This document shows positions 1-64,000 of a stretch of 64,000 nt of DNA, one piece after another. Both the position numbers and the translations under genes were made by a program. Each line of letters begins with the position of its first letter. The first letter of the stretch is position 1. Source of the stretch: Conchocele bisecta (lineage: Eukaryota; Mollusca; Bivalvia; Lucinida; Thyasiridae); the NCBI GenBank assembly GCA_029237695.1, contig CM055265.1:46747056-46811055 (forward strand), written 5' to 3'. Under the pieces are notes generated by a model. The model had not been told where the DNA came from. It made no database searches and saw only the letters and a list, made by a program, of their open reading frames with translations.

Positions 1-33
1 TCCCAGAAAAGGCATGTGCATATGTACCATCAG

Positions 34-125
34 TAGCCTATTTCACTAAAATTGCAAAGTATACCTATCTTGCTAAGTACACTTTGAGGGAGAAATTTTC
101 AATTTAAGGATAACTTTATTACTTT
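34..125. mobile_element. Truncated copy of palindromic MITE family A
   Basis: The terminal repeat (TAGCCTATTTCAC...) and the following AGTATACTTT / GAGGGAGAAATTTTC segment match the complete family A copies at 25198, 33097, 35792, 41447, 42004 and 61315. Only the left third is present; the central palindrome and right arm are missing. It is preceded by CAG, the usual flanking triplet of this family. Confidence 0.75.
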
Positions 126-197
126 TTAGCTCGACTATTCGAAGAATAAGTAGAGCTTATGTTGTGACCCCGGCGTCGGCGTCACCGTCACGTCACG
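126..197. other. Short dispersed repeat segment
   Basis: A stretch with AGCTCGACTATTCGAAGAAT followed by a GC-rich GGCGTCGGCGTCACCG run leads into the 158-bp tandem repeat. It has no coding potential, and I cannot assign it to a named family. Confidence 0.3.
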
Positions 198-968
198 CCT
201 TGGTTAAGGTTTTTAGTCAAGCTTGTATATGGAATGCTACTGGCCCTACACCCACCATACTTAGACAACTTCATCTCCTAGTGATGTACATCAATAACCC
301 CTGATCTATATTTGACCTTCACCTACATTTCCTCTTGAATTACTTACTTAATTCCCCTTGGTTAAGGTTTTTAGTCAAGCTTGTATATGGAATACTCCTG
401 GTCCTACACCCACCATACTTGAACAACTTCATCTCCTAGTGATATACATCAACAACCACTGACCTATATTTGACCTTGACCTACATTTAACTTTGAATTA
501 CTTAGTTAATTCCCCTTGGTTAAGGTTTTTAGTCAAGCTTGTACATGGAATACTATTGTGCATACTAACACCATACTTGGACAACCTTTTCTCATAGCGA
601 TGTACATCAATAACCCCTGATCTATATTTGACCTTGACCTACATTTCCTCTTGAATTACTTACTTAATTCTCTTTGGTTAAGGTTTTTAGTCAAGCTTGT
701 AGATGCAATACTCCTGGCTCTACACCAACCATACTTGGACAACTTCATCTCCTAGTGATGTACATCAATAATCCCTTACCTATATTGTATTACTTTCTTA
801 TTTCCCCTTGGTTAAGGTTTTTAGTCAAGCTTGTATATGGAATATTCCTGGGTCTACAGCAACCATACTTGCAAAACTTCATCTCCTAGTGATCTACATC
901 AATAATCCCTGACCTATATCTGACATTGACCTACATTTAACCTTGAATTACTTACTTAATTTCCCTTC
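198..968. repeat. Tandem repeat, 158-bp unit, five copies
   Basis: Units begin with CCTTGGTTAAGGTTTTTAGT at about 198, 356, 514, 672 and 806, with a final fragment at 963. The first three periods are 158 bp; the fourth unit is shortened to about 134 bp by an internal deletion. Each unit carries TTGACCTTGACCTACATTT and a TTGAATTACTTA segment. It lies in an ACP7 intron upstream of the first exon seen. Confidence 0.85.
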
Positions 969-1060
969 GTTAAGGTTTTTGTCGCGCCCGCTTGCGGAAA
1001 GCGCGATATAGTCGGCACTTTGGCGTACGTACGTACGTACGTACGTACGTGTGTGTGTGT
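969..1060. repeat. GC-rich boundary motif and (ACGT)n microsatellite
   Basis: The segment GTCGCGCCCGCTTGCGGAAA...ATATAGTCGGCACTTTGG is followed by an ACGT tetranucleotide run (about 1024-1050) and a GT run. The same motif occurs inverted at about 48130-48182, 49170-49218 and 56355-56395, always next to TTAACC-type simple repeats, so it is the end piece of one dispersed repeat family. Confidence 0.7.
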
Positions 1061-1655
1061 GGTTAAAGTTTTTGGTTAAGTTGTTTGGTTAAGTTTTTTG
1101 GTTAAATTTTTTGGTTAAGTTCTTTGGTTAAAGTTTTTGCTTAAGTTGTTTGCTTAAAATTTTTCGTTATACTATATCTCTGCAACTGCTTTGCCCATTA
1201 CCTTGAACCTTCACATGGGTGTTTATCATCATCTATATTTTCATTCTACACCCCTTCCGTGCGGCCCCTGTACCCAATGTCAAGGTCAAATTACTTTGAA
1301 GTTTTTGGTTAAGTTTTTTGGTTAAAGTTTTTGGTTAAGTTTTTTGGTTAAGTTTTTTTGGTTAAAGTTTTTGGTTAACTTTTTTGGTTAAGTTTTTTGG
1401 TTAAAGTTTTTCGTTATACTATATCTCTGCAACTGCTTTGCCCATTACCTTGAAACTTCACATGGGTGTTTATCATCATCTATATTTTCATTCTACCCCC
1501 TCCCGTGCGGCCCCTGTGCCCAATGTCAAGGTCAAATTACTTTGAAGTTTTTGGTTAAGTTTTTTGGTTAAAGTTTTTCGTTATACTATATCTCTGCAAC
1601 TGCTTTGCCCATTACCTTGAAACTTCACATGGGTGTTTAGCGTCATCTATATTTT
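1061..1655. repeat. GGTTAAGTTTTTT-type simple repeat with interspersed 150-bp blocks
   Basis: Runs of GGTTAAGTTTTTT and GGTTAAAGTTTTT alternate with a longer block (TATATCTCTGCAACTGCTTT ... AATGTCAAGGTCAAATTAC) present three times, near 1170-1300, 1415-1540 and 1583-1655. The same composite occurs in opposite orientation at 47575-49160 and 50940-51150 and 56400-56640. No coding content. Confidence 0.75.
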
Positions 1656-1659
1656 CATC

Positions 1660-2245
1660 TTTGTATTGGCCGAATATGTACACAGAACATAGGAACCTCT
1701 CTTTATCAGGGAACAAGCTTTGTATTGGCCGAATACGTACACAGAACATAGGAACCTCTCTTTATCAGGGAACAAGCTTGGTATTGGACGAATACGTACA
1801 CAGAACACGAGAACCTCTCTTTATCATGGAACAAGCTTTGTTCCCTGATAAAGAGAGGTTCCTGTGTTCTGTGTACGTATTCGGCCAATACAAAGCTTGT
1901 TCCCTGATAAAGAGAGGTTCCTGTGTTCTGTGTATGTATTCGGCCAATACAAAGCTTGTTCCCTGATGAAGAGGTTCCCGTATTCTGTGTACGTATTCGG
2001 CCAATACAAAGCTTGTTCCCTGATAAAGAGAGGTTCCTGTGTTCTGTGTACGTATTCGGCCAATACAAAGCTTGTTCCCTGATAAAGAGAGGTTCCCGTG
2101 TTCTGTGTACATATTCGGCCGATACAAAGCTTGTTCGCTGATAAAGAGAGGTTCCAGTCTTCTGTGTACGTATTCGGCCAATAAAAAGCTTGTTCCCTGA
2201 TAAAGAGAGGTTCCCGTGTTCCGGTTACGTATACAAAGCTTGTTA
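1660..2245. repeat. Inverted 59-bp minisatellite array abutting an ACP7 exon
   Basis: Three units of 59 bp (TTGTATTGGCCGAATACGTA ... GGAACAAGC) run one way from 1660 to about 1836. About seven run the other way from 1836 to 2245. The junction near 1828-1844 is itself palindromic, so the region could fold into a hairpin with arms of at least 175 bp. The last partial unit (GCTTGTTACCTGATTAA) runs directly into the splice acceptor at 2260 and resembles the array unit GCTTGTTCCCTGATAAA, so the array includes sequence like the intron end. Open frames here are translations of the repeat. Confidence 0.85.
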
Positions 2246-2260
2246 CCTGATTAATTGCAG

Positions 2261-2458
2261 TTACTCGACTGAGGTGTTCTTCACGTCAGGCGGGAAGTAC
2301 GTGCAGAGCCAGAAGTCGTGGATCCAAGCGGACCTGGACGCAGCGAACACGAACCGACAACGCTGTCCCTGGATCATTGCCTTCGGACACCGACCCCTCT
2401 ACTGCTCCAACAATGACAGCGATGACTGCACCAAAGAGGACTCGCTCGTACGCGCCGG
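2261..2458 (+). CDS. ACP7: ACP7-like purple acid phosphatase, internal exon (metal-site His motif)
   Basis: This exon encodes part of the metallophosphatase domain of a purple acid phosphatase of the animal ACP7 type, a predicted secreted or luminal dinuclear metal enzyme hydrolysing phosphomonoesters. The 66 residues include YSTEVFF, WIQADLDAANTNR and PWIIAFGHRPLYCSN, followed by DDCTKEDSLVRAG. The GHRP histidine is the family's fourth metal-binding motif, and CSNxDxDDCT is typical of ACP7 rather than plant PAPs. The acceptor is TTAATTGCAG at 2251-2260 and the donor GTATGT at 2459. One base at the start and two at the end belong to split codons; the end phase matches the next exon at 3771. 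Earlier exons with the first three metal motifs must lie upstream of the window. Family assignment is secure; exact function is inferred from homology. Confidence 0.88.
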
Positions 2459-2877
2459 GTATGTGTACAGAGAATATCAGGCTAGTGTGTTTTGATATCA
2501 AGTTATCCGGCTCAGCTCGTAAACAGTAAGAATCCGAAGTGAACCTAATATTTTGGCAATTTCTGTACCAGTTTTCAAAATCTGACTTGTATCAGTTTCC
2601 AGGTAGCTTTCAGAGTTAATTTCCATTCTTTTTACTTGCCTCGACCCACCACCATTTTGATTTGAGCCATGTTGAAGGGCTTGACAGACAAAATGGGCTC
2701 ATGTAGCGTGTCAAGCTGACAAATCAAAAGTTGCGAATGTCGTATTATAATTGACTATGCCTAGTTCAAAGCCTTGCTTGGTATTCGCTTTCCAGTGCAG
2801 AATTTGACATACATTTTGTTAAATGGACATAATATCAATCAAAACGTGTATCAGTGTATCATATTCTTGCGTTATAG
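2459..2877 (+). other. ACP7 intron, unique part
   Basis: The intron starts GTATGT and has no recognisable repeat for 419 bases. Its end, TATTCTTGCGTTATAG at 2862-2877, has a better pyrimidine content than the array units and is followed by GTTTGAGAGCCTG. It therefore looks like the ancestral 3' splice site from which the adjacent array expanded. This origin is an inference. Confidence 0.5.
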
Positions 2878-3770
2878 GTTTGAGAGCCTGGATCATGTTG
2901 CATTGTAGTTTTGAGAGCCTGTATCATGTTGGTCGTAGGTTTGAGAGCCTGGATCATGTTGCATTGTAGGTTTGAGAGCCTGTATCATGTTGCATTGTAG
3001 GTTTGAGAGCCTGTCACATGTTGCATTGTAGGTTTGAGAGCCTGTATCATGTTGCATTGTAGGTTTGAGAGCCTGTATCATGTTGCATTGTAGGTTTGAG
3101 AGCCTGTCACATGTTGCAATGTACGTTTGAGAGCCTGTATCATGTTGCATTGTAGGTTTGAGAGCCTGTATCATGTTGGTCGTAGGTTTGAGAGCCTGGA
3201 TCATGTTGCATTGTAGGTTTGAGAGCCTGTATCATGTTGCATTGTAGGTTTGAGAGCCTGGATCATGTTGCATTGTAGGTTTGAGAGCCTGTATCATGTT
3301 GGTTGTAGGTTTGAGAGCCTGGATCATGTTGCATTGTAGGTTTGAGAGCCTGGATCATGTTGCATTGTAGGTTTGAGAGCCTGTATCATGTTGGTTTGTA
3401 GGTTTGAGAGCTGGATCAAGTTGCATTGTAGGTTTGAGAGCCTGGATCATGTTGCATTGTAGGTTTGAGAGCCTGTATCATGTTGCATTGTAGGTTTGAG
3501 AGCCTCTATTGTGTTGCATTGTAGGTTTGAGAGCCTGAATCATGTTGCGTTGCAGGTTTGAGAGCCTGGATCATGTCGCATTGCAGGTTTGAGAGCCTGA
3601 ATCATGTTGCATTGTAGGTTTGAGAGCCTGTATCATGTTGCATTGTAGGTTTGAGAGCCTGTATCATGTTGGTTGTAGGTTCGAGAGCCTGAATCATGTT
3701 GCATTGTAGGTCTGAGAGCCTGTATCATGTTGGTTGTAGGTTTGAGAGCCTGTATCATGTTGCATTGTAG
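2878..3770 (+). repeat. 31-bp minisatellite made of the ACP7 splice acceptor and exon start
   Basis: About 29 head-to-tail units of 31 bp. Each has 13 bp identical to the start of the next exon (GTTTGAGAGCCTG) followed by 18 bp of intron ending TTGTAG (variants GCATTGTAG, GGTTGTAG, GGTCGTAG). The final unit's TAG is the real acceptor at 3768-3770. Read in the exon's frame, every unit ends in an in-frame TAG, so use of any upstream acceptor would give a premature stop. Units differ only by scattered substitutions, with few length changes. Confidence 0.93.
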
Positions 3771-3964
3771 GTTTGAGAGCCTGTTCTACGACAACGGTGT
3801 AGACGTGGTGCTGCAGGCGCATGAACACTCGTACGAGCGGCTGTGGCCGATGTATAAGGGCGTGGTCCTCTCAACCAACTACACCAACCCCGCCGCCCCC
3901 GTCCAGCTGATCACAGGGGCCGCCGGCAGCAAATACGGCGTTGACAAGATGAACCCAGTACACC
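3771..3964 (+). CDS. ACP7: ACP7-like purple acid phosphatase, internal exon (AHEHSYER motif)
   Basis: This exon continues the phosphatase domain: FESLFYDNGVDVVLQ, AHEHSYERLWPMYKG, then YTNPAAPVQLITGAAGSKYG. AHEHSYER is the fifth metal-binding motif, its two histidines corresponding to the GHxH signature, and LITGAAG is the conserved strand-loop near the active site. One base completes the GG-G glycine codon from the preceding exon. At the end a single C remains, which pairs with AT at 23053. That phase match selects the donor GTATGT at 3965 over the GTACAC at 3958. The exon is bounded on both sides by tandem arrays that copy its own ends: its first 13 bases are repeated upstream and its last bases plus donor are repeated downstream. 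Accurate splicing therefore requires choosing the last of many equivalent acceptors and the first of many equivalent donors. Confidence 0.88.
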
Positions 3965-6900
3965 GTATGTATACGTCGGTCACAATGTGAAATGGGTTTG
4001 AGAACCGTACCATGTTGGGTTGTAGGTTGATGGGTCCAGTACACCGTATGTATACGTCGGTCACAATGTGAAACAGGGGTTTGAGAGCCGTACCATGTTG
4101 GGTTGTAGGTTGATGGGTCCAGTACACCGTATGTATACATCGGTCGCAATGTGAAACAGGGGTTTGAGAGCCGTACCATGTTGGGTTGTAGGTTGATGGG
4201 TCCAGTACACCGTATGTATACGTCGGTCACAATGTGAAACAGGGGTTTGAGAGCTGTACTGTGTTGGGTTGTAGGTTGATGGGTCCAGTACACCGTATGT
4301 ATATATCGGTCGCAATGTGAAACAGGGGTTTGAGAGCTGTACCATGTTGGGTTGTAGGTTGATGGGTCCAGTACACCGTATGTATACGTCGGTCACAATG
4401 TGAAACAGGGGTTTGAGAGCTGTACTGTGTTAGGTTGATGGGTCCAGTACACCGTATATATACGTTGGTCACAATGTGAAACAGGGGTTTGAGAGCTGTA
4501 CTGTGTTGGGTTGTAGGTTGATGGGTCCTGTACACCGTATGTATACGTCGGTCGCAATGTGAAATGGGTTTGAGAACCGTACCATGTTGGGTTGTAGGTT
4601 GATGGGTCCAGTACACCGTATGTATACGTCGGTCACAATGTGAAACAGGGGTTTGAGAGCTGTACTGTGTTGGGTTGATGGGTCCAGTACACCGTATGTA
4701 TACGTCGGTCACAATGTGAAACAGGGGTTTGAGAGCTGTACTGTGTTGGGTTGATGGGTCCAGTACACCGTATATATACGTTGGTCACAATGTGAAACAG
4801 GGGTTTGAGAGCTGTACTGTGTTGGGTTGTAGGTTGATGGGTCCTGTACACCGTATGTATACGTCGGTCGCAATGTGAAATGGGTTTGAGAACCGTACCA
4901 TGTTGGGTTGTAGGTTGATGGGTCCAGTACACCGTATGTATACGTCGGTCACAATGTGAAACAGGGGTTTGAGAGCTGTACTGTGTTGGGTTGATGGGTC
5001 CAGTACACCGTATGTATACGTCGGTCACAATGTGAAACAGGGGTTTGAGAGCTGTACTGTGTTGGGTTGTAGGTTGATGGGTCCAGTACACCGTATGTAT
5101 ACGTTGGTCACAATGTGAAACAAGGGTTTGAGAGCTGTACTGTGTTGGGTTGTAGGTTGATGGGTCATGTACACCGTATGTATATATCGGTCGCAATGTG
5201 AAACAGGGGTTTGAGAGCCGTACCATGTTGGGTTGTAGGTTGATGGGTCCAGTACACCGTATGTATACATCGGTCACAATGTGAAACAGGGGTTTGAGAG
5301 CCGTACCATGTTGGGTTGTAGGTTGATGGGTCCAGTACACCGTATGTATACAACGGGTACCATGTGAAACAGGGGTTTGAGAGCCGTACCATGTTGGGTT
5401 GTAGGTTGGATGGGGTCCATTGTACACCGTATTTGTATACTGGTCACAATGTGAAACAGGGGTTTGAGAGCTGTACCATGTTGGGTTGTAGGTTGATGGG
5501 TCCAGTACACCGTATGTATACGTCGGTCACAATGTGAAACAGGGGTTTGAGAGCTGTACCATGTTGGGTTGTAGGTTGATGGGTCCAGTACACCGTATGT
5601 ATATATCGGTCACAATGTGAAACAGGGGTTTGAGAGCCTGTACCATGTTGGGTTGTAGGTTGATGGGTCCAGTACACCGTATGTATATATCGGTCACAAT
5701 GTGAAACAGGGGTTTGAGAGCTGTACCATGTTGGGTTGTAGGTTGATGGGTCCAGTACACCGTATGTATACGTCGGTCACAATGTGAAACAGGGGTTTGA
5801 GAGCTGTACCATGTTGGGTTGTAGGTTGATGGGTCCAGTACACCGTATGTATACCATCACGTCACAATGTGATAAACAGGGTTTGAGACTGTACCATTGT
5901 TGGGTTGTAGTTTGATGGGTCCTAGTACACAGTATGTAGGGTCAGTCGGTCACAATGTGAAACTGTAGGGGAATGTGAACAGTTTAGCGTACCTGTTGGG
6001 TTGTAGGTTGATGGGTCCCAGTACACCGTAGTACTGTAGTACGTCGGTCCACAATGTGACACGGGGTTTGTTTTTTAGAGCTGTACCATGTTGTGTAGGT
6101 TGAATGGGTCCAGTACCAGTATGTATACGTCGGTCACATGTGAAATTCGGGTTGTAGTTGATAGGGGCTCCAGTACACCGTATGTATACGTCGGTCACAA
6201 TGTGAAACAGGGGTTTAGAGGGGCTGTACCATGTTGGGTTGTAGGTTGATGGGTCCAGTACACCGTATGTACGTTGGTCACAATGGAACCGAGGTGTTTT
6301 GAGAGCTGTACCAGTTGGGTTGTAGGTTGATTGGGGTCCAGTACACCGTATATATACGTTCGGTCACAAATGTCGAAACAGGGGTTTGAGAGCTGTACCA
6401 TGTTGGGTGTAGTTGATGGGTCCAGTACCACCGTATGTATACGTCGAGTCGTCATTGCAAGGTGAAAAACAGGGGTTTCCCGAGAGCTCGTACCATGTCT
6501 GGAGCGTTGGTTGTAGGTTTGAATGGGTCCAGTACACCGTATGTATATATCGGTCACAATGTGAAACAGGGGTTTGCCAGAGCTAGGTTGACCTGTGTGG
6601 GTTGTACGTTGTCATGGGTCCAGTACACCGTATGTATATGTCGGTTCACAATGTGAAACAGGGTTTAGTTTAGAGCTGTACCATGTAATTGGGTGTAGGG
6701 GGTGTTGATGGTCCAGTTACACCGTATGTATACATCGGTCACAATGTGAAACAGGGGTTTGAGAGCAGTTTTGTACCATGTGGGTGTAGGTCTTGTATTA
6801 TGGGTCCACCGCAGGGTTTTACACCCGGTTATAGCTATACGTTGGTCACAATGTGAAACAGGGGTTTGAGAGCTGTACCATGTTTGGGTTGTAGGTTGAT

Positions 6901-9900
6901 GGGTCCAGTACACCGTAGTATACATCGGTCCACAATGTGAAATGGTTTGAGAGCCTGTACATGATTGGGTTTTGTAGGTAGATGGGTTCTTTAGTACACC
7001 GTATGTATATACGTCGGTCACAATGTGAAACAGGGAATTGAGAGCTTTGTACATGTGGGTTGTATTTTGTTGATGGGTCCAGTACACCGTAATGTATATG
7101 TCAGGTCACAATGTGAAACAGGGGTTTGAGAGCCTGTACCATGTGTTGTAGGTTGATGGGTCCAGTTAACACCCGTATGTACTACATTGGTCACAATATG
7201 AAAACAGGGGTGGGGTTTGAGAGCTGTACCATGTTGGGTTGTAGGTTGATGGTCCAGTACACCGTATGTATACTCGGTCACAATGTGAAAAAACAGGTTT
7301 GAGAGCCTGTACCATGTTGGGTTGTAGTTAATGGGTCCAGTACACCGTATGTTATACGTCGGTCACAAATGTGAAAACAGGGGTTTTGAGAGCTGTACCA
7401 TGTTGGGTTGTAGGTTGATGGGTCCAGTACACCGTATGTATACGTTGGTCACAATGTGAAACAGGGGTTTGAGAGCTGTACTGTGTTGGGTTGTAGGTTG
7501 ATGGGTCCAGTACACCGTATGTATACGTCGGTCACAATGTGAAACAGGGGTTTGAGAGCTGTACCATGTTGGGTTGTAGGTTGATGGGTCCAGTACACCG
7601 TATGTATACATCGGTCACAATGTGAAACAGGGGTTTGAGAGCTGTACCATGTTGGGTTGTAGGTTGATGGGTCCAGTACACCGTATGTATACGTTGGTCA
7701 CAATGTGAAACAGGGGTTTGAGAGCCGTACCATGTTGGGTTGTAGGTTGATGGGTCCTGTTACACCGATGTATACATCGGTCACAATGTGAAACAGGGTT
7801 TGAGAGCCTGTACCTGAGTTGGGTTGTAGGTTGATGGTCCAGTTACACCGTATGTATATATCGGGTTCACAAGTGAAGAAACAGGGAGTTTGAGAGCTGT
7901 TACCATGTTTGGGTTGTAGGTTGATGGGTCCAGTACACCGTATGTATATTCGGTCACAATGTGAAACAGGGGTTTGAGAGCCTGTACCATGTTGGGTTGT
8001 AGGTTGATGGTCCAGTACACCGTAGGAATACGTTGGTCACCAATGTGAACAAACAAGGGGTTTGAGAGCTGTACCATGTTGGGTGTAGGTTGATGGGTGG
8101 GGGCCAGTACACCGTATGTATACGTCGGTCACAATGTGAAATTTGGGGTTTGAGAGCCGTTACCATGTTGGGTTGTAGGTTGGAATGGGACATACACCGT
8201 TATGTATATATCGGTCACAATGTGAAACAGGGGTTTGAGAGCCGTACCAATGTTGGGTTGTAGGTTGATGGGTCCAGTACACCGTGATGTATACGTCGGT
8301 CACAATTGTGAAACAGGGGTTTGAGAGCTTGTACATGTTGGGTTTGTAGGTTTGATGGGTCCAGTACATGTATACATCGTCACAATGTGAAACAGGGGTT
8401 TGAGAGCTGTACATGTGTAGTTGATGGGTCCAGTACACCGAATGTATACATCGGTCACAATGTCAAAAAGGGTTTGAGAGCTGTACCATGTGGGTTGGGT
8501 TGATGGTTGATGGGTCCAGTACACCGTATGTATAGACGTTTGGTCACAATGTGAAACAGGGTTTGAGAGCTGTACCATGTTGGGTATGTAGGTTGATGGG
8601 TCCAGTACACCGTATGTATACGTTAGGTCACAATGTGAAACAGGGGTTTGAAGAGACTGTACATGTGGGTTGTAGGTTGAATGGGTCCAGTACACCGTAT
8701 GTATACAATCGGTCACAATGTGAAACAGGGGTTTGAGAGCTGTACATGTTGGGTTGTAGGTTGATTGTGGGGTCCAGTACACCGTATGTATACGTTGGTC
8801 ACAATGTGAAACAGGGGGGGTTTTGAGAGCTGTACCATGTTTGGGTTGTAGTTGATGAGGTCCAGTACACCGTATGTACGTCGTCACAATGTGAAACAGG
8901 GGTTTGAGAGGCTGTACTGTGTGTTGAGTTGATGGGTCCAGTACACCGTATGTATACGTCGGTCACATGTGAAACAGGGGTTTGAGAGCTGTTACTACAT
9001 GTCCGGGGTCTTGTAGTGTTAATGGTCCAGTACACCTGTTAATGTATAGGGCATCGGTCACAATGTGACACAGGGGGTTTGAGAGAGTACTGTACATGTT
9101 GGGTTGTAGGAGGTTGATGGGTCCAGTACAAACCGTATGTATACGTTCGGTCACAATGTGAAACAGGGGTTTTGAGAGCCTGTACCATGTTGGTTGTAGG
9201 TTGATGGGTCCAGTACACCTATGTATACGTCGGGGTCACAATGTGAAACAGGGGTTTGAGAGCTGTACTTAGTTGGGTTGTAGGTTGATGGGTCCAGTAC
9301 ACCGTAATGTATAACACGTCGGTCACAATGTGAAACAGGGGTTTGAGAGCTGTACATGTGGGTTGTAGGTTTGATGGGTCCAGTACACCGTATAAAATAT
9401 CGTTCGGTCACAATGTGAAACAGGGGTTTGAGAGCCTGTACCATGTTTTGGGTTGTAGGTTGATGGGTCCAGCTACACCGTATGTAATACGTTGGTCACA
9501 ATGAAACCAGGGGTTGGAGAGCTGGTAACCAATGTTGGGTTTGTAGGGTTTTTGCTGGGTCCAGTACAACCGGTAATGGGGTATAAGTCGGGTCACCATG
9601 TAAGAAACAGGGGTTTGAGAGCTGTACTTGTTGGGGTTGGGTTGAATGGGTCCAGTACACCGTATTGTAATACATCGGTCAAACAAAAATTTGTGAAACC
9701 ATGGGTTCCTTGAAGCTGGTACTGTGGGGTTTGGGTTGTAGGGTTGGAATTGGATCCAGTTGGCAAACCGGTTTAATGTAAACCGGTGGTCACATGTTAA
9801 ACAAGGGGTTGAGAGCTGTACCTGGGTGTTGGGTTTAGGTTGGAATGGGTCCAGGGGTTTACAACCGGTTATTATACCGTTGGGTCTCAATGGGTTTTGA

Positions 9901-12900
9901 AACCAGGGGTTGAGGGAGCCTGGTACTGGTGGTTGGGGTTGTAAGGGTTGATTGGGTCCAAGTACAAACCGTATGTTATACGGTCGGTCACAATGTTGTG
10001 GAAACAGGGGTTTGAGGAAGCTTTGTACTTGTGGGTTGGGTGAGGTTCCAGGTTTACACCGGTTATGGGGTATACCATTCGGTCACAATGTGAAACAGGG
10101 GTTTGAGAGCTGTACTGTGTTGGGTTTGTAGGGTTGATGGGTCCCAGTACACCGTATGTATACGTTGGTCACCAAATTTGAGAAACAGGGTTTGAGAGCT
10201 TGGTACTGTGGGTTTGGTTTGTAGGTTTGGATGGTCCAGTACACCGATATGGTAATAAACGTTGGTCCAACCAATGTGGAAACAAGGGGTTTGAGAGCTG
10301 TAACCTTGTGGTTGGGTTGGGTAGTTGATGGGTTCCAAGTAACAACCGAATTGTATTACCGTCCGAGGTCACAATGGTGAAACAGGGGTTTGAGAAGCCT
10401 GAACCTGTGTTGGTGGGGTTTAGGTGATGGGTTCCAGGTTACCATCCGTATGTATACGTCGGTTCAAAACAATTGTGAAACCGGGTTTTTAGAGGCCATT
10501 ACTGTGTAGGGTTGTAGGGGTTTGAATTGGTCCAGGGTACCCGTAAATGTATACGTCCGGTCACAATGTTGAAACCAGGGGTTTGAGAGCCTTACCTTGG
10601 GTTGGGTTTAGGTTGAAGGGTCCAGAACACCGTATGTATACGTCGTCCCACAATTGTGAAACAGGGGTTTGAGACTGTACCATGTTGGGTTGTAGGTAGA
10701 TGGGTCCAGTACACCCGTATGAATACAATTCGGGGTTTCACCAATGTGAAAACATGGTTTGAGAGCTGGGTACCAATGTTGGGGTTTTGTAAAGGGTTTG
10801 ATGGGTCCAGTACACCGTATGTATACGTTTGGGGTCACAAGTTGAAACCAGGTGGAAGAAACGGGTTTACAAGTTGGGTTGAGGTTGAAGGGTCCAGTAC
10901 ACGATGGGTTAATAAACGTTTTTTTGACACATGGTTGAACCAGGGGTGGAGAGCTGTACAATGTTGGGTTGTAAGGTTTGTTTTGATCCACACCGTAGTA
11001 TACTCGGGTCACAATTTGAAACCAGGGGTTTTGAGAGCTGTACCTTGGGTTGTTGGGTTGATGGGTCCAGTAACACCGTAGTATACATCGGTCACAATGT
11101 GAAACAGGGGTTTGAGAGCGTACTTGTGGTTGGGTTGTAGGTTGATGGGGTCCAAGTTTAACCACCGATGTATACGTCGGTCACAAATGGGGTTTGAAAG
11201 TTGGGTTGGGAATTTGATGGTCCAGTACACCGTATGAATACTCGGGGTTCCCACCATGTGGGCCAACAGTTTTGAGGCTGTACCATGGTTGGGTTTGGTT
11301 TTAGGTTGATGGGGTCCCATAAACACCGTAATGGTATAAACGGGGTTGGTCACATGTGAAACAGGGGTTTGAGAGCTTTTGTTACCATTTTGGGTTTTGT
11401 AGGTTTTAATTGGGTCCCAGTACACCGAATGTAATAACGTCGTCCGGGCCAATGTGAAACAGGGTTTGGGAGAGCTGTACCAATTAGGGATGTAGGTTGA
11501 TTGTCAGTTAACACGGTTTTAATGTATTAAATGGTTGTCACATTGTGAAAACCAGTGAAGAGGCTGTACTTTGTGTGGGTTGGGTTAAGGTTGGTGGGGT
11601 CCAGTACCCCACGGAATGGTATTATGTCTGTCACAATGTGGAAACTGGGTGAGAAGCTGTACTTGTATTGGGTTGGGTTAGGTTGGATGGGGTCCAGACA
11701 ACCGTTATGTATATATCGTTCAACAATGTGAAACAGGGGTTTGAGGACCGTACCATGATGGGTTGTAGGTTGATGGGTCCAGTACACCGTATGTTATACT
11801 TGGTCACAATGTTGAAACAGGTTTGAGAGCCGACCATTTGGGTTGGGTTTGTAAGTGATGGGTCCTGGTTCACCGTATTTTGTTTATAACATCCGACACC
11901 ATGTGACAAAAGGGGTTTGAGAAGCCGTACCATTGGGTTGGGTTTAGGTTGAATGGGTCCAGTACAAACCGTAATTGTATAATTAATCCGTCCAACCATG
12001 TGAAACAGGTTGGGTTTTGAGAGCCGTACCATGTTGGGTTTAGTGATGGGGTCCAGTACACCGTAAGTATATGTTGGGTTTCACCATTGGTGAAACAGGG
12101 GTTTGGGAGAGTCCGAAACATTTTGTTGGGTTGTAGGGTTTGATGGGTCCAGTACACCGTATGTACGTTTGGGTTTCAAAATTGTTGACAGGGTGAGAGC
12201 TGTACATTGTTGGGTTTGTAGGTTTGATGGGGTCCATACCACCGTTATGTTTATACCGGGTCCGTCACAATGTTGAAATGGGGTTTGAGAGCCGTACCAT
12301 GTTGGGTTGTAGATTTGTGTCTAGTACCACTGTATTGTATACCGTCGGTCACAATGTGAAACAGGGGTTTTGAGAGCTGTACCATGTTTGGGGTTGTAGG
12401 TTTGATGGTCCACCGACACCGTATGTATACGATTTAAAGGAGTCCACCAAAAGAAACAGGGGTAAGAGAGAGCTGTACTGGTTGTTTGGGTTGTAGTTGA
12501 ATGTCCAGGGTTTACACCGTAATGTTATACCATCGCAAACAATTTTGTGAAACCAGGGTGAGAGCTGGTCAATGTTGGGTTGGTAGTGAATGGGTTCCCA
12601 GTACACCCGTATGTATACATCGGGTCACAAATGTGAAACAGGGGTTTGAAGAGCTGTACCATGTTGGGTTGTAGGTTTATGGGTCCCAGTACCCGTATTG
12701 GGTTATACGGGTTGGTCCAATGTGAAACAGTAGAAAGGAACAGTAAACATGTTGGGGTGTTAGGTTGATGGGTCCGTACACCTAGTATACATGTCCACAA
12801 TGTGAAACAGGGGTTTGAGGGAACTGTAACCATGTTTGGTTGGTTAGGTTAAGGGTCCCAGGGGTACACGATTGGTATACATCCGTCGGCCCCCAAACAT

Positions 12901-15900
12901 TGTGGAAACAGGGGTGAGAGCTTGGTACAATTTGGGGTTTTAGGGTTGAAGGGTTTGATGGGACAGTCAACGTATGGTAATACGTTTGCAACAATTTGAA
13001 ACAGGGGTTTGAGAGGCTGTACCCATTTGTTGGATTGTAGGTTGATGTCCAGTACCCCGTATGTAACTCGTCACATGTGGAAACAGGGGTTTTGAGACTG
13101 TTACCTTGTTGGGTTTATGGATGGGTCCAGTAACACGGTAATGGGGTTATACATAGTCACAATGTGATACAGGGGTTTGAGAACGTAACCAAGTTGGGTT
13201 TGAGGTTAATTGGGTCCAGTACAACCGTATGTAATACATCGTTCACAATGTTAAACCAGGGGTTTGAGAACCGTACCAATTTGGGTTGTAGTTGATTGGG
13301 TCCAGTACACCGTAATGTATACTTGGTCACTGTTAAACAGGGGTTTGAGAGCTTGTAACCTGTTGGGTTGTAGGTAGATGGGTCCAGAACCACCAGAATT
13401 TATATGTCGTCCCACCAATGTGGAAACGGGGTTTGAGAGCTGACCTGTTGGGATTTGTAGGTTGATGGGTCCAGTAACAACCGTATGTATACATAGGTCA
13501 CAATGGTGAAACAGGGGTTTAGAGCCGACCATGTTTTGGGTTGATTAGGGTTGAAGGTCAAAAAACCGTATGTTATACGTTGGTCACCAATGGGAAACAG
13601 GGTTTTGAGAGCCGTACCATTGTTGGGTTGTAGGTTGATGGGCCCCAGTTCCACCGTATGTAAACCTCGGTCACAAATTGAAAAGGGTTTGAGTGCCGGA
13701 CCATGTTGGGTTTGAAAGTTTTATGGGTCCAGTAACAACCGTATTTAAACATTGGTCACAATGTTAAAAACAGGGGTTTGAGAGCCGAAACCAATTGGTT
13801 TGGGTTTTAGGTTGATGGGTCCAGTACACCGTATTATACGTTTGTCACAAATGTTAAACAGGGGTTTGAGAGTGTACCATTTGGGTGTTTAGATGATGGG
13901 TCCAGGGGTACACCGTTATGTATACGTCGGTCACAATTTTGAAACAGGGGTTGAGAGCTGTACACTGTTATTTGTAGTTGATGGGTCCAGGGGTAGCACC
14001 GTTATGGTATACCTTCTGTCACAATGTGAAACAGGGGGTTTTGAGAGCTGTACATGGGTGTTGGTTGTAGGTTTATGGGTCCCAGTACACCGTATGTATA
14101 CGTCGGTCACAATGTGAAACAGGGTTTGAGAGCGTTGGACATGTGGGGTTTAGGGTATAGGTTGATGGTCCAGTACACCGTATGTATTACGTGGTCACAT
14201 GTGAAACAGGGGTGGGGTTTGAGAACTGTACATTGTTGGGGTTGTAGGTTAATGGGTTCCAGTACAAACCGTATGTAACATCGTCACATTGTTGAAACGG
14301 GTTTGAGAGCGTACCATGTATTGGGGTTTGTAGGTTTGATGGGTCCAGTACACCGTAAATGTATCGTCGTCACATAGTGGGAAACAGGGGTGATGAAAGC
14401 AGGGGTTTGAGAGCTTGTACTGTTGTTTGGGTTGTTAGGTGATGGGTTCCATACCACCGGATGTATACGTTGGTCACAATGTGAAACAGGGGTTTTGATA
14501 CTGTACATGTTGGGGTTGTAGGTTTGATGGGTCCAGTACAACGTATTGTAATATCGGTCACAAGTGAAACATGGGTTTGAGAGCAGTACCATGTTGGTTT
14601 AGGTTGATGGGTCCAGTACAAACACGATGTATACATAAGGCGTTTGGACACAAATGTGAAACAGGGTTTGAGAACCGTACCATGTTGGGTTGAAGGATTG
14701 ATGGTGTCCAGTACACCGTATGTTATACCTCGGTCACCAATGTGAAACAGGGGTTTGAGAACCGTGACCATGGTTTTGGGTTGTAGGCTATGATGGGTCC
14801 AGTACATACCCGTATGATAATACGATCGGTCACACAATGTGAAACAGGGGTTTGTTGAAGAGCTTTACCATGTTGGGTTGTCGGTTGATGGGTCCAGTAC
14901 AAAATACCGTATGAATACGTCGGTCACAATAGTGAAACAGGGGTTTTTGTGAGATCCTGTACCATGGGTTAAATTTTTTATATTTATGGGTTGTAGGTTG
15001 ATGGGATCCCAGTACAACCGTGATGTATACCGTCGGGTCACTAATGTGAAAACAGGGGTGTTGAAGAGCTGTACCATGTTGGGTGTAGGTTGATGGTCCA
15101 ATACACAACCTAACACCGTATGTATAGGCGCCTGTCACAATGAGAAACAAGGGGTTTTGAGAGGCCTCCGTACCATGTTGGGGTTGTAGGTTGATGGGTC
15201 CAGTACAGACCTGTATGTATAATATACGTCGGGTCACAAAAATAAAAAACAAAAAGTGAAACAGGGGTATGAGAGCTTGAACCATGTTGGGTTGTAGGTT
15301 GATGGGTCCAGTACACCGTATGTATACGTTGGTCACAATGTGAAACAGGGGTTTGAGAACTGTACCATGTTGGGTTGTAGGTTGATGGGTCCAGTACACC
15401 GTATGTATACGTCGGTCACAATGTGAAACAGGGGTTTGAGAGCTTGTACCATGTGTTGGGTAGGTTGATGGGTCCAGTACACCGTATGTATAGTCAGGTC
15501 ACAATGGTGAAACTGTTGAGAAACCGTACATGTTAGGGTTTGTAGGTTTGATGGGTTCAGTAACAGATGTATACTCGGTCAACAATGTGACTTTGGGGTT
15601 TGGGACCGTACCATGGTTGGGTTTGTAGGTTGATGGGTCCAGTACACCGTATGTATACGTCGGTCACAATGTGAAACAGGGGTTTGAGAGCTGTACCATG
15701 TTGGGTTGTAGGTTGATGAGGGTCCAGTCCCACCCGTAATGTATACGTCGGTTCACAATGTGAAACAGGGGTTTGAGAGCTGTACCATGTTGGGTTGTAG
15801 GGTTGATGGGTCCAGTTACACCGTAAGTTATACGTGGTCACAAATGTGAAAACAGGGGTTTTTGAGAACCTTGTACCAGGTTGGGTTGTGGTTGAAAAAT

Positions 15901-18900
15901 GGGTCCAGGGGTACCAGTTTATGTATACGTTCGTCATGTGAAACAGGGGTTTGTTGGAACCGTCCATGTTGGGTTGTAGGTGGGATCGGGTCCAGTACAC
16001 CGTATGTATACGTCGGTCACAAATGTGAAACAGGGGGTTTGAGACTGTACCATGTTGGGTTTGTAGGTTGATGGTCCAGTACACCGTTGTATACGTTGGT
16101 CACAATGTGAAAACAGGGGGTGAGAGCTGTTCCAATGGTTTGGGTTGTAGGGTTGATGGGTCCAGTACACCGTTTTGTATAGTTCGGGTCACAATGTGAA
16201 AAAACAGGGGTTTGAGGGGCTGTACTGTGTTGGGTTTGATGGGTCCAGTACACCCGAATGTATACTTCGTCACAATGTTGAAAACGGGGTTTGGAGGGCT
16301 TGTACTGTGTTGGGTTGTAGTGATGGGTTCCAGTGACCGTATGTTATACGTTTGGTCACAATGTGAAACAGGGGTTTTTGAGAGTCTGTTACTGTGTTGG
16401 GTTGTAGGTTGATGGGTCAGTACAAACGTATGTATAGTCGGTCACATGTGAAACAGGGGTTTGAGAGCTGTTTACTGTGTTGGGTTGTAGGTTGGATGGG
16501 TCCAGTACACCGTATGTATACGTCGGTCACAATGTGAAACAGGGGTTTGAGAGCTGTACCATGTTGGGTTGTAGGTTGATGGGTCCAGGTACACCGTTAT
16601 GTATACGTCTGGTCACAATGTGAAAACGGGGTTTGAGAGCTGTTACTGTTGGGTTGTAGGTTGATTTGGGTTCCAGTTAACACCATTTGTATACTCCGGG
16701 TCCACAATGTGAAAAACAGGGGTTGAAGAGCTGTACAATGTTTGGTTGTAGGTTGTGGGTCCAGTACACCGTATGTACGTTGGTCACAATGTGAAACAGG
16801 GGTTTGAGAACTTTACCATGTTGGGTTGTAGGTTGATGGGGGGTTCCCCCCCCCCAGTACACCGTTTAGTTACATCGGTCACAAATTGTGAAACTGGGGT
16901 TTTGAGACCGTACCATGTTGGGTTGTAGGTTGATGGGTCCATTACACCGTATGTATACGTTTCGGGGGTCACAATGTGATTAAACAGGGGTTTGAGAGCT
17001 GTACCATGTTGGGTTGTTAGGTGTTGATGGGTCCAGTACACCGTATGTATACGTCGGTCACAATGTGAAACAGGGGTTTGAGAGCTGTACCTGTTGGGTT
17101 GTAGGGCTTGATGTATCAGTAACACCGTATTGTTATCGGGTCCGTCACAATGTGGAAACATGGGGTCGGGGGAGGCTGTCCATTGGTTGGGTTTGTAGGT
17201 TGGGGGTTCCATACACCGTATGATACGTTGGTCACATTGTGAAACAGGGGTTTGAGAGCGTACTGTTGGGTTGTAGGTTGATGGGTCCAGTACACCCGTT
17301 ATGTTATAGGTCGTCAGCAATTGGGTGTGGGACAGGGGTGATGAGGCTTGTAAAACCATTTGTTGGGTTGTTAGGGTTGAGGGTCCAGTGCACCGTATGT
17401 ATACGTTGGTCACAATGTGAAAACAGGGGTTTTGAGAGCTGTTACCTGTGTTGGGGTTGTAGGTTGGATGGGTCCAGTACACCGTATGTATACGTTTGGT
17501 CACAATGTGAAACAGGGGTTTGAGAGCTGTACTGTGTGGGTTGATGGGTTCCAGTACACCTAGTGGATCTCGGTCCACAATTGTGAAAACAGGGGTTTGG
17601 AGGCTCCTTGTACTGTGTTGGGTTGTAGGTTGATGGGTCAGTCACGTTATGTATTTAAGTCGGTCCACAATGGTGAAACGGGGGTTTGAGAGCTGTACTG
17701 TGTGGGTTGTAGGTGATGGGTCCAGTACACCGTATGAATACGTCGGTCACAAATGTGAAACAGGGGGTTTGAGAGCTGTACTGTGTTGGGTTGTAGGTTG
17801 ATGGGTCCAGTACACCTATGTAATAAAGTTTCGGTCACAAGTGGAAACAGGGGTTTGAGAACTTGTACATGTTGGGTTGTTGGTTGAATTGGTCCAATTA
17901 CGTTATGATACATCGGTCACAATTTGAAACAGGGGTTTGAGAGCTGTACCATGTTGGGTTGTAGGTTGATGAGGGTTCCAGTACACCGTTTGTATACGGT
18001 TGGTCACAATGTAAAAAACGGGGTTTGAGAACCGTACCATGTTGGGTTGTAGGTTGATGGGTCCAGGTCACCGTTAAGTTTTCTTGGTCCACAATGTGAA
18101 ACAGGGGTTTGAGAATCTGTACCATGTTGGGTTGTTGGTTGATTTGGGTCCAGTAAACCGGGTATACGTCAGGGTCACAATGGGGTTTGATAGGGGGTTG
18201 TGGGAGCTGGACTTGGGTTTGGGGTTGTATGGTGATGGGTCCAGTACACCGAGTATACGTCGGGTCACAGGGTGAAACAGGGGTTGGTTGGAAGAGGGGT
18301 GTACCATGTTTGGGTTGTAGGTTGATGGGTCCAGTACACCGTTGTATTCGTGGTTCACAATTGTGAAACCAGGGGTTTGAGAGCCTGTACCATGTTGGGT
18401 TTTGTAGGTTATTGGGTCCAATACACCGTATGTATAGGGTCCTGTAAACAATGTTGATCTTGGGTGAGAGGGCCGTACCATGTTGGGTTGGTAAGGTGAA
18501 TTGGGAGTTAAACGTTTTGTTTAGTCCGGGTCAACCATTGTGGACTGGGGTTTGAGGGGTTTTTGAGAGCTGTATGTTGGGGTTGTAGGTGATGGGTCCA
18601 GTACACCGTTATGTATTACTGGTCCAATGTGAAAAACGGGGTTGAGAGCCGTACCTTGTTGGGTTGTAGGTTGATGGGTCCGTACACCTATGGTACGTTG
18701 GTCACAAATGTTGGAAACAGTGGGGAGGCTGTTTGGGTTGTTGGGTTGATGGGTCCGTTCACCGAATGTCCATCGGTCACAATGGTGAAATGGGGTTGAG
18801 AGCGTACTGTTGGGTTGGTAGGTTGTGGGTCCAGTACCGTATGTATTTATTGGTCACAATTTGTGAAAACAGGGGTTTGGAAGAGTGTACTGTTGGGTTG

Positions 18901-21900
18901 TAGGTTGATGGGTCCAGAACCCGTATTGTATAGTTTGGTCACATGTTGAAACAGGGGTTTGAGAGCCGTTCCATCGTTGGGTTGTAGGTTGATGGGTCCA
19001 GTACAACCGTTGAATAAGTTGGTCACAATGTGAAAAAGGGGGTTTGAGAGCTGTAAACCATGTTGGGTTGTTAGGTTTGATGGGTAAGTACACTATGTAT
19101 AGGTCGGTCAATGTGAAATGGGTTTGAGAGCCGTCCTTGTTGGGTTGTAGGTTGATTGTATAGTCACTGTATGTATCGGTCGGGGTCAACCAATGTGACT
19201 GTTTGAGCTGTACATGTTGGGTTGTAGGTTGATTGGGTCCACCTACACCGTATGTTTACGTCAAGTCACAATGTGAAACAGGGGTTTGAGAGCTGTACTG
19301 TTGTTGGTTGTAGGTTGATTGGGTCCAGTAACACCGTATGTATACATCGTCACCATGTGAAACAGGGGTTTTGAGAGCTGTACCATTTTGGGTTGTAGGT
19401 TGATGGGTCGTACACCGTTATGTATAATCGGTTCACCAATGTTGAAACAGGGGTTTTGAGCTGTACCATGTTGGGGTTGTGGTTGATGGGTCCAGTACAC
19501 GTTTTTAATTAATAAGTTGTCACAATGTGAAACAGGGGGTTTGAGAACTGTACCATGTTGGGTTGTAGGTTGGATGGGTCCAGTACACGTATGTATACGT
19601 TTGGTCAAATGTGAAACAGGGGTTTGAGAAACTGTACCATGTTGGGGTGTTAATTATAATGTAAACCGTTTATGTATACATCGGTCAACAATGTGAGGGG
19701 TTTGAGAAGCCTGTAACATGTTGGGTTGTGGTTGATGGGTCCAGTACACCGTATGTACGTTGTCACAATGTTTTGAGGGGTTTGAGGCTGTTACATTGTT
19801 GGGTTGTAGGTTGATGGGTCCAGTACACCGTATGTATACGTCGGTTCACAAGTGAAACAGGTTTGAGGAGCTGTTGTGTTGGGTTGGGATGGTCCAGTAC
19901 ACGAATGTATAACCATCGTCCACATGTGGAAACAGGGGTGAGAGCTGTACGTGTTGGGTTTGTAGGTTGGATGTTCAGTGCACCGTATGTAATAGTTGGT
20001 CACAATGTGAAACAGGGGTTTGAGGCTGTACGGTGTTGGGTTGTAGGGTTTGATGGGTCCAGTACACCGTTATGTACGTTGGTCACAATGTGAAACAGGG
20101 GTTTGGAGCTGTACTGTGTTGGGTTGTAGGTGAGGGGTCAGTACACCGTATGTATTCGTCGGTCCACAAAGTGAACAGGGGTTGTGAGGGGGAACTGTAC
20201 TGTGTTGGGGTTTGTAGGGTTGGATGTCCAGACACCGTATGTTTATTACGTCGGTCACAATGTGAAAAGGGTTTGAGAGCTGTAAGTTGTTGGGTTGTAG
20301 GTTGTGGGTTCCAGTACACCGTATGTATACGTCGGTTCACAATTGTAGAAAACAGGGGTTTGGAGCCTGTACCTGTGTTGGGTTGTAGGTTGATGGGGTC
20401 CAGTACACCGTTTGTATTACGTCGGTCACCAAGTGAAAACAGGGGTTTGAGAAACTTTACCATGTTGGGGGTTGTTGGTTGATGGGTCCAGTACAACGTA
20501 TGTATACATCGGGCACAATGTGAAACGTTGGAGAGCGTACCATTGTTGGGTTGTAGGTTGATGGGTCCCAGTACACCGTATGTATCGTTGGTCACAATGT
20601 GGAAACAGGGGTTTGAGAACGTTCCATGTTGGGTTGTAGGTTGATGGGTCCAGTACACCGTTGTATACACGGTCACAATGTGAAACAGGGGTTTGAGAAC
20701 CGTACCATGTTGGGTTGTTAGGTTGATGGGTTCCAGTACACGTATGTATACGTCCGGTCAAATGTGAAAAAGGGGTTTGAGAAGCTGTACCATGTTGGGT
20801 TGTAGGTTGATGGGTCCAGTACACCGTTATGTATACGTCGGGTAACAATGTGAACGGGGTTTGAGAGCTGTAACCATGTTTGGGGTTGTTGGTTGATGGG
20901 TCCTACACCGTATGTATACGTCGGTCACAATGTTGAAAAGGGGTTTGAGGCTGTACCATGTTGGGTTGTAGGTTGAGGGTCCAATACACGTATTAAACGT
21001 CCTGTCACAATGTGAAACAGTGGAGCCGTACCATGTTGGGTTGTCGGTTGATGGGTTCCATACACCGGATGTATACGTCGGTCCACAATGTGAAAACCGG
21101 GGTTTTTGAGGCTGTACCATGTTGGGTTGTAGGTTGATGGGTCAGTACAAGTATGTATAAACGTTGGTCACAATGTGGAAACAGGGGTTTGAGAGCTTGT
21201 AACCATGTTGGGTTGTAGGTTGATGGGTCAGTACACGTATGTATTCGTCGGTCACAATGTGGAAACGGGGTTTGAGCTGTACTTGTGTTGGGTTGATGGG
21301 TCCGTACACCGTATGTTACATCGGTACATTGTGGGAAAAACAGTTGAGAGGGCTTGTACTGTGTTTGGGGTTGTAGGTTGTTGGGTCCAGTGCACCCGTA
21401 TGTATCCGTTGGTTCCACAATGTTGAAAACCAGGGGGTTTGAGGAGTGTACTGTTTGGGTTGTAGGTTGGATGGGTCCAGTAAACCGTTATGTATCGTTG
21501 GTCAACAATGTGACAGGGGTTTGAGGAGTTTTTCTGTGTTGGGTTTGTGTTTGTTGTGGGTCCAGTACAAAGTATGGTTTTTTTTTAAAAAATTTACTTT
21601 TCCGGGGGGGGGTAACAATGTCAGGGGTTTGAGAGCTGTCTGTGTTGGGGTTGTAGGTTGATGGGTCCAGTACCCGGATGTATAGTTTTTTCTTCACAAT
21701 GTGAAACCGGGGTTTGAGAAGTGTACTGGTTGGGTTGTAGGTTGAATGGTCCAGTACACGTATGTATACGTCGGGTCCAATGTGAAAACAGGTTTGAGGG
21801 TGTACTGTGTTGGGGTTGTAGGTTGATGGGTCCAGTTCGTATGTATACGTCGGTCACCATGTGAAACAGGGGTTTGAGATGTACATGTTGGGTTGTAGGT

Positions 21901-22707
21901 TTGGTGGGTCCAGTAACCGTTTATGGTATAAAAGTGGTCACAATTGTGAAACAGGGGTTTGAGGCTTGTACCATGTTGGGTTGTAAAGGTGATGGGTCCA
22001 GTACACCGTATGTATTCGTTGGTCACAATGTGGGTAAACAGGGGTTTGAGAACGTACCTTGTTGGGTTTGTATTTGATGGGTCCAGTACACCGTATGTAT
22101 TACATCGGTCACAATGTGAAAAAAGGGGTTTGAGAACCGTTACCGGGTTGGGTTGGGTTGATGGTCCAGCCACCGTATGTATACGTCGGGCACAATTGTG
22201 AAACAGTTTTGAGAGCTGTTGAACCATGTTGGGGTTGTAGGTTGAGGGTCCAGTACAACCGTATGTATCGCGGTCACAAATGTTGAAAACAGGGGTGAGA
22301 GCTGTACATGGTTGGGTTGTGGTTGATGGGTCCAGTAACCGTATGTACGTCGGGGTTTCACAATGTGAAAAAGGGTTTGAGAGCTGTTACCATGTTGGGT
22401 TGTAGGTTGAATGGGTCCAATAACCGTTTGGTTTACGTCCTGTCACAATGTGAAACAGGGGGTTTGAGGAGCGTTACAATGTTGGGTTTGTAGGTTGATG
22501 GGTCCGTACCGTTTGTTATTTCGTTGGTCACAATGTGAAAAGGGGTTTGAGAGCTGTACATGTTGGGTTGTAGGTTGATGGGTCAGTCAAGTATGTATAC
22601 ATCGGTCGCAATGTGAAACAGGGGTTTGAGAGCTGTACCATGTTGGGTTGTAGGTTGATGGGTCCAGTACACCGTATGTATATGTCGTTCGCAATGTGAA
22701 ATGGGAA
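3965..22707 (+). repeat. 83-bp minisatellite filling the ACP7 intron (about 225 units)
   Basis: The basic unit is 83 bp: GTATGTATACGTCGGTCACA, then AATGTGAAACAGGGG, a 30-bp block GTTTGAGAGC...TTGTAG, then GTTGATGGGTCCAGTACACC. A roughly 73-bp variant lacks the GTAGGTTGGG segment. The first unit starts at the real donor of the preceding exon, and each unit repeats that donor context (AGTACACC then GTATGT). The 30-bp block is clearly related to the 31-bp unit upstream. At 18.7 kb this would be about 225 units. 3965-5850 and short islands (about 7400-7740, 15310-15450, 16495-16600, 22590-22700) are clean. The rest is full of one-base gains and losses, most severe around 9.5-13 kb, which looks like uncorrected long-read consensus. 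Minus-strand open frames here, up to 264 codons, are repeat translations. Confidence 0.93.
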
Positions 22708-23052
22708 TATTTAGTTTGTGACCAGTGCAGATGCGCAGTCTGATCATGGACTACTCTGCTCGCAATTGCCTAGGAAGTTTTTCATTGCATGTAGAAAAAC
22801 AATGAAATTTATTGGCTGCATGTGTGTGCACAATTATCATAGGCATGTCTGATAGTGATCTGCACTGTTCGTCATTCCATTAATGAAACAGGTGAAATAT
22901 GGATTTGACTGTTAACCTGGCATGACATGACTTTAGCTGTTAACCACCATTAAATAAATATTTCTTTTTGAAAATACAAATTTGTTTTGTGAGGGAAATT
23001 AGAAAAATTGACAGAAATTATTTTGAAGCACTTGTTCCATTTATTCCTGTAG
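22708..23052 (+). other. End of the large ACP7 intron with a dispersed repeat fragment
   Basis: After the array, 22715-22890 resembles pieces of MITE family B (GACCAGTGCAGATGCGCAG, TCGTCATTCCATTAATGAAA). The intron ends with TTTATTCCTGTAG at 23040-23052, the acceptor for the last coding exon. No branch-site claim is made. Confidence 0.55.
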
Positions 23053-23606
23053 ATGACTGGTCAGCATTCAGAATGGACGACCGATCATTCAACAGCTATG
23101 GCCGACTGAAGGTGTTCAACTCGACCCACTTACACTGGGAGCAGGTAGGCGTGATCAATAACACCATTCTCGATTCCATATGGGTGACTCAGAAGTCACA
23201 CGGCCGCTTCCAACAGGCGGCGCTCGAACCAGAGCAAAAACAGAAAATCACGGAACAGTTGGAGAAGGAAGAAGAGATAGAGAAATCCAAGAAACCGTCG
23301 CAGACCGGCAGCAGCGATAAACCATCAAGTACATTGGAGAAGGTTACAAAAGCAATCAAGGGTGTGGACACAAAAGTGATAATTGGAATCTCGTTTGGTG
23401 TCTTTGTGTTGATCTTCCTGCTAATTGTTTTAATAGTGCGCAAGTGTTGTCGGAGACGACAGAAGACATTTCGGCGGTGGGAAATGTTGGATTATGGGAA
23501 AAAGTTTTACACAAATGTGAAAAATGATGAAAAAGAGGCGGATGACTTTGAAGCGGATGTTAATGATGGGACGACGAAGCTGCTTACAGACGATGTCCGT
23601 GGTTGA
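23053..23606 (+). CDS. ACP7: ACP7-like purple acid phosphatase, terminal coding exon with TM anchor
   Basis: The first part completes the phosphatase fold (DWSAFRMDDRSFNSYG, LKVFNSTHLHWEQVG, ILDSIWVTQKSHGRF). It is followed by a charged, Glu/Lys/Ser-rich linker of about 55 residues. Next comes one hydrophobic segment (VIIGISFGVFVLIFLLIVLI and one more residue), then RKCCRRRQKTFRR and an acidic tail ending LLTDDVRG before TGA at 23604-23606. The basic stretch after the helix predicts type I topology: catalytic domain outside or luminal, about 55-residue tail in the cytosol. The CC pair is a possible acylation site. AT at the exon start completes the codon begun by C at 3964. Vertebrate ACP7 as I know it ends soon after the phosphatase domain, so the anchor is an added feature. 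Family call secure; topology inferred. Confidence 0.88.
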
Positions 23607-23711
23607 TGGTGGCTTTGTTGTTATGTGCAAATTGGTGATATGATGGATACAACCAGTGTAGACCCAGATTATTCGATAATCTCTATGGGCAGTTAGTGTT
23701 TCCTTAATGAC

Positions 23712-23822
23712 CTGGTCCCGGTTGCTCAAAACCTCTGTTAGCTTAACAGACTGTTAAATCCTTAGCAATGCTAAGGATTTAACAGTCTGTTAAGCTAACA
23801 GAAGCTTTGTGCAACCGGGCCT
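23712..23822. repeat. Near-perfect palindrome in the ACP7 3' UTR region
   Basis: Two arms of about 53 bp, GGTTGCTCAAAACCTCTGTT... and its near-exact complement ...GAAGCTTTGTGCAACC, meet near 23767. It begins 105 bases after the stop codon and before the candidate poly(A) signal, so it would form a long hairpin in the mRNA. The ends CCCGG/CCGGG suggest a small MITE. Confidence 0.85.
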
Positions 23823-23874
23823 GATATGATATCTGAGCCACTGGGTGGACAAAAGGCACCTTACAAACATTTTA

Positions 23875-23880
23875 AATAAA
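23875..23880 (+). promoter_or_regulatory. Candidate poly(A) signal for ACP7
   Basis: AATAAA lies 269 bases after the stop codon and is followed within about 35 bases by a T/G-rich stretch (TTTTCTGTGCATGTT). It is the first good hexamer downstream of the terminal exon on this strand. No cleavage site can be proved from sequence. Confidence 0.5.
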
Positions 23881-24065
23881 TTTCAGATTCCGGTCCCATT
23901 TTCTGTGCATGTTCCCCAAATTAGTACTCAAAATCACACAGTTTGATTGGCCGAGACAGCTCAGTCTTGACCAATCAAACTTCATGATTTCGAGCAGAAG
24001 AATGGAGTACATGCTTATAAAAGCATGGGCATGGATTCTTGTGCATATTCCAAGTCGGATTAGGA

Positions 24066-24310
24066 AATGTGGCTGTGACTGGAGACATGGAGCTTGTGGG
24101 TTTTATGACCAGTGTAGATCCAGATCAGCCTGTGCATCCACACAGTCTGATCAGGACCTACACTGTTCACCATTCGATCAATGAAACACCCGTCATGCTT
24201 CTAACAAGAAATATAGACCGTTATCAGGCTATAGGAGTGTGCTATTTTAGCAAGAGCTACACTGGTCACAAAACCCATAAGTCCCATTTCTCCAGTTACG
24301 ACCACAAATA
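24066..24310. mobile_element. MITE family B, complete copy
   Basis: About 245 bp with terminal inverted repeats of roughly 45 bp: ATGTGGCTGTGACTGGAGA at the left and its degenerate complement (TCTCCAGTTACGACCACA) at the right. Internal landmarks are CAGATCAGCCTGTGCATCC and TCTAACAAGAAATATAGACC. Other copies in the window: 31014-31256, 26008-26236, and one split by another insertion at 53173/54962. Confidence 0.8.
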
Positions 24311-24628
24311 TTCCTTGCCGATGGCAGTATGGCTACTTCAGTGACTGAATATTAAACGGTCGAACAGCAAATAAACAGGCTGATCTGGGGCTGTAATGGT
24401 CACAGACTTAATAATGTAGCTTTTGTCAGCCGTGATCCATGTGACATTCATCTGTTCGGTATCATCAAAACCAGCCACTACGGCCATTTTCTTTTAACTC
24501 TTATAACTCATATGTTGTCACCCATTTTCTTTTGTTAATTTCTTGACAAAAACATGTTTTGTCAGTGCATGAGAATCATCTCCTATTGAGATGATTCTCA
24601 TGCACCTTTGAACGTACATGTATGTTTC

Positions 24629-24842
24629 TTAACCCTTATAATACTGAATTTAAATTTGTTGTGTGCTGTTTATTTTTTACTTTCCATTTTTCTCATCAAA
24701 AACATGGTTTGACAGCACTTTAGAATCATTTCCAATGGAAATGATTCTAAAATGCTGACAAACCATGTTTTTACTGAGAGAAGAGACAAAATATGACACA
24801 GCAGCAGACGACTATTTTCGGCTCCCGCATTCTAAGGGTTAA
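24629..24842. mobile_element. TTAA-flanked palindromic MITE family D
   Basis: The element starts TTAACCCTTATAATACTG and ends CGCATTCTAAGGGTTAA, with a central palindrome (CAGCACTTTAGAATCATTTC / GAAATGATTCTAAAATGCTG) and the flanking motif GTCGTCTGCTG in inverted copies. TTAA at both ends followed by CCCTTA fits a piggyBac-like MITE. Partial hairpins of the same kind lie at 24550-24605. Family identity is an inference from termini only. Confidence 0.7.
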
Positions 24843-24964
24843 CAAATATGAAAAAGGCAGACATCTTTTCCGTCTTTTACGGGTTAATTACAAACTGGAC
24901 ATCAACCAATTGTTTACACAGGTTGTCATGGCAACATGCACCCATTCGTCATAACACTTCATTG

Positions 24965-25150
24965 TTAACCCTTACTATGCTGAATTAAATTTTGTCGTCT
25001 GCTGGAAACTATTTATTTTCAATATTTCTCGATAAAAACATGTTTTGGGAAGCGCTGAGAATCGTCTCCACTGGAGCATTTTGTTAAGAATTAAAGCAAA
25101 AATGAAAAACAGCAGACGACAATTTTCGTCTCCCGCGTAGTGAGGGTTAA
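24965..25150. mobile_element. TTAA-flanked palindromic MITE family D
   Basis: The element starts TTAACCCTTACTATGCTG and ends CGCGTAGTGAGGGTTAA. The GTCGTCTGCTG motif and the AAAACATGTTTTG stem are present; the centre is partly degraded (GAGAATCGTCTCCACTGG). Confidence 0.68.
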
Positions 25151-25197
25151 TCAAATATAAGAAATCCTATCTGATTAAATGGTTGTGGATGCATCAG

Positions 25198-25482
25198 TAG
25201 CCGATTTCACCAACATTGCAAAGTATACTTTGAGGGAGTAATCATTTATTTTTCCTGAAATGCATTATTTCATATAGAACTAACGACTGCATATATTTGA
25301 TGATTAAAAGTATGCAGAATTATTATACTGAATTTATTACATTATCACAGCCATTTTGGCTGTGACAATGTAATAAATTCAGTATAATAAAAATTAATAA
25401 ATTTATCCTAAAATTGAAAATTTCTCCCTCAAAGTATACTTTGCTAGAAAAGTATACTTTGCAATGTTGGTGAAATGGGCTA
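25198..25482. mobile_element. MITE family A, complete copy flanked by CAG/CAG
   Basis: Terminal inverted repeats TAGCCGATTTCACCAACATT and AATGTTGGTGAAATGGGCTA flank sub-terminal AAGTATACTTT motifs and a central palindrome of about 36-bp arms (TTATTATACTGAATTTATTA ... CACAGCC / GGCTGTG ...). The triplet CAG lies on both sides, a candidate 3-bp target duplication. The left sub-terminal part is shortened relative to the copy at 35792. Confidence 0.88.
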
Positions 25483-25685
25483 CAGGTATATTGTAGATAA
25501 AATTTGTAATTAACTTGATTATCACAGTAAACAGTTTTGAAATCTTTTTGAAATACAAGATTTGTTTCCGCCGAGACATCGAGTAAAATAAAGCCCGTAT
25601 TTCAAAAAGATTGTTGAATAAATAATATATTACATGTACCCGCACCGAGTACAAGTGGAATTGTGACATGTAAGTACATGTACAA

Positions 25686-25945
25686 ATGGGGGGAAAATCC
25701 CAAAATCAGAACTGAATATTTACAATAAAAAACTATATATTCAGCCCTGAAATCAGAATAATCCTGATCTGATGCCAGGTCCTCACCACACCAAAATCAC
25801 TTGGGCCCCCTCCCAAAAGCAATAGGATCAGTAATAATCTTACTACTTTTATAATGGGCAATAACCCAATTCAACTCCCAGGTAACAAAAGAGCCAAAGA
25901 TAAAAACGTACCTGAGGGCCAAACCAGGCAAATCATGATTCCTAT
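25686..25945 (-). mobile_element. SINE-like family S, inverted partial copy
   Basis: On the minus strand this matches the body of family S (TTTGGTGTGGTGAGGACCTG, CAGGGCTGAATATA, GATTTTGGGATTTTCCCCCC). It is degraded and lacks the 5' start and the A-rich tail seen at 29549-30367. Confidence 0.65.
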
Positions 25946-26007
25946 AAGGAGGAACCCCTACCGTTAATTTACGCCTTCACATTCGCCCGACCAACCACCC
26001 ACAGAAA

Positions 26008-26236
26008 TGGGGCTTATGGCATTTATGACCAGTGTAGCTCCTGATCAAATAGCCTGTAGCCTGATAACGATCTATATTGCTTGTTAGAAGCATGACAGGG
26101 TTTCATTAATGGAATGGCACAGTGCAGATCTACACTGGTCACAAAGCCCATAAGCCCTATTTCTCCATTCATGCACTGGCTGATCTGGATCAATACTGGT
26201 CGCAAAAGCCATAAGCCCTATTTCTCCAGCCACAGC
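26008..26236 (-). mobile_element. MITE family B, degraded copy
   Basis: This carries both inverted ends (GAAATGGGGCTTATGGCATT and CATAAGCCCTATTTCTCCAG). It has the intact internal segment GCCTGATAACGATCTATATT, which serves as the uninterrupted reference for the insertion at 53261-54830. Confidence 0.7.
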
Positions 26237-26359
26237 CACGTTGATCATCATTCATATTTTCATCATTCATATGTTCATCACAGCCTTAACCTTTCCATAT
26301 CCAAGTTACATGTAAAATGACTGAACATATGTGAGCTTTTTCAAAGATTATAAGCACTC

Positions 26360-26575
26360 TTAACCCTTACACATTTGTTGTCGTCTGCTGTTTCCATTTT
26401 TATCATCAAAAACATGGTTTGACATCAACATTAGAATAATTTACAACATGGTTTGACAGCACTTCATTGGAAATGATTCTGAAGTGCTGTCAAGCCATGT
26501 TTTTATTGAGAAATAAGGCTAAGATATAAAAGCAACAGCAGACGACAATTGTTGTGTGTAGCGGTCTAAGGGTTA
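26360..26575. mobile_element. TTAA-flanked palindromic MITE family D
   Basis: TTAACCCTTACACATTTGTT at the left and GCGGTCTAAGGGTTAA at the right, with inverted GTCGTCTGCTG motifs and the stem AAAACATGGTTTGACA / TCAAGCCATGTTTTT. An internal partial duplication (ACATGGTTTGACA appears twice) makes the left arm longer. Confidence 0.7.
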
Positions 26576-27255
26576 AAAATTTAATGTACAGATAAATGAA
26601 TTCACATGATAAATTCACCCCACTCCTATTCTTATACACAGCATACCAAATTGGTTGTAATGTATTAAAGGTACATGCCCACACAGAGAGCACAAACTGT
26701 TCTTTATAGGAATTAAATAAGCGTACATTTATGTCATTATTCCACCAGTTCTAAAAATTACGAGTGCCCGCTATACAGATATAATTATTTAGTAATATTT
26801 ATTTTACTGATAGTGACAGCGGTGGTATCGGGCCTTTTTCATATGCAAATGAGGCATGATATTTTTTTAATTATTTATACAAATTAAATGCCTCACCTGA
26901 AAAAATAGTATTTTTGACAGATTATAAAGTATGATCATTGCACATCAAAATATAAATACAGAGAATAATTAGTAATGTCCGTTAACATTTGAAGGAAACG
27001 CGGTTATCGCCCCTGATATCAGTGTGGATATTTACCTCTGATATAAAATGTATAATAATGCCAATCATTACATGGGGAAATGGTGAATGAATGTTTATTT
27101 TGCCAGCAAATGTCTCTGATGATGTATCTGATATAAAGAACATTGTGTGCCTACTGAGTGGGCATGTACCTTTAAATGTTATGTCATGTGTGCCATTATG
27201 TGGTCTTACCAGATTACAAATGGACCTTACAACATTTGTGATCAGCATAGTCCCA
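26576..27255. other. Intergenic, no assigned feature
   Basis: AT-rich sequence without a convincing open reading frame. The short open frames are not supported by codon pattern or homology I recognise. GGTACATGCCCAC at 26670 and its complement GGGCATGTACC at 27162 hint at the ends of a degraded inverted element. Confidence 0.35.
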
Positions 27256-27499
27256 GGGGCCCGTTTCACTAAACTTTATACAACTAAAGTGTTCGTAAGT
27301 GCAAATTTTATGATTGGCCGGTAATTCTAACTGATGGATTTACATTTATTGAGCATAGGCTGCATGTGCAGCCTATGCTCAATAAATGTAAATCCAATAA
27401 TTGTTTACAAGAAAAGATTGTAAATGTGAAATTTACAGACTATCATAATTTTGCACTACGAACATTTTAGTCCGACGAAGTTTAGTGAAACGGCCCCCA
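27256..27499. mobile_element. Palindromic MITE family E, complete copy
   Basis: GGGGCCCGTTTCACTAAACT at the left and AGTTTAGTGAAACGGCCCCC at the right are the terminal repeats. The centre is a palindrome (GAGCATAGGCTGCATGTGCA ... ). The whole element is close to one long inverted repeat. It is the intact reference for the split copy at 29441-30501. Confidence 0.85.
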
Positions 27500-27671
27500 G
27501 GTCAGCCTGTACATAATTGCAATCTGACAAGGGCTTATGCTGTTTAATATTCACTATAGTAGCATTTCTATTGTCAGCAAACAAATAATCTATATCAAAG
27601 TGTATAATGATGACATTGTAAAACAAATGCAAAGGTTGTAAGGTCTCTTTTGTCAGCTGGTAGTTGTTATA

Positions 27672-27776
27672 GGAATGAATGGCCTTTTTGTGGAATTTAT
27701 CGGCCTTCGTCCAGTATTCCCGCGACTTTTCCAAGTTTATATCCCCGATAAATTCCACAAAAAGGCCATTCATTCC
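27672..27776. repeat. Perfect 32-bp inverted repeat with 41-bp loop
   Basis: GGAATGAATGGCCTTTTTGT... (32 bp) is followed after about 41 bases by its exact complement, ending ACAAAAAGGCCATTCATTCC. No substitutions are seen between the arms, so the structure is either recent or maintained. No neighbouring gene explains it. Confidence 0.85.
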
Positions 27777-28143
27777 TTATAATTCCAGCATTTGAAATAA
27801 ATTCATTAAGAAAATGTGTTTATTTTCCGTTTTCTTAAGAATTATTTTAACTGCGCCTGACGGTTACGGAAAGTAGTTCAGCATGGAGTTTACTGGGATA
27901 TAAATTCTGGACAGAGACTTGCTACGGACCAATCAAATGTTAGGGAATTGTGTAAATATTTTTGTGCTGGAATTATTGCTTCTTATCGTTTTGTCGGCCA
28001 GTGATATCATTCTCACATTCCACACAATTGTTGAAGTGCCATGTCAAACACTGTATTTTTATATTATATGTATAGTACTCCATGACAGAACCTACATGTG
28101 TTTTCAAATGGCATTTAACCCTTACAATGCTATCATCTATTTT
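27777..28143. other. Intergenic, no assigned feature
   Basis: A 110-codon open frame overlaps 27919-28251 but has no recognisable domain and runs into a repeat (family S start). I do not consider it a gene. Confidence 0.3.
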
Positions 28144-28245
28144 GGCATGGGTGGCAGGTGGGAGTATGTGATGGGTAATTTAACGATCGGGGTTCATCCT
28201 TACCACCAGGTGAGAGCATGTGATGGGTACTGTTCTTACTTAGAA
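28144..28245 (+). mobile_element. SINE-like family S, 5' fragment
   Basis: GGTGGCAGGTGGGAGTATGT and GGGTAATTTAACGATCGGGG match the start of family S at 28889, 29549 and 35561. The rest of the element is missing. Confidence 0.6.
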
Positions 28246-28477
28246 CTGTAAAACATTTCTTGAGTGAAACAAGTTCCGACAGCACATCTCCTGTGGGGAT
28301 GATTCTCATGACATTCTTTTTACTAAAATAATAGTACAAAAATTAAAACAAACGTCAATATTTGTTTCCCACAATTTTAATCAAAAGCCTATTTTATGCA
28401 ATTAAAAATATACACCACTGGATATTTAGATATTACAAAAATATATCTGCACATTGCAACTTGATTCATGTGTTACT

Positions 28478-28872
28478 CAGAGCTGCAGATAAGCTGCGTA
28501 TTTGCTTAAATACCCAATTAAAATGGCCAAAAACCCAATTGAAATCAGAAGTAGTGAGTATCAAAAAGCAATAAAAAAATTGTGGTACCTTTATCATGCT
28601 GCAGAAAACAGACAACACATATAGCATATTTTTCTTATTTTCCATGAAAACACATCTTGGTATTTCATTAGAATTGTCTCCGAGGAGACAATTCTAATGA
28701 AATGCCAAGATATGTTTTCATTTCAAAGCAAGCTATTCAATAATTGCTGTCTGTTGATGCATAAACAGTAGTGTAATTTTATTTTACCCAATTAAAATTT
28801 TGAAGTACCCAATTGCTTCAGAAATGATGGGAGTGACAATACTCAATTACTAATTGCTTATCTGGAGCACTG
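28478..28872. mobile_element. MITE family C, complete copy
   Basis: About 395 bp with terminal repeats CAGAGCTGCAGATAAGC and GCTTATCTGGAGCACTG. Inside are ACCCAATTAAAATG repeats in both orientations and a central palindrome ATTAGAATTGTCTCCGAGGA / GAGACAATTCTAATG. A second full copy lies at 60662-61062 and half a copy at the window end. Confidence 0.85.
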
Positions 28873-28888
28873 TGTACTCTTCTTGCTC

Positions 28889-29277
28889 CAGTGGGTGGAA
28901 GATGGGAGCATGCGATCGGTATATTAACGATCGGGATTCATCCTAACTGGAATCCCGACCAGAGACCTGATCTGTCCCTCATGTACGTCTTCGGCTTTCT
29001 TGTATGTGAGAGTTGAATCTGCTTATACGAGTAATATGATTATTCGTAATCCCATTACTTTTAGGGGAAAGGGCCAGGTGGCTTTGGTGTGGTAGGCTTA
29101 TTCTAATTTCAGGGTTTAATATATACTTTTTTCGATGTAAATATTCTGTTCGGATTTTGGGATTTTCTTCAAATGCAGCAGGTTAAATATGTGATTTAAA
29201 CCCATTAGCCGGCCTTAAATTACCGTAGCTGTTGATAGTCCGTTAGACTCCAATAAACCATATAAATCCTCCAAAAT
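28889..29277 (+). mobile_element. SINE-like family S, near-complete copy
   Basis: This copy starts GTGGGTGGAAGATGGGAGCA and contains GATCGGGATTCATCCTAAC, TTGTATGTGAGAGTTGAATC and AATGCAGCAGGTTAAA. It ends GCTGTTGATAGTCCGTTAGA with a CCAATAAACC tail. The structure suggests a non-autonomous retroposon. No RNA polymerase III promoter boxes were convincingly seen. Confidence 0.65.
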
Positions 29278-29440
29278 AAACCTAGAATTTACCACGTTAT
29301 TAGCATTCCGTGGTCACAGCAGCCCATGCTTATATTGTAGCTACTGCCATCGGGTGTCAATCAAACAAAAACACTTTTGTTTACATGTGTGTATTTTATT
29401 ACATCAATTTGCAAGAACACATCGTTTAAGTCTGGAGCGA

Positions 29441-29548
29441 GGGGGCCGTTTCACTAAACTTTGTACGACTAAAATGTTCATAAGTGCAAAATTATGTAAA
29501 TTTCATACTGTTTTCTTGTAAACAATTATTGGATTTACATGTATTGAG
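29441..29548. mobile_element. MITE family E, left half of a split copy
   Basis: GGGGGCCGTTTCACTAAACT up to ACATGTATTGAG. It continues at 30368 after an 819-bp insertion, with ACATGTATTGAG repeated on the far side. Confidence 0.85.
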
Positions 29549-30367
29549 GTGGGTGGCAGGTGGGAGCACGCGATGGGTAATTTAATGATCGGGGTTCATC
29601 CTTAACAGACTAAACTGGCTTAACGATTGGGTTCATACTTTCCGGAACCCACTATACCGGATTTGGCCCTCATGTACATTTTTGGCTTTCTTGTATGTGA
29701 GAGTTGAGTCGGGCTATGCCCCATATATAAAAGTAAGATTAGCGCTAATCCTATTACTTTTAGGGGATGGGATAAATGATGCTGGTGTGGCGAGGGCCTG
29801 GCACCAGATCAGGTTGTTCTAATTTCAGGACTGAATATATATTTTGATTGTAAATATTGAGTTCTGAAGTTGGGATTTACCCCCCTTGGACAGGTGGATA
29901 TGGGACTCGACCCCGTTGACCCGTCTGCGTGTAGACTCCCTGAGGCTTGTACCTCTATGTCAGAAAAGCGGACGTTAAACCCTATTCACTCACTCACTCA
30001 CTCATCCTTAACAGAATCCCGACTGGAGACCTGGTTTGGCCCTCACATACGTCTTTGGCATTTTGTATGTGACAGTTGAATCTGGTTATACCTCTTATAA
30101 GAGTAATCCTACCGGTATTACTTTTAAATAGGGGAAGGGGCCAAGTGACTTTGGTGCGGCATGGACCTGGCACCATGTCAGGTTATTCTAATTTCAGGGC
30201 TGAATATGTTGTATCTCGATGTAAATATTCCGATGTAAATATTCCGTTCTGATTTTGGGATTTTCCCCCCAATGCAGCAGGTTAAAACGGGATCGAACCT
30301 GTTTGCCAGGCCTTACATGACCTTAGCTGTTGATAGGCCGTTAAACACCAATAAACAAACAAACAAA
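29549..30367 (+). mobile_element. SINE-like family S dimer inserted in MITE E, 12-bp target duplication
   Basis: The insertion is bounded on both sides by ACATGTATTGAG (29537-29548 and 30368-30379), a perfect 12-bp duplication typical of target-primed reverse transcription. Inside are two S-type units. The first starts GTGGGTGGCAGGTGGGAGCA and ends in a CACTCACTCACTCACTC run near 29985-30003. The second ends GCTGTTGATAGGCCGTTAAA and a CCAATAAACAAACAAACAAA tail. The tandem arrangement and A-rich tail indicate a retroposed dimer. Confidence 0.85.
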
Positions 30368-30501
30368 ACATGTATTGAGCATAGGCTGCATATGCAGCCT
30401 CTATGTTCAATAAATGTAAATCCATCAATTGAAATTTCCAGACGATCCTAAATTTGCACTTACGAACATTTTTGTCGTATAAAGTTTAGTGAAACGGGCC
30501 C
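30368..30501. mobile_element. MITE family E, right half of a split copy
   Basis: It resumes with ACATGTATTGAGCATAGGCT and ends AAGTTTAGTGAAACGGGCCC, matching the intact element at 27256-27499. Confidence 0.85.
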
Positions 30502-30668
30502 AGCTCTTTAAAAACGGTATCTTAACCCATTGCTACTAATGTCAACATGTCACACCACAGTGCCACTGTTGAGTGTAGATCTTGATGAGCCGGCTTTTAG
30601 TGAGGTGTCACATCAGAATCAACACTGAATGAATGTTTACAATGTTACCTCTTTCATGATTAATGGAC

Positions 30669-30890
30669 TACCGTAATGACCCTAAATATTCGGACACCAT
30701 TTGTTTTGAGAAACCCTTATTAAATAGGGATTTCCCAAAACAAATTGTATCCAAATACATTGTTATTGTAACAAACCAGTACAACCATACTGACTGTAAA
30801 TATTTAAGACGTTCCTTGCTGTCAGAAACTGTATATTAATGTGTGTTTCCTGCAATAAAGTGTGTCCGAATATTTAGGTTGTTTACAGTA
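30669..30890. mobile_element. Palindromic mariner-like MITE (TACCGTAA ends)
   Basis: TACCGTAATGACCCTAAATA at the left and TCCGAATATTTAGG...ACAGTA at the right, with the central pair CAAATTGTATCCAAATA and GGACACCATTTGTTTTG. It is the same family as 52765-52977. TA at both ends fits Tc1/mariner-type insertion, which is an inference. Confidence 0.65.
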
Positions 30891-31013
30891 CTGGTAGTCT
30901 AAAGATTAACATGATTAATGGACTAGTCAACATTAACATGGCATCACCATTGAATAGTTAATTACATACAGGTGAAAGGGTAAAACCTCGTTGTCATGTT
31001 ATGTAGAACATAT

Positions 31014-31256
31014 ATGTGGCTGTGACTGGAGAAATGGGGCTTATGGGTTTTGCGACCAGTGGAGATCCAGATCAGCCTGTGCATCCGCACAGTCTGATCT
31101 GGATCTGCACTGTTTGCCATCCCATCAATGAAACAACCGTCGTGTTTCTAACGAGCAATAAAGATCGTTATCAGGCTATACGAATGTGCTCTTTGACCAT
31201 TAGCTACACTGGTGACAAATCCCATAAGCCCCATTTCTACAGTCACAGCCACAGAT
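31014..31256. mobile_element. MITE family B, complete copy
   Basis: ATGTGGCTGTGACTGGAGAA and its complement ...TCTACAGTCACAGCCACA bound 243 bp with the usual interior (CAGATCAGCCTGTGCATCCG, CGATCAATGAAAC-type motif, TCGTTATCAGGCTATACG). Confidence 0.85.
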
Positions 31257-31617
31257 GATATAGCATTTAATGTGAGGGGAGACAATCATGCTGAGATAAT
31301 CAAAGGGAGATAATCATGTGAGAAGGTAGTATTTTGTAGGCGGCTGGCTGGCTGACACATAAGACCATATGACATTTGTAACCATTGTCCATATTATCCC
31401 TTATTCTCACTGTCTGATTTGGATCTTTTAGAATTTGGCGACATCGGCGATGTAATGGCGATCAGTGCATGCCCTGATCAGCCTGCGCAGGCTGATCTGG
31501 GGCTATTCTGATCGCTTATGTCGTATGGTCCCGTTTGTCAGCTCAAAGTCCTAATGATCAATGCATTGAATGAAACTGGGCATATTTTTTACGACCAGTG
31601 TATATTCCAATATAAAC

Positions 31618-31755
31618 TTAACCCTTAGACCGCTACACACAACAATTGTCGTCTGCTGTTGCTTTTATATCTTGTTTTATTTCTCAATAAAAAACATGGT
31701 TTGGCAGCACTTCAGAATCATTTCCAAGCATGTTTTTGATGATAAAAATGGAAAC
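31618..31755. mobile_element. TTAA MITE family D, truncated
   Basis: It starts TTAACCCTTAGACCGCTACA and includes the GTCGTCTGCTG motif and TCAGAATCATTTCCAAGCAT, but has no right TTAA end. Confidence 0.6.
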
Positions 31756-32084
31756 TAGAGCAGCTGAAGCTGCATCAACGGTTTGAGGCTTGATGTACTG
31801 ACAAACGTACACTGGCAAAGTGATTAGAAGACATTGCCAATGACGAAAACATATGAAACTCAAAAAAAATTGATGCAATTCCAATGAAATTGAAAAAATA
31901 AAGTTTTGTATTTTCAGAATCGCTTGACTATCCTAAGCATTTTTCATTATATAACGTTCTACGAAATGTGTACCGTTAACCCCCTAGTCTGACATTGAAG
32001 TTGAGACGATTCTAAAGCACTCACAGCATGTCAGTTCGTATATAAAATGAAAATTGTTTATATTGTTTTTTAACGTGACGCTGT
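31756..32084. other. Intergenic, no assigned feature
   Basis: AT-rich, no open frame of interest, no family recognised. Confidence 0.3.
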
Positions 32085-32800
32085 CAAACTTCAAATGCAT
32101 GTAGCTCTCTCATTTGAGCAGATAGCTAAAAACTACCAGCGATGCGGAGATAGAGAATTTTGTTGCCTTTTTAATGGAAAAAAATATTTGAAATCGGTTG
32201 AATAATAAAAGTTATGACCATTTCAAATTTAAAAAAATGAAAGAACCAAACTTCAAATGCCTACAACTCTCTCATTTGGGCAGATAGCCAAAAAACTCCA
32301 GCGAAACGGAGATAGAGAATTTTGTTGGCTTTTTAATGGAAAAAAAATATTTGAAATCGGTTAGATAATAAAAAAGTTATGAACATTTCAAATTTGAAAA
32401 ATTGAAAAAAACAACTTCAAGTCCAAGTTTGAAAGACAATAGAATCAGATATTCAAGCCATTGCTCTGAAAAATATCATCTTCTGTGCGGATGAATGTCC
32501 CGCGTGACGCTGTCAAAAAATTATGTTGCTGAGATTACTGTACAAATTGGAAACTGTTTTCAAAGACCATAAAAATAAAATAAAAAATCTACCCGTTAAA
32601 ATAAAATAAAAATCTGAAATTGTTGATTTTTTTCATTTTTCTCAATTTCACATGTCTATAGCTCTCTCATTTGAGCAGATAGCCAAACATTGTCAGCGAA
32701 GCGAAGATAGAGAATTCTCGCAGCTTTACAATTCAAAAAGAATTTTTGAAATCGTTGGAAAATAAGGAAGTTATAGGGAATTATATGATATATGACGTCA
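32085..32800. repeat. Diverged tandem blocks (CTCTCATTTGAGCAGATAGC)
   Basis: A block containing CTCTCATTTGAGCAGATAGC, a GCGGAGATAGAGAATTTTG segment and TTTGAAATCGGTTGAATAAT occurs near 32109, 32269 and 32660, with spacings of about 160 and 390 bases. Probably an old tandem or mosaic repeat; no coding content. Confidence 0.6.
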
Positions 32801-33096
32801 CTTCCGGTTTCGTAGAAAGTGACGTCATGAGAATTCTGAAAATTGCGTTATTCTCGTCTCACTGTTGATGCGAATCGGTATACAAAATTTGAAGTCGATC
32901 CGACCAGCGGTTTGGGCTGTAGTCTCGACGGCTGAATAAAAAGAAAAAAAAAAGAAAAAAAAAAAAACCAACGAAAACAAAAGGTTTGAGGAAACAAATT
33001 CCTCAAACCTAAATAGAAAATAAACAGCAGATGACAAAAAAATTAAGATAGCGGTGTAAGGGTGCACATTTTTGTATGTTGACTGCTGGTAATCTG

Positions 33097-33394
33097 TAGC
33101 CTATTTCATCAACATTGCAAAGTATACTTTACTAGCAAAGGTGAGGGAGTAATCATTTATTTTTCCTGAAATGCATTATTTCATATAGAACTAACAAATG
33201 CATATATTTCATGATTAAAAGTATTCAGAATTATTATACTGAATGTATTACATTATCACAGCCATTAAATGGCTGTGATAATGTAATAAATTCAGTATAA
33301 TAAAATTAATAAATTTTTAAAAAAATTGAAAATTTCTCCCTCAAAGTATACTTTGCTACTAAAGTATACTTTGCAATGTTGATGAAATAGGCTA
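33097..33394. mobile_element. MITE family A, complete copy flanked by CTG/CTG
   Basis: TAGCCTATTTCATCAACATT to AATGTTGATGAAATAGGCTA, 298 bp, with the central TTATTATACTGAATGTATTA palindrome. CTG lies on both sides. Confidence 0.88.
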
Positions 33395-33743
33395 CTGGTG
33401 TTCGTTAGATGGGTTAATGTTCTGCTGACCAAATGTTAAACCCTGATCAGACTGGATGTACAGGCTGGTCTGGGTCAATACTGGTTGTAAAGTTAAATAT
33501 ACCCAGGTTTATGTGACCTATATATTTATATATGTACAGATTTCTCTCATTATGTCACTAGTCTTCCATACTTAACCATTTCAACTGTCACATATATCAT
33601 TTATTTGTTGTTTTTTCATCTACACACTGTTGTCTGAGGGTATATCGTCATATGTGTAAATGTTTTTTCTTATGTATGTCCTATGTATATGTAATCTGAT
33701 AAACTCATGCTCAGCACTCGTGTATTCATGCTACAAGTAAGTA

Positions 33744-34114
33744 CAGTCGAACCTCCCCGAACGGCCACCTCTCTACAACAACACCCTCTCTATAACAGCC
33801 ACTATTTTATATCCTAAATTGACGATTTCCTCTGTATCTAACCCTTAGACTGATGAGCACCAAAATTGTCGTCTGATGTTGCTCCGCCTTCTTCCTCAAT
33901 AAAAACATGTTTTGACAGAATTTTAGAATCATTTCCATTGGAAATGATTCTAAAATGTTGCCAAAGTATGTTTCTGATGAAAATTATCGAAGAAAATAAA
34001 TAAACAGCGGACGACACAATTTAATTCAGCATTAGCCTCCACACAACAGCCACCTCTCTACAACAGCCAAGTTTGCGTCTTCCCATGGGTGGCTGTTGTA
34101 GAGAGGTTGCACTG
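33744..34114. mobile_element. pogo/Tigger-like MITE with a nested family D element
   Basis: The left end CAGTCGAACCTCCCCGAACG and right end GGCTGTTGTAGAGAGGTTGC...CTG are inverted repeats bounded by TA (33742 and 34115). CACCTCTCTACAACAGCC recurs internally. Within it, about 33838-34035 is a family D palindrome (ACCCTTAGACTGATGAGC ... AGAATCATTTCCATTGG / CCAATGG...-type stem). So D inserted into this element or both were assembled together. Confidence 0.7.
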
Positions 34115-34565
34115 TACATTCCATTTATCAGGATTATTAGTTAAATCATAGTTCTTTATTCCATTTCGTGCGGGATACCAATTCACAGGTAGCAAAATTT
34201 CCAAAAATATTTTTGCTATTTTCTTTGCAGTGAAAGTATGTCATGTGACCACTCATTTGAGACGGTTAAAATGAATGGTCACAAGATATACTTTTGGCGA
34301 GAAATAATAAAAAATATTCAGATTTTTTCATCTGTAAACAATTTTTGTTTTGTTTTCATGATCCTCATGCCATTCCCATATACAAATGTCATTATATTTA
34401 TGTATTATTTGTTGTATGCTTTATTGATGGGTACTAAAGTTTTGAAATACAATTTTCTTCAACATAGTGAGTTTGTTTAGTTCATAGCCATCCCTACACA
34501 GCAAGCTTGCAGTGGAGGTGAATCTGAAATTGAATTTTATAAGGCAAATTCAGTCCCACCACCGG

Positions 34566-35363
34566 TAGCCGATTTCACCAACATTGCAAAGTATACTTAT
34601 CTAGCAAAGTATACTTTGAGGGAGAAATTTTCAATTTAAAGAAAAATTCATTATTAAATTTTTATTATACTGAATTTATTACATTATCACAGCCATTTTG
34701 GCTGTGATAATGTAATAAATTCAGTATAATAATTCTGCATGTTTTTAATCATCATTTATATATAGTCGAGCACCAGTATCTCGAAGTCGAAGGGAGATCG
34801 TCCATATAGTCGAGATAGGACTAGGTTCGAGATCGCGATGAAGTGACATGGTGAAAAATATGAACTCATTTTACCCATTACACCACGAGTAAACAATCAC
34901 CAATTAACTAATGACCAAAGGTAGTTATCTAATCAACATTACAAGGTGGCGTAACGACTCTCAGTGACTTAATGAATCGTGACAAACACTCGAGCAGCCC
35001 GGCACTTAGGTGATTTATCCAACCATTTATGTGATCGAGATAGGGAAGAGAATTTTAACGTATTTTTATACAGGGGGGACAGAATGAACAGTCGAGATGG
35101 AGAACATAATTATACGAGATAGGGCATGGTCGAGATAACCGAGTAAATTTATATTAAACAAATAAGGATATAATTCGGGACTTTAGTTAATCATCGAGAT
35201 AGGGGATATCATCGAGATACTGATATTCGAGATACTGGTACTCAACTGTAGTCGTTAGTTCTATACGACATAATTTAATGCATTTCAGAAAAAATAAATG
35301 ATTATCCCTCAAAGTATACTTTGCTAGATAAAGTATACTTTGCAATGTTGGTGAAATAGACGA
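34566..35363. mobile_element. MITE family A interrupted by another element
   Basis: The left arm (TAGCCGATTTCACCAACATT) and the full central palindrome run to about 34760. The right arm resumes at 35251 (GTCGTTAGTTCTATACGAC) and ends near 35363 with GTTGGTGAAATAGACGA. The 486-bp element at 34763-35248 lies between. Confidence 0.85.
34763..35248. mobile_element. pogo-like non-autonomous element nested in MITE A
   Basis: Left end TAGTCGAGCACCAGTATCTC and right end GAGATACTGGTACTCAACTG are inverted, with TA next to each (34761-34762, 35249-35250). The interior has repeated TCGAGATAGGG motifs in both orientations. No transposase frame. Confidence 0.75.
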
Positions 35364-35560
35364 CTGACCATGCTGACTGATGATAACAAGCCATGTGAGA
35401 TGTGCGATGAAGATGTGCAATATGGTATGAAAAATATTTACAAAATTTAGGATATTTTCCGTACACGACGTCAAAAGTTTACAAAATGTTTAGAGAAAAT
35501 GCGAAATAGAATTCCCCATTTGCTATGAAAATTTTGTCAACTTTTTGACGGCATTTACGG

Positions 35561-36130
35561 TGGGTGGCAGGTGGAAGCATGCGATGGGTAATTTAACGAT
35601 CGGGGCTCATCCTTACCGGAATCCCGACTGGATACCTGGTTTGGCCCTCACATACGCCTTTGGTTTGGCATTTTGTATGTGAAAGTTGAATCCGGTTATA
35701 CCCCTTACGTGAGTATTACGATTATTTGTAATAGTATTACTTTTAGGGGAAGGGGCCAAGTGGCTTTGGTGTGGTATGGACCTGGCACCAGTAGCCTATT
35801 TCACCAACATTGCAAAGTATACTTTTCTATCAAAGTATACTTTCAGGGAGAAATTTTCAGTTTTAGGATAAATTTATTAATTTTTATTACACTGAATTTA
35901 TTACATTAACACAGCCAAAATGGCTGTGATAATGTAATAAATTCAGTATAATAATTCTGCATACGTTTAATCATCAAATATATGCAGTTGGTAGTTCTAT
36001 ATGAAATAATGCATTTCGGAAAAAAATAAATGATTACTCCCTCAAAGTATACTTTGCTAGAAAAGTATACTTTGCAATGTTGGTGAAATAGACTACTGGT
36101 CGAGTTGTTCTGATTTCAGGGCTGAATATA
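35561..36130 (+). mobile_element. SINE-like family S split by MITE A
   Basis: GGGTGGCAGGTGGAAGCATG at the left; the body continues to GACCTGGCACCAG at 35791 and resumes at 36096 with CTGGTCGAGTTGTTCTG and CAGGGCTGAATATA. Uninterrupted paralogues at 29549-30367 read GGCACCAGATCAGG, so the intervening 304 bp are an insertion. Confidence 0.75.
35792..36095. mobile_element. MITE family A, complete copy inside element S
   Basis: TAGCCTATTTCACCAACATT to AATGTTGGTGAAATAGACTA, 304 bp, with a full central palindrome. The flanks are CAG left and CTG right. Comparison with the empty site in paralogous S copies supports a 3-bp CAG duplication with one later substitution. Confidence 0.9.
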
Positions 36131-37235
36131 TTTTTTTTTCAATGAAAACCGTCTCGGTCATGAACAAGACATTTCAAACACATGCAACTGGGACCAGTTG
36201 AGCGCAAACTACAGTGGATATACCTAGGTTCTGGATAATAAGCCTCCGTTGGCCAGTTACTAGAGCTATAAGCATACAAAAACAATTATTCAAAACTTTT
36301 TAAAACAATAAACTTATCGTAAAAGTGCTGTGAAACCAGATTTATCTAAAAGTGCTGCTTGTTTCCATGTCGTCCATTTTGTTTCCATGTCGTCCATTTT
36401 GTTAACGTATCATCCAGGCGCTTGTAGAAAATAGACTGTGACCTTAGACTCTGGATTTTTGTAGTTGGGTTATTCTCATCCTGTAGTGTGGCGCACCATC
36501 GGATCAGAGTGAAAAATGGTTATCTAAATTATCAGAGGAGTGTACAGTAAACAATTTTCCACCATTTCCTTTGCCAGTCATAAATGACAATAATATTATC
36601 ACAAGGCTAATAATCATAATGCAAGATGCTTGCAGATCACGTTTAATTTTCATTTGTGGTACATGCTATTTTACCATATTCATTATGGTGCACACAACAG
36701 GCAGGATTTATACCAACAACAAGATAATAACAATCTACAAACTGTAGACTATTATTCTGAGCATTTTTATAATCAACAGAACAATAAATTCTATTAAAAA
36801 CACAGTTTATATCTACATCTGTGTAATCAAATATAATTCTGTGTAGGACCCCCCAGTATAATGAGAAGCTCTGTTCTGGTAATTGGACAGCTACCAGTCT
36901 GTGTTTAAATGACATTGACTGCTCAAAATGGCTAAAGAATCCAGTGACGCAGACCGACAGAACCATGCTTTGTAAATATTTTTCAACAATGATGTTTATG
37001 AGTGGACAAAAGTGGGAATAGCTGAAATACAACATTTTGAAGGTATTCTAACAATTTTGATTAAAACCTTACATGACCAAGGGCGAGGTGGAATATTTTT
37101 CTCCATTTGATAGATAGGTGTCTTCTGCAAAAAATGTCCGGGAAACGGACAATGAAAGTTTCCGTGATTAGTGACAAATGCGGTTTACAAAAATTCCCGA
37201 CGCGGGGGTAATCCCGACAAATGGTTACGCTACTG
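36131..37235. other. Intergenic, no assigned feature
   Basis: No convincing gene. A 130-codon minus-strand open frame (36643-37035) shows no domain I recognise. GTTTCCATGTCGTCCATTTT is directly duplicated near 36361-36400. Confidence 0.3.
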
Positions 37236-37776
37236 TACAGTCTGTTTCACGAAAGCTGCCCAAATTTTACGGCTATATAAACAATGCAAAAACAATATTT
37301 TTTTCGATAATATTAAATTAAAGCAAAATTTAAGAATGAGCCTTCTTTTTATTTCGTGAAATTTTGTCAAATATTGGTTTTATTACGAAAAATTTATTTC
37401 TCTATGGGAATTTAACATGGGCCATGATGGGGGGAAAAGAGGTAGAGGACTTGTGGGACGAGTCAAAAAACAATTTTTTTTGGAAATTGACTACGAAACC
37501 TGGCTAGATAGCTTCAAAATGATCTAAGAAAACAAAAGTTAAATTTTAAAAATCGGTCCAGTATTTCTGAAATTCTAAAAGATTTCCCCATGTTAAATTC
37601 CCATAGACATCTTCACTCCGTGAAGATGTCTATGGGGATTTAACATGGGGAAATTTTGTTTTCGCAATAAAATCAGTATTTTCACGAAATAAAAAGAAGG
37701 CTCATTGAAAAAAGTATTGTTTTTGAATTGTTTATATGGCCGTAAAATTTGGGCAGCTTTCGTGAAACAGACAGTA
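37236..37776. mobile_element. Foldback element F, copy 1
   Basis: GTCTGTTTCACGAAAGCTGC at the left and GCAGCTTTCGTGAAACAGAC at the right are the ends of arms over 200 bp (TTTTACGGCTATATAAACAA, GAGCCTTCTTTTTATTTCGT and their complements). The centre is CATCTTCACTCCGTGAAGATG. The right arm lacks part of the AT-rich segment present on the left. A second copy is at 62829-63399. Confidence 0.85.
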
Positions 37777-38708
37777 GAGCAAGTGAGCAGAGGCTCACGG
37801 ATACCACCGGCCGCCACATGGACCAACAAACAAAAACTTTAACACAAATTTCTAAGTAATTTGACCTTGACCATGGACATGAAGGCCGCATGGGTGCGGT
37901 ATTAAATGAAAATATGGATGATGATAAGGAAGTATATGAAGTTTGAGGTCAATCCGACTTATTGTTACAGAGATAATGGGTACCCAAAAACATTAACGCA
38001 AATAGGACGTACAGACGGAATGACAGAAACTATACAATTCTATATTTTATGTGTCCCGGTGTAATTTACTGACAACTCGGAACAATTTATAAGGAAAAGT
38101 AATATTTTTTCAGTAAAGAAACTATGTATAATACCAATCCATTAAGAAAACAGTATTTACACTTCTTGCTATGTCTGTTTAGTTATTATTTTCTGTTGTT
38201 GTCATACGTGTGGTGCACCAAATGGGCATATCCCAGTCATCAACCAGCACAGTTTACAAGCCCGTAATTCTCAAATCTTGTCCATTTGTATTTTATTATA
38301 CATTGCATCTGAATTGAAATAGTTTAAAATTTACATCAAACTTATTCTGCAATAAATTGGCCTTTTGTTGTCAAAAATACTGACGTTAATGTATCCTGCG
38401 AAATCAAGTCATTTCTGTTACGCTGAACAAAAAATGTAAAATCAGAGTAACCTCCCTTTCCTACTATCAGCTACTAATGCAATGAACACTGTTTATGGCC
38501 GCGCGATTTATAAATAAACACGGTGGTAACACAACTTTGTCATTGCCGAGAACATTGATTGTGGATGCCTCCTGCCTCCCGCCGCCCGCCGCCCGCCCGC
38601 CGCCCGGCTTTCGCCAATCCAATAGCCTGGGTTTTTAAAAAAAAAAAACGGGCTAAAAACGGGCTAAAAACAAGAACTGGCATCGTTAAACGCAGCCTTA
38701 ATAAAACA
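37777..38708. other. Intergenic with dispersed repeat pieces
   Basis: 37850-38000 (TTTGACCTTGACCATGGACA, ATGATGATAAGGAAGTATAT) matches blocks at 58720-59040. 38560-38650 is a CCGCCCG-rich tract ending GGCTTTCGCCAATCCAATAG, which recurs at 51740-51795 and 57320-57370. No gene seen. Confidence 0.5.
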
Positions 38709-40422
38709 AGAGGGCCATGATGGCCCTAATTCGCTCACCTGACTCCATGAACACCAGAGGAGAATGTGACATCGAGTTCATGTGTTTTAAAAAAAATTGT
38801 GCTATTTTTAGATGGCGGTCATCTTGGATTAAGCGATGACTCTCATTTTACCAAATCTGAAAATGCTTCACCCAAGGATCTTAACTTACTATGAAGTTTG
38901 GCCAGCATCAGCCATGTGCTTCCTGAGAAAAAGACGTTCAAAATCTCGAATAAATGGACCTTTTGGCGGCCATCAAGGATGACATAATCATCCGATTCAC
39001 AGATATTGCACCAGAGCAATCGCCTCATCGATAACTTCAATTTGATATACGACATGAGCATATTCGGTAAAAAATAAAATTTGACCCCACGGGCCACGCC
39101 CATTTTTGGCTTCGGGGTCACCATTTTAACACCTTTGAAAGAGCATTCTACATCGATCATTCCTACCAAGTTTCGTCGAAATGTGGCTGGCGGTTCAGGA
39201 GAAGAAGATTTTTTAAGAATTTGTGCTATTTTTAGACGGCAGCCATCTTGGCTTAGCGACGACCTCCGTTTTAACAAATCTGAAAAGGCTTCACCCATGG
39301 ACCATAAGTGTGAAGTTTGGCCACCATGGGCCAAGCGGTTTGTGTGAAGAAGAATTTTGAAATCTCTAATAAAATAACGACCTTTTGACCTTTCGGTGGC
39401 CATCTTGGATGACATGACCATCAAATTTCGACAAAAAATAATAAAAGAACGACCTTTTGACCTTTCGGTGGCCATCTTGGATGACATGACCATCAAATTT
39501 CGACAAAAAATGTACCAGAGCGATCGCCTCTTTGATACCTTCGGTTTGATATAGACACGACCATATTCGTCAAAAATTCGTCATACACGTCAAAAATCAA
39601 ATTTTACCCCAATTTGACCCCACAGGCCATGCCCATTTTTGACCCCGGGGTCACCATTTTAACAACTTTGAAAGAGCATTGTACATCGATCATTCCTACC
39701 AAGTTTCGTCGAAATCTGGCTGGCGGTTCATGAGAAGATTTTTTAAGAATTTGTGCTATTTTTAGACGGTGGCCATCTTGGATTAGCGATGACCTCCATT
39801 TTAACAAATCTGAAAAGGCTTCACCCATGGACCATAACTTTTAAGTTTGGCTACCATGGGCCAAGCGGTTCATGTGAAGAAGAATTTTGAAATCTCTGAT
39901 AAAAGAACGACCTTTTGACCTTTCGGCGGCCATCTTGGATGACATAACCATCCAATTTCGACAATAAATGCACCAGAGTGATCATCGCCTCGTTAATACC
40001 TTCGATTTGATATATAACATGACCATATTCGGTCAAAAATCAAATTTGACCCCAATTTGACCCCACGGGCCACGCCCATTTTTGACCCCGGGGTCACAAT
40101 TTTAACATCTTTGAAAGAGCATTGTACATCGATAATTCCTACCAAGTTTCGTCGAAATCCGGCTAGCAGCTCATGAGAAGAAGATTTTTTTAAGAATTTA
40201 TGCTATTTTTAGACAGTGGCCATCTTGGATTACGTAATGACGTCATGTTAACAATTTTGTAATCGCCCTACCTAAGGACCATGACCATGAAGTTTGGTGA
40301 CTATAGGCCCAATGGTTACCGAGGAGAAGACGTTTGAAAATGTTCACGGACGACGGACGACGACGGACGACGCGACACATTGCGGTAACAATAGCTCACA
40401 TGAGCTTTGCTCAGGTGAGCTA
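38709..40422. repeat. Mosaic interspersed repeat with internal near-tandem blocks
   Basis: The element begins GGGCCATGATGGCCCTAATT...CGCTCACCTGA and ends GAGCTTTGCTCAGGTGAGCT, giving inverted termini of the CTCACCTGA type. Inside, a block with CCCATTTTTGACCCCGGGGT, GAGCATTGTACATCGATCAT, AAGTTTCGTCGAAAT and GACCTTTCGGTGGCCATCTT occurs three times (near 39080, 39618 and 40055). A shorter 78-bp direct repeat sits at 39360-39510. Long open frames here, up to 217 codons on the minus strand, follow the repeat and have no domain. Confidence 0.75.
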
Positions 40423-41446
40423 AACAAAAAATCATCAGTGACCTTGCCTTTGGGCAGTCGGACGTGGGTCATGTAAAACAAAGCAACATCCCTAGACAGA
40501 CATTGTGGCCATTTAGTATCAAAATCGGTGAAGCTGTTTATAAGTTATTGAAAAATGAAACGTACGCACTTACAGTGTTAGAATTCACAAGAAAAGCCTG
40601 GCCCACTGAAGTGGAATATCAGCGGTTTAAATCATATTTCAACCATCGACATGAAGTATCCGTCAAACAAAACTGTTTGATGTGGGGTCTACGCATGATT
40701 ATACCCCTCAAATATCAGTCAAATATCCTAGAGGAACTACACACCGTGCATCCGGGAATGGTCCGAATGAAGGAAATCGTGAGGAGTTATGTGTGGTGGC
40801 CAGATATGGACAGCGCCATTGAGCAGGCTGTGAGACATTGTACAAGCTGTCAACAAGTGCGAAGTGTGAAGTGTACCATTGTTAGCACAACTGATGCCAT
40901 GGATGTGGCCCGGTGGTCCATGGCAAAGTATTCACGTGGATTTTGCGGAAAAGGACAAATATCACTACCTTGTTCTTGTAGACGTGTACTCCAAGTGGCC
41001 GGAAATCGCCTTAATGAGATCGACTACGGCTAAAGCAAGTCAATGTGCTGAGGACACTATTCAGCAAATATGGACTAGTATCCCTAATCGTGTCTGACAA
41101 TGGACCACAATTTCACAGTGGGGAATTTTCACATTTCCTGAAATTGAACAGTATAAAACATGTGAAAGTGTCCCCGTATCATGCCGCTAGTAACGGTGCC
41201 ACAGAGTGTATGGTACAATCGTTGAAACACAGTCTCAGTGCGAGCAAGCAGGACTAGCAACAATCAGTACAACAAACACTGGCTCGTTTCTTAGCGACAT
41301 TCCACTCTACTAAACATTCTATAACAGGATGTACACCCGCCAGCTTATTCATGGGAAGACAGCTAAGGACACGGTACGTTATCCTTGTTAAGTCCCGACT
41401 TGAGAGAAGTGACTGGAAGACCAGCAACGATTAAAATTCTTTCCTG

Positions 41447-41757
41447 TAGCCTATTTCACCAACATTGCAAAGTATACTTTTCTAGCAAAGTATACTTTGA
41501 GGGAGAAATTTTCAATTTTAGGATAAATTTATGAATTTTTATTATACTGAATTTATTACATTATCACAGCCATTTTGGCTGTGATAATGTAATAAATTCA
41601 GTATAATAAGTCTGCATGCTTTTAATCATTAAATATATGAAGTCGTTAGTTCTATATGAAATAATGCATTTCGTGAAAATTAATGATGTCTCCCTCAAAG
41701 TATACTTTGCTAGAAAAGTATACTTTGCGATTTTGATGATTTTGATGAAATCAGCTA
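41447..41757. mobile_element. MITE family A inserted in the integrase remnant (1)
   Basis: Starts TAGCCTATTTCACCAACATT; the right end is ATGAAATCAGCTA. Flanked by CTG on both sides. The central palindrome is intact. Confidence 0.88.
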
Positions 41758-42003
41758 CTGGAGATGATATTGAATTGAAGGATGAAATGTGATGGCCGAG
41801 CTCCAACATCAGACATTGTAATCCTAAAGGACGGTCATGTGTGGAAACATCACATTGATCTAATGCATAAAGCAGACTTTCCAATAACTGCCAGAGCAGT
41901 TACACGCTGCGAAGGAACCAGTCAGGTTTCATGGTACCCAAACCTGACACTCCAATCAAGACGCGCTATAATCAACCACATTCGGGAACTCTGGAAATAC
42001 CGG

Positions 42004-42302
42004 TAGCCGATTTCACCAACATTGCAAAGTATACTTTTCTAGCAAAGTATACTTTGAGGGAGTAATCATTTATTTTTCCCAAATGCATTATTTCATATAG
42101 AACTAACAACTGCATATATTTGATGATTAAAAGTATGTAGAATTATTATACTGAATTTATTACATTATCACAGCCAAATTGGCTGTGATAATGTAATAAA
42201 TTCAGTAAAATAAAAATTAATAAATTTATCCTAAAATTGAAAATTTCTCCCTCAAAGTATACTTTGCTAGATAAGTATACTTTGCAATGTTGGTGAAAGC
42301 GG
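42004..42302. mobile_element. MITE family A inserted in the integrase remnant (2)
   Basis: TAGCCGATTTCACCAACATT at the left; the right terminus is degraded (GTTGGTGAAAGCGGA). It lies just after the C-terminal integrase segment. The central palindrome is intact apart from one substitution. Confidence 0.83.
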
Positions 42303-42393
42303 ACCCTGTACACCAACTGCGAGTGTATCTGATGACCCACGACAGAATGCTATTACCGTCACTGAAAACTACTCTGGTCACACCGGTGACCTG

Positions 42394-42631
42394 TAGCCTA
42401 TTTATTTATTAATTTTTATTATACTGAATTTATTACATTATCACAGCCATTTTGGCTGTGATAATGTAATAAATTTAGTATAATAATTTTGCATACTTTT
42501 AATCATCAAATATATGCAGTCGTTAGTTCTATATGAAATAATGCATTTCAGGAAAAATAAATGATTACTCCCTCAAAGTATACTTTGCGAGAAAAGTATA
42601 CATGTACTTTTCAATGTTGGTGAAATAGGCT
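42394..42631. mobile_element. MITE family A inserted in the integrase remnant (3), left arm shortened
   Basis: Starts TAGCCTATTTATTTATTAAT, so most of the left arm is deleted. The central palindrome and right arm are present, ending GTTGGTGAAATAGGCT. Flanked by CTG on both sides. Confidence 0.83.
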
Positions 42632-42693
42632 CTGACGTCCGACCAGACAGAGGAAAGCTCCGAAGAGACTTACTGAATCATTTTAGTTAGATC

Positions 42694-44618
42694 AATCTGC
42701 TTGTCTATTATACACTTGCTGTCCAGGCAGTTTAACCCTTTCACCCCTAAGTAACTGGAATGGATTTTGATATATTAATTTTGCACCCAATCCAACAGTC
42801 ACAAAATGGTTTTCAGACTAGTCTATTTATGAAAAGAGGGTATTTTTGTTCTCAAAAATGTGAAAATCACTTTCAAAAAGTGCAGATCCCGATGAGACGG
42901 CTCGTTACTTTTACGAGCAGTCTCATCTGGATCGGCATTGTTTGCATAAACTGCTATAGCAGGCTTTCGGGTGCAAAGGCTTAAAGGCCCAACAATCGGT
43001 GCCCTGGTACCGAATTTAGTAGGAGGGGCAGTGAGGGGGCTGCTGGATAGCCAGAGTACCGGTAGGTGTTTCTATACCAGTATCTAGATATATGGTATGT
43101 AGGTTTGTTATCAAGCTTGTGGTCCCATAAAACACACATATGATACAGTGTATACCTGTCCTTCTAATAGTATCTGTATGTTTTATTTGTGCAGGAAAAT
43201 GATTAAGAATTTACTAAAAGTGTTAAAACTTATATAGTATTTTGCTGCTAACTATTTCAAAGCAAAGAATATTTTGATGCTATTATATAAATTATTAAAA
43301 ATAGAAAGAAGTAAAATTGAATGAAACACCTTTCCTTGTGTCACACAATAACAAAATGGGTCTTATTGAGTATTTGATCAGTTTAACTCACAATCAGATA
43401 GCACATGACTATAGCATGATGCAGTTTACATCATTAATTAGAGCCACCATGAATGACCACAAAACTAAACAGTGTAGATCCTGATGAGGCTGCGAGGATG
43501 CACCAGCTGATCCGGGGATATGCATGTCGTAACGTGTCCACGTGTCCGTTACTTAGTGTGTCGTGTACATATAGTGAAACCTATATTGTACTTCTGGACC
43601 TGAACAAGGTTCCTATCTCCGATGTATTTTGTAAGTACATGTAGTAACCAATGTATAAGAATATGTGTTTGTAATAAGTCGGTATTTGATAAAAATGTGT
43701 AACTGTGTCATGCCATCCACAGATAACCCCGTCCCAGTTAGACTGCATTGCTGCAGATATAATATATGCTGACAGCTAATTGAAATAGTCATGATACTGG
43801 TATGTGTTAGGATACAGGAAATAAGGCTGCTAGCAAACTTGAATTCATGTAGTCATGTAAATTCCAGATCAGACTGCACATACATGCTGTTTTGTGAATG
43901 TGCATACTATCCCGAGTATATGCTGTTTATCATTAGTATATACTGCATTTTCACAGCCACTGTATCAAGTTCTAGGGTCATATTTCTCTTGCTGGTCTAT
44001 TAAACCATGGTTTTGTTTCATTCACCTTGTTATGTGCATATCAAACACATATTTAAGTTGATATTACTGTCCAAACATCAAAAGTTGTGCGGCTGGCACA
44101 CTGTCTGATGTTGAACATACAGGCAGTTATATCTGATAGCGTTATCACTAAACACGTGGGGTTGTTTACAATGTCGGGTCATGAACTTGGCTCTATGAAT
44201 GAATTACATACCTAACAGCTACGCTCCGCCCGGCAAGTATGAATTAGTTGTCAGTTGAGTACATTGTATTACTTCAAAAGCACATTTGCATTTGTTTTCT
44301 TAAATCCGAATTTTTCTAAACTTTCATAGTTGTATTATCTATGTCTGTGTGAAATAGTGTACTTTATATTTGTTCTGTGGTATTTCTAAAATATCTGAAA
44401 ATGTGTCCCTGAAGTGAAGCATGCATACACTTATCAAAAAGCCTGCCCAGCGCCATCTGGTGGCTTTTATATCCCAGTTGGGCCTTTAAGATATGTTTTC
44501 AGTTACTTGTGTTACTATCTCATAAGTAATAAGAGACGATATAAAGATGAAAAATAAATTCACATACATCATGGGAAAATCATGGAATTTTACTTTACTT
44601 TGGTCATTGATGAAAATG
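42694..44618. other. Intergenic, no assigned feature
   Basis: Unique-looking AT-rich sequence. A fragment at about 42880-42960 (GATGAGACGGCTCGTTACTT, GAGCAGTCTCATCTGGATCG) is a small inverted pair. 43470-43520 contains a GATCCTGATGAGGCTGCG piece like the family B interior. No gene recognised. Confidence 0.35.
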
Positions 44619-44797
44619 TTAACCCTTAAAATGCGGGACACGTAGATGGTCACCTGCTGGTGTTTCATATTTGTCTTTTATCTCAATAAAACATAGTTTG
44701 ACAAAACTTTAGAATCATTTCCATTGAAAAGTGTTGTCAAACCATGTTTTTGATGAAAAAAATCTAAAATAAGAAAAAAAGCATTGTAATGGTTAAA
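44619..44797. mobile_element. TTAA MITE family D, diverged copy
   Basis: TTAACCCTTAAAATGCGGGA at the left, ATTGTAATGGTTAA at the right, with the stem AACATAGTTTGACAAAACTT / GTTGTCAAACCATGTT. Confidence 0.6.
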
Positions 44798-44844
44798 AAG
44801 TGAATGTCTTTGGCATTTATACATTGTGTAGCATTATATAGCAA

Positions 44845-45356
44845 TGTCACAGGAGGAGAAAAATGTGCACCGGCCGGGGGCTCGAACCCGGGACCTCTGG
44901 TTTACCGTACCATCGCTGTAACCGACTGAGCTAGCCGGGCACGAATACACACTTTCTCCCCACAGTCAGTTTCGTACCACGACATACTCCCCCGCCAAAT
45001 TGGAATTCATCCCCCAATTCTATATTTAATTTGTCTCTGAAATCCATATTTTTGGTACATTTTGGGCATCACTTATCAGTCACGGCCCCACGTTGGGTGC
45101 CAAATGTCACAGGGTGAGAAAAATGTGCACCGGCCCAGGGTGAGAACACGGGACCTCTGGATTACCGTACCATCGCTCTAACCGACTGAGCTAGCCGTGC
45201 ACGAATACACATTTTCTCCCCATAGTGAGTTACGTACAGTGACATACTTCCCCGCCAAATTGAAATTCGTCCCCAAATTCTATATTTAATTTGTATCTGA
45301 ATTCCATATTTTTGGTACAATTTGGGCAGTATTTATTAGTCACGGTCCCTCGTTAC
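44845..45356 (-). mobile_element. Tandem dimer of a tRNA-like, LTR-like 250-260 bp unit
   Basis: Two units (44845-45104, 45105-45356; period 260) share over 85 percent of positions by eye. Each starts TGTCACAGG; the second ends CGTTACA, so its ends are TG...CA with a short inverted repeat. On the minus strand the first unit contains a tRNA-like stretch (44870-44941) with A-box TAGCTCAGTCGG and B-box GGTTCGAGCCC. In the second unit the B-box is degraded. Between the units the minus strand reads TTTGGCACCCAACGTGGGGC, which resembles a retroelement primer-binding site. Flanks are AGCAA and AGAAA, a weak 5-bp duplication. It is either a tRNA-derived SINE dimer or a very short LTR element (TRIM). 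The tRNA stems pair poorly, so it is not a functional tRNA gene. Confidence 0.7.
45332..45337 (-). promoter_or_regulatory. Candidate poly(A) signal for ACSF3
   Basis: AATAAA on the minus strand lies about 113 bases after the ACSF3 stop codon, inside the tRNA-like repeat dimer. No other exact hexamer was seen between it and the stop. The first unit of the dimer has TAAGTGATG at the equivalent place, so the hexamer arose by mutation within the repeat. Confidence 0.4.
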
Positions 45357-45450
45357 AAGAAAATGCATAATATGACACATACATTTGCCAGTGATTATAA
45401 TCAGGATTTTTTAAAATAAATTTGGCAGCCACCCTGTGGTATATCTCGAG

Positions 45451-45827
45451 CTAAGACTCATCAACACTAGGAAATACAGTTCGTATCAGTTCCTTCTTGT
45501 TAACTTTCCCGATGGCATTTCTGGGCATCTCGTCTAGACATTGTAGTACCCGAGGAACATGGTAAGGTGGCATCTTCTCTCCGGCCCACTGTCGTAACTC
45601 CTCCAATGTCAACGAGTTACCTCCCTTTGTGACTATGACGGCGGCGACGATTTGTCCCCAGGTCGTGTCGGGAATTCCCACAACAGCGCAGTCAGATATA
45701 GCCGTGTGTGCCAGTAGGTGTCGCTCTATATCGAGCGCACTGATTTTATAGCCGCCACTTTTTAGGACGTCAACTGATGTGCGGCCGAATATTTTGTAAA
45801 CACCGTCTTTGTAGAGCGCTGTGTCCC
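45451..45827 (-). CDS. ACSF3: ACSF3-like acyl-CoA synthetase, last exon (A8-A10 region)
   Basis: This exon encodes the C-terminal domain of the adenylate-forming enzyme ACSF3, a mitochondrial malonyl-CoA (and methylmalonyl-CoA) synthetase feeding mitochondrial fatty acid synthesis. Visible are DTALYKDGVYKIFGRTSVDV, LKSGGYKISALDIERHLLA (hinge and A8 motif), VGIPDTTWGQIVAAVIV, and PRNAIGKVNKKELIR. The first Lys of GKVNKK is the position of the catalytic A10 lysine. The acceptor is TTTACAG; GG at 45827-45826 completes the glycine begun at 50589. The stop is TAG at 45453-45451. The 124 residues match the usual length of this domain. The enzyme is confidently identified from consecutive motifs across six exons. 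Confidence 0.92.
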
Positions 45828-45909
45828 CTGTAAACAGAATGTATCCCGTCAACACAGTGCCTATGTGCCGTGAAACAAGGTGCCGTGAAACATATTTCAT
45901 ATCCTGTCA

Positions 45910-46810
45910 ATACGACCAAATCACAATTCATACGCGTCATTCGTGTTGGTGACTACTTTTGGCAGTATACTGAATAGAATAGAACTGAATAGAAATGGAA
46001 TTGTTTACAGTGTGAGGGTTAAATTTGGCAAATAAAAATGATATTGCCGGAAAATACAATTAAGTTCATGCCATTTTCTGGATGCCAAATCAATTTCCAT
46101 TACGACCCTCAATTTCCAATTGTGTTCGCTCTCTACCCATTCCGTGCGTCATTCAGACATGACTGACGTCATAATTATAAGTACGTCATTTAAAATAAAA
46201 AAAGGGCTGCTCCCAGTGTTTCTAGTCAGGTAAGGAAATAAACGAAACAAAATGGTGTTTGTGTTGTTGATTTTTATTCTGGACAGATCGCAATCATTGC
46301 AGAATCTGCCCCAAATGAAAATGGATAGGTCTGGTGAATTTTGAGAGTGTATTTCGTTAAAAAGAAGCTGTAATTTCACATTGTCGGTGACAAAATATAA
46401 AGTTAAAAGTATCAACAGAACATTCATCTGCTGAACCTGCCGTACACGCTTTAATGGTTAATTCGGGACGCATGGTCGAAATTCTAAATAGGATTAAATC
46501 GTAAAGCAGCCATCTTGTTTTTTTTTTCATTTCCATGATTCACGAACGATGAAAAGAACAGAAACAAAATCGTTGTAACATTTTAAGATTATTCTGGAAA
46601 TATTTTGATGAGTTAAGTTCTTAATGTCTAAAACAATTATTGATCAATTTACTGTCATGACTGTTGATTAAGGGATTTTAAAACCATACTTTTTCAAACT
46701 ATGTTCTGAGCGCCAATGAGTGTTTGATGTAATTCGGTTCTAACTTATCTCGCTTTTGAAGGCTAAATTAAGTTGATTTAAACGCTGCATTAGAATGTTG
46801 ATGGGATAAA
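45910..46810. other. ACSF3 intron, no assigned feature
   Basis: Start of the 4.8-kb last intron as read on the plus strand. AT-rich, no family recognised, no convincing exon. Confidence 0.35.
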
Positions 46811-46950
46811 TAGAATAGTAGGTTAGTGCCTTGAATGGGAAAAAATATCTGGCTCGGCACGGAAACAATATGGGCTCGGCAAGTCTCGCCCATCCAGTTA
46901 GCCTTGCCAGATATTTTTTCCCATTCACGGCACTAACCTACTATTCTCTA
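46811..46950. repeat. Palindromic MITE-like element
   Basis: TAGAATAGTAGGTTAGTGCC at the left and GGCACTAACCTACTATTCTC at the right form inverted arms of about 50 bp, including GGGAAAAAATATCTGGC / GCCAGATATTTTTTCCC. GGCTCGGCA motifs lie in the loop. Confidence 0.8.
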
Positions 46951-47356
46951 TATATGTGACACGATTGAAACAAAGTATGTTATTATTATGGTTACTGCAC
47001 CTAAATAACAAGTGACAATGATGTATGGACACAGTCTAGTCGTGTCTCTTGTGGCTGAACAGAACTCAATAACAGATATTATGCTAATACCGGTAATTTA
47101 TATTTATATTTAAAGTCACCTAATATAAACCGGAAGTAACCTACATGTAACATAAAACCTAAAGTGCCATTTTGGCCTATATTTTTTCAACTCTGATCCC
47201 TAAATTGCTGTTTGTTCATTTTTTACAGTATATGTGAAGTAACAAACGACAAGGACATGTCCATTATGATTTTAATGCTTATTATGACAACTGTGAGGTC
47301 TAAAGCCAGCCATTATTGAATCTCATCGCAAAAAAATCAGAGACTTAATCGGGATA

Positions 47357-49866
47357 CGGACATAATCCCCCCCGGACATAATCCCCCTCGGACATAATCC
47401 CCCCCATGTTTTTTGACACAGGAGGACAAAATCCCCCCCATCTAAAATACAGGTAGGACATAATCCCCCACCCCCCCCCCCCCATATAACTAGATGGCCG
47501 CGGCCTGCATGTCGCGCCTTGTGGCGAGGCATGGACACTAAAAAAAAAAGAAAAAGTATAACGAAAAACATAACCAAAAAACTTAACCAATTAAAAAACT
47601 TTAACCAACTTCACCAAAAAAACTTAACCAAAAAACTTAACTAAAAATTTTAACCAAAAACTTCAAAGTAATTTGACCTTGACATTGGGCACAGGGGCCC
47701 ACACGGGAGTGGGGTTAGAATGAAAAATGCAGATGATGATAAACACCATGTGAAGTTTCAAGGTAATGGGCAAAAGCAGTTGCAGAGATATAGAAATAAC
47801 GAAAAACTTTAAAACCAAAAAACTTAACCAAAAAAACTTAACCAAAAACTTTAACCAAAAAACTTAACCAAAAACTTTAAAGTAATTTGACCTTGACATT
47901 GGGCACAGGGGCCGCACGGGAGGGGGGTAGAATGAAAATATAGATGATGATAAACACCCATGTGAAGTTTCAAGGTAATGGGCAAATCAGTTGCAGATAT
48001 AGTATAACGAAAAACTTAACCAAAAAACTTAACCAAAAACTTTAACCAAAAAAAACTCAACCAAACAACTTAACCAAAAACTTTAACCGGACAAACGTAC
48101 GTACGTATGTACGTACGTACGCATACGTACGTACGTACGCCAAAGTGCCGACTATATCGCGCTTTCCGCAAGCGGGCGCGACAAAAAACTTAACCAAAAA
48201 CTTCAAAGTAATTTGACCTTGACATTGGGAACAGGGGCCGCACGGGAGGGGGGTAGAATGAAAATATAGATGATGCTAAACACCCATGTGAAGTTTCAAG
48301 GTAATGGGCAAAGCAGTTGCAGAGATATAGTATAACGCAAAAACAAAAAATTAAACCAAAAAACTTAACCAAAAAACTTAACCAAAAACTTTAACCAAAA
48401 AACTTAACCAAAAACTTTAACCAAAGAACTTAACCAAAAACTTCAAAGTACTTTGACCTTGACATTGGGCACAGGGGCCGCACGGGAGGTGGGTAGAATG
48501 AAAATATGGATGATGATAAACATCCATGTGAAGTTTCAAGGTCATGGGCAAAGCAGTTGCAAAGATATAGTACAACGAAAAACTTTAACCAAAAAACTTA
48601 ACCAAAAAACTTAACCAAAAACTTTAACCAAAAAACTTAACTAAAAAACTTAACCAAAAACTTTAACCAAAAAACTTAACCAAAAACTTTAACCAAAGAA
48701 CTTAACCAAAAACTTCAAAGTACTTTGACCTTGACATTGGGCACAGGGGCCGCATGGGAGGGGGGTAGAATGAAAATCAGATGATAAGAATCAAACACCC
48801 ATATAACGAAAGTTTAAAACACAAAGTAAGGTATTGGGCAAAGCAGTTGCAGAAGATATAGATATAACGAAAAACTTTAACCAACTTTAAAAAACTTAAC
48901 CAAAAACTTTTAAACCAAAAAACTTAACCAAAAACTTCAAAGTAATTTGACCTTGACATTGGGCACAGGGGCCGCACGGGATGGGGGTAGATTATATAAA
49001 ACCCATGATAAGAATCACTAGTGCTATGAAAAATTTCAAGTAATTGGGCAAACCGCAGTTGCAGAGATATAGTATAACGAAAAACTTTAAACGAAAAACT
49101 TAAACGAAAAACTTTAACCAAAAAACTTAACCAAAAATCTTAACCAAAAACTTTAACCGGACACACGTACGTACGCCAAAGTGCCGACTATATCGCGCTT
49201 TCCGCAAGCGGGCGCGACAAAAACCCAGGTAGGACATAATCCCCCCCCCCCCCCCCTTTGTCCAATATATTTTACGGTCACTTTGATCTTAATTTTTTGA
49301 ATCATTGTTGATTTCTTGGTTTGTTTTCAAAGTGAAATGTCTAATCCTCATGATGCTCTTGTGGTTACTTGATTAGTCAACTGATGTTTTGAACATTAAT
49401 ATTCCTTAAATGGATAATTGGTCACTTGATTAGTTCTCAAATTGGTTTCTCTGATCTCTTTAATCATGCTAACCAGGCTAATTTAAATATGATCGGTTTT
49501 GATTCGACCTCCGGTTATGGATTACCTATCCCCCGCCCCCCCGTGTTATAGACTACTTTGACACGACGTATGTTAGTGGTGGATTCAAGACCGTTCATTC
49601 GTCAATCATTTTAAAATACAGGATTTACATAATCACTCTCGCATATTTACACATGTTTTTGCGGACGGGGGGGATTATGTCCTAGGCCGCATTTCCACGG
49701 GGGGGATTATGTCCTATCTGCTAAGTTATAGCGGGGTGGATTTTGTCCTACCGTGAATCTGAATGGGGGGGATTATGTCCTACCTGTATTTTAGACAGGG
49801 GGGATTTTGTCCTCCTGTGTCAAAAAAACATGGGGGGGATTATGTCCAGAGGGATTATGTCCTACA
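47357..49866. mobile_element. 2.5-kb element with C/G-tract inverted ends
   Basis: The left end (47357-47485) has repeated GGACATAATCCCCCCC units and ATGTTTTTTGACACAGGAGG...TCTAAAATACAGGTAGGA. The right end (about 49740-49866) is the inverse: GGGGGGATTATGTCCTACCT, TATTTTAGACAGGGGG, CCTCCTGTGTCAAAAAAACA. The inner part includes the TTAACC-repeat array (47575-49160), GC-rich boundary motifs and a further C16-type tract near 49240. Part of the interior may be secondary insertions. It lies in the last ACSF3 intron. Confidence 0.7.
47575..49160. repeat. AACCAAAAAACTT simple repeat with five long blocks
   Basis: Runs of AACCAAAAAACTT / AACCAAAAACTTT alternate with a block containing GTAATTTGACCTTGACATTG, GGGCCGCACGGGAGGGGGGT and AATGGGCAAAGCAGTTGCAG (near 47670, 47880, 48210, 48450, 48720, 48940). 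It is the reverse complement of the composite at 1061-1655. ACGT tetranucleotide runs near 48095-48140 and 49165 flank TTTCCGCAAGCGGGCGCGAC. Confidence 0.8.
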
Positions 49867-50025
49867 CTCACTTAATCAGAGAGAATTCTGAATCTACTTA
49901 GCATGGACGTCACCATTTTGCATTGAATGACATCGCTACATTTGGGGCGCATGACTAGGAATGCCGTCAAAATTTGATGTCATGTACATTCAAACGATTA
50001 AGTTCAGTATGCGGTATAAACAAAA

Positions 50026-50150
50026 TACATAGTTAGTGCCGTGGAATGTAAACTAATTTCGGTTTCGCCCCAACAACTATTTAATAAAGCTGTCTAAGGC
50101 TCAACCGAATATATTTTATATTCTACAGCACTAACAATGTATTTACTATT
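50026..50150. repeat. Palindromic MITE-like element
   Basis: AATACATAGTTAGTGCCGTG at the left and CAGCACTAACAATGTATT at the right are inverted, with GGAATGTAAA / TTTATATTCT next to them. The GTTAGTGCC end is shared with 46811-46950, so they may be one family. Confidence 0.65.
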
Positions 50151-50270
50151 ATATTAATACCTGATATCCAAATTCCAGTCATATGTATCGACATTGATTA
50201 GGTGGTTCACCAGAGTGCGAAACATATACGCAAAAAAAAGAACCCTAACACTCATGTGACAGTCATATAT

Positions 50271-50475
50271 AACTAATGACTGCATATATTTGATGATTAA
50301 AAGTATGCAGAATTATTATACTGAATTTATTACATTATCACAGCCAAAATGGCTGTGATAATGTAATAAATTCAGTATAATAAATATTAATAAATTTATC
50401 CTTAAATTGAAAATGTCTTCCTCAAAGTTTACTTTGCTAGATAAGCATACTTTGCAATGTTGGTGAAATAGGCTA
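50271..50475. mobile_element. MITE family A, left end missing
   Basis: It begins within the sub-terminal region (AACTAATGACTGCATATATT), contains the whole central palindrome and ends AATGTTGGTGAAATAGGCTA followed by CAG. Confidence 0.83.
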
Positions 50476-50485
50476 CAGGTAGTTG

Positions 50486-50588
50486 CTTTTTAAGTCCAAT
50501 GCCATATCCCCTAGGCCACGGCCCATCCCTGAGAGTGAGGATTGAACACACAACCTCCGGTATTGAAGTCCAATGCCCATCCCTCTAC
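50486..50588 (-). mobile_element. tRNA-like SINE fragment starting at an ACSF3 splice donor
   Basis: On the minus strand, directly after the exon end at 50589, the sequence reads GTAGAGGGATGGGCATTGGA, then CCGGAGGTTGTGTGTTCAAT with a B-box-like GTGTTCAATCC. A second tRNA-like start (GGGCCGTGGCCTAGGGGATA) follows. It is a partial tandem of tRNA-derived heads rather than a tRNA gene. The splice donor GTAGAG coincides with its first bases. Confidence 0.5.
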
Positions 50589-50705
50589 CTGTTTTGAACC
50601 AGCCATCATGCGTGAATTCCTCTTGTGTGGCCTCTGGTCTGTTCCAGTAGCACGTAAACACACTGGGCCCCTTCACCAGTAGCTCCCCAGATTGCCCCTC
50701 TGTGC
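50589..50705 (-). CDS. ACSF3: ACSF3-like acyl-CoA synthetase exon (A6-A7 region)
   Basis: The exon encodes [47 protein letters not shown] corresponds to adenylate-forming motif A6, and DGWFKTG plus the next exon's D form motif A7, whose Asp binds the ribose of AMP. The acceptor is AACCAG at 50706-50711, and GC at 50705-50704 completes the glycine begun in the preceding exon. The donor is GTAGAG, a weak site that lies within a tRNA-like repeat. The 117-base length and phases (two bases in, one base out) fit both neighbours. Confidence 0.9.
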
Positions 50706-50729
50706 CTGGTTGATATGGAAACACATCGA

Positions 50730-51830
50730 ATAATCATCATCATTTTTGCTATAAAATATTGTTTTGGCATAAAAACCAAGGTGCACATCTTCAATATGTG
50801 TATAAATCGTGTGTATAGTTTCATATCGATTGACTGAATGGTTTCAGAGGAGTTGTGTACACAAACTCTGTACCCTATATAGAATGGATTATAACAAGAA
50901 ACGAGGCAAAGCCACGAAGGCCAGCAAGCGGGCACGACAATGATGATAAATACCCATGTGAAGTATCAAGGTAATGGGTGAAGCAGTTGCAGAGATATAG
51001 TACATGAAAAAATGTTAACAAAAAAAATCAAAGTAATTTGACCTTGACATTGGGCACAGGAGCCGCACGGTTGGGGGGTAGAATGAATATATGGATGATG
51101 ATAAACACCCATGTGAAGTTTCAAGGTAATGGGCGAAGCAGTTGCAGAGATATAGTATAACGTTGAAAATGGCTAAGTCAATTACGTAGAAATAATAGGT
51201 CAAGGTAAAAAAAATGGTCACATGTTGGATAGTTGTATGTGGTGGGCACCCCTTGGTTATGAAGCTGTGAAAGTTTGGTGGTCCTGGGTGGTACAGTACC
51301 AAAGAAATGGACTTAAACACGAAAACTTAACATTGTAAACGCGAAAAGTTAACATTGAAAATGGCTAAGTCGACTGCGCTGAAAAAATGGGTTAAGTTCA
51401 TAAAAAGGTAACATGTTGAATAGTGATATGTGGTGGGCACCCCTTGGTTATGAAGCTGTGAAAGTGTGTTGTTCCTATGTGGTACAGTACCAAAGAAATG
51501 GACTTAAACACGAAAACTTAACATTGTAAACGCGAAAAGTTAACATTGAAAATGGCTAAGTCGACTGCGCGGAAAAAATGGGTCAAGTTCAAAAAAAGGT
51601 AACATGTTGGATAGTGATATGTGGTGGGCACCCCTTGGTTATGAAGCTGTGAAAGTTTGTTGGTCCTATGTGGTACAGTAACAAAGAAATGGACGAAAAC
51701 ACGAAAACTTAACATTGATTGTGGACACCGCCCGCTCGTCCGCCCGCCCGCCCGCCCGCCTGCCCGGCTTTCGCCAATCCAATAGCCTGGGTACCTGGCT
51801 AAAAATGTAGAAAAAATTACTATAAAGCTA
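50730..51830. repeat. ACSF3 intron, repeat blocks
   Basis: 50740-50890 holds one copy of the block described at 51835. From 50940, a TTGACCTTGACATTGGGCAC block is followed by three 185-bp units (about 51150, 51345, 51530) with TAACATTGAAAATGGCTAAG, GGTGGGCACCCCTTGGTTAT and GGTACAGTACCAAAGAAATG. The tract ends in CGCCCG-rich sequence and GGCTTTCGCCAATCCAATAG. The same units recur at 56640-57240. Confidence 0.75.
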
Positions 51831-51834
51831 AGAG

Positions 51835-52370
51835 GTGATATTTTTGTTAAAAAATATTTTTTCGGCATAAAAACAGCAAGGTGCACATCTTCAATATGTG
51901 TAGAAGACGTGTGTATAGTTTCAGATAGATTGACTGAATGGTTTCAGAGGAGTTGTGTACACAAACTCTGAACACTATATAGAAAAGCATACAAAAATGT
52001 AGAAAAAATGGCTAAGTTAAAAAGGTGATATTTTTGTTAAAAAATATTTTTTCGTCATAAAAATACCAAGGTGCACATCTTCCATATGTGTAGAAGACAC
52101 GTGTATAGTTTCATATCGCTTGACTGAACGGTTTCAGAGGAGTTGTGCACACAAACCCTGTCCCCTATATAGAATTGAATACAAAAATGTATAATAAAAT
52201 GGCTATTAAGTTAAAAAGGTGATAATTTTGTTAAAAAATATTTTTCGCCATAAAAACACATCTTCAAAATGTGTAGAAGACGCGTGTATAGTTTCAGATC
52301 GATTGACTGAACGGTTTCAGAGGAGTTGTGTACACAAACTATGCAGTTTTTCTGTCCGCCGCCCGCCCGC
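51835..52370. repeat. Tandem 190-bp repeat, three units
   Basis: Units with GGTGATATTTTTGTTAAAAA, AAGGTGCACATCTTCAATAT, GATTGACTGAATGGTTTCAG and AGGAGTTGTGTACACAAAC start near 51835, 52025 and 52218. A GCCCGCCCG tract closes the array. It ends about 80 bases from the exon at 52452. Confidence 0.8.
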
Positions 52371-52451
52371 CCCGCGGTAAAACATAATACGTACCGTTTT
52401 AAAACTGTCATATAAAAAGAATCTGGCAGCATATGTAACTCATGTACTGAC

Positions 52452-52562
52452 CTGGCGTGACAGTTGTGCCAGAGTGGTCGCCCTTGGCAAGTATCTGGGA
52501 GTCCGGGAGACGATCGCTGGCGATACACACCTCCACAGTCGGGAATGGCTGTCCCACACATC
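52452..52562 (-). CDS. ACSF3: ACSF3-like acyl-CoA synthetase exon
   Basis: The exon encodes CVGQPFPTVEVCIASDRLPD, SQILAKGDHSGTTVTP. It matches the variable insert region of ACSF3 between the YGMTE and GELLVKGP motifs (VGxPxPxVxVxI followed by a GD.xGTxVTPG segment). The acceptor is TTGGTGCAG at 52563-52571 and the donor GTCAGT at 52451. GA at the start completes the glycine codon opened at 55516, and the final G starts the glycine completed at 50705. It is only 111 bases long and in a different frame from the longest local open frames, so it is easily missed. Confidence 0.85.
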
Positions 52563-52764
52563 CTGCACCAACACACGACATGTATGTATTGTCGATGCAA
52601 TCATTCTACACCAATAAATATGAAACAACTATTGTCTGTAATAAAAAGGAACAATATGCATGCTGCTCTTGTCCAATGGCTGTGGCACTGGCCTTATTCA
52701 TGATACAGAAGAAATGCCAAATTACAGTTAATACCAACACCAACATTTGATCTGAAAGTTAACT

Positions 52765-52977
52765 TACCGTAATAACCATAAATATTTGGACACAATGTAT
52801 TCTGGGAAACGCACATTAATCTATGGTTTCTCATAGCAAAGAATGTCCAAATATTTATGGTTAGAATGGTTGTACTTGTTTATCACAATAACAATGTATT
52901 TGGATACAATTTGTTTTGGGAAACCATAGGGGTTTCTCAAAACAAATGGTATCCAAATATTTAGGGTTTTTGCGGTA
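52765..52977. mobile_element. Palindromic mariner-like MITE (TACCGTAA ends)
   Basis: TACCGTAATAACCATAAATA at the left and TATTTAGGGTTTTTGCGGTA at the right, with internal CCAAATATTTATGG motifs and the pair TTTGTTTTGGGAAACC / GGTTTCTCAAAACAAA. Same family as 30669-30890. Confidence 0.75.
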
Positions 52978-53172
52978 TTATTTCCAATATTTAAAGTGAA
53001 AACTTCATGCACAATTGTTACTGCCAATCAGGGAATTGAAAAATTCATGAATATGAATTGTTACGGCCAATAACTTTACTTTAAGTTTTCACTATGGATA
53101 CTGAAATTCAGCATTTCTTCAACCAATTCCTGAAGAATGGCTCTGACTAAAACAACCGCAGCATGTAACGAA

Positions 53173-53260
53173 CATATGTGGCTGTGACTTGAGAAATGGG
53201 ATTTGTGGCCAGTGTAGCTCCTAATCTGAAAGCACACTACTGTAGCCTGGAAATGATCTA
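53173..53260. mobile_element. MITE family B, left part of a split copy
   Basis: ATATGTGGCTGTGACTTGAG to CCTGGAAATGATCTA. It continues at 54831 with TATTGCTTGTTCGAACC and ends near 54962 in TCTCCAGTCACAGTCACATA. Confidence 0.8.
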
Positions 53261-54830
53261 CAGTCGAACCTGTGTTAACGACCACCTGTGAATAGCGACC
53301 ACCTGTCCACAACGGCCAGTCAAAACCCCCTGTCCAATTTGTTCTTTAAAATACCTTGGAATAACGACCACCTCCGAACAACGACCAGCGACCAGGGATT
53401 TTCATTCCCATGCGGCATTTTTCACTGCAAACAGCGACCAATAGCGACCATTAGCGACCAAGTCATGTTTTGTCGGCAAAAAAAAATAACATCGCAATCG
53501 CCGATTTTCCTTTCATCACAAAACTCGGCCGCGGCGACACGGGGAAAAGTTGCCGACAGATTGCGACAGAAATAAAAACATTTACCTTGCCCGATATGGT
53601 CGGTGTCATTTTGGCGACATTAAACATTTTCAATGAAAAATATTGCATAACTCTATTAACGGTAATTCCCGATATGTATATCCGTGTCGTGTATTCCAAT
53701 AGGCATAATGCAATTCCGCGCAGGTCATAAAACTCGATCATTAGCTGGCAAACTGTGTTTACACGATGCTGATTCGTCTACAGTGACAAGACTTCAAACA
53801 CACCGCGCGTGTCGAGTGTACATTTCACACCGCGGGCACAAGGCCATATCAAAGATCATTACACGCGGTTGCTGACATCAGTCACGTAGACCACACTAGA
53901 CTGGTACCCTGTCGGATGCGCAGCATAGCGTTATTCCTAGAGACCGAGAACCAGTCTAAAGTGACACGACAAACGTGTTTATATGAATTGGGTCTCGATC
54001 TCCGACAAATCCCGGCTTATTGCATTAGCGACCAGACCAGGCAGTGGATTCGCGTAGTCTGCCCATGGTTTACATGGTTTACAATGCTCGCGAATCTCTA
54101 ATTAAAAACATCAGTAATTACGTCAGCGGACATTGCCAATTCGTCATAGGCTGCTTAAATATTCGGGCTTGACCAGGATAGTATACAGTACATTGGACAG
54201 AAAGTAAATAAGCCTGGTGTTCTCTCCTGATTTGGACACCTAGCTCGTGTGGGTTACTCGACTTGACGCATTCAATGAAATATTTTCGTTACAAAAAAAC
54301 TCGCGGTTTTCACAGGCCGCGCCACGTAGGCTATCGTTTTAATACAGACTATATGACCGTTATTAATTTCAACTGGTGGTGTGAAATACTAATGGTCATG
54401 CTAAATTAAACCACTTACATGTAATTACGACAAGCTAGTAAATGGTGCACCAAAGCAAGCCGCGGGATATACTTATCTTGAAGACAATTACTCCCCTTTG
54501 TATATAATTTCCAAAGCGAGGCTGGGTTCAGAACACTAACAACAAGATGACAAAACAAAATAAATTGACTATTTTAGCCATTTTCGTGCAATTTTTAATT
54601 GATGAAAAGCAGATACACTCCACGATCATGCAATAGCGAATTGTCAGGTGGAAGTGTATACAGCCAAGACGTTTTCTATGCATGCATATATATTACAATA
54701 TAATGCTAAATACATGGCCGACTTTGTCGTGAAACTGGGAAAATGTTCGACCCTTGGAACAACGACCACCTGTCAACAACGACCACTTTGGCCACTTCCC
54801 TTTGCCGGTCGTTGTTCACAGGTTTGACTG
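53261..54830. mobile_element. 1.57-kb pogo/Tigger-like element nested in MITE B, TA duplication
   Basis: The ends CAGTCGAACCTGTG...CGACCACC and GGTCGTTGTTCACAGGTTTG...CTG are inverted, with TA at 53259-53260 and 54831-54832. Sub-terminal GCGACCA / GACCACCTGT motifs repeat several times. The uninterrupted site GATCTATATTGCTTGTT is present at 26066-26082, proving the insertion and the TA target. Open frames inside (up to 95 codons) show no transposase domain I recognise, so the element is non-autonomous or decayed. Confidence 0.85.
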
Positions 54831-54962
54831 TATATTGCTTGTTCGAACCACAACGGGTGTTTCATTGATGGAATGGCAAACAGTGCAGATCCTGATCAGA
54901 CTGGGCGGATCTACACAAGTCGTAAATACCATAACTCATTTCTCCAGTCACAGTCACATATT
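54831..54962. mobile_element. MITE family B, right part of a split copy
   Basis: The continuation of 53173-53260 after the pogo-like insertion. It contains GATGGAATGGCAAACAGTGC and the right inverted end. Confidence 0.8.
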
Positions 54963-54983
54963 GACATCAGCTATCACCGAGTC

Positions 54984-55050
54984 TGGGCCTAATACACTGG
55001 GTAAGGCCATAATAAAGAAGGTGTTTGTTTGCCCAAACGCGACCGACCCG

Positions 55051-55081
<31 letters not shown>

Positions 55082-55477
55082 CGCCGACTCAAAATCTTGT
55101 ATCGCCGTGAACGTACTAGTATTCTTTTCTCTTTTTTTTTTGCCCATTTTGCCCCTTTACAAAACTATTTTGTACAAGAATAATCAAGTTCGGTATATCC
55201 AAATCAAGTACGACCTTATAGACTGTGTAATCCAAACGCTTTACTCTTCCGCGCACCTGCTATTCAACAAAGAGCGTTGTTATTGACGACGTATTATTTA
55301 AGCGTTTCAGTGATGGTGACGAAAAAAAACATGGCAGCGCCCTGTAGTGGAAATTTCACGCTGTGTTCAACAAAAAAAAAAAAAAAAAATTTTGCCTACC
55401 TACCTACCCATTTTTTGAAAGTAGGGTCGGGTTTGGGCAAACTTAAAATCTTTTAATTGTGGCCTAACCGGGCCCTG
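54984..55477. mobile_element. Inverted-repeat element with A28 tract
   Basis: The left end (GGGTAAGGCCATAATAAAGA, TTTGCCCAAACGCGACCGAC) and right end (GTCGGGTTTGGGCAAACTTA, ATTGTGGCCTAACCGGGCC) are inverted. Inside are an A run of about 28 (55051-55079) and a second A run of about 18 (55372-55389). The element lies just downstream of the exon at 55516, within about 40 bases of its donor. Confidence 0.65.
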
Positions 55478-55515
55478 TATATAGCAATGCCTATGGGCGA
55501 CTATGGGCGACATAC

Positions 55516-55661
55516 CGGCTACACGGGGCCCGTGGAGGGGGTTGGTGAGCACCATGCCCGTCTCAGTCATGCCGTATCGCTCCAGGAGTCGGTGACCTGT
55601 GATCTCCTCCCAACGCGCCATCACAGGCTCTGGTAGGGCCGCCGACCCACTCACCATACAC
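55516..55661 (-). CDS. ACSF3: ACSF3-like acyl-CoA synthetase exon (A5 motif)
   Basis: The exon encodes [20 protein letters not shown], then [20 protein letters not shown], then [18 protein letters not shown] is the A4-A5 strand typical of this branch, and RYGMTETGM is motif A5, whose aromatic and TE residues contact adenine and the acyl group. ACSF3 proteins have the same [14 protein letters not shown] core. The acceptor is TGTTACAG at 55662-55669 and the donor GTATGT at 55515. Phases are one base in (completing Arg from 60027) and one base out. Confidence 0.93.
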
Positions 55662-55669
55662 CTGTAACA

Positions 55670-56400
55670 TATGACGGAGACGTGAAACGGTTAGGAAACT
55701 CAATGAAAACAAAGCTTAAATTTTGAAAATTGGGTATACAACTATTAAAATGATCATTAAAATGCTATTTTTATCCCTCATGTTTCTCATATAGAAAAAT
55801 ATTATGTTCACAACAAAATCAATATTTGACGAAATATAGAAACAGCTGTTGAATTTGTTTTCAGGACATCACATCATGGATTTAAAATAGTGTTATATCA
55901 AAGTACACGAAACATGCCATTACCATTCATGTACGTGTTCCAATTTATCATATAACAAGAAACGAGGCAAAGCCACGAAGGCCAGGTTTTTTACAAGCAT
56001 AGACACTTGGATAACATAATTATACCCACTTTTGTAGACTAGATGGCCGTGGCCTGCATGTCGCGCCTTGGGGCGAGGCATGGACATTAAAAAATAGATA
56101 TAGTAGATGGAAAAACTTTAACGAAAAAAAAAATTTAACCGGACACACGGACGTACGGTACCAACATTTTGGGTTTATGGGCCATTTGCTATATAAAAGA
56201 TCAAAGGACTAGCCCCTAAACTTCAAAAGGTTTTATGGGCTAACGGAATAGTTCAAAGAACTTCAAAGGAATCCTTATGTTACTAACCCTTACCCTAAGC
56301 TCCTAAACCCCTGATGTTTGCCCGGACGGACTGACGGACGGACGGACGTATGCCAAAATGCCGACGATATCGCGCTTTCCGCAAGCGGGTGCGACAATGA
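55670..56400. other. ACSF3 intron with repeat pieces
   Basis: 55955-55985 (AACAAGAAACGAGGCAAAGC) repeats 50893-50922. 56040-56090 (AGATGGCCGTGGCCTGCATG) repeats 47490-47530. 56335-56395 carries GACGGACGGACGGACG and the GC-rich boundary motif ATATCGCGCTTTCCGCAAGC. No exon seen. Confidence 0.5.
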
Positions 56401-57370
56401 TGATAAACACCCATGTGAAGTATCAAGGTAATGGGTGAAGCAGTTGCAGAGTTATAGTACACGAAAAAACTTTAACAAATAAATTCAAAGTAATTTGACC
56501 TTGACATTGGGCACAGGGGCCGCACGGTTGGGGGTTAGAATGAAAATATGGATGATGATAAACACCCATGTGAAGTTTCAAGGTAATGGGCGAAGCAGTT
56601 GCAGAGATATAGTATAATGAAAAACTTTTAACCAAAAAACTTTAACCAGACGTACGTTAAAAAGTTAACGTTGAAAATGGCTAAGTCAATTACGTAGAAA
56701 TAATAGGTGAAGGTAAAAAAACTGGTCACATGTTGGATAGTGATATGTGGTGGGCACCCCTTGGTTATGCAGCTGTGAATGTTTGGTGGTCCTAGGTGGT
56801 ACAGTACCAAAGAAATGGACTTAAACACTTAACATTGTAAACGCGAAAACTTAACATTGAAAATGGCTAAGTCGACTGCGTGGAAAAAATGGGTCAAGTT
56901 AAAAAAAAAAGAAACATGTTGGATAGTGATATGTGGTGGGCACCCCTTGATTATGGAAGCTGTGAAATGTTTTGGTGGTCCTAGGTGGTACAGTACCAAA
57001 GAAATGGACTTAAACACACGAAAACTTAACATTGTAAACGCTAAAAACTTAACATTGAAAATAAAAGGCTAAGTCGACTGCACGAACGGAAAAAATGGTC
57101 AAGTTAAAAAAAAGTAACATGTTGGATAGTGATATGTGGTGGGCACCCCTTGATTATGAAGCTGTGAAAGTTTGGTGGTCCTAGGTGGTACAGTAACAAA
57201 GAAATGGACTCAAACACGAAAACTTAACATTGATTGTCGCCCGCCGCCCCCCGCGCCGCCCGCCCGACGCCGCCCGCCTGCCATTTTTTTTCCGGCTAAC
57301 TGGGATTGTGGAAGCGGCCCGCACCGCCCGCCGCCCGCCGCCCGGCTTTCGCCAATCCAATAGCCTGGAT
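56401..57370. repeat. ACSF3 intron, 185-bp tandem units and CCGCCCG tract
   Basis: It starts with the AATGGGTGAAGCAGTTGCAG block. Three units with AAAATGGCTAAGTCGACTGC, GATATGTGGTGGGCACCCCT and GGTGGTACAGTACCAAAGAA follow (about 56660, 56855, 57050). It closes in CGCCCGCCGCCCG-rich sequence and GGCTTTCGCCAATCCAATAG at about 57345-57364. The order is the same as at 50940-51795, so it is one composite element present twice in this gene. Confidence 0.75.
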
Positions 57371-57462
57371 TTTTTTTCAAAAAACCTGGCTAAAAACTGA
57401 TTGACTGACTAATTTGTTTGTTTTACATCCATTTAATAACAAGGTCTCATAAAGCTGGGTAT

Positions 57463-58435
57463 ACACCTACATAGGTGGAAGACTCGGACCTATGACACCA
57501 AAAGAAATGCCTATTAAAAAATTCCCATTACCCCACCCACTTGGTCTCGTACAAATAGGGCTATTATAGAAAGAGCCCTCTCTTTTCCGGCTCGCACAAA
57601 CACAATAAACATCGATTAAATGTATGACTTCTGTCTCTGGCAATCGATAAAGGTATTAGGTGTGTGAATATACTCACTTCAAATCGCTGTTTCCAGCATT
57701 TATTCAGTTACTCGCATTTTGTATACCCCATCCAAAGCGAAATTTGCGTGTACGAAAGAATCTCACACAGAATCGGAGGCCGTCCGGCTGGATTATCGGT
57801 CATATTTGGCCGATAGCTGATCGCCAGCTCAAACTAAAGTCGTGCACCATGACCATATACATTAGAGACTCCAACCATACAAAGTTCGTCCAACTGTGAT
57901 CGTTCGCCGATCTAAAAAACACTTTTTTCTAATTTTATTGACTTTCATTCATGATTCGCGTACTATCAGATTATGTCTGAAAAGGGAAAGTCCTCGCGTC
58001 TATTTTTAGGTTTAGCCAATCAGATGTTCTTACATAGACGCTTCGGTGCTTGTATTATGGAAGATGGTGCATTGACCCAGTTTCAGATAATGAACAAAAT
58101 TGTAGAAAAGAATGTTTTTTAGATCGGCGAACGATCACAATTGGACGAACTTTGTATGGTTGGAGTCTCTAATGTGTATGGTCATGGTGCACGACTTTAG
58201 TTTGAGCTGGCCTTTATCGATTGCCAGAGACAGAAATCATACATTTAATCGATGTTTATTGTGTTCGTGCGAGCCGGAAAAGAGAGGGCTCTTTCTATAA
58301 TAGCCCTATTTATACTCACCTTTATATAGCATATGGTACTGTGTGAGACCAAGTGGGTGGGGTAATGGGATTTTAATAGGCATTTATTTTGGTGTCATAG
58401 GTCCGAGTCTTCCACCTGTGTACACCTATACTGCA
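57463..58435. mobile_element. Foldback element G, about 970 bp
   Basis: The left arm reads GGTGGAAGACTCGGACCTAT, CATTACCCCACCCACTTGGT, GAGCCCTCTCTTTTCCGGCT, ATCGATTAAATGTATGACTT and TGCACCATGACCATATACAT. All recur inverted in the right arm (58105-58435). The left arm has an additional stretch of about 165 bp (57657-57825) missing from the right, between GATAAAGG and CCAGCTC. The loop is 57935-58105. It lies within the ACSF3 intron between 55661 and 60027. Confidence 0.85.
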
Positions 58436-59682
58436 GAGTAGAAATTCACACGTGAAATGTGATCAGATAGTACACTCCTGTAGCCTGATAATGATCTTTA
58501 ATACAAACTCTGTGTCATGTTCTGTTCTCTTCCTTGTGAATTATGTTTCATATTTTCTGTGGGTGATATTCTAACGAGCTAGATAACAAGCCGACACAAT
58601 TACGAATAACTGCAGAATGTTTTCATTCATGAACGACTTTGTTCCAGTATACGTATACTAGAGTAAACTAGAGAAAGTGAACAGGGGCCCATGTATATTC
58701 TCATGCAAATTTCTAAGTAATTTGACCTTGATCTTATACATGAGGCTGCATGGGTGTAGTATGGAAGAAAACAATATGGACGATGATGGTAAGGAAGTAT
58801 ACGAAGTTGGAAGTCAATCCATCTTACCGTTGCAGAAATAATGGGTACCCGAAAACTTTAACGCAAATCTTACGGACGCAAATTTCAAAGTAATTTGACC
58901 ATGACCTTGGACATGAAGGCCACATGAGTACAGTATGGAATGAAAATATGCATGATGATAAGGAAGTTCATGTATATGAAGTTTGAGGTCAATCTGACTT
59001 ACCGTTACGGAGATAACGGGTACCCAAAAACTTTAACGTGGACATGCTGGTTTGGATCTACGGTGTATGTATGCTAGTTGCAAGTTAAGGTGTATATTCT
59101 TACGAGCGGTTTTACTACTACATCTACTATGCCACTACTGACCAAATTGCAAACTTTTCACAAGTGTCAATGCAGACAAGTGAAATGCACAACTTGGTGG
59201 AAAAGCACAACTTGGAAAGGCACAACTTGGTGGAAAGGTACAACTTGGCCTACTGATTACCAGTGTCGCTACAAATCTGAATTAACAACATAACTAAATC
59301 TGATAAATAGACAAATGTTATTTTTCAAACAATAGTATGTAATAAATAGAATAACAAAATGTATTGTTATTGTTATGGCGGCCATTTTGAATTTTAAAAT
59401 GGCAGACATATCTGTTATTGAATAGAAATGTTACTATTTCATGTTTTGGTATAAATCCCAATAAAGAATTTTCTAAATTGCAGTTGAAAGTGTGTTTATT
59501 CTGTGACAAAAAGAGAATATGTGTCTTGAATGAAGGCCATTTTGAAATTAGAGATGGCCGCCACAAGTGTGACCGAAAAAAATGGTATCAATTTGTTTGT
59601 TTGTACTATGTCAAATACAATGTCATAAAAACACATTTCCGAAGACTATAGCAAAGATTTCAGCAGGTTCACTTTTCGACAC
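58436..59682. other. ACSF3 intron, minor repeats only
   Basis: 58715-59040 holds two copies of a block (AATTTGACCTTGA..., ATGATGGTAAGGAAGTATA, GGGTACCCGAAAACTTTAAC) also seen near 37850. 59190-59255 repeats CAACTTGGTGGAAAGG-type words. The rest is unique and AT-rich; no exon was recognised. Confidence 0.45.
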
Positions 59683-59835
59683 CAACTACAACCTTTGATG
59701 GAAACATAATACATGTATACGTCACTCGACAGCCAGGCCATGTGCATGTGGCGCACTCGTTAGTCAACCAAATTACGTTTCCTGGCTGTTGAGTGAAATA
59801 TATTCAGTTTTCATCAAAGGCTGGTGGTTATTCTC
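59683..59835. repeat. Palindromic MITE-like element
   Basis: CCTTTGATGGAAAC...GTCACTCGACAGCCAGG at the left and CCTGGCTGTTGAGTGA...GTTTTCATCAAAGG at the right form interrupted inverted arms of about 50 bp. Confidence 0.75.
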
Positions 59836-60026
59836 TATATATTGATTGTTTGGGTGTGTCTTTGATGGAATGGCGAACAATGCAGATCCTGATCAGACTG
59901 TGCGGATGCACAGGCTGATCTGGATCTACATTTGTCACACAACCATTTCCTCAGTCACATCCACATATAAGTCATAAGTACATGTATAACAATTTCTATA
60001 TTCACTCCACCCCCACCATGTGCTAC

Positions 60027-60196
60027 CTGATATTAGCCTGCATCACATCCTTCAGTCCCGCCTCACAGAGCCCGCCCATGCCATCCACGTCCCCGCCCTG
60101 TCTGTCATACTCCTGTATCAGCTTCGAGTAGATGGTCGGTACGGCCATGAACAGGTTCACCTGGAGCGGCTTACTGTTCAACAGGGCCTGCCACGT
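60027..60196 (-). CDS. ACSF3: ACSF3-like acyl-CoA synthetase exon
   Basis: The exon encodes TWQALLNSKPLQVNLFMAVP, TIYSKLIQEYDRQGGDVDG, MGGLCEAGLKDVMQANI. VNLFMAVPTIYSKLIxEYD is characteristic of the ACSF3/malonyl-CoA synthetase branch (an FMAVPTIY-type core). The start is the acceptor AATTGTAG with ACG at 60196-60194 in phase 0, matching the preceding exon's complete last codon. It ends with AG at 60028-60027, completed by G at 55661, before the donor GTAGCA. In this frame the exon is fully open; the plus-strand open frame over it is a shadow. Confidence 0.9.
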
Positions 60197-60474
60197 CTAC
60201 AATTATACATGTTATTGCATGAAGTTGGCTGTTTTAATAAACTAAGATACAGAAATATAGGTTATCAGTATTGCCAATGTATAGTGCTGTATTTATCGAA
60301 TGAAAAAATCTAACATTTGTGTTGATTTATTATGATACAGTCGAAACTGTTTAAACTGAACACAAGAGACAAGTTAGTTTTAATTAATTTTGGTATATTT
60401 TGTTTCCATTTATCTCCGATGATAATGTCTGTTTATGATCGCAAAGCACTCACGCGTGTCTTGACAATGTTTCA
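60197..60474. other. ACSF3 intron, no assigned feature
   Basis: AT-rich. TACAGTCGAAACTGTTTAAA at 60338 resembles the CAGTCGAA end of the pogo-like elements and may be the left end of a longer element closing at 60543. Confidence 0.35.
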
Positions 60475-60543
60475 CAGTGGAGCCTCTCCAAACCGGACAC
60501 CCTGGGATGTCCCCAGGGTGTCCGGCTTAGAGATGTTCCAATG
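60475..60543. mobile_element. 69-bp pogo-like palindrome
   Basis: CAGTGGAGCCTCTCCAAACC...GGACACCCTGGG and its complement CCCAGGGTGTCC...GGCTTAGAGATGTTCCAATG leave almost no loop. The ends resemble the CAGTCGAACCTCTC type seen at 33744, so this is probably two element ends joined. Confidence 0.65.
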
Positions 60544-60661
60544 TACAAAATAAAATTGTTAAGTGATTCATTTTAAAAAATAAGATGATGACATAGTGGC
60601 AAAATAAGTTGTTATGGTAATGGGCACCAAATCTCAAATAAACTCATAACACTGTGAAGAG

Positions 60662-61062
60662 CAGAGCTCCAGATAAGCTGCGTATTTGCTTAAATACCCA
60701 ATTAAAATTGCCAAAAACCCAATTGAAATCAGAAGTAGCGAGTATCTAAAAACAATAACAATTTTGTGGTACCTTTATCATGCTGCAGAAAACAATAAAC
60801 ATACCACAAATATAGCATGGTTTTCTTATTTTCCATGAAAACACATTTTGGTATTTCATTAGAATTGTCTCCAAGGAGACAATTCTAATAAAATGCCAAG
60901 ATATGTTTTCATTTCGAAGCAAACTATTCAACAATTGCTGTCTGCTGATGTGTAAACAGTAGTGTGATTTTATTTTACCCAATTAAAATTTTGAAATACC
61001 CAATTGCTTCAGAAGTGATGGAGTGACAATACTCAATTACTAATTCCTTATCTGGAGCTCTG
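60662..61062. mobile_element. MITE family C, complete copy
   Basis: CAGAGCTCCAGATAAGCTGC at the left and CCTTATCTGGAGCTCTG at the right, about 401 bp, with the central ATTAGAATTGTCTCCAAGGA palindrome. Very similar to 28478-28872. Confidence 0.88.
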
Positions 61063-61314
61063 GAAGAGTATCTGCACCAATTGTCATGTTTTGTCACAAA
61101 GGGCACACCATGACTGTCCTCTATAACTAACGGTAGTAAGATTACAAGTGGTAAGCTTCATTACCGCTAATTAGAGTTCCCATATATTAATTGTGACCAG
61201 GGTGATGTTAATACTGATATGTACCGGAGTTACATTTTAGCAAGGTAAACAATCACATTTCCTCTTTACGATCTTCAGGGTATCAACTGTGTACAGGGGG
61301 CGTCGTCGGAACAG

Positions 61315-61617
61315 TAACCTATTTCACCAACATTGTAAAGTATACTTTTCTAGCAAAGTATACTTTGAGGTAGTAATCATTAATTTTTCCCGAAATGCAT
61401 TATGTCATATAGAACTAACAACTGCCTATATTTGATGATTAAAAGTCTGCAGAATTATTATACTGAATTCATTACATTATCACAGCCAAAATGGCTGTGA
61501 TAATGTAATAAATTCCGTATAATAAAAATTAATAAATTTATCATAAAATTGAAAATTTCTCCCTTAAAGTATACTTTGCTAGATAAGTATACTTTGCAAT
61601 GTTGATGAAATCGGCTA
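61315..61617. mobile_element. MITE family A, complete copy flanked by CAG/CAG
   Basis: TAACCTATTTCACCAACATT to AATGTTGATGAAATCGGCTA, 303 bp, full central palindrome, CAG on both sides. Confidence 0.88.
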
Positions 61618-62199
61618 CAGGTCCGGCAGGTCGGGTGGCTGCCAGACCAATAACTTTGACAAAAATATGACTTTTTATTGAAACATGTACATATTTAGAA
61701 ATTATATAAATATTATACAAGAAGAAATGTGGCCTATTATAATTTGTGGCCTGTTATAATTTGTGGCCTGCCTGTGGGAATGTGTGTGCCAACAGCACAC
61801 AAATTCCCACAGTGGCAGATTGGAGAAACTGTGGCAAAGTTAATTAAGCAAAAGTGATAAGTTTTCATAAGCACAGTTACGAAGGTCAAAAGGTCAAGGT
61901 CATATTAAGGCAGCATGGATGTGTGGCATTTGTCCACACGTATGATGTATTGAAACATTAAAGTAATCCTTCAAGTTATGACAGAATTGAGAAACTTGAG
62001 CATACTTTTTAACGTGTGAAAAAGTTCAAAGTTGGTCAATGTCAAAAGGTAAAGGTCATGTTAAGGGCAGCATGGATGTGTGGCATTTCGGACGGACACA
62101 CAGTCCAAACACTATATGCCTCCGGCTCTACCGAGACCTGGGGCATAAAAATAAACGGTAATGAATGTACATGTAATTATGATTATCGATAATAAGTTT
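61618..62199. other. ACSF3 intron with dispersed repeat pieces
   Basis: TGTGGCCTATTATAATTTG words repeat at 61729-61770. A small inverted pair GTGGGAATGTGTGTGC / GCACACAAATTCCCAC lies at 61775-61810. CAAAAGGTCAAGGTCATATT and GCAGCATGGATGTGTGGCAT occur twice (61886-61930, 62040-62090). 63770-63880 shares GGCAGATTGGAGAAAC and ACAGAGTCCAAACACTA-type sequence with 61810-62115. Confidence 0.5.
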
Positions 62200-62263
62200 A
62201 TGTTGTTACCACTCAGTTGAACCGTCTCGACGAGATGGTTCAAATGAGTAGTAACAACATACA
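62200..62263. repeat. 31-bp-arm hairpin
   Basis: TATGTTGTTACCACTCAGTT...CGTCTCG and its complement CGAGATGG...ACTCATTTGAAC-type arm, ending AACAACATA, pair with about four mismatches and almost no loop. Confidence 0.8.
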
Positions 62264-62679
62264 TTTTGAGAGGGAGAGTGGGAGTGGGGGAGGGGGTGAG
62301 GGCTGGGTCCCTTACCTTCGGCGGACCAATCTTACAATGCTTCCGACGCCCCTGCTGTACAATTTATAAATATATATATTGCAGTGTAGATACTATGTAC
62401 CTATACAGCTACAGATGTGGGCCTGGTTCCGGAATTACCTCCCTTGTCAGATTGCTGTAGTTCGCTAATACTGATTTCGGAAATCAGCCATGTAAAACCT
62501 CAGAGCTCATGCGGAATTAATTAAATTTCAACGAGATCCAAAGTGTTTGTCAATTTTCGACATTATTTACAAAACCTATTGTATATTTTTTTTAATTTTT
62601 TTTAAATCAATACCGGGCAAATAACAGCGCTGCGATAATGGAGACAACACGAGATCCGGCCCATATAACAGTTATTACT

Positions 62680-62815
62680 ACTGTCTGTTTCACGTTAACC
62701 TGCCCAACTTTTACACCTATTTAAACACTCTAAAACTCTTATTTTTTGGCATAAAATCATTTTTCAGCAAAATTTAGCAATGAGCCATCTTTTTATTTTT
62801 TGAATTTCGGTCTTA
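62680..62815. mobile_element. Older fragment of foldback element F
   Basis: TGTCTGTTTCACGTTAACCT...GCCCAACTTTTACACCTATT and GCAATGAGCCATCTTTTTAT correspond to the left arm of element F at 62829 but are far more diverged. Confidence 0.6.
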
Positions 62816-62828
62816 TAATGAAGTAATA

Positions 62829-63399
62829 GTGTCTGTTTCACGAAAGCTGCCCAAATTTTACGGCTATATAAACAATTCAAAAACAATATTTTTTTCGATA
62901 ATATTAAATTCAAGGAAAATTTAAGAATGAGCCTTCTTTATATTTCGTGAAATTCGGTCAAATATTGATTTTATTACGAAAAATTGATTTGTCTATGGGA
63001 ATTTAACATGGGGGAAAAAGGTAGAGGAGCTGTGGGAGGAGTCAAAAAACGAAAAAAAATGGAAATTGACTCCGAAACCTAGCTAGATAGCTTGGAAATG
63101 ATCTACCTAAGAAAACAAGTTAAATATTAAAAATCGGTCCAGTATTTCTGAAATTCTAAAAAATTTCCCCATTCCCCATGTTAAATCCCCAGACATCTTC
63201 ACGGAGTGAAGATGTCTATGGGGATTTAACACGGGGAAATTTTGCTTTCGCAATAAAATCAATATTTGACCAAATTTCACGAAATAAAAAGAAGGCTCAT
63301 TCTTAAATTTTCCTTTAATTTAATATTATCGAAAAAAATATTGTTTTTGAATTGTCTATATAGCCGTAAAATTTGGGCAGCTTTCGTGAAACAGACTAT
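62829..63399. mobile_element. Foldback element F, copy 2, next to an ACSF3 exon
   Basis: GTCTGTTTCACGAAAGCTGC to GCAGCTTTCGTGAAACAGAC. The arms are about 270 bp and include TTTTTTCGATAATATTAAAT and its complement. The centre is CATCTTCACGGAGTGAAGATG. Its end lies 26 bases from the exon boundary at 63426. Confidence 0.88.
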
Positions 63400-63425
63400 A
63401 ATCAAAGGGACACACTGATAAGTAC

Positions 63426-63617
63426 CGACTTTGCATCAAACCTGGGCATCATGACACAGGTGGCGCCGACGTACAGCGACGTGAGTAACACGTTCGTGAT
63501 GCCGTGGACGTGGTGCAGGGGCAGCACATGCAGGATGACATCACTCGACCGCCAGGCCCACGCCGCCACCATCGCCGTTATCTGGGCAGTCACATTCTCG
63601 TGGGTATGTACAACTCC
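63426..63617 (-). CDS. ACSF3: ACSF3-like acyl-CoA synthetase exon (first in window)
   Basis: The exon encodes [70 protein letters not shown] directly follows the ATP-binding P-loop (TSGTTGxPK) of adenylate-forming enzymes, which must lie in the preceding exon beyond 64000. [10 protein letters not shown] is the A-domain core typical of ACSF3 and its relatives. The acceptor is CACTACAG at 63618-63625 and the donor GTACTT at 63425. The exon is exactly 64 codons, phase 0 at both ends. Together the six exons give 1113 bases, 370 residues plus stop, roughly the last two thirds of a usual ACSF3 (about 580 residues). Confidence 0.93.
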
Positions 63618-63892
63618 CTGTAGTGAAGGTCAACAGTTACTATTTTCTCACATTGGACAAGCATATCCCGCTCATCTTGGATGCATAATTTTTCTGTTTC
63701 CGGTTCAAGGCAGATTTTGTTAACCCATTTCATACTGGGGTTTCGCCATGTTGCTGATGGAACAAGAAAATGTGGCCTGTCAGCACACAAATGCCCCATT
63801 GGCAGATTGGAGAAACACTGGCAAACTTTTTTAGCAGACCCACAGACAGACACAGAGTCCAAACACTACATACCTCCCGGCTTGGAGACAAT
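63618..63892. other. ACSF3 intron with dispersed repeat
   Basis: 63770-63880 contains GGCAGATTGGAGAAACACTG and CACAGAGTCCAAACACTACA, paralogous to 61810-62115. No exon before the window end. Confidence 0.45.
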
Positions 63893-64000
63893 TCTAATGA
63901 AATTCCCAGATATGTTTTCATTTCAAAGCAAACTAATTCAATAATTGCTGTCTGTTGATGTGTAAACAGTAGTGAGATTTTATTTCACCCAATTCAAATT
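63893..64000. mobile_element. MITE family C, right part, cut by the window edge
   Basis: GGAGACAATTCTAATGAAAT onward matches the central palindrome and right half of the copies at 28478 and 60662. The left half is absent and the sequence runs off the window. Confidence 0.75.

Follow-up and report, generated by a model that had tools for sequence, protein, structure and literature searches.

How an intron comes to be filled with short tandem units that carry both a splice acceptor and a splice donor, and what such an array does to the gene that houses it, are the questions raised by a locus of the bivalve Conchocele bisecta. The window analysed here, 64,000 nucleotides in all, covers positions 46747056-46811055 of a 225.6-Mb sequence in a 1.89-Gb genome. 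The host gene codes for an ACP7-like purple acid phosphatase: its top protein match, 62% identical, is an ACP7-like protein from the clam Mya arenaria, and in a profile search the concatenated exons A, B and C matched Pfam Metallophos_C (residues 108-172 of the concatenated protein) and Metallophos. By eye, the ACP7-like protein also has a hydrophobic C-terminal stretch. Five more exon matches were found by tblastn in positions 1-26000 and the 40 kb upstream; no array lies within 1 kb of any of these five (TRF score ≥60, at least 2.5 copies), so that among the eight ACP7 exon matches, arrays made from an exon's own borders occur at exon B only. Rfam returned 0 matches within 1-26000. Elsewhere in the window, a frame bearing Integrase_H2C2, from a mobile element, occupies 40419-41033, and a C-terminal AMP-binding exon, encoded on the minus strand, lies at 45451-45906. 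The features on which the argument turns are listed below; the end of exon B (3964) and the start of exon C (23053) agree with the exon positions of an initial annotation of this DNA.

2261..2458, plus strand: exon A of the ACP7-like gene, identified by tblastn through homology to ACP7-like proteins; donor CGG/GTATGT.
2867..3784, plus strand: 31-bp acceptor array, 29.8 copies by TRF; the unit includes TTGTAG and the first 13-14 nt of exon B.
3771..3964, plus strand: exon B, 194 nt, identified by ACP7 homology; both of its borders are copied into arrays.
3955..22707, plus strand: 83-bp array, 217 units (TRF 3955-22701; wrap-around alignment 3965-22707; end read directly).
3965..4045, plus strand: first 83-bp unit, made up of the donor and intron head (3965 to ~3996), an acceptor-array-like segment and a microexon-like segment.
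3965..5844, plus strand: clean assembled start of the array, 23 units, delimited by insertion rates (7 insertions among the 23 units).
5845..22590, plus strand: insertion-rich, noisy interior of the array, read as uncorrected long-read sequence.
23053..23606, plus strand: exon C, coding up to the stop codon; ordinary acceptor CCTGTAG.

The 83-bp array reported in the initial annotation is real and fills 3955-22707 of the intron behind the ACP7 exon at 3771-3964, with 217 units by wrap-around alignment in place of the approximately 225 proposed. TRF places its start within the last ten bases of exon B and the true donor inside the first unit; it is because the true junction belongs to this unit that the donor context of the array is, as had been stated, identical to that of the true donor. 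The unit comprises, in order, 33 nt of intron head (GTATGT...), 30 nt that resemble the 31-bp unit, and a version of the exon B tail shortened to 20 nt; this last segment matches the real exon tail at 14 of 17 positions when read directly, again as claimed. In the first unit, the acceptor-array-like segment ends with TTGTAG at 4025 and the 20-nt microexon-like segment occupies 4026-4045. Judged by its sequence, the 83-bp unit is a miniature of exon B, with an acceptor segment, a shortened 20-nt tail and the true donor context, and the view of an intact unit as a putative 20-nt exon flanked by an acceptor and a donor that both come from the exon's own borders is right as anatomy. The GT-AG 'introns' between these decoy sites measure 63 nt in most intact units, with 61 and 56 also occurring. 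Multi-unit blocks recur in the clean part (units 4454/4770, 4537/4853 and 4618/4934), and two 83-bp units fold no better than shuffled sequences (z 0.99).

The flank of exon B opposite the 83-bp array carries a further array, absent from the initial annotation. Its 31-bp unit holds TTGTAG and GTTTGAGAGCCTG, which correspond to the acceptor and start of exon B, and the final copy of the array coincides with the acceptor and start of exon B itself; the unit is identical to the start of exon B at 14/14 positions, a match equalled in 0/1000 shuffles. Local alignment of the 83-bp and 31-bp units gave a score of 48 with 31 of 35 columns identical, which none of 1000 dinucleotide shuffles attained (maximum 25). 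The 20-mer taken alone matches exon B more weakly, with 10 exact bases and a score reached by 5/1000 shuffles (2/1000 against the last 40 nt of the exon), although it is contiguous with a donor context identical to the true one; against exons A and C it showed no similarity (536 and 421 of 1000 shuffles, respectively). The origin of its first half is ambiguous, with three contiguous mismatches and a 5-nt gap relative to exon B, and no array unit matches exon B's own form, GATGAACC, no intermediate being preserved. In the alignment, the residues YGVDKMNPV, encoded at the end of exon B where the 20-mer has its source, are missing from the Mya arenaria model; this could reflect a gene-model difference or a moved donor.

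We consider it probable (roughly 0.8) that the array is a giant minisatellite of the mirage type, grown from the gene's own exon/intron borders and removed with the intron, with leaky use of its sites possible. The units of both arrays span an exon/intron border of the host, and the repeated unit derives from the exon and intron that adjoin it in the host gene. A plausible course begins with a duplication running from inside the acceptor array, over exon B, and taking in 32-33 nt at the head of the following intron. The body of this exon copy would then have been lost, the probable end points being two similar stretches, GTTTGA at the start of the exon and GTTGA near its end; the resulting 83-bp miniature would have been amplified and homogenised through unequal exchange or slippage. 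The edges of the array bear on this history: AAATGGG is present in the first unit and at the array end, where it runs into unrepeated intron at 22707, and it occurs 9 times in the array (7 of them interior) versus 132 occurrences of the usual form, AAACAGGG. Its presence at both edges, which it shares with those seven interior places, is what an escape of the edges from homogenisation would produce, and likewise a first copy in which the acceptor array had become joined to the original intron head.

In the pre-mRNA, the first donor, that of exon B, would be joined to the ordinary acceptor of exon C and the whole array would leave with the intron, since units of 20 nt would presumably be ill suited to exon definition. 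Some leakage through array sites may occur, and would truncate the protein in each case checked. A preference for the true splice pair over the decoys would be part of the mirage explanation. Against this explanation stand the facts that exon B's true sites have no visible advantage in strength over the decoys, that the 63-nt spacing could suit intron definition, and that the first half of the 20-mer has an ambiguous origin, with GATGAACC absent from the units.

Could the splice-like motifs instead be coincidental features of an ordinary intronic satellite? By a crude motif test, the acceptor-donor pair occurs in 6/34 TRF rows of the sample, representing this array and two others; by the strict pattern, too, two distinct arrays besides this one carry the pair. 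By this measure, finding such a pair within tandem units is nothing unusual per se, and the border homology is the part that chance would not be expected to supply; chance motif pairs as a full account are ruled out by that homology. Both parts of the unit are homologous to exon B borders, and the unit core and the 31-bp array are confined to the ACP7 locus, so that coincidence is scarcely credible. The initial annotation had stated that its reading would suffer if the unit turned up as an ordinary satellite at loci unrelated to this one, an outcome that did not emerge. The genome search gave 195 matches to the 83-bp unit, all in this array among the matches listed, and at up to one mismatch all 59 matches to the unit core were in this array, none reversed; such searches skip very common words, and a rare diverged copy elsewhere is therefore possible. 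A pair of 31-bp units gave 11/11 matches at the ACP7 locus. A dispersed satellite was accordingly rejected, as was an introner, of which copies would be expected in many genes, the matches listed for the unit and those for the 31-bp array lying at this locus. We also rejected a coding repeat: for the 297-aa reverse-strand frame, none of 202 candidate proteins matched at E ≤ 10. The whole-protein match of that frame to Pfam SEO_N (E 3.2e-08; 33.5 versus a cut-off of 27 bits) is read as a repeat artefact because no single stretch passes.

The assembly itself calls for some caution. Over 3965-22707, the wrap-around alignment contains 16580 matches, 699 substitutions, 1464 insertions and 682 deletions. 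Insertions per unit column amount to 0, 0, 1.6 and 2.4% in the first four 500-bp intervals and to 2.4-20.5% (median 8.1%) in the remaining 34, with 7 insertions in the 23 clean units versus 1041 in the 191 interior units; 1113/1451 inserted bases copy a neighbouring base, where ~44% would be expected. Much of the divergence past ~5.85 kb thus looks like assembly noise, in the pattern of uncorrected long reads, and copy number and interior sequence are approximate as a result. Some interior variants (for example at unit columns 11, 13 and 44) are also found in the clean part, so that real variation is mixed into the noise. It is possible, if doubtful, that a real array has been assembled with a substantially wrong length (18.7 kb) and interior, collapsed or inflated, which would be compatible with the mirage explanation. 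The insertion-rich noise spanning 5.85-22.6 kb is consistent with this, as is the account of one mirage that was aberrantly assembled in a draft genome (PMC3087553); against it, one and the same unit is found in the clean 1.9 kb at the start and in the last intact copy (22591, with 2 differences), which shows that the array itself is no artefact.

The splice signals are well represented in the clean start without being universal. The initial annotation gave both motifs to each unit; among the 24 units starting in 3965-5900 this holds for GT (24/24), but AG, and with it both dinucleotides, is present in 21, and both exact motifs in 17; taken singly, GTATGT is exact in 21, TTGTAG in 20 and the 20-mer in 19. 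In the array as assembled, both exact motifs stand together in 60/217 units, and the unbroken string of TTGTAG, 20-mer and GTATGT occurs 27 times, 15 of these in 3965-5900. The three clean units without AG (4618, 4694 and 4934) represent one variant, and hence an acceptor-less unit was copied. Across the 191 interior units, substitutions and deletions together average 0.092 per unit in the GT/AG columns and 0.080 in the others; the array splice sites show no sign of upkeep in an interior that is too noisy for a sensitive conservation test. The U1-like match of the donor is 5/9 for exon B, 5/9 for intact decoys and 7/9 for exon A, and among 17 positions, pyrimidines number 13 for exon C, 10 for exons A and B alike, and 8-9 for the decoys examined. 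Simple strength measures fail to separate the true exon B sites from the decoys.

What would follow from use of the decoys is more drastic than the frame shift foreseen in the initial annotation: a TGA is met immediately (HR-stop). Inclusion of one, two or three consensus microexons yields ...MNPVHR-stop, and the distinct microexons caught by pattern in 3965-5900 give an immediate TGA in 3/3 cases. All 27 decoy acceptors of the 31-bp array caught by pattern lead to a stop before the exon B core, and with any of the 22 decoy donors lying downstream, in 3965-5900, the protein gains VHRMYTSVTM before a stop. Every decoy use checked reaches a stop before exon C is read.

These truncations invite functional readings of the array. 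It might act as a poison exon or truncation switch, in which regulated microexon inclusion leads to HR-stop and thence to a shorter, possibly soluble phosphatase or to mRNA decay. Such a switch would find acceptor and donor intact in 21/24 clean units, an immediate TGA with each of the three distinct microexons, and a stop that precedes most of Metallophos_C (108-172) and the C-terminal hydrophobic stretch; leaky retention of one VNTR unit, at 2 ± 1%, is described for ABCA7 (PMC5954066). We nevertheless regard regulated use as distinctly improbable: the splice dinucleotides are no more conserved than other columns, AG has been lost repeatedly, the acceptor tract is weak, and one microexon would put the stop ~15 nt before the last junction, where decay is not assured. 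A further reading, speculative and unlikely, is that the spliceosome samples some two hundred competing whole micro-exons. One or a few of these would then enter a share of ACP7 transcripts that depends on array length, and such transcripts would end in HR-stop and give a shortened, membrane-free phosphatase, with array length setting the ratio of full-length to truncated product. A role of the array sites in taking out the long intron step by step, by recursive or nested splicing, is very unlikely, even though tandem GT-AG pairs lie 63 nt apart and AG/GT is found at every unit acceptor: the site regenerated after a first step is, by eye, GTTGAT, a poor donor, the splice dinucleotides are not conserved, and any need for help arises only because the array lengthened the intron. 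Translated tandem exon repeats were rejected, since the frame closes with a TGA in 3/3 distinct microexons.

Four related genes in the genome have the same intron positions around exon B. In paralogue L026 (C14), a 96-bp array (1313-3229; 19.8 copies, 93% match) begins at the second base of the intron behind its exon A; the unit passes the strict acceptor-donor motif test, but hardly any exon sequence, if any, is contained in it. In L027, a relative of L026, the same intron holds two copies of 74 bp, ~20 bp in, and at the corresponding borders of L025 and L028 no array was seen. Together with the ACP7 locus, L026 and L027 indicate that border-hugging arrays recur in the ACP7 family. Two other repeats lie upstream of exon A in the window. 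A 158-bp tandem element at 198-919 (CCTTGGTTAAGG...) passes the strict splice-pair motif test, and similar repeats are present in the paralogue locus L028. A 59-bp array at 1659-2232 runs in both orientations, 1659-1841 being the reverse complement of 1833-2232; its unit is without exon sequence, only a partial unit ends shortly before the exon A acceptor, and a reading of the part before exon A (1833-2232) as another mirage found no support, the unit showing no similarity to the exon A start (score reached by 228/1000 shuffles).

In a survey of 30 protein-kinase loci, none had a border array as judged from TRF coordinates (period 30-200, 3 copies or more); sequence was inspected at two loci, and because most loci are long single-exon matches, the survey says little on the frequency of border arrays. 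Locus L062 (364-1455) has 30-bp repeats before a kinase domain, the last stretch (from 1380) being in frame with it. A small contig, C895, has many helicase matches with long uninterrupted frames and looks like bacterial contamination or a symbiont.

If the mirage explanation is right, exon B sits amid ~27 copies of its own acceptor and ~217 of its own donor and acceptor, and the locus would offer a natural single-locus test of spliceosome choice among many near-equal sites. It would also suggest that mirages occur beyond lancelets, and give a stepwise picture of how a border-derived unit acquires both splice signals, a proposed raw material for intron gain.

The statement in the initial annotation that no minisatellite made of splice-site pairs had been described proves too strong in view of amphioxus mirages and the human ABCA7 VNTR. 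The original mirage paper is reportedly that of Canestro in 2002. Mirages of the amphioxus genes Adh3, BflGb6, BflGb9, TnC and PGBD5 are described as tandem units over an exon/intron border with AG/GT signals; 5' and 3' borders can both be affected, and edge units escape homogenisation (PMC3087553). Regular splicing is reported to be undisturbed by known mirages (PMC3087553, PMC3902484). In lancelet PGBD5, 60-bp and 108-bp repeats adjoin splice sites in one gene, and one gene model, made automatically, places a predicted exon within the 108-bp ones (PMC3902484); by analogy, this comes close to a precedent for a repeat that houses an exon. Like these mirages, the ACP7 array units cross a host exon/intron border with AG/GT signals; unlike them, the 83-bp unit fuses the copied acceptor and donor of one exon, the body of which is lost, the arrays lie on both ends of one exon, the host is a bivalve, and there are ~217 units versus 3-7 in the amphioxus cases compared.

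The ABCA7 VNTR, in intron 18 of the human gene, consists of 25-bp units that start exactly at the exon 18 donor and number up to ~427 (10.7 kb); the effects described are low retention of one unit, leading to a premature stop, and length-dependent skipping of the next exon (PMC5954066). The ACP7 array likewise starts at an exon donor, and inclusion of a unit again leads to a stop, but the ABCA7 unit as described has a donor only, with neither an acceptor copy nor exon sequence, whereas the ACP7 unit has all three. Intron gain by tandem duplication, in which splice signals are inherited from the duplicated border, is reported for potato RdRp (PMC4974935); there a new intron is spliced, whereas any new splice in the ACP7 array would be hypothetical. 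In IR1 of EBV (W1-W2 exons), each tandem unit has exons with acceptor and donor (PMC12451641), but those exons are described as used and the repeat domains as translated, whereas every inclusion checked in the ACP7 array leads to a stop. A literature search, in which few subscription papers were covered, returned no mollusc mirage, nor any unit in which copies of an exon's two splice sites are combined. What appears to be new here is the union of a derived acceptor and donor in one short unit, the arrays flanking a single exon, the size of the array and the bivalve host.
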